A stretch of DNA of 64,000 nt from Norana najaformis (Eukaryota; Annelida; Clitellata; Crassiclitellata; Hormogastridae), in the NCBI GenBank assembly GCA_964023275.1, contig OZ029914.1, forward strand, positions 45,859,437 through 45,923,436, read 5' to 3'. The translations under genes and the position numbers were made by a program. The stretch's first letter is position 1, and the number at the start of each line of letters is the position of its first letter. The notes beneath the pieces were generated by a model. The model ran no database searches, was not told the origin of the DNA, and saw only the letters and a program-made list of their open reading frames with translations. This document shows positions 1-64,000 of this stretch, piece after piece.

Positions 1-35
1 TCAATCATCTCGATATGACGGCTTCGTTAAATAAA

Positions 36-1000
36 TGTTATCAAACCGGATACATACATTAGTATCATGTGTTACAATGCATTAATTTTAACATACAATT
101 TTAACAGAACATATCAACACAACAATTTTAGCAGAACACTGCAGTATTAAACTTAACGGTGTTCCTGAGCAACACGACTACAAGCGTGACAACAAGCGTG
201 ACAACAAGCGTGACAACAAGCGTGACAACAAGCCAGAACTTATACACCAAGATTGCGAGATCAACATTATATGTTTAGGCTACATGCATGCCGGCATAGC
301 AGTATAGCAGACAACCTCACAGACCGTTAGCCATAGCATTCGCTCTGGCAATATTGCAGAAACACATTCTATAAAAGCCGTCTTGTCTAAAGCAGCAGCA
401 GTAACATAGTTTGCACTAGCGATAGACGTTCATGCATATATTGCAGGAGGCGATAATTCCGGCGACTCTAGACCATTTTAGCCAGAGAGCAATTCATACA
501 ATTTTGCGTGTAGTTCTATGTATAATATATATATATATGCATGCATATATATGTGTGTGTTGATGTGTATATATGGGTTAAGTATGGTAAGTATGGCTAT
601 GTGTGGGCGTCACGGAATCATGTGTAATCGTCGGAAGTTCAGAAACAGTTGAGTCACTTGAATTGGGCTACAATGAGTCCCGACTGTAAGACTGTGCGAG
701 GTCTGTGTTTCTTCGCCAGAGACCGCGTATAATGAACAACGCCACATTCAGTTCGACAGTTTGTTAGCGGAGTTGTTTAGTATATAGTAATCTAGTTTTA
801 ATATACTAATCTTTGGAATTACCTGCTATTAAAGCTGGATGGAGTCCGTTTCGGTAAGCACCATGACCGCTATATAAATGCACTATTGTATTACATTATG
901 CGAAGTTGTAAATATTGCTATTGATGTCAAGAGTAACACAGCAAGACGAGTAGGCCTATAGCAGTCAGCTTCTAATTTGTTCGAAAGTGATATTGCAATT
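36..1000. other. Gene-free stretch
   Basis: Apart from the 12-bp repeat (179-234) and a short TA run at 520-560 I see nothing: no long frame and no familiar repeat. Confidence 0.5.
179..234. repeat. 12-bp tandem repeat (AAGCGTGACAAC)n
   Basis: About four and a half near-perfect 12-base units. No gene nearby on this side. Confidence 0.9.
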
Positions 1001-1262
1001 AATAACTACATGCATGCGGTTGTGGGTTCGACTCCGTGTAACGACCCTGGGCAAGTTGTTTGCACACAACGTGCCTCTGTCACCAAGCAGTATATTTTGG
1101 TACTGGTGTAAGGTGGGAAGTAAACGGCAAGTCCTGCGATGCAATGGCCCGGTGTCCAGGACCTTGGGATTCGTCCGTTTTTGGCTCAGAGGCCCAGAAA
1201 AGGAGATGTGCGCCTCCCTTACGTCTCCCTTGTGAGATCTGGATGGGGCACACTTTAATTTT
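1000..1262 (+). repeat. tRNA-derived SINE, family A
   Basis: Contains GGTTCGACTCC, a good RNA polymerase III B box, then a shared body (GGGCAAGTTGTTTGC, GTCCTGCGATGCA, CAGGACCTTGGGATTCGTCC). It shares most of its length with 47936-48225 and, inverted, with 35672-35960. Confidence 0.8.
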
Positions 1263-2015
1263 AACAAGGTATTTCAACCGAAATTGTATCGTTTATCTTA
1301 CAAACATGTACATGTATCAGCTCTTAGAATATTATTCACAGAGGTAATTCGGCATCGCAGACTCAGGCGCTGAGGGGAGAGTTATCCATCACGGGACTCC
1401 CGATAAAGCGTGGAAAATCATACCTCCATCATCCTGCTCTGCACACGGGGCTATGGTTGGGTAGCGGAGTTTCCGTATCGTCTTGACACAAAAGCTTAGC
1501 GATGCAAAATGATGTATATGTGAGCACCTCTTAACATTAACACAGTATTGCAAAATTGTACAGTAGTCAGGAACGCCCATCATCTCGTTATGAAGGCATT
1601 GTTAAATGGAATCAGTTGTCACGTGTGTACTTTTATCTAGATTAAAATGATTCTTCAGACAAGCGACTTTGATCGACTGGCTGTTATGATCTACTTGGAA
1701 ATGACAAAAATGTTGTCAATCACGAAGGCTTAGCTGAATGTCTGAACGATTCCATACACATGTAAAAGCTTCTAACCAGATACTATGTAACTGCTCGCGT
1801 ACATCTACAATTGCTTGTTTTCAGTAAGTTTTCGTGACAAATCAGATTCCGACGGGGATTCTCCAGCAGATTCGACCACGCTTTCATCAGAAGTGACCAT
1901 CGATTGATGCCTTGTGCACTGTAATACGATATACGGCGCTATATAAGTCCTTGGATTAGATTAGAATAGATTAGATGATGTGTCGAGAGTGAATGCGTTC
2001 GGTTGGTTGGACGCG

Positions 2016-3053
2016 ATGACTGAAATTCGACGGTTCTTTTGCCAAGTGAAGAATCGACTCAAGTCAGGCAAAGGTAACAGCGAGACAGGAGAACTGCAAC
2101 AGACGAATACGAAAATAGCAAAAAAGGACGAGAAACATTCTGACATCAAGGAACCCGTTAACACGAAGATGCGTCGAACCCCGGATTTGATCAACTCACA
2201 TTCCCACGCCAGACTTCCGCCAATTCCCTTAGACGACGAATCTCGCCACGGAATCATAAGAGGCTACCCGGCAGTCGCTGGACACATCTACGAAGAAATA
2301 TCGACGAACGAAATGAGTACTCGATCAAATTCCCTTCATCCGGATTCATCCGTTGAACGGGACCGTCAAAACGGGAGGGGCGGCGTCTTCTATATATCGC
2401 CGATAGATGGCGCACTTCATCGACTCAGACCGGAAACCGGAAACAGGATCGTCTGCCCTCACCTTCACTTCGACCGTGGACTGGGTCCGGAAGTCCAGCG
2501 GCAAGTCTCCTTTACGCGCATGCTCTTCGGGAAGAACCTGAGCGTCTGTAGAAACTGCGCTAAGTCACTACGCGAACGATTCGTTTCCGGTGAGCCCGAC
2601 GTCATCTATCCGACGTACTGGAGATCCCTTGACCTTGGAAAGGTTGATATTCCGTGCCCCAATGTTCCTGAGGACTTCGTTTACGAAAGCCAGGACAGGG
2701 ATGTTGTCCCTGTAGACGGAACAGGCGAATTTTGTCAGGAAAGACGTCATTCTGTGGCTGCGGAGATGTTCAAGGGAAGACAGAGACCTGTGAGCGATAA
2801 TACAAGATTCCGAAGGGAAAAGATGGCGGCTGGAAGTGCGGATGACGTCGCCATGTTGGAAAAGCTGTCGTGTCGGGCTACCAAGTGTCGTCTGCCTGAA
2901 GTGGAAGCGAGGCTGCTGGGAAACAGGTCGAACAGAGGTCAGAGGATGCATGAAGGACGGGCCAAAATGGCGGCGACACATATGAGCATGAGCAATCTCT
3001 TGCTATCGGATATCTTGCGGCGAAATCACGACAGACAATGTCTCGTTTGGTGA
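2016..3053 (+). CDS. Unrecognised 345-residue protein, single open frame
   Basis: Open frame with ATG at 2016 (the frame is open from about 1965). I do not recognise a family. Visible features: a basic N-terminus, LPPIP at 67-71, HIYEEIS around 90-96 (YEEI resembles a Src-type SH2 ligand), a CPHLH at 147-151 and a CRNC at 178-181 that could hold a metal, and an Arg/Lys-rich C-terminal third ending CLVW. The region is free of repeats, GC-richer than its surroundings, and followed by AATAAA about 200 bases on. A short repeat ends right at the 5' side (about 1975), so an upstream exon is possible. It could be a full single-exon gene or a terminal exon. Confidence 0.6.
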   Translation: MTEIRRFFCQVKNRLKSGKGNSETGELQQTNTKIAKKDEKHSDIKEPVNTKMRRTPDLINSHSHARLPPIPLDDESRHGIIRGYPAVAGHIYEEISTNEMSTRSNSLHPDSSVERDRQNGRGGVFYISPIDGALHRLRPETGNRIVCPHLHFDRGLGPEVQRQVSFTRMLFGKNLSVCRNCAKSLRERFVSGEPDVIYPTYWRSLDLGKVDIPCPNVPEDFVYESQDRDVVPVDGTGEFCQERRHSVAAEMFKGRQRPVSDNTRFRREKMAAGSADDVAMLEKLSCRATKCRLPEVEARLLGNRSNRGQRMHEGRAKMAATHMSMSNLLLSDILRRNHDRQCLVW

Positions 3054-3249
3054 ATCAAAATTTTGATTTGTACCTTATCAGCAAGGTCTCTGACCAAATC
3101 TAGTCTAATCAAACCTAGACTAATCGGTCTTAAAAATCAAAATTCATTTGCCGTATAAGCAAGACCTGTTATCAAATCAAATCTAATTTGGACTAATCGG
3201 ATTTTTGATACAACCAATCAAATCATTCGCATCCGTGATATGACCTATG

Positions 3250-3255
3250 AATAAA
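3250..3255 (+). terminator. Candidate polyadenylation signal AATAAA
   Basis: AATAAA about 200 bases after the stop codon of the 345-codon frame and on the same strand; position is typical for a short 3' UTR. No downstream cleavage evidence. Confidence 0.4.
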
Positions 3256-3259
3256 AATT

Positions 3260-5690
3260 CTTCATCGCATCGTTCAACAAACACAAGCATGGGTAAGCCA
3301 CCACAATAACTAATTAGTCTTAATGGTTCCACATTTTAATAGATTAGTCAATTTCACACACGAACTGTGGATCATGTTGGATTTCTCGGATTCTCATAGT
3401 CTTCAGCTCTCAGACTGGCATTTGCAATTAACCGCTTTATAGCAGCCTTCCTTTTTCTTAGACGGCCGCGTTAGTTGGGCCCACATTAGGCCCATAGTTT
3501 GACACCCTTGACACAGTGTGGGCCAGCCATGGGCCCAGAACAAGGCTGTCTTGGAATCTAGCTTTCACCTCTATCTGTCGTCTTTAATAATCAGTGCTTT
3601 AATCAGTTACTAATTAACCTACTTTCCAAAGGTGCGATCATTCGACAACGATTTGAGGCCAACAACGGGGCATACCCAGTTGGACTTGATATACACTCCA
3701 ATGCTAACTCACTACACCGTTTGGGTGCACAAAAACTTCAGAGGCCAAAGCAATTTTAGTTCGCGCTGATCACCTGCCAGAGAAACGATAACATCAAACT
3801 GTAATCGTAACCTGTGGATTTCTTCAGTGTCTACACAACCCAAGTCCTGGAACCAGCTTATTCTCATGGCAGGCGGTCAGTCAACCCAAAATAGGTGAAG
3901 CATACAGGCATGGTCAGGTTCGGTTCCAAGGATTTATCCAAAGTTGAAACAGGTAGACAGCTACGGTAATCATACATTTATGATACTGGGCATGTGAACA
4001 GCCACATGCCTACGGTAATCATACATTTATGATACTGGGCATGTGAACAGCCACATGCCTACGGTAATCATACATTTATGATACTGGGCATGTGAACAGC
4101 CACATGCCTACGGTAATGTTACATTTATGATATTTTCGCCCAGTATTGTCTCATGTATTCAATTTATTCTGAAGTGTACAATAAAAATTACACTTAAGGA
4201 TTGAGTGCACACACAAACTATCTTTGAATTCCCCTTCCAGGGCCTGTATTATATATCATCGTTAAGCCGTAACTACTCTGTACGCGCATGGGGAATAAGG
4301 GTTCCTATGTACTTGTGCTCCCCAACCCTTGATCGCTAATGATCAGAGTGACTCAGAGGGGCGTAGCCCGAGTTTCCCAGAAGCCTGGATCGTGTTGCGA
4401 TACCCGCTAAGGGCAAAGGTCATGATAAGGGTCGGCCCCTAAAAGTGACAATTAGCTTGACCTCCCCGATTTCGTCCAGGCACTGAAACCGATCCAACAA
4501 CGTGGCCCTTGAGGATTCGATTTGATTAGTATTGTAATGCATTATCCATAAATTATATAGCGCCGTAAGCAGGGAGTTATTTCTAAGCTGCTTTACAATA
4601 TGCATGTAGAATAAGTGACTGGCTTCATTGCCCCCTCTCTTGTGCTGCGCAGAGATATTTATTAGACTTACAATTATTGTATTTGGTATTGTACTGTATT
4701 TGGTAACTTATATAGCGCTTCTTACAGAACAAACTACAGAACAAAGTGCATAACTTACATTACACACATTTAAAGTTTTCAGAAACCAACGATGATGCAA
4801 TCTTAGCAGCAAAGTAGGTAAAAGCAGTAGACTATACTGTAGAGAATTTCACCCAGGAGGAGGGATCCAGGGTTTGAAGTTGGGAACGAATTCATATAGG
4901 CCTACTGGGGTCTGCAGCGTAACGAGAAAACAATCAGCAAATACTTTAGGGTCAGCGAAGTTTGGGGAGCAAATGGTTGGGGGTACATCCGTTAGGCCCT
5001 ACGCCCTTTGGAATTCGCAAGACACTCAAATTGAGTATAAATATTAAAGGCAGTGCTTCCAGTCCAGTTAGTGACACTGCGGCCACAATGGACGAATGAA
5101 TATTGCAACAGGTATAACCGAATCCTTTTGCCTATCGATTTTGTTTTGACAGAGCGCCTGTGAATAAGGTGGTCCCCGTGACGTGGCTTTCGGTAGGCGC
5201 CGTAGAAATGTCGGAATTTCAATATTTCGATTACGACTACGATAATCGGTTCAAATCCATCTATTCTCGCACATCTGAATTACTATCATCTCTAACCATG
5301 CCGTTCACAGGCCCACCTTTCCCCTTAACTCCATCCTGACTAAATAAGTCCATTAAAGTTGACCGAACACACCTGGGAATTTGGCTTGACGATTTTGCTT
5401 AGCAGACGGTCAAAGGGTGATTTTAAAAGATGGCGCTAAATAAATCTCTTCTTAACGAAACATATTCGGGATATTCGATATCTTCGCTTGGATTGACCTG
5501 AGTCGCTGGAACAGCTGCGCCATCTTGCGAATGCAAACACTTAAACGCGAATTCGAGACTTATTCCGCAAGCTAATATCTGCACTCGCGAGATGTCGCGT
5601 CTGTTTCACGACCACTAGACATGAACAGAAGCTTAGTCTCCTCCGAGAGGCAACAATGGGTGCCAAGTGTTAGCGACTTCACTTTTCTTA
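3260..5690. other. Gene-free stretch downstream of the 345-codon frame
   Basis: TCTAATC-like words at 3095-3205 recall family D. The 49-bp repeat is at 3962-4130, a family H tail at about 4675-4735 and a family E tail at 5115-5250. Nothing recognisable elsewhere. Confidence 0.5.
3962..4130. repeat. 49-bp unit in three and a half copies
   Basis: TACGGTAATCATACATTTAT then GATACTGGGCATGTGAACAGC and CACATGCC. Two hairpins per unit: ATCAT...ATGAT and GCATGTG...CACATGC. Confidence 0.92.
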
Positions 5691-6375
5691 GTCTCGGCAT
5701 GTAAGGGTTAGTCCTCCCCTCGCCCCTTCATCTCACCCCCGACAGAATGCTCTCGCACGTGCTGTCACCAAAACCCCCAAACACCATCACATCACCCCTG
5801 TTCTCAAATCACTGCACTGGCTTAAAATACCAGAACGAATAGAGTACAAAGTCTTATCCCTCACCTACAACACACTTCAATCCTCCCAACCCTCCTATCT
5901 TCGTCAATTATTTACAATCCAACCACTCCGTTCAACCCGCTCCTCATCTGTCCTAACACTTCTTCGCCCTCCCGTCACCTCATCCTTAAAATTTGGAAAT
6001 CGCTCCGTAGCCATAGCTGCCCCACCCCTTTGGAATAAACTCCCGCCAGAACTGCGACAGTTGTCTGGTCAATCATACGAACTCACCAACACTTCACCTC
6101 TCAGTTTCTGCACAGGTCTTTCACTCAAGACTGAAAACACTTCTTTTCCAGAAATCTTATCCTGATTCTTCCTCTTCCCCTCATCTCGCTTCTCGCTTCA
6201 ATTTCAAACAGCATCCACCGTAGCCGTCCGACTGTCTGAGTGCCTGACTCCTGGATCTTGACCCTTTTGCCTATCGATTTTGTTTTGACTGAGCGCCTGT
6301 GAATAAGCTGGTTCCCGCGACTTAGCTTTTGTTGAGCGCTGTAGAAATCTCGAGATTACGATTACGATTACGAGT
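5690..6375 (+). mobile_element. CR1/L2-like non-LTR retrotransposon 3' end (family E, longest copy)
   Basis: Despite stops, the plus strand encodes the typical RT C-terminus: HITPVLKSLHWL, ERIEYKVLSLTYNTLQ, FGNRSVAIAAPPLWNKLPPE. It is followed by a 3' UTR (GAGCGCCTGTGAATAAGCTGG) and a (GATTAC)n tail. 5'-truncated and defective. A separate tail fragment lies at 5115-5250. Confidence 0.85.
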
Positions 6376-6754
6376 GTACGGTCACTGTATTCATTTTATT
6401 GCCAAGTTCACTAGAGGTGCAAATGGAGCAGAACTCTCGATACATTTACTGCCCTGGCTATGATTTGAACCCCGACCTCTGGGCTAATAGCCCTGCACGC
6501 CTAGCTCTATCCCAATGCACACCACACAAGATAAGCAAACAATAAACCAAAGCATTTCAAATTAAGTTCTGACCTGTACAACGGCTTTAACAATCAGACT
6601 TTGTGATATTATAAAAATTACCATAATATTAGGATTTCATTTGGCATACTTATAATATCGAGGACCGCTCTATTTTGGGCTATTTTTGGCGTGGCCTTCG
6701 GCCTGGTTTCTGCCTACTGTGATTAGTTGTAGTTGCTGCTATACAATACAGCTT

Positions 6755-7085
6755 ATATTTATAACGCGCCTTAATAAAACAATCTCTTACTCAAAGGACG
6801 CGTTACAACATAATAATTAGTTATAGAACTGAGAGAATAAATGAGTCTTAAGTTTTAATTTAAAAGTATCTATTGAAGAGCATCTTCGAATAGATTCAGG
6901 TAAAGAGTTCCACTCAGCTGGACCAGCTACTTCAAACATTCTTTTACCAAACTGTAGGTTAACTCTTCTGACGTCAAAGTCCCCTTTTGAAGCCGAACGC
7001 AATCTTCTTCTGGACTCAGTGGAGTACAAGGTTTAACTAGAGAGAACAGGTAGGACGGGGCAGAGCTAAGATAAATATCTTCGAG
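6755..7085 (-). mobile_element. Non-LTR retrotransposon 3' end, family G
   Basis: The minus-strand frame encodes an RT C-terminus: FGKRMFEVAGPAEWNSLPES then [15 protein letters not shown]. The 3' UTR has ACGCGCCTTAATAAAACAA-type sequence and ends in TACAA repeats. A shorter inverse copy sits at 29930-30115. Confidence 0.78.
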
Positions 7086-7199
7086 CTAAAACTAAATTAC
7101 AGTGAAAACTGCACAAAAGTTTTTTCCAATCGACGTCAGCGGTCTCCGATGCCATAAAATGTCGTTAAACATTGGAGACTATAACTAAAAACTATTTGT

Positions 7200-10012
7200 G
7201 AAGATCAGTTAAGCGTTATTGAATATTTACAGAGCCGAACTAACCCAAATTTTAACCCTAACCCTTATTTAACACCAGGCATTAAAATCCATATTTATTT
7301 TTACTTCAATCAGTCACGGGACACTTACAGAAGCCATGCCTATAATTAACGTCACTGTGGCGGGCGACTGCGAAAAGCAACGGCCAAAACAGCGCAGAAC
7401 CCAATACTGTAAGTTCGCCTTTTATTGCAGCCGATGCAATAGTTACAGTCAACCGATATCACAAAAAACGACCTAGTGCGAAGTATAAACATAGCCACCG
7501 ACATTACCGAACCCGCCGAACACAGTAAGATCATTGTACGATTGCAAACAAGAAGTCAAGCAAACACCTTCCTATAAAGACTAAAGTAATTTACACACAA
7601 CTGCTCAAACTGCTGAAATGTCCATCCGATGAACTACGACTCATACAACATAACACTACAGATATGAAGCTAGTAATTAAGTAATTATTAACCACAAACG
7701 CCTCTAACGATATGATAGCACAGTTATCGGCTTACGTTTCATTCTTGAGCTCTTCAATAAACTGAGTAAAAGCTGCAAGCAAACGCCTGAAAAGCCCCAA
7801 CATTTGCATTCGAATACAAAATTTGGGCCATAAACATTTCTTTACTGCCTTTTTCATCAAGATGTTCTTCGCCCACATTTTTAAGCGCTCACAAGAACGA
7901 CTTCAGCCTAATTTACTACAAGAAACACCGCTCCAACAGTGGCTTTCAAGAGAACATCTACTCTAAGATTCACATTACAGCTATCAAATAAACTCCTAAA
8001 ACTTAGCAGCGTATCGTCTTTGCAACTAACTGAGTAGCTGAAATTTCACACCGTTCAGGTTTACTGATTGGTACTTCGAAAACTTTAACAACAAATAACA
8101 GGCACAAACAACTAATAACAGTGACGTAGCGAAGAACAACTGGGAAATACCCTATGCAGGTGTAAGGAATAACCCAAATGAGGTTTAAATATATTTACCA
8201 GACAAAAGGGCAAATTTTTACATATCCTTGGACTCCACTGACTCTTCATCACTACACCACTGGTTGTTAAATCCATTATTGAAACCTAATTACCCCTAAT
8301 TAATTAGAAATCATAAAACTTTAATGCACTTTGTGTGATATTCATTTCTGAAGAGTGAAAAATTTGTCAGCACTTAACGTAACACTACAGGTAAAAACCT
8401 CTTAAATGGCTCCTTTTGTTACATTTACCAGAAAATTACAAGAATCGCATATGTACAAGATCAAACATGTGTTCCTCTTTGCTCAGATATGCATAATTTT
8501 CTGAATGCATTTAAAAAACTGTTGACTTCACACCAGACCAAAATTACTCTGAAATTAAGTCACATGAAATTTAAACAAAAACGGACCTTATAAAACACCA
8601 AGATGTACTCGAACGATTAAATGCAAAATCAGTGCAACATCAGCTGTAAAAATGTCCAGTGATCGGTCACCCCTTGCACGGACCCCATAAATAATTCCAG
8701 TTTCAAGCTGACCATCACGTGAGCTTTACTCAATTAGTAAAATTTACACTTGATACCGATATCCTTCACAGTCAGAAATAATGAAACTATTCTAAACATT
8801 ACAAATTCCTAAGCACCGGTTTATACCAGTATTTATGAGAACTCTTACGTTCTCAGCACAACATAAGGTAATCGAATTTATTAAACACCTCTTTAATAAA
8901 ACCCCCAAGAGACTTGGTCCTTGAGTTACGACATCAATTTTCCAAGTGCAAAAATCTTTGCAGGTTGCATAGCTGACCAACAAATTGTGAAGTTCACATT
9001 CACGAGGCAATCAGGATTTGAATCCCAGATGCAGTGGAGAAATGCTGTGCACTGTAATTATTATAGCAACTGCAAGTGAAGGACTTGCTCAAGGTCCCTA
9101 CACAGTAACTGTCTCGGACGAGGTTCTCTGCGTTACAAGCTGAGCAATTTGCCATCCTGTCATGGTGACAGATCTTTTCTTCCTATGATAACTACCGGTT
9201 ATCTGCATTGGCAACAGAGTAAATGTAAATGTAAATATAAATGTACATGCTTTTCTATAGCGATCATATGACCTTGACCCTGTTCATTTTTCAATGAATT
9301 ATCGGGTGAGAGCCTTCACCAACGCTGCCCATTTGAATGGGCGCCACACCATTTAAGGTCGCGTGTATGGACCGTGCTAGCCTGAGATCAAAAAATCTGA
9401 AATATAGCCACTATCAGTACGCAAACCAACATCCTCACACACAGAGGCACCCAGACGTACGCTTTAACAAACGTCGCTAACAAGGAGTATTGTCAATCCT
9501 GTGTGTTATATAGAATTTAGTCAATCTCATTCTTTCTCACAGTTTGAGCCTCTCTTCTGGTGCTTAGGCGGGTTAGTTTGCTGATTTCTGCTTTCGTAGT
9601 TAATTTGGTCCATTTTTCCTTTCTTCTGGAACTGTCTTTCATAAAGGTAAAGTCCAGAATAATTTCAAATAACTGGAAAACGGGCCTCTAACTACAATGA
9701 TTGATTTGTCTAATTTTTTTCTAACATTTTTACGAAATGCTCATACGTTGAACCTATGCAAATAAAAATACTAGTTTTACAGAAGTTATCAGATAAGATT
9801 AGAACACAGACTGTGGCAAGTTGTTGATAAATACTCATGCTGTGATTGGTTATGGCGCAGGCTGAACGGTTAAATGAACTGACGGGAAGATCATAAATCT
9901 GAAAGACTGGTTGCCCGCTGAAGCAATTCATCCAATTACTATGACTAAAACCAAGCAACAGGCAACAGGCTACCAGTATGCCAACTACAATTCAAAGAAT
10001 GACCCACAGATG
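7200..10012. other. Gene-free stretch between the convergent genes
   Basis: AT-rich unique-looking DNA, with a family B SINE fragment at about 9075-9170 (inverse). Contains the 3' flank of the ORP gene. No convincing coding sequence. Confidence 0.5.
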
Positions 10013-10118
10013 TCACCACAGTTTCGGGAAGTCCACCTTCGTGAAGCCAGGATTCTTTCGAACTTCCCAGTATAGGCCGTTGAACCTGTAAGTTTCTTTA
10101 TCATCCGTCTGAGATTTT
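10013..10118 (-). CDS. OSBPL3/6/7-like: ORP exon 23: last coding exon and stop (residues 960-994)
   Basis: Completes Thr, then [20 protein letters not shown] and [14 protein letters not shown] followed by TGA (family: ...TYWxLRKxPGFxxxDxPxLW). Acceptor TTCTGCAG. I found no clear AATAAA on the minus strand in the next few hundred bases, so the transcript end is not placed. Confidence 0.95.
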
Positions 10119-13100
10119 CTGCAGAAAAATCAAAACCAATTCACAAACTAAATATCAAATTTAAATTTAAAACTCGACCATAAAGTCCAAACTTCAAATG
10201 GCTGTTATTCTGTTATTCTTGCTCAACATCAATGCAACACAGACCATGAACTATGAACTTGGCATCAGTCAGTAATGGGCAAGACTTCATTGGATTAGTT
10301 CTATGTGTATGCAGACAGCCTGTCAATGGCCACTTCCTGCTCTTTCAGTATCATTCACCAGCAGATGAACTTTTCATTCTTATCGAACTATTACATCACT
10401 TAGGCTGACAAGGACAGCCTTCAACAGGCGCTTAGAACATGTCATATCAACGTCCAGATAACTTACTAATTGTTCTTATTTAGTAAGCAGCAGTAAGCAG
10501 TCTTTAGGGATAATCCTACAGCATTGTCTTTGTAACGTATCGATGATGCTGATTTGCAAACTGAGCCTGCGTATCAGGGATTTGCATACCGGTATCAGTG
10601 TGGGTTGCACACATCAGCCAGATAAGACAGATAAATAGAGGCAAAACTTGCAGAAGAAGACACATAGATAGAGGCAAAACTTGCAGAGAAGACACACAGA
10701 TAGAGGCAAAACTTGCAGAGAAGACACATAGATAGAGGCAAATCTTGCAGAAGAAGACACATAAATAGAGGCAAAACTTACACAAAAGACATATTGAGTA
10801 GAGGCAAAACTTACGTGAACCACTTTGGTGAGTGAATGATGTGTTGCTCTTCTCGTTTCTTCCTCATCTCCCGCTGGAGCTGCTCCAGTCTCTGCTTCTC
10901 ATTCTCCGCCTCGTTCAGTTTCCCCTCCTCCAGCAACCTAGAACAGTGCCATCTCTACTTGTAAGTCCACGACAGTACCACACAAACAGTACCTTAATTA
11001 TTCGTTTTGTTATTATTTTTATTTCTATTACTACTACCACCCGACTGCTAGTATCACTACAACCAATACAACTCTGACTGTAACTGCTATGCATATTCTA
11101 ACACAGTCTAAGGGACATAAACAGCTCAACAATATTCTAATCCCACGACAATCAGATTAGACTTCTAACCTAAATAAATCATAAGAATGAGACAGTATGC
11201 ACTTATTCTAGAACTCTATTCTAATTTGTTATAGACAGCAACTCTATTCAAACGCCAAAGCGATAACAGTCATGCATTAGTAAGCAGTCTCTTCATACGA
11301 AATATGTTGAAACGAAAACATACCGGAAAACATAAAACTAAAACGGAACATGCTCACAAAGGAAGTGGTTGGCCTGACAGCGCTGGGGCCCTATATCCCT
11401 CAACTAGCTCTTTCCATTGCATTGTGATTTCGGAATGCAGTTTTGCAACCATCGATCAAAGCCTTGTGCATTACAATAATGGTGTTATAGAAGTTAACGA
11501 TCAGATTAGATTACAACATCAGCAGTTTGGTTCTACCTTTGATCTGGCCGGAATCGTGTATCTGTTGGTGGATAGAGCTGAAGCTGTTCTGAGTCAATTT
11601 CATTGAGTTCCATTGCAAACCTAGTGAATCCGTAATAGATGGCCGAGTCTGGTTGCATAGCACCTGATCAGCGCATAAAACACGCACCGGATATGCAGTA
11701 AAACGTGTAAAAACAAGAAGTGGTAATAAATCCAAAAAAGATGTCCTGTCATTAGATTGCTGGGGTTGTGGTCAATGCCTCAGCTGAATTAACCTTTGAC
11801 CTCAGGATAAAGCTTCTGAGCAGTTTCTATCATAGTATGTAAAGCATGTGACCTTCACTTATCGTCAATGCAGTAAAACGCATAAAGCTCTAGTAATCGT
11901 AATCTCGAGAAATTCTAAAGCGCTACTGTACAGCTAAGTGCAGGGCTCCAGCTTATTCGTAAGCACTGTGTCAAGTCAGAGAGGTTGTCCAAAGATGCTA
12001 CGGGAAGAACAAAGACTCCATAGGAAGAACAATGCCAAGAACTGTTACATACACACATATACAGAAGCCAAGCCTAAATCAGAACACACATACATACATA
12101 CACAAATATATACACATGCATACATAAATACACTCTCAGACATACATTCGCGCATACGTACACACAGTTATATGCACACCTGGTCGCCAGATGCACTTGG
12201 CCGACTGGACAGCACCGTAGTAAATTCCTTCGTTCCATTTGCCGAACAGGTGGTGGACGACCTTGCCCTCCTTGTCAAACACTGAACCGTAGACTTCGTG
12301 TCGATTTGACGACCAGTAGCTGCTCTGAAAAGCACAACCAGTAGCAAAAAAATGCAGCCGAAATGCAGCAAATAACTAAATACTTGAATGACAAACATTT
12401 TTAGCCCACTGATTTTGATCTGATGCATATTCACATTTCAGCACCTTTGAAAACTTCTTAAAAGGAGCTATATTAATAAAAGCATCTGTTTGTTGTTCCT
12501 CATTTTCGATTCTATATGCTTCAGGAACTCTCAACATGCCATCATCTTTCAACTCTAGTTGGGAATCTGTTGGTAGGGCTGTGCGTGTGTGCGTGAGCTT
12601 GCCACTGGCGGCTCTTCTAGTTATAATCTAAGCAATGCTTACTAACGGATGAATGTTCTGTTCGTAACGACATTTAACATGGTTAAGATTAGTGCACCTG
12701 GAGCTCCTCTGATTAGTTTCTCGTAAAGTGGCACTATACAAATTTCTAATTACACTTACAATTACAGTAAGCAACACAATATTACCATGACAACAGTTAC
12801 CTTGGCAAAGGTCACTTGCATAATGCAAAATACAGGTACATAAGAAATACATGACAGCACTATAGTAACAGTCAACTAGGCAAAGGTCACTAGTAGCAAC
12901 ATGCACAATACATAATCAATGCACAATATCACCATGGTAACAATTACCCTGTACAGGTGACTAGCATAATGTACCATACTTGCTCAATGCACAAGATCAC
13001 TGCAGTAACAGTTAACTTGGCAAAGGTTGCTAGCAACATGCACAATACATAATCCTCACAATATCACCACAGTAACGGTTACCTTGGCAAAGGTCAGCTT

Positions 13101-16100
13101 GCAGGCAATGTCCAGAGTGTGGTTGGTAATGATGACCTCCCCATAGTGTTCCACCCAGCGCTGGCCTCCAAGAATATTGTGGACGCACGAAGTGGCTTTG
13201 TTCCATGAGTAATCTTCCTCGTACCTACAATTTCAACAAACACACCAATCCACTGCTACAGCAAAACGATAACAACAAAAGTCATAATAATGGGTCAAGA
13301 AAAGGTAAGGTAAATTCAGGTAAGATGTAAGGTAAGGCAAGGTAAATTCAGTTAATACATAGCAATGTAAGATAAGGTAAAAGCGTTTCTGTTTTTCTTA
13401 CCTGGTGAGCCTGACATTAACAACCCCAATTGGTTCAACTTCCATCGACTTCCCCCAGAATTTCGTCTTGACTTGCATGTCTGAAAAAGTTAAAGAAATG
13501 CCAACTGCTTAAAATTCATCACTCACCATAAAGAAAGACAAACCTACAGCAATTTAACATACCATTCAAAATATCTGAGTTTCGACATTTTGAAGAGACA
13601 CTATACAAGTTTTCTAATTCACATTCACTTTTAATGCTCATCAGGCAGAGATGGAGATACATCTGGGCAAGAGACTAATCACTGGGAAAACTGCCTCCAA
13701 ACATATTTGAACTACTCAGGGAAGTTGCCGCCTAATACCCAACCCTTTCTCCTACATCCACCCCTTTCTGATCATCCGTCAAGCAGATCTTGCGGCATCT
13801 TTGGACAACTCAACTGACTTGACACAGCTGTAATTAATAAGGTGGTGCCCTTACTAAGCTTTTAAGTAGCAGTTTAGAAAATGTTGAGTTTAAAGTTACA
13901 AAATGCAACCAGTTTACGCTGAAAGTGCTCCACGCTAGCCGTTTAACTGCCTTTTAGTCCATTTACACCAGATTCAGTTCCTTGGCCTGCCAAATTATCC
14001 AGAAAAACCAACATTTTATGTTTTATAGCAATTCCTCAGCTGGATGAAAATTCGCTGTCATGGAAGATAGTTCACCTAAGGTCTCCTGTAATCAGGCTTA
14101 CCCAGAATTTACAGATTTAAGAAACTATGGTGTGCAATAAATAACTCTTTATTGTTAACGCACCCTGCCAGAAGACAAAGTTTTTTGATTCACAGAAGCA
14201 AGTAGACACAGGTGGATGATGGCTCACCTGAAAATACAATACAATACCGTCAATGCTATACAGCGAATGACAGAAGGCATGACGAGCTCAAGCTGATGTG
14301 TGAAAGCACAGTACCTGCATATCTCCATGGGCAGAAGAGAGAAATGACTTCTCATATCTGAGCACCTACTTAGACTTACCCCACCTTGGAAGAGAAGTGC
14401 ATGAAGAACGTACCTGTTCTGCCACAAACTTCCATCCTTTGTCCTCTCGAATACACTCGTAAGTTTCCCCCAGAACAGGGTTGAAAGGCTTCTGCCCGGC
14501 ACGCGTATAGGTTGACGAGTAACCACTCACAGCAAAGGCCGCAATCCACACCTAAAACAAGTTCCACGAAATGATCCTCAAACTACACTTTGTGGGGAGT
14601 TTCTACAGACCCATGCAAACACGTGAAAGTGCATATATGTGAAATGACTCCTCAAGATGCTTCACATAAACTTACGGATCATAATCACGTTTTTAAATAT
14701 AGAAATTAAATAGACAACAAGGCTCCTCGTCAAGTTTCTTTCTTACAGTACTCGTCCAAGTTGTTAAGTCAGCACACTGGTGTATCTACGGACCCACAGA
14801 GCACCCCAGTGCCGGGACCCTGGTCTGCAAAAGAGGAGATCTGCTCAAAGCCTGAAAAGCACAGAAATGCTCATTTGGAGTCAGTTACTCAGTTACATTT
14901 TAACGGTGGTGTATGGTTCCAGTTCTCCAACTGTAAAGAAAACTAGCCCTGCAACTCCATTAGATTTCACAGAAGTAATAGAATAGATTCCCATTCTCTT
15001 ACCATTCTTTCAAAGGGATCTTCAAACTCCGTGCAACGATCCAACAGTTCGCTATATTCGAGTTCCTCACACAGTCTCTACATTTAAAACAGCATAAAAT
15101 AACCACTATTTTTAAAAAAACACTACTATTAATATTACAAAATAAAACAACAAATGAAGCAGAAACAAATTAAACCAGATACACAGTAAAGAAACTTGAA
15201 TATCGCAAACTCTTCAACAGATTTAGCAAAACCTGAATTCCAGACACAGGGTTTAAAACAGCATCCACATCCGATTCAACCAATAACGGCAACTGAAAAA
15301 GGAAATGAAAAGAACGTGACCTAAGACCTCTGAATGCTATAATAAATGTCGACTCCAGATGGAACTCCATCAGTTTGTCTGCGTTTGGCGACTCTTCTTG
15401 TTATCTGAGCACAACTCATTAACATTTTCTTCAAAATGAACTTTAACCCCATTTAGGCATTTTAGATAGCCCTTCTGTGAGGTACTACAAGTCGTGTCTA
15501 GATTACTAACCCCATAACTAACTAGAATGTGAACGGAAGTTTAAGTTTTAGCAACCTGCAGAGCATTGAGAGGTTCATTCATAGAAACAGGCATGGAAAT
15601 CTTGGAAAGGTCTTTTCCGATATTTTTCCGCAGAAGACTCCACACCCCGACGTCCGATTCCATCTTTGGAGATGGCAGCTTAGACCTTCGCCTCATCTGG
15701 AATCGTGTGAAATGATCGTGCAGTTCATCCGCTAAAGTAGACAACAAATCAACAACACCTTCTCTGAGATAACAAATTGTGGCTAACGTTGTACCTTTAT
15801 TATTAAACAAACGATAACTGGAGAAACATCTTTTTCGTAGTTTAACATGAAGAACAGCAGTCCCTTAAGCTAACCCAGAGAGGCAGCCATGGTCATGAAG
15901 TGTTAGCAACTTCTTATTTCTTAGCCTCGTCACATGAGAGTGGGAGGTCAGTCCTCTCCCTCGCTGTCTGATCTTCCGACTGATAGTATACAGTCAGCGT
16001 GCTCATCACAGCCAAGTTCGCTAGGGAGCCCGAGTGGGGACAAAAGCCTATTTCCAACGCTATTTTGCAAAGATTTTTAACAATTTCTAATAAATCAAAG

Positions 16101-19100
16101 AAGAGAAAATCATGACATGTCAACTGAGTACTTCTGACAGATTTGTAAAAAGCATTGCGTGTAAATTTGTCCTGAGTCCGTGGTGTATAAGGCGATTCTG
16201 AACAACAGACAAATACGAAACGCGAAAGTGAAAACTCACACACAGGGATTTGTTTCGTCTCTGTATCCGACACTTCTTCATCTTCCTCCTCCTCTTCCTG
16301 GTCCTGCAAATACAACAGTTTAGTCCGTTATTAGTCTTTGCTTACAACCGAAAAAAGATTCGATTACTATGAACCGCTAATTACCACAGTTTTCATGGAA
16401 GTAAATAAACTAAAAAACTGCTGAAACCAGAAGCAGAAAAGGCCAAATCTTTCCCTCAAGCCAAAATGAGAAAACTATTTAAATTACTAAGCAAAACTTG
16501 AGTCCCTATATTCTGTCACTTCTAAGTGGAACAAAATTCCAAAATCACAGTCCTTTGGACAGAACTAGCCAAGATCCATCAGGCCCCAGCAGTGGCATGG
16601 CTTCTGAGGGCCCTTGTGCAAACTAAACTTTGGTTATTTTGCTTTAAGTAATTGAGCATCCAGGCCTTGGCCCCACTGGGGCCCCGGCAGGTCCTGGTCT
16701 CATGGGTCCTTGCGCACAGAAATGCTCATTTGGAGTCAGGTGGTGCTACTTATTCAGTATAGTTCAACCTGCACAACCTATTGCTGAGCCTCTGGGCCCC
16801 AGATACCAGATGGTGTGCTACAGATGGTTAGCAGTCCGAAAAAGGTGAAATTTTAGCCCAGACCTAAACCGCGTAATCTACAATTATACAATTACGCATT
16901 CATCAGAGTCTTCTTTGTTGATGAAATCTTTCATGGTTACCAAAAGCAGGAAAATTTTGATCAAAAATACGAGATTTAAAATATGAAAACTTATGGCTTT
17001 TCATACTTCGGAAACATCAGAACTTGATGTCAGTCGCTCGGCAGCATCGTAAAACTCGCACAGACTGTCGAGGGAACCGGCAAAATGCATGCGCTCCTAT
17101 CAAGAAACAAAACAACAACCATCATCACATGCAGACAAAAAGAAATCCACATTCAATCAAGAAGTAGTAGTTCCAATGTTTAATGACATCTTATGGCATC
17201 AAAGGCCGTTGACGTCGCCCTCCTCCTTTATCCAGGCTTGGGACTGGCACTATCTGACTAAAAGCACTGGCAGAGTTTCAATCAAGAACAATCAATTTAG
17301 CAATTTGAAGCTATTTATATACAGCCCTTTTGGCCCATACCAGATTGTTTGGACTAATATCTTTGAAGACAAGTGGAAACAAAACCCACAAGAACCTGGA
17401 ATCGACCATGGAAAAAACGTGGAAACAATACTACGGAAAGAGGGCCACGAAAGTGGCATCTTACTGAAGGTGGTCCGCAGACAGAGTTGAGGCACGATCG
17501 GTTTGAAGCACCACTGATTCAGCATTCAGTCTATTACGGCATTCTGCTTCAGACATAGTACACGCAATAGTCTCTGCAACCACGTCAGTTACTCAGTTAC
17601 ATTTTAACGGTGGTGTATGGTTCCAGTTCTCCAACTGTAAAGAAAACTAGCCCTGCAACTCCATTAGATTTCACAGAAGTAATAGAATAGATTCCCAGTC
17701 TCTTACCATTCTTTCAAAGGGATCTTCAAACTCCGTGCAACGATCCAATAGTTCGCTGTATTCGAGTTCCTCACACAGTCTCTACATTTAAAACAGCACA
17801 AAATAACCACTATTTTTTAATAACACTACTATTAATATCACAAAATAAAACAAGAAATGAAGCAGAAACAAATTAAACCAGATACACAGTAAAGAAACTT
17901 GAATATCGCAAACACTTCAACAGATTTAGCAAAACCTGAATTCCAGACACAGGGTTCAAAACAGCATCCACATCCGATTCAACCAATAACGGCAACTGAA
18001 AAAGGAAATGAAAAGAACGCGACCTATGACCTCTGAATGCTATATTAAATGTCGACTCCAGATGGAACTCCATCAGTTTGTCTGCATTTGGCGACTCTTC
18101 TTGTTATCTGAGCACAATTTGGTAACTCATTAACATTTTCTTCAAAATGAACTTTAACCCCATTTAGGCATTTTAGATGGCTCTTCTGTGAGGTACTACA
18201 AGACGTGTCTAGATTACTAACTCCCTAACTAACTAGAATGTGAACGGAAGTTTAAGTTTTAGCAACCTGCAGGGCATTGAGAGGTTCATTCATAGAAACA
18301 GGCATGGAAATCTTGGAAAGGTCTTTTCCGATATTTTTCCGCAGAAGACTCCACACCCCGACGTCCGATTCCATCTTCGGAGATGGCAGCTTAGACCTTC
18401 GCCTCATCTGGAATCGTGTGAAACGATCGTGCAGCTCATCCGCTAAAGCAGACAACAAATCAACATCATCATCTCTGAGACAACAAATCTTGGCTAACAA
18501 TGTATCTCTATCGTTTAAACAAACGACAACTGAAGAAACACCATTTTCGTAGTTTAACAAGAAGAACAGCAATCCCTTAAGAGGCAGCCATGGTCACGAA
18601 GTGTTAGCGACTTCATATTTCTTAGCCTTGGCATATGAGAGCGGGCGGCCAGTCCTCTCCCTCGCTGTCTGATCTTCCGACTGACAGTATACAGTCAGCG
18701 TGCTCATCATAGCCAAGTTCGCTAGGGAGCCCGAGTGGGGACAAAAGCCTATTTCCAACGCTATTTTGCAAAGATTTTTAACAATTTCTAATAAATCAAA
18801 GAAGAGAAAATCATGACATGTCAACTGAGTACTCCTGACAGATTTGTAAAAAGCATTGTGTGTAAATTTGTCCTGAGTCCGTGGCGTATAAGGTGATTCT
18901 GAACAACAGACAAATACGAAACACGAAAGTGAAAACTCACACACAGGGAGTTGTTTCGTCTCTGTATCCGACACTTCTTCATCTTCCTCCTCCTCTTCCT
19001 GGTCCTGCAAATACAACAGTTTAGTCCGTTATTAGTCTTTGCTTACAACCGAAAAAAGATTCGATTATTATGAACCGCTAATTACCACTGTTTTCATGTA

Positions 19101-22100
19101 AGTAAATAAACTAAAAAACTGCTGAAACCAGAAGCAGAAAAGGCCAAATCTTTCCCCTCAAGCCAAAATGAGAAAACTATTTAAATTACTAAGCAAAACT
19201 TGAGTCCCTATATTCTGTCACTTCTAAGTGGAATCAAATTCCAAAATCACAGTCCTTTGGACAGAACTGGCCAAGATCCATCCGGCCCCAGCAGTGGCAT
19301 GGCTTCTGAGGGCCCTTGTGCAAACTAAACTTTGGTTATTTTGCTTTAAGTAATTGAGCATCCAGGCCTTGGCCCCACTGGGGCCCCGGCAGGTCCTGGT
19401 CTCATGGGTCCTTGCGCAGAAATATTGCTCAACCTGCACAACCTATTGCTACGCCTCTGGGCCCCAGATACCAGATGGTGTGCTACAGATGATTAGCAGT
19501 CCGAAAAAGGTGAAATTTTAGCCCAGACCTAAAACATGTAATCTACAATTATATAATTACGCATTCATCAGAGTCTTCTTTGTTGATGAAATCTTTCATG
19601 GTTACCAAAAGCAAGAAAATTTTGATCAAAAACACGAGATTTAAAATATGAAAACTTATGGCTTTTCATACTTCGGAAACATCAGAACTTGATGTCAGTC
19701 GCTCGGCAGCATCGTAAAACTCGCAGAGACTGTCGAGGGAACCGGCTATGGCAAAATGCATGCGCTCCTATCAAGAAATAAAACAACACCCATCACCACA
19801 TGCAGACAAAAAGAAATCCACATTCAATCAAGAAGTAGTTTAATGACATCTCATGGCATCAAAGGCCGTTGACGTCGCCCTCCTCCTTTACCAGGCTTGG
19901 GACTGGCACTATCTGACTAAAAGCAGTGGCAGAGTTTCAATCAAGAACAATCAATTTAGCAATTTGAAGCTATTTATATACAGCCCTTTTGGCCCATACC
20001 AGATTGTTTGGACTAATCTAATCTAATCTAATCTAATGACATCTATAGAGCCTTTATCACAATGCCCAAGGCATCAATCGATGGTCAATTCAAAACGAAA
20101 TCATAATCAAAGATCTTTGAAGATAAGACCAAGGAATCAAAACTGTGGAAATAAAACCATGGAAACAAGACCCTGGAATCAAAACCATGGAAACGAGACA
20201 ATGAAAACAAGACCCTGGAAACGAGACAATGAAAACAAGACCATGGAAACAAGACCGTGGAAACAATGGAAACGAGACAAAAACAAGACCCTGGAAACGA
20301 GACAATGAAAACAAGACCATGGAAACAAAACCGTGGAAACAAGACCATGGAAACAAAACCATGGAAACAAAACCATGGAAACAAGACCATGGAAACAAAA
20401 CCAAGGAAACAAAACCAAGGAAACAAGACCATGGAAACAAAACCAAGGAAACAAGACCATGGAAACAAAACCGTGGAAACAAGACAATGAAAACAAGATC
20501 ATGGAAAAAACTGTGGAAACAATACTATGGAAACAAGACAACGGAAACAAGGGCCACAGAAAGTGGCATCTTACCTTTTCTGAAGGTGGTCCGCTGGCCA
20601 GGTAGACAGAGTTGAGGCAAAGAGGAGGGACGATCGGTTTGAAGTCTGTCACCACTGATTCAGCGTGAATTCGATTCAGTCTATTACGATATTCAGCATT
20701 CTGCTTCAGAGTCTGTTAAGCATAATCAAACATAGTACACGCAATAACAAACATCAATAAACAAACTAGTAAACAAAAGAAGTAAGAAGACAGGTAAATC
20801 ATACAATGACTTTCAGTCTCTGCAACCACATGGACCTTGAATAGTTCTGTTCAACAGATAAATTAAAATTATAGAATGTGCTTTTACCTATAAGTGACCA
20901 TCAACCTTAAATCTTAAATTACAATTACAAATTACAATTACAACCAATGCCTTATGCATTACGACAACAGCACAAATGATGTTTCCAGATTAGATTAGAT
21001 TAGATTAAATATACTAACTAATACCCAGACCAACTGACTGTTTATTATTATTAATCAGTAACTTTTATGGTGCCAGTGTCTACCGATGATGCACCAAAAA
21101 AAGTGCCATAATCAGGTCAAAATTCAGAAGATCAGTTCACTAAGAGAGAGGCAGCCTCTGGCGGATAAGCAATTTGGAAAAGGTAAGTCGAGACTGACAG
21201 ACTATGAACCACAGTCTAACAATTTCTATGGCCTTAATATCTGACGCAGAAGTAGAAGCCGATCTGAAGATATCTGTACTTCCAAAACAGTGGTCTGTGA
21301 AATCAACAATGGCCTGATTGATGACCAGTAGAGGAAATTCATATGTCATCATCACACTGGTGATCTTGCATTGATCCTGCATTCCAGCTGCATTCACAAT
21401 CGTTTGGTAAATTGGCTGTGAAGAGGAAGTAATCTAATCTAATCTAAAAACTTCTATAGCGCCGCTATAATAACACTCAAGGCATCAGTCGATGGTCGCT
21501 GCTAAACAAAATCATTGTCCAAGTCAAATTCCAAGGTGAGTCCGGTCGAAAACCCAAGGGAGAATCCAGAAGACACAGAGACAGCTTACAGAGGAAATGA
21601 GTCAAGGACGACGTGAGCTTTTAGTCCAGATCTGAAGAACAAAACAGACTTTGCTGAGGAAACATTTGAGAGTCTAGGGCCAGCAACAGAAAAGGCACTC
21701 CTGCCGAGAGCTGTCCTTGTCCACAGAATAGTCAGATTTAGACCCTCATAAGACCTGGTCAAGCAGAGGCAGGTCTTGGGAGTCAGAAGCGTACAAGTCG
21801 TCAACTGATTTCGTGTCGTCAACTGATTTCCTGCCAAGTCCTGAGTATGACCACAAAGTCAGATGACCAACTGTTTATCGTAATCGTAATCGTAATCTCG
21901 AGATTTCTACAGCGCTCAACGAAAGCAAAGTCACGGGAACCAGCTTATTCACAGGCGCTCAGTCAAAACAAAATCGATAGGCAAAAGGGTCAAGATCCAG
22001 GAGTCAGGCACTCAGACAGTCGGACGGCTACGGTGGATGATGTTTGAAATTGAAGCGAGAAGAGAGATAAGGGGAAGAGGAAGAATCAGGATAAGATTTC

Positions 22101-25100
22101 AGGAAAAGAAGTGTTTTCAGTCTTGAGTGAAAGACCTGCACAGAAACTGAAAGAGGTGAAATGTTGGTGAGTTCGTATGATTGACCAGACAACTGTCGCA
22201 ATTCTGGCAGGAGTTTACCTCCGCAAGCGTCTGTTTGAGTGACTGTATGTAGTTAGCATTGCTGTGCACTTTGACTAAACTGTCCGACTCGACTGCCTGC
22301 CTCAAACGCTCCCGATCCAACGTCAACGACCGACAGACAGCCTTCAGGCTACTGTGAACTAGAAACAAGAACACAGCAAAAATCATTTGTCACAAGGTGA
22401 GAACTCAATCGATCAGTTACGCTGTCGGAATATTTTGGACAGAGTTGAGCCTTTTCATCTGCTATTGTTCTCTTTCTTCTGCTGTTTCTGTTACAAACAG
22501 ATTTCTGGGAGTTTCATAAAAGTGACTGGAATCCTTTGAGAAGTTTTTGCTGGTGCATATCTTGCAAGTTGCAAAAACGGAGAAATCTACTGCAGACAAA
22601 CTGAGCGAAACTAGAGCAGAGAATAAATTACTGCAGTGGAATGAATTTACTTTTAAATTACAGACTTTGAAATCCAACAATCAGTTGACATTTCGTGACC
22701 TAGTTATTACAGTTTACCTGAAACTGTTTTTATAGAAGAGAAAGTTGAACAAAATGATTGGTGGCATTTTGGAGTAATCTTTCATAGGCGAACAGAGACA
22801 GAACAATAACTATATTTCTCATTGTAATACCATGATGAAAAACATGAACACCAGGTCTTCACCTTCTTCCGCTTGGCGATAGAAGAGTTCTTGGAGCAGA
22901 TCAAAGTCCCTAGAATCCGATCCTCCTCCGTTTTTCGTGGAAGTTCCAATTACGACTGGTTCATCCATTGTCAACAGATTCGGGTTGGACGTACTCAAGT
23001 GGATTGTCATCAGGCCATCGGCCACCTAGAAAAAACAATAAAACATTACAGTTCTGTCAAAGTGTAAAACAGAACATTTCGGTAAAACTCTTCATTCATT
23101 GGAATCTCGGTTCAAATGCCAGCTGAGAAACTGGCAAATGATCTTCCTGCACGTGTCATGAATAAAATCTGCAACTTGGAAGAAGATTTATCAGGATTTA
23201 GTGAAGGAAGTTTAGTGGCAATTGCACCGTATGTGGATGCAGTCACCAAAGCAACTACAAATAACCATAGAAGCAGCTGGTTACTTTCGGTGCTAAACAA
23301 ACTGTCACTGTTAGATTAAATTAAGTTTCATTTGTTTTCTTGCTAAAGGTAGATTAATAAAACCAATCCAGCACTTTTAGGGCAAGATAAATAAAAAAAA
23401 GATTACTATTACTGTATTATTTCTGTATTTATTCTCAGAGAGAGAGAGACAGACAAACACACAAACAGACAGAAACACACACAAAATGAAAGAGACAGAG
23501 ACAGACAGAGAGAGAGATAGACAGACAGACAGAGACACGCATATAACTGACAGAGAGAGAGAGAGACAGACAGAGCAGAACCGACCGACAATCGGTCCTT
23601 GGTCTTGCGGTCTTTCTTCTGAGTCTTAGTGAGCAGAGGTTTCTTGCCACCAGCAGCCTTTATCTTCTTTGAAGTCGGAGAAATTGCCAGATCCTGGAAC
23701 TGCCGAGTACCAAAAATTAAGCAAGTAAGTAATCAAGTACGTTAACACAACACAAATGCTGATACATTACAAACGATGCATAGAAAACTGCATTAAAAAA
23801 GAAAACACAACGTCAGTAGAAAATGATGCAATAACCATCAAATGCAAAGCGAACATTAAAAAAGGCACCACATAAATCTCTTCAAAATCATCAGTTTCCA
23901 TGGCAACACACTTTCCTACACATCTCCACAGAAACTCCTCATCAGAAACAAGGTCCTGAGGTGAAAGGATCATTTGGCTGAGGTGCACACATGACCACAG
24001 CAACCCAATAAACAAATACCTCTTTAAACCTACCAACATGCGCTGGTAGTCATTTAACAACCAACAAAGAATGAAGGGCTGAGTTACCACCAGGTGGCAT
24101 GTATTCCACCCATCCAAGTAGTACCTGTTAAGCATGTGTTTACACCCAGGTGTTAGTACAAACACTCCAACATGAACCCCGCACATAATGGCAATTGTTC
24201 CTCGAGTTAAGTCCTCGCTTGCTCAGCAGAGGGCTTTTGCTGTTGTTGGCCCATCTCTATGGAATGGACTTCCGCTATTGTTTCGTGCAAGGGTCACTGT
24301 TGGTTATAGAGCTCAGTCAGCTGGTTGTTTAAAGACGTTCTTATTTCCCCGGGGTTCTCATGCTGGAAGCGCCTCTGAGTAGTTTGTTCCGTAAGAAGTG
24401 CTATATAAGTTACCAAATACAATACAGTACAATACAATCATGAATTCCCAACTGTAAGCACCACTGGGTCCTCTACCTTACCCCAAGGAAAAATCCTTCA
24501 AGAACCCATTTCTGAAGTCATTTAATCCTTCTTCAGCACAGAAAATATACTTAAATTGTAACTTAGCATTTATAGGGCAAACTGTAAGTACTGTAAGTAC
24601 CTCCTGAACGTAAGTACTTGAGCCTGAATTTGCAGTATGCTGCAACTTCTCCAAAACTGCACTTAATTCGAACATCTTCAGCTGAACGGAATTTAGTTCT
24701 AAATTTAAGAAAACAACAAAGAATCAGTTTCATTCCTAGCACAGTTAACTAATTATATCATAGTTAACAAATACCATAGTTAATTAATAACATACTTAAT
24801 TAATAGCATAGTTAACTGATTATATCATAGTTAACAAATACCATAGTTAATTAATAACATACTTAATTAATAGCATAGTTCTAATACCCATAGTTAACTA
24901 ATTATATCATAGTTAACAAATACCATAGTTAATTAATAACATACTTAATTAACAGTATAGTTAGCTGATACCTTTCTTCAGTTACATGACTACTGCCCTC
25001 TCTACCCCGCAATGCAGAAGAAGGGGTTGGGCCAAGAGGGAACCCAAACTTCTACATCAAATGATTTTCAGCATTTTTTTCTCTGGTCTGAGTTTTCCAA

Positions 25101-28100
25101 TTTTGATCAAAATGACTGCTACAGTGTGTTTCTTTGGCTGAAAATACTGCACAACTTAACCTCTAGGGTGTGTGGCTAAGATTAGGGTAATTTGTAAGTA
25201 ATGAAGAAGAAGGGCATGATATCAGATCCCAGATCAACAAAGAGAGAGACAGACAGACAGAGAGAGACAGACTCAAAGAGAGATAGAGAGACAGATGAAG
25301 ACAGAGATGCCAGACAGAGATAAAGAGAAGGAACCAGGGAGAGATAGCAGAGAAAGCCAGAGACAGAGATAGGAAGAGATGCAATGATACAAGAATGCAG
25401 ACACTGAGAGACAAGACAGGGAATCAGACACTCACAGAAAGAGACAGAATGATGGACAGACAGACAGAGAGACAGACAGAAAGGCAGACAGACAGACAGA
25501 CAGAGCCAGAGACAAATAGGCAGACAAATCACGGTCACGCAATGATACAAAGATACAGTCACAGACAGGACAAGACATGTAATCAGACAGACAGAGAAAG
25601 ATACACAAAGCTACACAATGAGAGCACACATAGACCAAGCCAGGGTCAGGGGTCGAATGACACAGGGTCAGAGGTCAAATGACAGCCAGACTGCATCCAA
25701 AATATACACTAACCCTTCTCCCATCCATCTGCGCTGCTGGAGTCGGCCAACCACGTCGACACTTTACCCTGTTGCCGGTCGATCACCCTTCCACCTCCTC
25801 CTCCTCCATCTCGCCTCTCAAATCCATCTGGGAAAACATTAACCAGAGCGATTAATACCAAATGAAAACAACTGGGCCCAGTCCCAACCGAATCAGCAGG
25901 AAACCCAAAAAAACCGCTGTTAATAAGTTGACATGTCATCGCATGAATTTATAATAAGCTGCGAAATTAAATTTCTCTCTCAAGTGGCTGAAAATACAAG
26001 TACATCCCTATCTAATCTAATCATAAGACTTCTATAGCGCCGTTATCATAATGCCCTAGTCATCAATCGATGGTTGCTTCAAGTGAAATTGTAATCGTAA
26101 GATAAATGAGAGGGTGCAACGCTTAGTGCAAGAACACTAGCGAATACAGCAGAGGACACAGACAAATGAACTGGATGGGGTACATACTTCACGGGAGAAG
26201 ACAAAGATTGAAGGAAGAATTGAAGGAAGGAGAGCTGCAAGTAGTCTAAGAACTAAGCTGCTGTGCATTGGATCATCGATAAAGTAAGCAGACGTGTGCG
26301 ATAAACACAGAAGTTAAAGAAAATTTAACGATAACTGTGTTCGTCGGTTCAGGGCGATCTCGCCGTCCCTCTAGTTCGAACTGCCACCGCTCAGCGCCGT
26401 AGCTTTGCTATTTCTGGCCCTGCTTCTTGGAATGACTTACCCGCCGACCTTCGACGGGAGCTTCTCTCCCTCTACCTCTCCTTCTTCCCCAAGCGCTTGA
26501 AGCCCGTATTATTCCCCAGTTCGGGGACAACGGGCCGGGAGCGCCTCTAATGAGGCTACCTTGAACCAGCGCTTTACAAATTTTTGATTACAATTACAAT
26601 TACAAATGGTACACAAAAGAGAAGAATGGCATTGCTGGATTCCTGAGGGGAGAACACTGAAGCAGATGATGATGACTACGAAGATGAAGAAAAAGATAAG
26701 AAGAAACTGCACACTGCACCTCAGAACTGATCCTAACGCCAAGTCTGTATTATTTAACAGTGGTCTCACTGGTTCGGATCGGGAGCGCCTCTGATGAGTC
26801 TATTCTTGAAGTGGCGCTTTATAAATGTCAGATTACAATTACAATTACAATTACAAGACCTGAGCGCCACCTACCAATGAATTCGCTGCCTTCTGGTGAG
26901 AGAGGTGAGGAAAGCGACGAATACTCGTCGGCAGGAGAAGCGACAGAGACGAGACGGGGTCCATTCGTTGGGTCTTTGGTGCCGTAGGTGATCTCGTGGT
27001 GCCGGTGCAGGCGATGGTGCCTCAGCTGCGTCGTCCACTCGTCAAACTCCTTCGAACTCTTCACCTACAATACCAATCAATCAATCGATCAATCCATCGA
27101 TCGACCAATTAATCAATCGGTCGACCAATCTATAGATCAATCGATCGATCCACCAGTCAATTGATCCAACAATCAATCAATTGAATCACCAGTGAATCGA
27201 CCAACTGATCCTTCAGTCAATCGATTAATCAATCCATCAGTCAATCAATCAACCCATCAGCCAATCAATCAATCAATCAATCCATCAATCAGTCAGTCAG
27301 TCAATCAGTCCATGGTATCCAGCCAGCCAACTGACGAAAGAAAAACCATTCAACTACTCAACCACCCAACCACATGAAACAATGCCACCCCGTCCTTCAG
27401 ATGACCTTGAGAAGGCATTCTGGTAGGCTTTGCCCTTGAGCTGACTGACCTTGAGATGGTAGATGAGATCATCTGCGTCAACGTCGATTCGACGTCCTTT
27501 TCTTTTGCAGGCGATGACGGACAGACCGATGTCGACGACTCCGTGATGCTTTCCCTTCTCAATCTTTGTGAACAAACCAACAATTATCACTGTTACTATC
27601 ACCACCATCATCATCATCACCACCACCATCATCATCACCACCACCACGACCATCCTCATCATCACCACCACCATCATCATCACCACCACCACCATCACCA
27701 CCACCACCACCACCATCATCATCATCATCCCCACCATCATCATCACCACCACCATCATCATCATCATCATCATCATCACCACCACCATCATCACCACCAC
27801 CACCATCAATCATCATCATCATCATCACCACCACCATCATCATCAGCACCACCATCAATCATCATCAATCATCATCATCATCACCACCACCACCACCACC
27901 ATCATCATCATCGTCATCACCACCACCACCTGGTGACGATTTTGCCAATAAAATCTTGCAAGACAATTTTGTTAAGCGGTTGAGAACCTACTTGTATCAC
28001 TTTTTGAAATGATGGTGTGATCTGCCCGTGCCTACAATTCCTTGTTCAACCGACGGACACGCTAACATATGCTTGCTTACTTACTTATATGCACCTGCAG

Positions 28101-29790
28101 GCAACAACACCAAGTAGATAGTGTAACATAAGCTGGTACTAAGACGCTTTTCCGTTCTCTTCCCGCATCTCTCTTCGCGGCATGTATTCATGCAATGTCA
28201 TCAGTTTATGGCTTAAAGTGCATGCCGAGTGCTGCGCTAACTTCCTCTGAAAAGCTTTCTCTGCGTGCGATCAAGGACTACAAAAAAATCCTGCAGAGAG
28301 AACTGCTTTGTATTCACTTACTAGGGTTCAACATCAGCAGTTTTGATGCTTAGTCATTACAGAGTGGAGCTTAATAAATGCAGAAATAAAAAACCAACAG
28401 AGGAAAAGCACAATTTTAAAATTGTGGAGGTACACGTGTCTGGCAATACCAGACATTACTTAAAAGTACACTAGAATCTTCTTACAACGTACTTCATTAC
28501 AGCAAAAATTCTGTTACGACACGGTCGGGACATCACACCTGTGGGTCTCAAATTTTACAATGCGTTATAGCATGACGTCATTAATTAATAACTTAGTAGT
28601 AGTTTCCAATGTTTAACATCTTATGGCATCAAAGGCCATTGACGTCGCCCTCCTCCTTCATCCAGGCTTGGGACTGGCACTACCCGACTAAAGGCAGTGG
28701 CGGAGTTATTCCATAACTTCATCCTAGCGCAACATATATATATATATATGCGTGTGTGTAGCATATATATGCTAGAATGAAGTTGTGTAATAATGACGTC
28801 ACAATTTTTTTGACTTTATAATAATGATGATATGTAACACAATAGGTATATATATATATATAGACATAAATCATCATTATTATAACGTCATTGCGATGTC
28901 ATTATATATATATATGTATATATATACACACACATATACATATTGTGCTACATATCATTATTATAACGTCATTGTGACATCATTACTACACAACTTCATT
29001 CTAGCAAACACACACACGTGTGTGTGTATGTGTGTGTAGGTGTGTGTGTGTAGGTGTGTGTGTGTAGGTGTGTGTGTGTGTGTGTGTGTTAGGATGAAGT
29101 TGTGCTTCATGTAGTGTCCAGATATAGTAGCCAGAACAGGGTCTCCATCTTGTCAATGGCACAGACGGACATCGTGTTGCCAACAAGTAAAACCAGGCTG
29201 ACAAATCAAATACAAAAATGCAATTCTGATTTATTTCATCGAGAAATCCGGGTAAGTTAAGAAGAAGTGAGCAAAAGCGAACAAATACAGTCCTCCATTT
29301 CCCGTTTCCTTCATCTCTTTCGAAAGCAATCATAATTATCGTACTCACATCTCCCGGAGTTTTGCCATAAATCAAGATTCCATTCTCCAACAAGAAGAAG
29401 CGCTAACAAGAAAACAGAACATAAAAACACATCTATACATACATATATATATACACAAAATATCATATATATATCGATATGTATATTACATTTCTCTATT
29501 TGCACATGTATAGATATACACTGTTAGCATAATTATATTTATCTATATTATAATTTATATATATATATGCATATGTCACGAATACATACATACATAATTA
29601 TGAATGACAAGTAACCAATAAACACATATTTATAAATACATGCTAAACAGATAGATACATTTTCTATTTCTGAAATTAAATTTGCATTGATTGAAAACCT
29701 TAATTTTCGTATGAGCATTTGTGTGTAGATACAGCATATAAATGCAAGTGCCATAACATATGTATTTATGTATGCAAGTACAGATGTACT

Positions 29791-29827
<37 letters not shown>

Positions 29828-32265
29828 TACACACACATCTATGATGCCTGCATATATGTATGCATACATACACATATATATATGCAATATCAGAAGATTT
29901 ATACAGTGCCTTTAAAAATCTCTTACAATATAATACAATACAATACAATACAACTTATATTTATAACGCGCCTTAATAAAACAATGTCTTACTCAAAGGA
30001 CGCGTTACAACATAATAATTAGTTATAGTACTGAGAAAATAAATGAGTCTTAAGTTTTAATTTAAAATTATCTATTGAAGAGCATCTTCGAATAGATTCA
30101 GGTAAAGAGTTCCACGTTCTTAAGGGTGCTTAAACACGGCCATCTGACATATCAAAAAAGTTGTGACCTAGTTTCAGTTGAAACATTTCCTGCGTTGCTG
30201 TCGCTGGCAAAATATTACAGGTTTTCCGTAGACGATTGTTCCAGAAGCATGGTTCAGGGCATAAGAAAGCACCACGTGCTAATATCACCTTCGGGAGCGT
30301 GGGACCAGCAGGTCCCCGTAGGCTGTAGAACGCAATGACCGTCGATCCACGCCCCTCGACGGAGGCACACTGAGCTCCCTGGTGTATTCTGCAGCCGTCA
30401 CGAATACACGGCTGGCAACGTTTTATGGAAGGATCAACAGACCAGAGAGGGGCAGGTGATAGACGATGATCACGAATGTTCCCAACAAGGAATACCTTTA
30501 ATTTATTCCAGTCCTGTGCGGTGTATCTTGTATAATTATACACTGGAGACTCATTACAAAATGCTTCTTTAAAACATGAATTCTCATATAAGACGGTCAA
30601 GGACATGGCTCCAAAAATTAGCTCAACTGAAGAGTGGGATGCGGTGGTGTAGTGGTACGGTCTGTGCCTTGTAACCAGAGGGTCGTGGGTTTGAAGCTGC
30701 CTCAAGCCACTGAGTAAAGACCTTGGACAAGTTGCTGACTCACAACTGTCTGTGAGGAAGGCAACGGGAAACCACCTCACTCATCTCATCCCCGGGTGGC
30801 ATTAAAAGCCAATGGACCTGCCTTTGGGCAGAGAACTCATCACCATCTAAAGAAATATCCTCAATATAAGTAGCACGATCCCGTTACATGCGGCAGTTCA
30901 AGGTTTGGCTCCAAAAGACAGTAAGTTTTTTGATTTTAAGGTATTTAAAGTTTCTGATGCATTTGAAACATTCACGAGTCTAGACTGATTTCCTGTAATT
31001 CGGGTGACAGTTGATGGATTTAAAAATAAAAATTTTTGTTTTGACTGTGAATAAGCTAGTTCCTGTGACATAGCTTTCTTCGGGCACTTTTGAAATGTCG
31101 AGTTAATGATTACAATTACGACTGAGTTGGCGTATCCGTTACACAGGCCGGCCTGCTAGGACAGAACTACATCCTACCAAAAGAGAGTCACGAGGGAGTG
31201 GCTAATTACCTTGATCTGACGCAATTGATAAAAGCTTCTTCAGTCACCAGCTTCTGCTTAATCTACTGATATATAACAACGCGAGAAGCAGTAGGAGGAG
31301 AAGAAGAAAGAGGAGCAAGAAGGGGTGAGGAGAAGGAGGAGATGAAGAAGAAGCTGAAGATCAGTCCTGAAATGCCGCCACGGAGTTAAACTTAACTTCT
31401 CAATCACAACATTTTTACCTAATGGAGTTGAACATCCACAGGAGCCAAGAAAATCCAGCCAAGCAGCGAGCAAGTACTGCATGTACGCAAAGTAATGGAC
31501 TTTTTAGACCTACATGACTGCAGCTCCCTCAGAGTTACACCTAACTTAATCAAACGAAAGAAACTAAAAAAAACCAATTTTCATCACAGCTGAGGGCTGA
31601 ACTTTTGCTTAGAAAGTCCAACCCCCACCTCTGCACAAATTAATCCCTGCTCGGCAAATAAGATCATCTCCATCGCCATTGAATCTTCCCTCGACCTTCT
31701 ATACTACAGTGCACTGAGATCAATATAAAGTTCTCTTCCGCTCTCAGCAGGGAGAACAGATCAGCTGTTTTTTCAAAAGCTCTCCAAGGACTGAAAAAAA
31801 GTCCTTTTCTAGACATTAAACAACAGACAGACTACATAAAACGTCGGGCATCCAAACGGAGAGCTGTGGCTTCATCCGAAATTTATTACCGGATATAATC
31901 GCCTTCATAAAACATAAAACAAAACACGCGAATAAACACATACGAACACGTATACGGGATCCTCAAAAACTGCTGTATAAACGCCCAACAGATACACACA
32001 TACATATGCATATACATACATACATACATGTATATGTACATATATATATATGTATATATACTGAGATACATAACACAGGCTGGACAGCTGTACAGAGATA
32101 AACATCTTTCAATATTTTATGAGGCAGCAAAACGAAGACATAGTCATAAAAGAGTCTGGACATCTTAAACACATCAAAGACATGCAATGCGTAATGCAAC
32201 ACAAAAAATTCACATAAGTATGCATGTCTATATATAAATATATATATACTATTCACAGAATATAC

Positions 32266-32296
<31 letters not shown>

Positions 32297-35200
32297 TAGC
32301 ATACACAATATCTATATAAGATAAATAACTATCCCTAGACAGATGGATCCTAGAGAATATGCGTGTTTGTGTGTAGGTGTGTCTGGGTGTGCATGTGTGT
32401 GTGTGTGTGTGGAAGCAATAATTTGTAGGAATGTAGGTCGATAGAGAGATGGTTGGAAGGATAAGGAGTAAATGAAGGATGATGACCTACACTAAGGTCA
32501 ATACATAGACATAATATCACGTCTCAAATCATCCAACCACGAGATCCTACATCTTCTCATACGTCATAACATAAACAACTTTATAGATATACTTAAAATA
32601 TACATCATTTATATATATCCTATATGCACACATACATGTATACATGTTGCATACTTGTTACAAAGAAGGTCATACTGTTGTTATGATTATGTTCATGGGT
32701 AAGATTGGGGTTGTGGCTGTGGCTATGATCATGGGTAAGTTGATCTTCGTTATAGCTGTGGCTATGATCATGGGTAAGTTGATCTTCGTTATAGCTGTGG
32801 CTATGATCATGGGTAAGTTGATCTTCGTTATAGCTGCGGCTATGATCATGGGTAAGTTGATCATCATTGTGGTTATGATCATGGGTAAGATCATGGTTGT
32901 GGCTTCGGTTATGATCATCAGTAAGATCACGGTTGTGGCTGTGGCTATGATCAAGGGTAAGTTGATCATCATTGTGGTTACGGTTGTGGCTGTGGTTATG
33001 ATCAAGGGTAAGTTGATCATCATTGTGGTTATGATCATGGGTAAGAACATGGATGTGGCTTTGGTTATGATCAAGGGTAAGATCATGGCTGTGGTTACGA
33101 TCATAGGTAAGATCATGGTTGTGGTTGTGGTCATGGCTATAATCATGGTTGTGGCCAAGATCATGGGTAAGATCACGTTTGTGGCCGTGACTATGATCAT
33201 GGGTAAGATCATGGTTGTGGTTATGATCATGTTTTTATGATCCTGTCTGTCGTCGTATGTATCGATCGCTGACCTTGTGCCATCCTTTCATAGGCCATTT
33301 GCGAGTCTTCATCATGTATCCCAAGTGCTTCTGCGGCACTTCCTCGAACAGCTGTCCGTTCTTGAGGCCTTCGAGTATCTCCCATTCATCGGGGGCCATT
33401 CTCTGCGTTGTCAAGCTGATGCTGCGCGATGCAGATGGCGCCACCGTCTTCGGTTCCTGGGACTGGCTGTCGCCGCGGCGATCGCTGTCGTCGAAATCCT
33501 CATCGCTGTCGTCCTGGAAACATCAAAGCAATCGTTGCCTAGCAGCACAATCGTAACGATCACCATTAACTAATCTGTCATTTCCATCTAAACATCTCTG
33601 CTACACAACCAACACTACCTTTACTACCAATAACACAACTTCTCTCACTATCACCACTATTATCCCCAGTATCACTGCTACCAACCACTATCACCAATAC
33701 TCTCAAGTATCGCAATAATACCATTATCACAATCACCATAACCCTGGATAGGTAGGTCATTAAGTAAGTAGGTAAGTGGGGCATGGTAGCCTATTAGTTA
33801 GAGTGCTTGGCTTACAATGTGCAGAGTATGGGTTCGAGCCTCACCTAAGATGGTAAGTATGTAGGGACCTTGAGCAAGTCCTTCACTCACAATTACTCAG
33901 TGCCTTCGACTGATGCTTAGTCATTAGACAGTGATGCTTAATAAATGTAGACATAATAATAATAGGTTGTCTACTCCTCTAAACCATCTCTGGTTTATAT
34001 AGGTTGTCTGGTAAACAGATAGTCTACTCCTCTGATGTAATGAGTTTTATAGCTCCATTATCTTCATGCACAAGGCTTCAATCACTGGTCACTTTAAGTG
34101 AACCGTGAACAAAATCATAATCTGCCAAAAAAATTCAGTTGAACTCCAGTTAATCTTGGAAACCCTAAGCCTGGCTACAGTGAGTAAGTAAGTTAAACAG
34201 ACATGCTGATTTCAAACTAATCAACAGCTAAATCCAACAACAAGCTCGTCAAGTGTTTACTATTTTCCAGCGTATCATCAACGTTGTCACGCAAGATGCC
34301 AAGTGCCACAAGGAAATTAAAAGAAGAATAGCATTGGGCAAAGACGCATTCTCAAAACAAAAAGAGTTACTGAGAGGAAAAATGAACAAGAACTTAAAGA
34401 AACGAATGATAAAAACTCTGATATGGAGCATGGTTCTGTATGAATCTGAAACATGGACCATGAGAAAGGAGGACATCAAGAGATTGGAGGCCTTCGAAAT
34501 GTGGATTTGGCGCAGGATGGAAAAAGTTAGTTGGATGGAGCACATAACAAATGAGGAGGTGCTGAAAAGAGTTGAGGAAGAAAGATCCTTGATAGCTACA
34601 ATAAGGAGTCGACAACGAAAATGGATTCGTCACATACTGAGAGGGGACTCACTCTTGAGAACCCTAACTGAGGGCAGAATGGAGGGGAGGAGGACAAGAG
34701 GAAGACCCAGACAGATGCTGCTGGATTGGATGATGACAGACGGATACAGCAGATTGAAAGAAGAAGCCCAGAATCTTTTTAGGATATCTTATGACTGCAG
34801 TTGATTTTTGAACCCTTGTACAGCGCCCTTTTCTTCGGCCTCGGCTGTGCTACGGCGCTATATAAATTGTCTTATTATTATTATTATCCAGCACCGAGAG
34901 GAGTGGCGTCATCGGACGTTTGAACCTGCCTGAGAACCAAAAGAAGAAAAGTTCATCAACAATCACCAGCAGACGCACAAACTAACGCATTCCAAACGTC
35001 AAATCTAACAACATGTACACACAACATTAATGTTGTCTTTATCACGAAATGTCGTATTTCACGTGTACAACTGATCAAGTATTTGCAAACACCCATTTAT
35101 CAGAGTCATTTCCAGTAATGCAAAAGGATCATCCAAGCCATGCCTATAGTTATCTGTAAGAATTCTCTGTCATGTTTAGTATAGTGTAAGAATTAATTTA

Positions 35201-38200
35201 TCAATATATGCCTAGTAACTGAAGAGAACCCAATGTTTCACCTAGTAGGCGACATTATTCTTTGCAACCTGCAGAACCAAAACTCGAAGTAAAACCTGGT
35301 AATTTCTGTGACAGACACTTCAGAGACTCAGCCATCAGACTGTAAGACAAATGTCATCAAAACATAGTCTCTGGAGGCGACTCTTGCTAACTTCTCTTAT
35401 TCAGATCATTTTGAAATGAAGAACAGAGAAAAATATCTAGAAGGAAGAAATAAAAAGCGAATAATGCGAGGGCCACAAAATGTAAAGTGAATCTAGTGTA
35501 AATAGGCAAAATTGCTCAGCACAACAGAAAACATGCCTCAGGGAGAATAGATTATTTGTCGGGCAAACAATCCAGTCTCTCTCTGACTCAGGTTTCCAAT
35601 AATAATCCGGTCACCCGTAATTAATCAGAGCCAGACTGTTAGGTCAGTTTCTGTTACAGGTCAGAATCGAGAGGTCATGTAAGGTAAAGCTCCAATGTCC
35701 CAAGCGGAATGTAGGGAAGGCACTCATTTCCCGCTTTCCGGCTCTTGTTCGGCACCGGACGAATCCCAAGATCCTGGACACGGGGCCGGCGCATTGCAGG
35801 ACTTGTACGCAAAGTATCCCATACCCCATAAGTGAGGCGTTAGGGGGTGCTCATTTCCTCTTCTTGGCTCTTTAGCTGGCAACGGACGAACCCCAAGGTC
35901 CTGGACAAGGGGCCAGCGCATCGCAGGACTTGCCGTTAACTTCGCAGCCTACGCCGGCACCAAATTCCAGCCAGGGAAGAAGAAGGTACTGATCGCCTCG
36001 GCTGTCCAGCTAGCTTCGTCTCGATGGTGACCATCCATAAACTGTCTGCAGTGTCGTTCTCAAGGAGTCATTTCGATTGCTATGCCTCCAGTCGTCAGCT
36101 TCCTCTCCCCACCGTGCTTATTCAGGTCACTTCCACTCATCTCATCATCAACAATGGAACGCACGAAACCCAGTTAAACCCAGCCTCTCATAATAAGCTG
36201 GTCATAAGAGTCATCCGTCAGTCCATCCATCTATCCACTCGTCCATCCATCCATCCGTGCGTCCGAAAGTCTATGTATTAGTCCATCCACTCATCCACCC
36301 ACCCATACATCGATCGATCGATCGATCGATCCATCCATCGATCCATCCATCGATCGATCGATCCATCCATCCATCGATCCATCCATCCATCCATCCATCC
36401 ATTCATCCATCCATCCATGAGTCATCCGTCAGCCCATCCATCTGTCCAGTCATCCGTACATCCATCCATCCACCCATGAGTCATCCGTCAGCCCATCCAT
36501 CTGTCCAGTCATCCGTACATCCATCCGTGCATCCGCAAATCTATCCATCTGTCCATCCATCTATTCATCCACCCATCCATTCAACCATCCATCCATTCAT
36601 CCATCCACCCATCTCGCCCTCCATCCACCCATCCATCGGTCAACATCTGAACATCCCGTGCAACGCAACGCACTGCTCTGCGTAAACGACACGACACACT
36701 CGGTCCGTCGCGTGAGGCCCGACAACCGCCGAACGCATCCGATTTCTTCCGACGCATATATCATACTCACCCGAGCATCGGCGTTCGTTCTCAACGGGGA
36801 ACGGAGACTTCTTCGTCTTCTACCACGTAGCAGTAGGCAGCGCAAATACGCGCCGGAGAAATCGCCCACGCTGATCGCCGGTGTGGTACTAAATCGGTTA
36901 GGGGGCGAAAACAGTTCCGGAAAGTATTGCGATTGGTTCACCTGTGACCGAAACGCGGAAATTTGTTTCGAAAATTCGAAGTGTTCAGTCGATACCGTGT
37001 CAAAATCATGTTCTCTCTTAAATATCTTATCAGTCGACAGTGTCAAAATCATCTACTCTCTCTTAAATATCTTATCAGTCAATTGTATCCTGTATCAAAA
37101 TCATCTTCTCTTTTAAATATCTTAAATAAAAAATTCTTCCTCTTCCCCTTATCTCACTTTCAGGTTCAATTCCAAACACCATCCACCATAGCCGTCTGAC
37201 TGTCTGTCCGCCTGTCTGCCTGCCTGCCTCTTGGATCTTGACTTGGAACCGAACTCTTCCTGTCTATCATTTTGTTTTGACCGAGCGCCTGTAAATAAGT
37301 CGGTTCCCACGACTTAGCTTTCGTTGGGCGCTGTAAAAATCTCGAGCTTACAATTACGATTACTGGGCCTCCATTTTCGCTACTTAATAAATTTGTTCCA
37401 GATGAACTTTTGCTATCAAAGCAACAGAATTCTCCCTTCGTTGTGCCAAAGGTAGGCCAAATCGGAACCGTCTGTACCCCGGAACCTATCGGGCACCACA
37501 GCCGCTGGCGTGCCGGGCAAGACAGATAATCAATTTGTTCGCGATAATGAAGGCCATTGAAGATGAGAAGCGAGAAAGAAGATGGATGGACGAGGGTCCA
37601 ACGTGGCACAGGGCAGGCGACACTCGCAGACAAACACGGAAGAAAGATTTCACGGTGTCATAGCTACTCTTGTTACCATGGCAACCTCCGTTACCAAGGG
37701 AAACCAAAACATAGACGGGTCAGCGATGGCAACAAATTCGTGGCCGTTGAGCATAAATAATAAAAATAATGACACAGGAATTGAAAATTAAATGACCACA
37801 CGTATCCTTTCGACCCGGGTCGTATTATTAACCGCAACACATTCGTTGGGCTCTAGGCGTGGGAGTCTGGCCACTCCGGTTATAGTGGTCACTACTGTTA
37901 CCACGGGAACCTCTGTTACCATGGAAACCACCGCAGGCAACACATTCGTGACTGTTGAGTACCAGTAAGCCAAATAAAGACACAGGACACTTGAAACTTA
38001 AAATATTCAGAAAAGAACCCCAAGACCTGAGATGATTTCTCTGTGTGGGTTCAGCTGGCAGCGGTGGGGGGGTTGGTGGGTGAAGGGGCGGACAATGGCC
38101 TATTTTCGGGCTTCATATTCCCATTTCTCTGTGACCGTATGCGCTACAATATTTTTCATAATAATAGAAAGAGGGGGAAAGGGGGCGGGGAATGACCCAT

Positions 38201-53300: not shown

Positions 53301-54760
53301 CAAAGACAATGTTGGGCAACCAAAGACAATGTTGACCAACCTAAGGCAATGTTGGGCAACCAAAGACAATGTTGCTTTAGGTTGGCCAACATTGCAACCA
53401 AAGACAATGTTGGCCAACCTAAGGCAATGCTGAGCAACCACAGTCAATTTTGGGCACCCAAAGACAATGTTGGGCAACCAAAGACAATGTTGGGCAACCA
53501 AAGACAATGTTGACCAACCTAAGGCAATGTTGGGCAACCAAAGACAAAGTTGACCAACCTAAGGCCATGTTGGGCAACCAAAGGCAATACTGAGACCAAA
53601 GGCAATATTGAGCAACCAAAGACAATGTTGGCCAACCACTGAATGTGGTGAGGACATGTGCCATGGCTAACAAAAATGAAGCTGCCAATACTTCATACCC
53701 ATGGCTCCTAAAGGGACTGCTCCTCTTCCTCCTCTTTCCTCTTCCTCCTTCCTTTTTCCCTCTTCCTCCTCCTCTGCCTTGTCCTCTTTCTCCTCCTCCT
53801 CCTTCCTCTTCCTTCTCTTCCTCTTCTTAGGATCACATTGTAGTAGTAGTTACAATGTTTAGCGACATCTTAGGGCATCAAAGGCCGTTGACGTTGCCCT
53901 CCTCCTTTATCCAGGCTTGGGACTGGCACTACCCGACTAAAGGCAGTGGCGGAGAAGGATCACACTGTATTTCAATGTATTGCTTTTATATTGTTTGTTT
54001 TTTATATTGTTTGTTTTTATATTGTTTGTTTTTATATTGTTTGTTTTTTATATTGTTTGTTTTTATATTGTTTGTTTTTATATTGTTTGTTTTTATGTTT
54101 GTTTTTATATTGTTTGTTTTTATATTGTTTGTTTTTATATTGTTTGTTTTTATATTGTTTGTTTTTATATTGTTTGTTTTTATATTGTTTGTTTTTATAT
54201 TGTTTGTTTTTATATTGTTTGTTTTTATATTGTTTGTTTTTATATTGTTTGTTTTTATATTGTTTGTTTTTATATTTTTTGTTTTTATATTGTTTGTTTT
54301 TATATTGTTTGTTTTTATATTGTTTGTTTTTATATTGTTTGTTTTCTGGCACTTCTACTGAATCCACCAAAAACCCTAGGAAACTAGAACAATGACGGTT
54401 TACATTTGTTATTCCATAACTGAAACTTACCGAGTCTGAATGTCCACCGGACGTCGTGGAAGTCACCTGCTTCTTAAGTTTCGCTTTCTGTTTCTTATTG
54501 CTCGTAAACGACGACTTTTTGGCGACCGACTGCGACTTTCGTATGCTTGCAGTTTGCAGTTTTGGTGACTTTGATAAGTTTGAGTTTGGGGTGACGATAA
54601 CCGGGTTTGGCACGACATCTTGTTGGAGTTTCTGGGATGAACTGCCGAGGGAAATACGTTCGGAACCCTGCGGGTACTTTAGCTGGTTGTTGTTGCCCAC
54701 CGCCTGTGCTGCCTTTACCTGGGAGTCAGGCGATTTCTTGTCTATTGAATCTGACGACAT
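10013..54760 (-). CDS. OSBPL3/6/7-like: Oxysterol-binding-protein-related protein, ORP3/6/7 subfamily (whole gene, 23 exon positions)
   Basis: Lipid-transfer protein expected to bind and exchange sterol and/or PI4P at membrane contact sites, joining the ER (through VAP) to other membranes. Exons 5' to 3': 54760-54431, 33513-33274, 29402-29349, 27563-27450, 27064-26875, 25827-25714, 24698-24601, 23693-23586, 23025-22863, 22358-22219, 20712-20575, 19767-19672, 19004-18945, 18407-18267, 17781-17707, [copy A: 17096-17007, 16303-16244, 15696-15556, 15077-15003], 14551-14414, 14227-14164, 13480-13402, 13224-13083, 12324-12180, 11663-11537, 10937-10815, 10118-10013. Using one cassette copy gives about 994 residues; vertebrate ORP3/6/7 are roughly 840-960. 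PH domain about 172-268; FFAT core EFYDAAE 579-585; acidic tract about 597-606; ORD from about 627, with [10 protein letters not shown] at 708-717 and EQVSHHPP at 732-739; C-terminus PKLW-stop. All junction phases agree. Family and domains are recognised from conserved motifs; the exact mRNA is not verified. Confidence 0.93.
10615..10815 (-). repeat. About six 33-bp units, each starting with a 5'-splice-site-like motif
   Basis: On the minus strand each unit reads G(T/C)AAGTTTTGCCTCTA and then TTTATGTGTCTTCT-like sequence. The first unit is the real donor of exon 22; the second also has GTAAGT; the rest have GCAAGT or GCAAGA. Confidence 0.9.
10815..10937 (-). CDS. OSBPL3/6/7-like: ORP exon 22: C-terminal charged helix (residues 919-959)
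   Basis: [20 protein letters not shown] continuing [12 protein letters not shown] and ending HSPKWF; matches the RYLEEGN...EKQRxEELQRxRR helix. Acceptor TGTTCTAG, donor TTCAC|GTAAGT, phase 2. That donor is the first of a tandem run of donor-like units. Confidence 0.95.
11537..11663 (-). CDS. OSBPL3/6/7-like: ORP exon 21 (residues 877-918)
   Basis: [20 protein letters not shown] then [11 protein letters not shown] (family: YGFTxFAIELNEL...LPPTDxRxRPDQR). Acceptor TGATCAG, donor AAAG|GTAGAA, phase 2. Confidence 0.95.
11878..12010 (-). mobile_element. Retrotransposon 3'-tail fragment related to family E
   Basis: GTAATCTCGAGAAATTCTAAAGC followed by CAGCTTATTCGTAAGCAC, an inverse 3' UTR. A sister fragment at 60425-60545 shares CACCAGCTTATTCAAAAGCAC and the following GTCAAGTCAGAGGGGTTGTCC. 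Another tail piece is at 31035-31130 (+). Confidence 0.65.
12180..12324 (-). CDS. OSBPL3/6/7-like: ORP exon 20 (residues 829-876)
   Basis: [20 protein letters not shown] then [14 protein letters not shown] and CIWRP (family: YWSSNxHEVQG...RLFGKWHEGLY...CIWKP). Acceptor CTTTTCAG; donor CCAG|GTGTGC, phase 1, opens straight into a TG/TATG-rich tract. Confidence 0.95.
12650..13095 (-). repeat. Minisatellite that includes the exon 19 end and donor
   Basis: On the minus strand GACCTTTGCCAAGGTAACTG-like blocks recur about every 70-90 bases together with TGGTGATATTGTGCATT and TATGTATTGTGCATGTTGCT. The copy near 12800 keeps CCTTTGCCAAG|GTAACTG exactly. Confidence 0.85.
13083..13224 (-). CDS. OSBPL3/6/7-like: ORP exon 19 (residues 781-828)
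   Basis: Completes Arg, then [20 protein letters not shown] and [10 protein letters not shown]...CKLTFAK (family: WNKVTSCIHNxLSGxRWIEHYGEV...CKLTF). Acceptor ATTGTAG, donor AAG|GTAACC, phase 0. The exon end and its donor recur as part of a minisatellite in the next intron. Confidence 0.95.
13295..13385. repeat. GGTAAGGTAAATTCA tandem repeat
   Basis: Irregular units of AAGGTAAGGTAAATTCAGG in ORP intron 18, related in style to the intron 1 array at 51175-51725. Confidence 0.75.
13402..13480 (-). CDS. OSBPL3/6/7-like: ORP exon 18 (residues 755-780)
   Basis: Completes Asp, then [18 protein letters not shown] and VVNVRLT; the NKFWGKSxE motif is conserved in the family. Acceptor CTTTTTCAG, donor ACCAG|GTAAGA, phase 2. 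Confidence 0.94.
14164..14227 (-). CDS. OSBPL3/6/7-like: ORP exon 17: VSHHPP signature (residues 734-754)
   Basis: Reads [21 protein letters not shown]. Together with AEQ of exon 16 it makes the OSBP fingerprint EQVSHHPP; the paired His contact the PI4P phosphate in known ORP structures. Acceptor ATTTTCAG, donor CAGG|GTGCGT, phase 1. Confidence 0.96.
14414..14551 (-). CDS. OSBPL3/6/7-like: ORP exon 16: ORD signature part 1 (residues 688-733)
   Basis: 46 codons, phase 0/0: [34 protein letters not shown], ending AEQ. The KPFNPxLGETYE block is diagnostic of ORPs and lines the lipid tunnel. Acceptor TGTTTTAG, donor CAG|GTACGT. Confidence 0.96.
15003..15077 (-). CDS. OSBPL3/6/7-like: ORP exon 15', copy A
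   Basis: 25 codons ending DPFERM, phase 0 exit at ATG|GTAAGA. It is the copy next to exon 16, so it is the one more likely to join [15 protein letters not shown] directly. Confidence 0.87.
15556..15696 (-). CDS. OSBPL3/6/7-like: ORP exon 14', copy A: start of lipid-binding domain
   Basis: 47 codons with protein identical to copy B; two synonymous differences (Pro CCA versus CCG, Ala GCT versus GCC). Acceptor ATTCCAG, donor CAG|GTTGCT. Confidence 0.85.
16244..16303 (-). CDS. OSBPL3/6/7-like: ORP exon 13', copy A: acidic tract
   Basis: 20 codons, [20 protein letters not shown]; the single Ile/Leu difference from copy B is the only amino-acid substitution between the cassettes. It has the same pair of competing donors (GTGTGT in phase, GTGAGT out of phase). 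Confidence 0.72.
17007..17096 (-). CDS. OSBPL3/6/7-like: ORP exon 12', copy A: second FFAT exon
   Basis: 30 codons, phase 0/0, same as copy B except for an in-frame loss of 6 bases (Ile-Ala) and one synonymous change. EFYDAAE is intact. Acceptor TTGATAG, donor GAA|GTATGA. Whether it is spliced together with, or instead of, copy B cannot be told from sequence. Confidence 0.8.
17176..17285 (-). repeat. Short retroposon family F, copy in duplication A
   Basis: Shared block GGCATCAAAGGCCGTTGACG to CTAAAAGCAGTGGCAGAGTT. Other copies: 19842-19937 (duplication B), 28595-28706, 53845-53956 and, opposite, about 7115-7185. (TAGTAG)n on the plus-strand 5' side suggests the sense strand is minus with an (ACT)n tail. 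Confidence 0.7.
17464..17552 (-). pseudogene. Decayed copy of ORP exon 11 (copy A of the duplication)
   Basis: Aligns end to end with exon 11 but lacks about seven separate blocks of 5 to 20 bases, including the donor region and the acceptor, while the retained bases are almost unchanged. The frame is broken and neither splice site survives, so it cannot be a working exon. The next functional exon in copy A is 17007-17096. Confidence 0.85.
17707..17781 (-). CDS. OSBPL3/6/7-like: ORP exon 15, copy B (residues 663-687)
   Basis: 25 codons, phase 0/0: [14 protein letters not shown] then [10 protein letters not shown] (family: [15 protein letters not shown]...DPxERM). Acceptor AATGTAG, donor ATG|GTAAGA. 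Differs from copy A only at synonymous sites (Tyr TAC versus TAT, Leu CTA versus CTG). Confidence 0.93.
18267..18407 (-). CDS. OSBPL3/6/7-like: ORP exon 14, copy B: start of the lipid-binding domain (residues 616-662)
   Basis: 47 codons, phase 0/0, with [18 protein letters not shown] and [13 protein letters not shown]; family sequence is (S)[15 protein letters not shown]...LNEPLNTLQ. This is the lid and first strand of the ORD. Acceptor ATTCCAG, donor CAG|GTTGCT. Protein identical to copy A. Confidence 0.93.
18945..19004 (-). CDS. OSBPL3/6/7-like: ORP exon 13, copy B: acidic tract (residues 596-615)
   Basis: 20 codons: [20 protein letters not shown], equivalent to the SEEEESCTSE block downstream of FFAT in vertebrate ORPs. 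Acceptor TTTGCAG. The phase-0 donor CCT|GTGTGT is chosen because exon 14 starts in phase 0; a better-looking GTGAGT 4 bases further on would break the frame. Confidence 0.75.
19672..19767 (-). CDS. OSBPL3/6/7-like: ORP exon 12, copy B: FFAT motif (residues 564-595)
   Basis: 32 codons, phase 0/0. Contains [18 protein letters not shown], matching TEFFDACEVLLSASSSENE of ORP7. EFYDAAE fits the FFAT consensus EFFDAxE with a Tyr for Phe, so VAP binding at the ER is expected. Acceptor TTGATAG, donor GAA|GTATGA. It has two extra residues (Ile-Ala) compared with copy A. Confidence 0.9.
20010..20110. repeat. TCTAA-tailed short repeat, family D
   Basis: (TCTAA)n, then TATAGAGCC, AATGCCCAAGGCATCAATCG and ATGGTC. 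Related copies: 21428-21525, 25995-26095, 34040-34125; opposite orientation 1890-1975, 38335-38430 and 52745-52802. Always the same order: pentamer run, TATAGCGCC-like box, GGCATCAATCGATGG box. Confidence 0.7.
20110..20560. repeat. (GGAAACAAGACCAT)n minisatellite
   Basis: About 30 units of 14-15 bases with small variants, in ORP intron 11, ending about 15 bp from exon 11. Open frames through it (ETRPWKQ and similar) are a by-product of the unit length and are not genes. Only a collapsed trace remains in copy A (17370-17430). Confidence 0.92.
20575..20712 (-). CDS. OSBPL3/6/7-like: ORP exon 11: helix and linker before FFAT (residues 518-563)
   Basis: 46 codons, phase 0 at both ends: [19 protein letters not shown] (family: ...LRxRLxRIHAES), then a Pro-rich linker ending PPSEK. 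Acceptor TTAACAG, donor AAG|GTAAGA. A (GGAAACAAGACCAT)n minisatellite starts about 15 bp into the following intron. A decayed copy of this exon lies at 17464-17552. Confidence 0.9.
21868..22218 (-). mobile_element. CR1/L2-like element 3' end (family E) at the exon 10 donor
   Basis: About 95% like 5690-6375 by eye, in the same orientation as the ORP gene, ending in (GATTAC)n at 21868. Its truncated 5' end lies exactly at the ORP exon 10 boundary: family E has AATAAACTCCCGCCAG where the intron begins GTAAACTCCTGCCAG. Confidence 0.85.
22219..22358 (-). CDS. OSBPL3/6/7-like: ORP exon 10: VHSSL helix (residues 471-517)
   Basis: Completes Val, then [20 protein letters not shown], matching VHSSLSSVLAALTMERDQLR of ORP7. 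Ends QTLAE in phase 0 at GAG|GTAAAC. The intron sequence from this donor onward is CR1-like retrotransposon sequence, so the splice site was apparently supplied by an insertion. Confidence 0.92.
22863..23025 (-). CDS. OSBPL3/6/7-like: ORP exon 9: linker (residues 417-470)
   Basis: Begins [18 protein letters not shown] (ORP7 has LHGSVPNLSRYLE) and ends with a helical stretch, [14 protein letters not shown]. Acceptor TTTTTCTAG, donor GAAG|GTGAAG, phase 1. Confidence 0.88.
23440..23580. repeat. (AGAC)n/(AG)n tract at exon 8 donor
   Basis: Purine-rich on plus, (CTGT)n on the transcribed strand, beginning within about 5 bp of the exon 8 donor. Confidence 0.9.
23586..23693 (-). CDS. OSBPL3/6/7-like: ORP exon 8: lysine-rich linker (residues 381-416)
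   Basis: 36 codons, phase 0 to phase 0, with [14 protein letters not shown]; equivalent to the basic PKKGKR segment of ORP6/7. Acceptor GTTCCAG. The donor TCG|GTCGGT is weak and runs straight into a (CTGT)n tract, so the exact 3' end is the least certain part. Confidence 0.75.
24190..24430 (+). mobile_element. Non-LTR retrotransposon 3' end, family H
   Basis: Encodes [20 protein letters not shown] then NGLPL, an RT C-terminus, ends GAGTAG-like stop and a (AATACAATACAGT)-type tail. Inserted in ORP intron 7 against gene orientation. A tail-only inverse fragment is at about 4675-4735. Confidence 0.78.
24601..24698 (-). CDS. OSBPL3/6/7-like: ORP exon 7: coiled-coil linker (residues 348-380)
   Basis: Completes Glu from exon 6, then [20 protein letters not shown], a Leu/hydrophobic heptad stretch in the position of the ELNRLLQNLE helix of vertebrate ORP7. 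Acceptor AAATTTAG, donor GAG|GTACTT, exit phase 0. Confidence 0.85.
24715..24970. repeat. About 68-bp tandem repeat of TTAACTA/TTAATTA boxes
   Basis: Three to four units built from CATAGTTAACAAATACC, ATAGTTAATTAATAACATAC and TTAATTAATAG. Begins 17 bp upstream of exon 7. Confidence 0.88.
25220..25620. repeat. (AGAC)n/(AGAG)n degenerate array
   Basis: Low-complexity GACAGACAGAGAGA-type DNA in ORP intron 6, about 95 bp from exon 6. A similar patch lies at 40720-40840. Confidence 0.9.
25714..25827 (-). CDS. OSBPL3/6/7-like: ORP exon 6: Gly-rich stretch and coiled linker start (residues 310-347)
   Basis: Enters in phase 1 (completing Asp) and exits in phase 1. It encodes a run of six Gly followed by [19 protein letters not shown], matching the QGKLAAWLQD-type segment after the PH domain in ORP3/6. 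Acceptor TTTTCCCAG, donor AAGG|GTTAGT. Confidence 0.88.
26335..26600 (+). mobile_element. Non-LTR retrotransposon 3' end, family I
   Basis: Encodes [20 protein letters not shown] and ends GRERL-stop, then GCGCTTTACAAAT and an (ATTACA)n tail. A second, shorter copy of the same end is at 26735-26858, whose tail stops about 20 bp from ORP exon 5. Confidence 0.82.
26735..26858 (+). mobile_element. Non-LTR 3' end, family I, short copy
   Basis: CGGGAGCGCCTCTGATGAG and GGCGCTTTATAAATGTCAG followed by four ATTACA units; same family as 26335-26600. Confidence 0.8.
26875..27064 (-). CDS. OSBPL3/6/7-like: ORP exon 5: end of PH domain and Ser/Pro linker (residues 247-309)
   Basis: Begins [10 protein letters not shown], the C-terminal PH helix with its invariant Trp, then [15 protein letters not shown] (ORP3 has SKLRHHRMYRQNEI). 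A Ser/Pro-rich linker follows. Acceptor ATTGTAG abuts a (TTGA)n array; donor ATTG|GTAGGT, phase 1. A retrotransposon (ATTACA)n tail ends about 20 bp into the next intron. Confidence 0.93.
27065..27310. repeat. (CAAT)n / (CGAT)n array
   Basis: Irregular CAATCAATCGAT units directly abutting the exon 5 acceptor; on the transcript strand this is TTGATTGA in place of a pyrimidine tract. Confidence 0.9.
27450..27563 (-). CDS. OSBPL3/6/7-like: ORP exon 4: PH-domain core (residues 209-246)
   Basis: 38 codons, phase 0 to phase 0, containing [19 protein letters not shown] and ending LIYHLK; matches the HGCIDVGLSV...IYHLKV core of ORP3. Donor AAG|GTCAGT. The acceptor (TTCACAAAG) lies only about 25-30 bp from a 340-bp (CAT/CAC)n array, which reads as GGT/GAT repeats on the transcribed strand. 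Confidence 0.93.
27590..27935. repeat. (CAT/CAC)n trinucleotide array
   Basis: About 340 bases of CAT and CAC triplets. The long His, Thr/Ile and Met/Val open frames through it on both strands are artefacts. It lies about 30 bp upstream of the exon 4 acceptor. Confidence 0.95.
28595..28706 (-). repeat. Short retroposon family F beside the foldback element
   Basis: Same core as 53845-53956; the nested inverted-repeat element begins directly after it. Confidence 0.7.
28714..29100. mobile_element. Nested inverted-repeat (foldback/MITE-like) element
   Basis: Inner arms: CTAGAATGAAGTTGTGTAAT at 28772 and its near-complement ATTACTACACAACTTCATTC at about 28983-29002, continuing inward with TTATAATAATGATGATATGT against ATATCATTATTATAA. 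Outer arms: AACTTCATCCTAG at 28714 and TTAGGATGAAGTT at 29088-29100. The loop holds (TA)n and (CA)n runs. Confidence 0.75.
28735..29900. repeat. (TA)n/(CA)n/(GTGT)n microsatellites in intron 2-3
   Basis: Several patches: 28735-28750, 28845-28862, 28900-28935, 29005-29090 and 29790-29830, 29870-29883; exon 3 (29349-29402) lies among them. Confidence 0.85.
29349..29402 (-). CDS. OSBPL3/6/7-like: ORP exon 3: PH-domain strand (residues 191-208)
   Basis: A 54-base micro-exon, 18 codons, reading [18 protein letters not shown], which directly continues GWHK of exon 2 as in ORP3 (GWHKRFF...). Acceptor TTGTTAG, donor GAT|GTGAGT, phase 0 on both sides. Confidence 0.93.
29930..30115 (-). mobile_element. 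Non-LTR 3' end, family G, second copy
   Basis: Starts with (ATACA)n at 29930, then the ACGCGCC and TAATTAGTTATAG 3' UTR and the [13 protein letters not shown] codons; truncated at about 30115. Lies in ORP intron 2. Confidence 0.78.
30640..30845 (+). repeat. tRNA-derived SINE, family C
   Basis: GCGGTGGTGTAGTGGTACGG head with GTCGTGGGTTTGAAGC as a degenerate B box; body ends CATCACCATC. Single copy in this window. It overlaps a 216-codon minus-strand open frame that I therefore do not call as a gene. Confidence 0.65.
31131..31959. other. Intron 2 interior
   Basis: A purine-rich patch (GGAGGAGAAGAAG) at 31290-31360 and otherwise featureless DNA. Confidence 0.5.
31960..32420. repeat. (TATA)n/(TATG)n/(TG)n microsatellites
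   Basis: Patches at 31995-32060, 32230-32300 and 32370-32410 in ORP intron 2. Confidence 0.85.
32650..33240. repeat. ATGATCATGGGTAAG minisatellite
   Basis: Units mix ATGATCATGGGTAAGTTGAT, CTTCGTTATAGCTGTGGC and ATCATGGTTGTGG. About 590 bases in ORP intron 2, starting some 34 bp from exon 2. Frames open through it are not genes. Confidence 0.92.
33274..33513 (-). CDS. OSBPL3/6/7-like: ORP exon 2: acidic leader and first PH-domain strand (residues 111-190)
   Basis: 80 codons, phase 0 at both ends. Acceptor TTTCCAG, donor AAG|GTCAGC. It begins with an Asp/Ser run, then has [12 protein letters not shown] (vertebrate ORP3 has a similar W-E-V-V-E-G-L block). It ends [12 protein letters not shown], the first PH-domain strands. 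An internal Met (codon 39, ATG at 33399) sits just before the PH block and could start a shorter isoform. A 13-mer-type minisatellite starts about 34 bp into the following intron. Confidence 0.93.
33781..33962 (+). repeat. tRNA-derived SINE, family B
   Basis: Head GGCATGGTAGCCTATTAGTT with GGGTTCGAGCC B box, body TAGGGACCTTGAGCAAGTCC and 3' end GCTTAATAAATGTAGACA followed by (TAA)n. Other copies: 63456-63640, 63660-63830, inverted 39205-39375, and fragments at 28325-28392 and about 9075-9170. Confidence 0.8.
34253..34885 (+). mobile_element. Non-LTR retrotransposon RT C-terminal fragment (family J)
   Basis: 183 open codons, 5'-truncated: [61 protein letters not shown]. This is the standard region after the RT in endonuclease-RT elements. 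The 3' UTR ends GGCGCTATATAAATTGTC with (TTA)n. It is a dead 5'-truncated copy in ORP intron 1. Confidence 0.85.
34886..35671. other. Intron 1 interior, AT-rich
   Basis: No frame, tandem repeat or known element seen. Confidence 0.5.
35672..35960 (-). repeat. SINE family A, two joined fragments in inverse orientation
   Basis: The GGACGAATCCCAAGATCCTG and GACGAACCCCAAGGTCCTGG blocks are two copies of the same body piece, about 130 bases apart, both on the minus strand. The tRNA-like head is missing. Confidence 0.75.
36190..36640. repeat. (TCCA)n / (TCGA)n array
   Basis: Tetranucleotide DNA with an internal repeated 50-60 base block (CATGAGTCATCCGTCAGCCC) at 36416 and 36475. ORP intron 1. Confidence 0.92.
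36771..37000 (-). promoter_or_regulatory. CpG-rich block with a strong 5' splice site: possible alternative first exon of the ORP gene
   Basis: 36650-36960 is exceptionally rich in CpG compared with its AT-rich surroundings and contains no simple repeat. On the minus strand it ends at GATGCTCGG|GTGAGT (exon end 36771), phase 0 in the frame that is open through the block. It lies about 3.3 kb upstream of exon 2, whose internal Met (33399) directly precedes the PH domain. Inference: an internal promoter giving a form without exon 1. The 5' end is not defined. Confidence 0.4.
37130..37372 (+). mobile_element. CR1/L2-like 3' end, family E fragment
   Basis: Shares the CACCATCCACCATAGCCGTC to CTCGAGCTTACAATTACG part of family E, with tail. 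Strongly 5'-truncated. Confidence 0.8.
38588..38737. repeat. 150-bp dispersed repeat, copy 1 (copy 2 at 40303-40455)
   Basis: AGGCCACACTGATAGTGCTC through CATAACAGTGTCTGCTGTTT and CAGAAGCCAGAGGAATTCAC occurs in both, same orientation, 1.7 kb apart. No coding signal; type of element unknown. Confidence 0.8.
39205..39375 (-). repeat. SINE family B, inverse copy
   Basis: Reverse complement reads GAACCTTGAGCAAGTC and then TAGATAGTGGTGCTTGATAA, the family B body and 3' end. Confidence 0.75.
41515..41760. repeat. (TCC)n pyrimidine tract
   Basis: About 245 bases almost purely C and T on plus; mirror-like, so triplex (H-DNA) formation is conceivable. A shorter similar tract lies at 53715-53828. Confidence 0.9.
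42080..42600. repeat. TATG/TATA microsatellite region
   Basis: (TATGTA)n, (CTGT)n and a triplicated block ATGTATGTAAGTACATAAGT, then (TATATG)n. Confidence 0.9.
43425..43765. repeat. About 57-bp minisatellite with a hairpin in each unit
   Basis: Six units of CTTCATCTTATGCCTCTGAG, GAGTTTCCACAGAGGCAT and a AAACAGGTGTATTGC spacer. ATGCCTCTG and CAGAGGCAT form a 9-bp stem around an 11-base loop. Confidence 0.9.
43766..45099. other. Intron 1 interior with one coding-like patch
   Basis: A plus-strand frame of 118 codons at 43750-44106 has balanced composition ([14 protein letters not shown]) but no recognisable domain or clear splice sites. The rest, including 44110-45060, shows nothing but a TCTAATC patch at 44340. 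Confidence 0.35.
45100..45480. repeat. (GTAT)n array with a 60-bp higher pattern
   Basis: GTTTGCATGTATGTATG and GTGTGCATGTATGTATG alternate about four times in a 60-base cycle. Confidence 0.92.
45862..45905. repeat. (TA)n tract
   Basis: About 22 perfect TA units, preceded by a (TAGA)n run at 45800. Confidence 0.95.
46303..46572. repeat. 28-bp minisatellite, near perfect
   Basis: About ten identical units of ACATTCACAGCTGAGACTC + AAAGCACAT. Only the last unit shows a change (GAGTCTC). Each unit carries CAGCTGAG. Confidence 0.95.
46585..46770 (+). mobile_element. Possible CR1/L2-like 3' fragment
   Basis: AGCTCTTCACTCACGACTGA then AAACTTTTCAAACTATC resembles the family E block coding for [12 protein letters not shown], and is followed by a similar C-rich 3' UTR. 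Divergent; assignment tentative. Confidence 0.45.
47240..47665. repeat. (CATA)n array
   Basis: CATACATACATA with recurrent TACATGCCTACATAC and AAATACATACATAGATACAT variants. Begins downstream of a TATATAAATACC retroposon-type end at about 47085. Confidence 0.93.
47936..48225 (+). repeat. SINE family A, most complete copy
   Basis: Starts GGCACGGTGGTCTGTTGG, a tRNA-like head with A box, then GGTTCGACTCC B box and the family body; ends in a T-rich tail (TACTTTTTTACTTT). Just downstream lies the 25-bp satellite. Confidence 0.82.
48292..50125. repeat. 1.8-kb satellite of 25-bp units
   Basis: About 73 head-to-tail units of 25 bases (GTAATCTAATCC + AATATCATCTAAT), almost perfect. The only regular variant is CTAAT versus CTAGT at the unit end. 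The unit itself is built of TCTAA-type pentamers. It lies in ORP intron 1 next to a SINE. Confidence 0.97.
50126..51174. other. Intron 1 interior
   Basis: A short direct duplication (CATCAATTCTAGGTCACCAT) at 50535 and 50565, a CATA patch at 50895-50950, nothing else. Confidence 0.5.
51175..51725. repeat. About 53-bp minisatellite (GGTAAGGTAAGATAAGGCAA)
   Basis: Ten units of GATAAGGCAACATAAGGC, TAGGTAAGGTAAGATAAGGC and AACTGAGGTTTGACT. Long frames across it are artefacts. Confidence 0.92.
51730..52564. other. Intron 1 interior
   Basis: Paired TATTCCCATA...ATGTCC phrases near 51970 and 52045 look like a decayed repeat; GTAT run at 52362-52430 followed by a TATATCGTGCC retroposon-type end. Confidence 0.5.
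52565..52745. repeat. AAGGTCATACAAAGTTCAT tandem repeat
   Basis: Units of about 11 bases grouped into larger blocks of about 33 (CATGCAAAGTTCATATGAAG); ends at a family D fragment (52745-52802). Confidence 0.85.
53165..53640. repeat. 20-bp minisatellite (GGGCAACCAAAGACAATGTT)n
   Basis: Some 23 units, with variants ACCTAAGGCAATG and CCACAGTCAATTTT arranged in a larger repeated pattern. Confidence 0.93.
53845..53956 (-). repeat. Short retroposon family F
   Basis: Begins with GTAGTAGTAGTTACAATG and shares the GGACTGGCACTACCCGACTA core with 28595-28706. It sits between a pyrimidine tract and the 15-bp repeat of intron 1. Confidence 0.7.
53980..54345. repeat. 15-bp repeat (TTTTTATATTGTTTG)n
   Basis: About 24 units, ORP intron 1, starting some 85 bp after the exon 1 donor. 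The KQYKN-repeat frame running out of exon 1 comes from this array. Confidence 0.95.
54431..54760 (-). CDS. OSBPL3/6/7-like: ORP exon 1: start codon and N-terminal extension (residues 1-110)
   Basis: Opens with ATG at 54760; an in-frame TGA lies 12 bases upstream (54772-54770), so this start is well bounded. The 110 codons are Ser/Lys/Gln-rich without an obvious domain, with a basic run ([10 protein letters not shown]) near residues 88-97. The exon ends HSDS in phase 0 at a textbook donor, GTAAGT. The next exon begins [10 protein letters not shown], so the join gives a continuous Ser/Asp patch before the PH domain. The open frame running on past the donor is only intronic 15-bp repeat. That it is joined to exon 2 across 21 kb is inferred from phase and content, not seen directly. 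Confidence 0.75.
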
Positions 54761-54772
54761 GAGGCCAGCTCA

Positions 54773-55574
54773 TATGACGTCAAATCTACAAAGACACAAC
54801 CAATGAACAACGACTTTAAAAGTGTCTGCCTGCACTATTAAAAGTAATGTCTGGAAATAGCAGAAACTAGTGTGGTTCATAGAGACATATTGGTATAGTC
54901 TGGTAATAAGGACAAACTGTGGCTTACATGCAGAAATTTTTATCCAGACATGATATAACAAATAAAAGAAGTGGCTTACAAGCACACACTTTTATTCAGA
55001 CATCAAATACAGGACCTCACTTACTGGCAACATTTGGTGGACTTCCGTTGTGTCATCAGAGAATTTCAGACACTTTATTGATCACCAAAAATTGCACTGT
55101 ATTACTGATAAAATAATGCAGAATACATCACACCAACAGAAATATTCTTTGTAGCATCAAGCCAAACCATTTTGACTTTTCATAACTGATATAAAATGTG
55201 TTTCTGGCCACTGAAGAAAAAAGGTACTCCATCTTGAATCTTTTGTCCAATTATTGTCGTTTCCCTAATTAGCAGTATCTGTTTGTATCAGACATTAGTT
55301 TATCAAGTGTCACGTCGGCCTCGTGTGGCCACGTTGGCAAAACATACAGGAGACTAGAGTATTCCAACGTCAGGTCCGAAAAAGCAGAACCAAGGACGGA
55401 AACGCTGTCAACAATAGGAAATCTGCAATTCCAGAAATTCACTCGCTCCAGCCGGATGCCCATTAGCAATACAAATGAGCAATGGTACAATACAATGGCC
55501 GCATTCTTTTATCACGCGCTTCTTAGGCATTTTCCAGAATCAGCACCAAACTAAAATTCGGAATGCATTTAGTG
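54773..55574. promoter_or_regulatory. 5' flank of ORP exon 1
   Basis: Directly upstream of the exon 1 start. No TATA box or CpG island stands out. The transcription start, and any non-coding first exon, cannot be placed from sequence. Confidence 0.3.
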
Positions 55575-55940
55575 ACATAAATCATGGTACTACCTTGAAG
55601 TGGTACTAAATTCATGGTACTGCCTAGAAGTTATACTAAATTCATGGTACTACCTTGAAGTGGTACTAAATTCGTGGTACTGCCTAGAAGTTGTACTAAA
55701 TTCATGGTAATACTTTGAAGTGGTACTAAATTCATGGTACTACCTTGAAGTGGTACTAAATTCATGGTACTGCCTAGAAGTTGTACTAAATTCATGGTAC
55801 TACCTTGAAGTGGTACTAAATTCATGGTACTGCCTAGAAGTTGTACTAAATTCATGGTACTACCTTGAAGTGGTACTAAATTCATGGTACTGCCTAGAAG
55901 TTGTACTAAATTCATGGTACTACCTTGAAGTGGTACTAAA
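55575..55940. repeat. 30-bp minisatellite with a 60-bp two-unit pattern
   Basis: Alternates ACTACCTTGAAGTGGT and ACTGCCTAGAAGTTGT, each followed by ACTAAATTCATGGT. Frames are open on both strands because 30 is divisible by three. Related array at 59010-59430. Confidence 0.93.
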
Positions 55941-55961
55941 CAGTCAAGGTTAACCTAAAAG

Positions 55962-56262
55962 ATCATAATCGTAATCGTAAGCTCGAGATTTCTACAGTGC
56001 CCAACAAAAGCTCAGTTGTGGGAATGAGGCTACTGACAGGCGCTCAGTCAAAGCAAAATCAACAGGCAGGAAGGTTTCGGTTCCAGGTCAAGATCCAAGT
56101 CAGGCAGACAGACAGTCAGACGGCTATGGTGGGTGGTGTTTGGAATTGAACCGGAGAGTGAGATAATGGAAGAGCAAGAATCAGGACAGGATATGTGGAA
56201 GAGGAGTGTTTTCAGTTTTGGGTAAAAGACCCGCACAGAAACTGCAAGAGGTGAAATGTTGC
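55962..56262 (-). mobile_element. CR1/L2-like 3' end, family E inverse copy
   Basis: Reads family E in reverse from the (ATTACG) tail at 55965 to the CTCAGCAACATTTCACCTC part. Lies in the 5' flank of the ORP gene. Confidence 0.8.
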
Positions 56263-56984
56263 TGAGTTCGTATGATGGGTCATTAAGATGTTGCCAAGAT
56301 GTTGCACTCCCGACACACTATCCATGCATTAAGAGACAACCGCTGCCAAGGCAATCAGCAACAGCTGGCAAACGAGTGACAGATAAATGGATTGCAAGAC
56401 GTTGTCTTAAGGCAATCTACAGCTTTCCTTCTGATCAAACGGCAAGACGTTTTTCTTCCCTCGACTCTTTCGTAATTGCACTGGCAAGGAAAAAGCGCAT
56501 GCACAATTGATAGGCACACTTTATCAGGCGCCACTAGAGGTCTATTTGATGTGTCCCCGGTAGGAGAAGCACTGAAAAGTGCAAAGGGACTCAATCTTTT
56601 GTCGGCAAAAAAGCCGTCCATCGAACCATCTGCGTTACTGAATAATTGACATATGCGGTTGACCACATGAGGATTTCCGTTGCTACACTCTTCCAAGAAA
56701 TGGCTGGTAACAGCAGCTACTAATGTGGCCCCAACACATGTAGACATATAGTATTTGGTTAGAAAGCATAACCATTTAGGCTTTGCAGTTGACATTGTCG
56801 TCTAGCTACTACAAAAGCCATTGTATATATAGTTGTGTCCGTCATTGTCAATATTACTATATTTTTTAAAATATTATTATTATTATTATCAATCAGATTA
56901 GGAGTCTATCTGATGTGTCTCCGGTATTGTGCTAATTTATCGACCCAAACGTGCAGGAATTTACATCAAAAGTATGGATGTGTT
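56263..56984. other. 5' flank with an open frame of unknown meaning
   Basis: A 146-codon minus-strand frame at 56355-56795 (starts MSTAKPKWLCFLTKYY, Cys-rich) is the only sizeable frame; no family recognised and it abuts family E and a TTATTA run. Could be a transposon scrap. Confidence 0.3.
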
Positions 56985-57110
56985 AGTACATGTGTGTATG
57001 TATGATGTACATGTGTGTATGTGTATGTACATGTGTGTATGTGTATGTACATGTGTGTATGTATATGTACATGTGTGTATGTGTATGTACATGTGTGTAT
57101 GTATGATGTA
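56985..57110. repeat. 18-bp repeat (GTACATGTGTGTATGTAT)n
   Basis: Six near-perfect units in the 5' flank. Confidence 0.9.
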
Positions 57111-57299
57111 TATACCCGGTATGTATGTACACCAAAAACTTGCTAAAATGTTACCTTTGGGACTCACATCTAGAACCAACTCATCAGGATTTATAACCAT
57201 GTTATATAGGCACTCGAGTCAAAATCATGTGTGATATAATGAGCCTCTAGTGCATGTATATAACACATGATTGTATGTATGTGTAGGTATTCAAGCACG

Positions 57300-57955
57300 C
57301 AAAACTTAATGTATATATGTATGTACATACGTATGTATGTGTGTATGTATGCATGCATTTGTATGTACATATGTATATATGTATGATTATATGTATGTAT
57401 ATATGTATGTATGTGTGTATGTATATATGCATCATTATATGAATATATATATATATATGAATACATGTGTGTATATGTATATGTGTATATATGCATGCGT
57501 GTATGTATGCATGCATATATGTATGTATGTATATATGTAAGATTATATGTATATATATATGTATACATGTATGATTATATGTATGTATAAATGCATATAT
57601 GTATGTATGTGTGTATGGATATATATGTAAGATGATACGTGTATATATATATATGTGAATACATGTGTGTATATATGTAAGATTATACGTATATATATAT
57701 ATGTGAATACATGTGTGTATATATGTATGTATGTGTGTATGTATGCATGCATATATGTATGTACATATGTATATGTGTATGATTATATGTATGTATGTAT
57801 ATATGTATGTATGTAGGTATATAAGCATGCATGTGTGTATGTATGCATGCATATATGTATGTATGTATGTATGATTATATGTATGTATATATATATATAT
57901 ATGAATACATGTGTGTATATATGTATGTATGCATGTATGTGTGCATGTATCTTGT
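57300..57955. repeat. (GTATGTATATAT)n long microsatellite
   Basis: 650 bases of GTAT/TATA with repeated GATTATATGTATGTATA and GAATACATGTGTGTATAT blocks. All open frames here are artefacts. Confidence 0.93.
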
Positions 57956-57959
57956 TATT

Positions 57960-59009
57960 CCTAAAGTGCATCATTTAGAATCTCTCAAAAGTGTTTTACT
58001 GCCTCATAAGAACTGTGGTCTTTCAGTGTCGTCTGCAGTTCTCAGTTCTTCTTCGAAGTGTTCTTTGCCTAATGACAAAAATCAATGGAAATCCCCAAGC
58101 AGACCCTCATGGACGAATAAAGAAGTCGTAAACAGTAAACTGGACATAAAAGAACAATAAAAAACGGATGTTCAAGGAAGACTTGTACGCGTCTCAGCAA
58201 TACATAACACTACTTACCAACCCCTCAGAGATTCTGCAACATGACCATCAGACAATTAATTCTAATTCGGAGCGCCTCAAATTCACAATCTTTGCATTGT
58301 TTACTTACTGAACAATTTTCTTCAGCTGTTTCAGAGAAAGAATATTCCAGGGCAGTCCAAAGGACAGTTGCGGAATTAGCTATAGGCGTGGGGGCTGTTC
58401 GTCCCAGCCCCCTCTTCGTTATATCCCGGCGCCCCTCAGACCAGACCCGTGCATGGTTGACTATCTGAATGTGGCGCCCTCTGGAAATGCTCTTGCCCCC
58501 CATGCAAGCAATCCTGGAGCCGCCACTGCCAATGGACAAGAGAATGCAAGATGTGCTCGTATATTATTGTCACAAGAGTGTAGACCCCAAGGTCTTGAGA
58601 TTCGTGAACTAATTGTGAACAGAAGCAGGCAACAGCATTGTAGTGGATCATCAGTAGCGCAAGGCTTTCACGTTGGTTGTATAACTGCTATGAGTACATC
58701 CCCCACACAGGATTTTTAAGAGAAATGTATTGCTCATACATCTTCGACAATTTCTGAATGGCGCTGTATTTATCAGCTATGGTATTTATAATGGTGCTGT
58801 ATTTAGCAGCTATGGTATTTATCAGCTTCCAGTGCATGTATATAATGTATGATTGTATGTGTACCAGAGGAGTAACAAGAAATTTGGAAGCCCCCATTCA
58901 ACTGCATATATCCTTTGCTCTATTAACCCTATCGAGGTCTTTTATTTTAATGCATAGTTTAATGTCTGTGAAAACACTTATCTGCAATCGGCTGTTGGAA
59001 GCTCTGGTC
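57960..59009. other. 5' flank, mixed
   Basis: A duplicated phrase GCTGTATTTATCAGCTATGG at 58760 and 58795, and GTGCATGTATATAATGTATG at 58830 echoing 57250. No gene seen. Confidence 0.45.
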
Positions 59010-59430
59010 TATTTAAGTGGTACTAAATTCATGGTAGTAACTTGAAGTGGTTCTAAATTTCTTGTAACACCCTGAAATGGTGCAAAATTCATGGCACTAT
59101 CTTGAAGTGGTATTAAATTCATGGTACTACTTTGAAGTGGTACTAAATTCATGGTACTACCATGAAGTGGTACTAAATTTATGGCATTATCTTGAAACGG
59201 TACTAAATTCACGATGCTATCTTGAAGTGATAATAAAATCATGTAACTACCTTTTAGTGATACTAAATTCATGGTACTACCTTGAAGTGGTACTAAATTC
59301 ATGGTACTACCATGAAGTAATGTATGTATGTATGTATGTATGTATGTATGTATGTATTATGTATATATGTATATATGTATGATTGTAAATTCATGGTACT
59401 ACCTTGAAGTGGTATTAAATTCATAGTACT
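59010..59430. repeat. Second array of the same 30-bp family, older and split by a GTAT run
   Basis: Units ACTACCTTGAAGTGGTACTA with more divergence than at 55575-55940. (GTAT)n at 59317-59380 interrupts a unit. Confidence 0.9.
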
Positions 59431-59664
59431 ATCTCTACATGATTTTAATTAAAAGTCTAATGTACAAGTTATGAATGGAGAATGGTACGAGCGAGTACTG
59501 ACAGAAAGTTACAAATAACCAAGTCAAAATAGTTGTCATGTTTCTACATCCAGGACAGTATAGACCTCCATAACCACTTTTCTGACAACAAAGATAACAA
59601 CGAAAAGGCCACTGATAACATCAAACTACTATTAAACTATTAATCCCTAAACTGGACTTGGTAC

Positions 59665-59960
59665 TTTATGTATGTATGTATCTATATGTGCATGTATGTA
59701 TGTATGTACGTATGTATGTATGTGTGTATGTATGTATGTATGTATTGATGTATGTATGTATGTATTGATGTATGTATGTATTGATGTATGTATGTATGTG
59801 TATGTATGTATGTGTGTATGTATGTGTGTATGTGTGAGTAAGTGTGTATTTATGTATGTATATTTGTGTGTGTGTATGCATTCATGAATTGGTGTGCATG
59901 CATGCATATATGTGTGCATGTATATATGTGTGTATCTGGATATTTATATAGCACCATTTG
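59665..59960. repeat. (GTAT)n array ending in a TATTTATATAGC retroposon terminus
   Basis: Tetranucleotide run followed immediately by GGATATTTATATAGCACC at 59938. Confidence 0.9.
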
Positions 59961-62900
59961 AAAAATTTACAAGGGCACTAAAAACGGCTATCAAACAGAT
60001 CTAAATAGGCAGGACTTAAGATAGGTGGAAAATCTTCCTTCAAATCTATACATACAGTCAGTCTGTTTTGTACTGCACTGTACTTCACCCCAAAACAGTT
60101 AATGTAAAACCAGCACATTTGTTTACACACATCTCTACAGAAGATGCGCTCAAGCATGGTTCCACGGTTGACCGATCTTTCGCAGAAGTACAAACACCAC
60201 CGCCACAATCCAATGACTGGATGGGTTTTCACACCTTCAATCTCGCACTATTACTCATTCACCAACCCCAGACGGATTACAGGCTGAGTTGCCTGACTTA
60301 GTATACCATGTAGGGTCAGCCATACAAGTAATAACCACCACTGGTGTTAATAAGCTTCACTGTGCTTAACAGCATCGCATCCACAGTACTAAGCTGCCAT
60401 CACTGGTTTTGTATCTGTATTCTCACTGTAATCTCAACTGTAATTGTAAACTCATAAATTTCTATACCACTACTTTATAAAAGCTAAGAGCAGGGCACCA
60501 GCTTATTCAAAAGCACTGCGTCAAGTCAGAGGGGTTGTCCAGAGATAACACGTGAAGAAGAAAATCCAGTTACAAGAAGATCAGAGAGAGTGGGAAACAG
60601 AGAAGCGATTATAACGGGATGTGCTTAGATTGAGAGAAATGGAAAGGCAGCAGACTGCATGGAACAACGTAAGATTTCTTGAAGAGACTGGACTTTAGTT
60701 TTCAATTTATTGTGCAGCTTTGTATTGACAATATTTTCTATTTAGTCCCTTCCAACATAAGCAAATCACATCCTATTCAAGATGCTAATGTCTCAGAACA
60801 CTTGATCTTGTGACTGGGTTCCGTGTCTGCGACACGGCTACCGGAATCGTGCCATAAGGTCGACTGGTTAAATGAGTCTGGGATGAATTTAAATTGAAGG
60901 TCGGATGGGGTTTCGTTTAATGAACAGAATGCAATCTGATAATCCTGCTAATTTGGCTCAAACAGGATTCAAAAACCTGGTATGTGATTAATAAAGCAAT
61001 TTATTGAGGACCTGCCTTGGGAATATATCTTGGAGGTTGGTTTTCATTTATTCATTCATCCATTCATTCATTCATTCATTCAGTAAGTAAGTAAGTCAGT
61101 CAATCAGTCATCTGTCTAAGTTGTGGTAATTCTTGAGAAAAGGCCAGTAGCGGTCGCCCTACTTTTAAACAATAAGGCCACCCTAGACTGCGAGAGAAAG
61201 CAGAGCACTGCATAAGTAAATAAGTGAGTAATGCATGCTACTGGAAGAACTATGGTAAGTAATTAATCAGTAAGTAACAGAGAAACACAAAGTTTTTTTG
61301 AATACTTTCACTGATGTTAAAAAACTAAGAAACCGGGTAAGATTCTGCGATGCACATAACAATATTTGAGAAAAAGTTCTCACAAAATGCATTTTGCCAG
61401 GTGAACTCCTGCACATATATTGGACACAAATTGTGACTTTTTGTGTTTGGCAAGCATCCACTTGGAATATGATATGTTATGATACTTGGCAGCATAATTC
61501 AACACTCACAAATAGTCATTTGGTGCTGAGCATATCATTGTGCATCTCACTTACTGATTAGTTATGATAAGTTACTTACTTATTTATCTGATAGTCCTTC
61601 CGGTAGCATGCACCACTCCAGTTACTCTTGCAATCTGGTGTGGCCATATTGTTTACAAGAACTGCGACCGCAAGCGATCGTTTCTCGAAAATTATCTAAA
61701 TTGTTTCCAGATCCGAAGCAGTTTACTGCATGGTCAACAATTAGAACTACTGATAATAAAGAAAACTGCTGCGAAGTCCTTCTAATGCTTTATACTTGTA
61801 AGTTGCCAAGATATACCTGAACTCAATGATTCTGAGATGTTCAAGTTGAAATTATTCGTAATCTAGCTTTGCCAAAACAGCATGAGTATTAGTCATCGGT
61901 TGACATCAGGCATCAAATGAAGTCATCCACGACAACCTACAGCTTGTCGGTCATCACTCAATTAAAATCGATTAAAATTTTAATCAAAAATTTACAATAT
62001 CTTTTAAATTGTGCGGCTACGAATTCTAAAGTAGGGCCTACTAAGAATTGCAAAGATCCGTTTGTTTACATGAATGGTTAATATCTTAGTCGAGATTTAT
62101 TCTAGATTCAACTGAGCGCAGAAAGCGGACAAACCTCGAAAATGAACTTTATTTACAGGTACAAATCCATTGATCAAATTTCGCAGTCTTGTGAAGATTA
62201 TGCCATTACTTCACTTGTCCAAAGTCTGGCGACGAATAATTGCACGAGACCACGACAGTTTGAGTCCTAAGATGGCTTCCCGTTGCATATTCATAAAGGT
62301 ACATTAATATTCATCACGCGCGGATGCGCTCATTCAATGCTTGCTGCCTTAGCTAAATAGCACGCGTAGCTTTGTCACGCTCCGGATATTATTCATACAT
62401 TCATATAATATTATTTCATATGACATATTACCAAATCGAATTTGGATTTTCTGCGGCGCTTAGCATGAAATTTCCAAGCAACAAATAATCGATGGCCCAC
62501 CTTAGGCGAAATCAGGGAATTATAGCCTATCGGTAAATTATCGTATGTAAATAATATATAGCCTATCGTCTAAATAGAAAAAGGCGATGTCTTATTATAA
62601 TTTTACAGCCGAGTTCGCTAGGGCCAAGGGATTTCTCTGTAGCCCTGAAAAATGAGCTGCTCTTGCGAACGCATTTTTGTGTAGTCGTAAATGTAAGTGT
62701 AAATGGTTTTATATGGCGATCGTATAGCATCAACCCTGCTCATTTTTCAATGAATTTATCGGTTGAGATCAGTAGTAAGAAATGTCGGAAATTTACATTA
62801 CAGATAAATGTTGATATTGCCACCGTGAAATGTATTTCACTGGTGGCCTTTTGACTATTAGGACTTTTGATGACAACTTCCTATTACCGTAGGTTTTATG

Positions 62901-63104
62901 ACATTTAGTAATCGTCAACATTCAGACAACTACCTCATTGGGGCCACAAGGGGCTCGCATTGTGCCACTCTTGGCTACTGGTGACCAGCTACGAGCCAAA
63001 TGAGGCCTAACTCACGTGGCTTTCTGGGAATTTCCAAATTTTTACTCTTTACTTCCTCCTCTCTCACACAAATTCGTGCTGATCCAATATTGTTGTTTTC
63101 GTTT
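59961..63104. other. Gene-free stretch
   Basis: Retroposon end at 59940-59985, family E-like tail at 60425-60545, (ATTC)n at 61050-61085. Frames up to 73 codons at 61564-61820 have no recognisable features. Otherwise nothing. Confidence 0.5.
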
Positions 63105-63260
63105 TGCGGCATGGGCTATATAATTAGTGTTCATATGATGTTAATACAGGCCTATAGCATGGGCTATATAATTAGTTCATATATATGTTAATATAGGCCT
63201 ATAGCATGAGCCATATAATTAATGTTCATGTGTATGTTAATATAGCATAGGCTATGTAAT
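63105..63260. repeat. About 48-bp tandem repeat
   Basis: Four decaying units of GCATGGGCTATATAATTAGT, GTTCATATGATGTTAATA and CAGGCCTATA. Confidence 0.85.
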
Positions 63261-63455
63261 TATAATGTAATAATATGTAATAATAACAATGCTCAGAAAA
63301 TACTGAAGCATTGAGAAATTTGGAGGAAGGTTAGGGGACCTGTTCATGTCCCCAAACTAACTATTGTAGTAGAGTAGTGGACATATTGCAGTCTCTATCC
63401 CTTAGGCATCGAAACCTATGGCTATGTTTAATATAATAATTAGGCTACATACATG

Positions 63456-63815
63456 TGGGACACGGTGGCCGATTAGTTAGAGTGCATGGCTTGTTACGCG
63501 AAGAGTACAGATTCAAGCCTCCTCTGCGACGGTTACTGTGTAGGGACCTTGAGCAACTCTTTCACTCACAATTGCTCTGCTCCATCGATTCATGCTCAGT
63601 CATTGTGTAGTGGCGCTTAATAAATGCAGAAATAACAGTGTAGATTACATGAACAAACAACGCAAGGCCGCAGTGTTGGAGGATCGTTTGGAGTACGGGT
63701 TCGAGTCTCCTCCTCTGAGACAGTTGCCGTCTAGGGACCTTGGCCAAGTCCTTCACTCACAGTTGCTCGGCGCCATCGACTGATGCTTCTTCATTAGATA
63801 GTGGCGCTTAATAAA

Positions 63816-63830
<15 letters not shown>
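63456..63830 (+). repeat. Two SINE family B copies in tandem
   Basis: First copy has the tRNA-like head (GGACACGGTGGCCGATTAG) and ends AATAAATGCAGAAATAA. Second copy, 63660-63830, has GGGTTCGAGTCTCC and the same body and 3' end. The second runs directly into the (TAG)n/(TAA)n array at the window end. Confidence 0.8.

Positions 63831-64000
<170 letters not shown>

Follow-up and report, generated by a model that had tools for sequence, protein, structure and literature searches.

The window analysed here, a 64,000-nucleotide stretch of contig OZ029914.1 from the annelid Norana najaformis (assembly GCA_964023275.1), contains no N and carries an oxysterol-binding-protein-related gene on its minus strand, whose exon translations match PH and Oxysterol_BP domains in a Pfam profile search. 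With the exons joined by eye, PF15409 (PH_8) was matched at E 1.3e-9 (38.6 bits against a cut-off of 30) and the general PH model PF00169 reached 23.8 bits, just under its cut-off of 25.1. PF01237 (Oxysterol_BP) was matched at E 2.6e-58. The nearest solved structures are those of ORP3 (7dei and 7dej, with 7dei at E 6.4e-51, and 7cyz at E 8.2e-48), followed by the ORD of ORP1 at E 8.9e-33. Because of the PH_8 and Oxysterol_BP matches and the proximity to ORP3 structures, the gene is named ORP3-like on its sequence, a name that does not distinguish ORP3 from ORP6 or ORP7, since neither of the latter is among the 12 solved-structure matches. ORP3, ORP6 and ORP7 constitute one subfamily. The window gene shares with ORP3 (OSBPL3) a PH domain, an FFAT-like motif, an acidic stretch, a lid and an ORD, and the doubled exons are the only remarkable difference noticed. 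Rfam returned no matches in the window at the gathering score.

The preliminary description of this DNA had exons 12-15 occurring twice, head-to-tail, and self-alignment bears this out. The two copies of this direct repeat, ~95% alike and each with consensus splice sites, align as 14880-16728 against 17584-19431 (95.05% over 1860 columns) and as 16758-17358 against 19423-20017 (94.2% over 607 columns). The doubling had been placed at 14880-20830; the direct repeat is real, but clean copy B ends at 17358, and what follows is a lattice of 15-base words with correspondences up to 20829. The exon numbering below follows the preliminary description, and exons were delimited by splice sites and frame.

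14414-14551, minus strand: exon 16, in which the ORD continues (also supported by Oxysterol_BP and ORP3 matches)
14880-17358: copy B, clean part, on the exon 16 side (~95% identity to 17584-20017)
15003-15077, minus strand: exon 15, copy B
15556-15731, minus strand: exon 14 (ORD lid), copy B
16240-16303, minus strand: exon 13 (acidic), copy B
17007-17096, minus strand: exon 12 (FFAT-like CEFYDAAE), copy B, with 6 bases fewer than in copy A
17359-17583: probable artefact seam of 15 blocks of 15 bases, with shredded remains of exon 11 (block matching)
17584-20017: copy A as far as copy B matches it cleanly, on the exon 11 side (self-alignment)
17707-17781, minus strand: exon 15, copy A
18267-18442, minus strand: exon 14 (ORD lid), copy A
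18941-19004, minus strand: exon 13 (acidic), copy A
19672-19767, minus strand: exon 12 (FFAT-like CEFYDAAE), copy A
20018-20829: region on the copy A side matched by the seam blocks, including a 14-bp minisatellite at 20125-20551 (alignment, block matching)
20575-20712, minus strand: exon 11, intact copy, 46 codons, phase 0

The motif CEFYDAAE, encoded in exon 12 of both copies, resembles EFFDAxE, which we take to be the FFAT consensus.

Several further repeats were recorded. An exact 25-base repeat lies at 14860-14884, running into the start of copy B, and at 16715-16739, within a stretch of ~40 bases of copy B that copy A lacks; a short dispersed element is one possible explanation, a further assembly scar another. 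A repeat of ~113 bases (~90-92% alike) is found in both cassette copies (17163-17275 and 19838-19934) and at two further sites in the window (28594-28707 and 53841-53954). An interspersed repeat of ~340 bases occurs at 6036-6373, 21878-22217, 37133-37363 and 55962-56276, with two copies inverted and 95.9% alike and two more at ~80%. A 25-bp minisatellite occupies 48292-50104 (72.5 copies, 98% matches). Two plus-strand open stretches, 1965-3050 (362 codons) and 5692-6162 (157 codons), have no Pfam match at E 0.001; the second resembles the terminal part of a reverse-transcriptase gene from a retrotransposon.

Coding capacity and divergence of the two copies

Each copy has four exons with consensus splice sites and neither stops nor frameshifts. 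As had been claimed, either copy alone or both together keep the frame: the combinations 11-A-16, 11-B-16 and 11-A-B-16 are all open. Exons 13 and 14 can be joined in more than one way, and the pair TGT/gtgagt and tttag/CGG was chosen as nearer to consensus (by consensus, not RNA). With this pair, the intron that separates exons 13 and 14 is in phase 1. The earlier statement that every exon begins and ends in phase 0 is thus correct for the cassette as a whole, which starts and ends in phase 0, and holds for each exon only with a shorter exon 14 and a weaker donor. The same choice governs cassette length. The ~122 residues first proposed are recovered with the shorter model (122 for B and 124 for A, by hand count), whereas the consensus pair yields 411 bases or 137 codons for A and 405 bases or 135 codons for B, open throughout.

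Substitutions were counted outside the seam (17359-17583), starting from the sixth base of each copy. The coding sequences differ at 8 of 405 aligned bases (2.0%) and by a 6-base in-frame indel. Six of the eight substitutions are synonymous and two are replacements (L/I and R/H). The indel and the Leu/Ile change had been noted before, together with five synonymous changes; dropping codons 54 and 58 reproduces that count of five synonymous changes and one replacement. In the introns, 77 of 2008 aligned positions differ (3.8%), and there are 8 indel events covering 71 bases. Transitions outnumber transversions by 55 to 30 when exons and introns are pooled, and the divergence is uneven, with 31 of the 85 differences falling within the 300 bases 18389-18688. 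The introns had been said to differ more than the exons, and in these counts they do, but not significantly (Fisher p = 0.075). Judged on these sequences, the divergence between A and B is compatible with that between alleles. In highly heterozygous species, alleles can differ to such an extent.

The seam between the copies

An alignment with low gap costs first revealed that a compressed version of the exon 11 region lies between the two copies. The copies are separated by 225 bases, that is 15 × 15, and the phase of the blocks extends back to 17359, the very position at which clean homology gives out. The nine final blocks (17449-17583) are exact, consecutive and collinear 15-mers of 20559-20829, starting on the copy A side at 20559, 20580, 20604, 20630, 20650, 20674, 20696, 20731 and 20815, with 6, 9, 11, 5, 9, 7, 20 and 69 bases dropped between them. 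Exon 11 is shredded in the process: six exact blocks (17464-17553) retain 90 bases of 20580-20710, and the remainder of its 138 bases is absent. The first six blocks comprise one exact match (at 20513), four with a single mismatch and a more divergent one (17434-17448), which brings the seam as a whole to 10 exact blocks of 15. The five inexact blocks lie in or beside the 14-bp minisatellite, and for two of them the best placement within it is ambiguous or out of order.

When word lengths of 10-30 were tried in all phases, only length 15 in a single phase (phase 0) tiled the nine-block stretch, and no other length did so. Random small deletions were rejected as the origin of the seam: in controls with identical gap sizes and random block lengths, 0 of 200,000 tiled this stretch. 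These results bear directly on the idea that the exon 11 remnant arose by biological decay, a true duplication having been followed by numerous small deletions. The remnant does align with exon 11 and its flanks, as decay would have it, but nine blocks free of substitutions, all precisely 15 bases long and in a single phase, strongly contradict that account, and we consider it scarcely credible. We know of no mutational or other biological process that retains exact 15-base words in a fixed phase, whereas a program operating on 15-base words could, and for this reason the seam is probably the product of k-mer-based software. It is very probably not the organism's own sequence. Some seam blocks differ from A, which suggests that another version of the locus, and not copy A itself, supplied the chain.

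In an effort to identify the software, we asked whether the nine blocks are minimizers, using six orderings (the minimap2 hash and lexicographic orderings among them) and seven window sizes between 3 and 20. The nine blocks were never all minimizers in these 42 trials, and the best result, 6 of 9, arose where a third to half of all positions are minimizers (37% in the best such case for density, the forward lexicographic ordering with window 5). The minimizer reading is thus unsupported. HyPo, a polisher, is a conjecture as to the source. The phrase "concatenated k-mers" as a name for an assembly artefact was absent among the literature matches listed.

Origin of the doubling

The preliminary description had offered three possibilities: mutually exclusive cassettes, a protein with two FFAT motifs and two lids, or two haplotypes wrongly placed in series by assembly. 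The last of these is the best supported. A published class of assembly error, the heterotype false duplication, consists of neighbouring copies that differ as alleles do, with unsupported sequence between them, and its form termed "false exon gain" doubles exons within one gene (Ko et al. 2022, PMC9516828). As in the cases that the consulted part of that paper describes, a few exons of one gene stand head-to-tail in the window, with allele-like differences and an unfaithful join; the joins described there are runs of N, whereas the join here is a 15-mer lattice, a form absent from that part of the description. Since a corrupt seam joins copies whose differences are compatible with alleles, as in this published error class, we consider it very likely that the doubling arose during assembly, as a haplotypic false duplication.

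In such an event each chromosome would carry one block of exons 11-15. One contig would run from the exon 16 side through exons 15-12 of haplotype B into the exon 11 region, and a second would start within haplotype A and continue through exons 15-12 to exon 11 and onward. The two would have been placed end to end with their overlap not removed. The tail of haplotype B, ~810 bases if as long as that of A, would have been poorly supported, and a k-mer step with word length 15 would have cut it to the fifteen 15-mers at 17359-17583. An anchor-based polishing or consensus step is the presumed maker of the seam. The real gene would then be an unremarkable ORP3-like one, with a single FFAT-like motif and a single lid, in a heterozygous individual whose two alleles are distinguished by two amino-acid replacements and an indel of two residues.

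The lattice shows that the seam is corrupt and does not by itself prove that the doubling is false, as a polisher could also damage the seam of a true duplication; we infer both the allelic status of the copies and the falseness of the join. Two observations weigh against this reading: the differences are concentrated in 18389-18688, and five seam blocks lack an exact match in A, two of them without a clear, ordered placement. A genuine duplication whose seam was damaged, its exons used or unused, is unlikely, though it deserves some weight. The more plausible form of it is a tandem duplication of exons 11-15 that arose recently, whether fixed or confined to one chromosome, and in which mis-polishing of the middle removed the second exon 11 and the extra exons are skipped or unused. 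Consensus splice sites and open frames in both copies are consistent with this, and the seam blocks that differ from A leave room for a draft that may once have held a second, fuller sequence. There is also a precedent, as Ko et al. found one allele-specific tandem duplication that was genuine, at haploid depth (PMC9516828). Nonetheless, a well-covered true repeat should give no cause for a loss of support at the seam alone, and the divergence is that compatible with alleles; we regard a recent, unused duplication as quite improbable. Arguments from the breakpoint and from microhomology at 17583/17584, which were reasoning only, fail to separate the models.

A cassette in actual use, whether as mutually exclusive exon sets or by joint inclusion, the protein then having two FFAT-like motifs and an additional ORD lid segment, can draw on the three in-frame splice combinations. 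A choice between two four-exon sets would be unusual, which counts against such use. Mutually exclusive use of tandem exon duplicates is itself a known mechanism (PMC9741552, PMC9013439), and the window copies resemble such exons in being near-identical, in tandem and frame-preserving; they differ in having four exons per copy and an artefactual seam, and in being known from sequence alone. The joint inclusion of both copies is not favoured by domain content. The single-copy protein is collinear with the ORP3 ORD chain in the structure-database alignment, whereas Pfam reads the double version as two Oxysterol_BP stretches. The A copy would there be a partial ORD start lacking the remainder. 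Because the upstream lid would lack a complete ORD of its own, a functional double cassette with two FFAT-like motifs and two lids is unlikely. Together with the seam and the non-significant difference between exon and intron divergence, these points make a cassette in use very improbable. We give equally little credence to a true duplication of exons 11-15 whose middle exon 11 was lost in the assembly only, with isoforms that choose between, or carry both, FFAT-acidic-lid cassettes. In a literature search judged by title and the start of the abstract, no on-topic report of a duplicated ORP3 or ORP6 exon cassette was found.

The pattern of substitutions had previously been taken as constraint on both copies. 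As a sign of real paralogues this does not discriminate: two functional alleles would show it too, the contrast that the argument needs stands at p = 0.075, and the seam between the copies is a 15-base lattice. A duplicated, intact cassette as a feature of the organism's biology is not supported, and false duplication of two haplotypes is the reading we prefer.

Consequences for annotation

A lattice of fixed-length words is recognisable from sequence alone and offers a cheap, read-free diagnostic, and such lattices could be sought in other assemblies to flag false duplications. At this locus, failure to correct the sequence could lead to an ORP gene being recorded with four additional exons and later quoted as a case of exon duplication.
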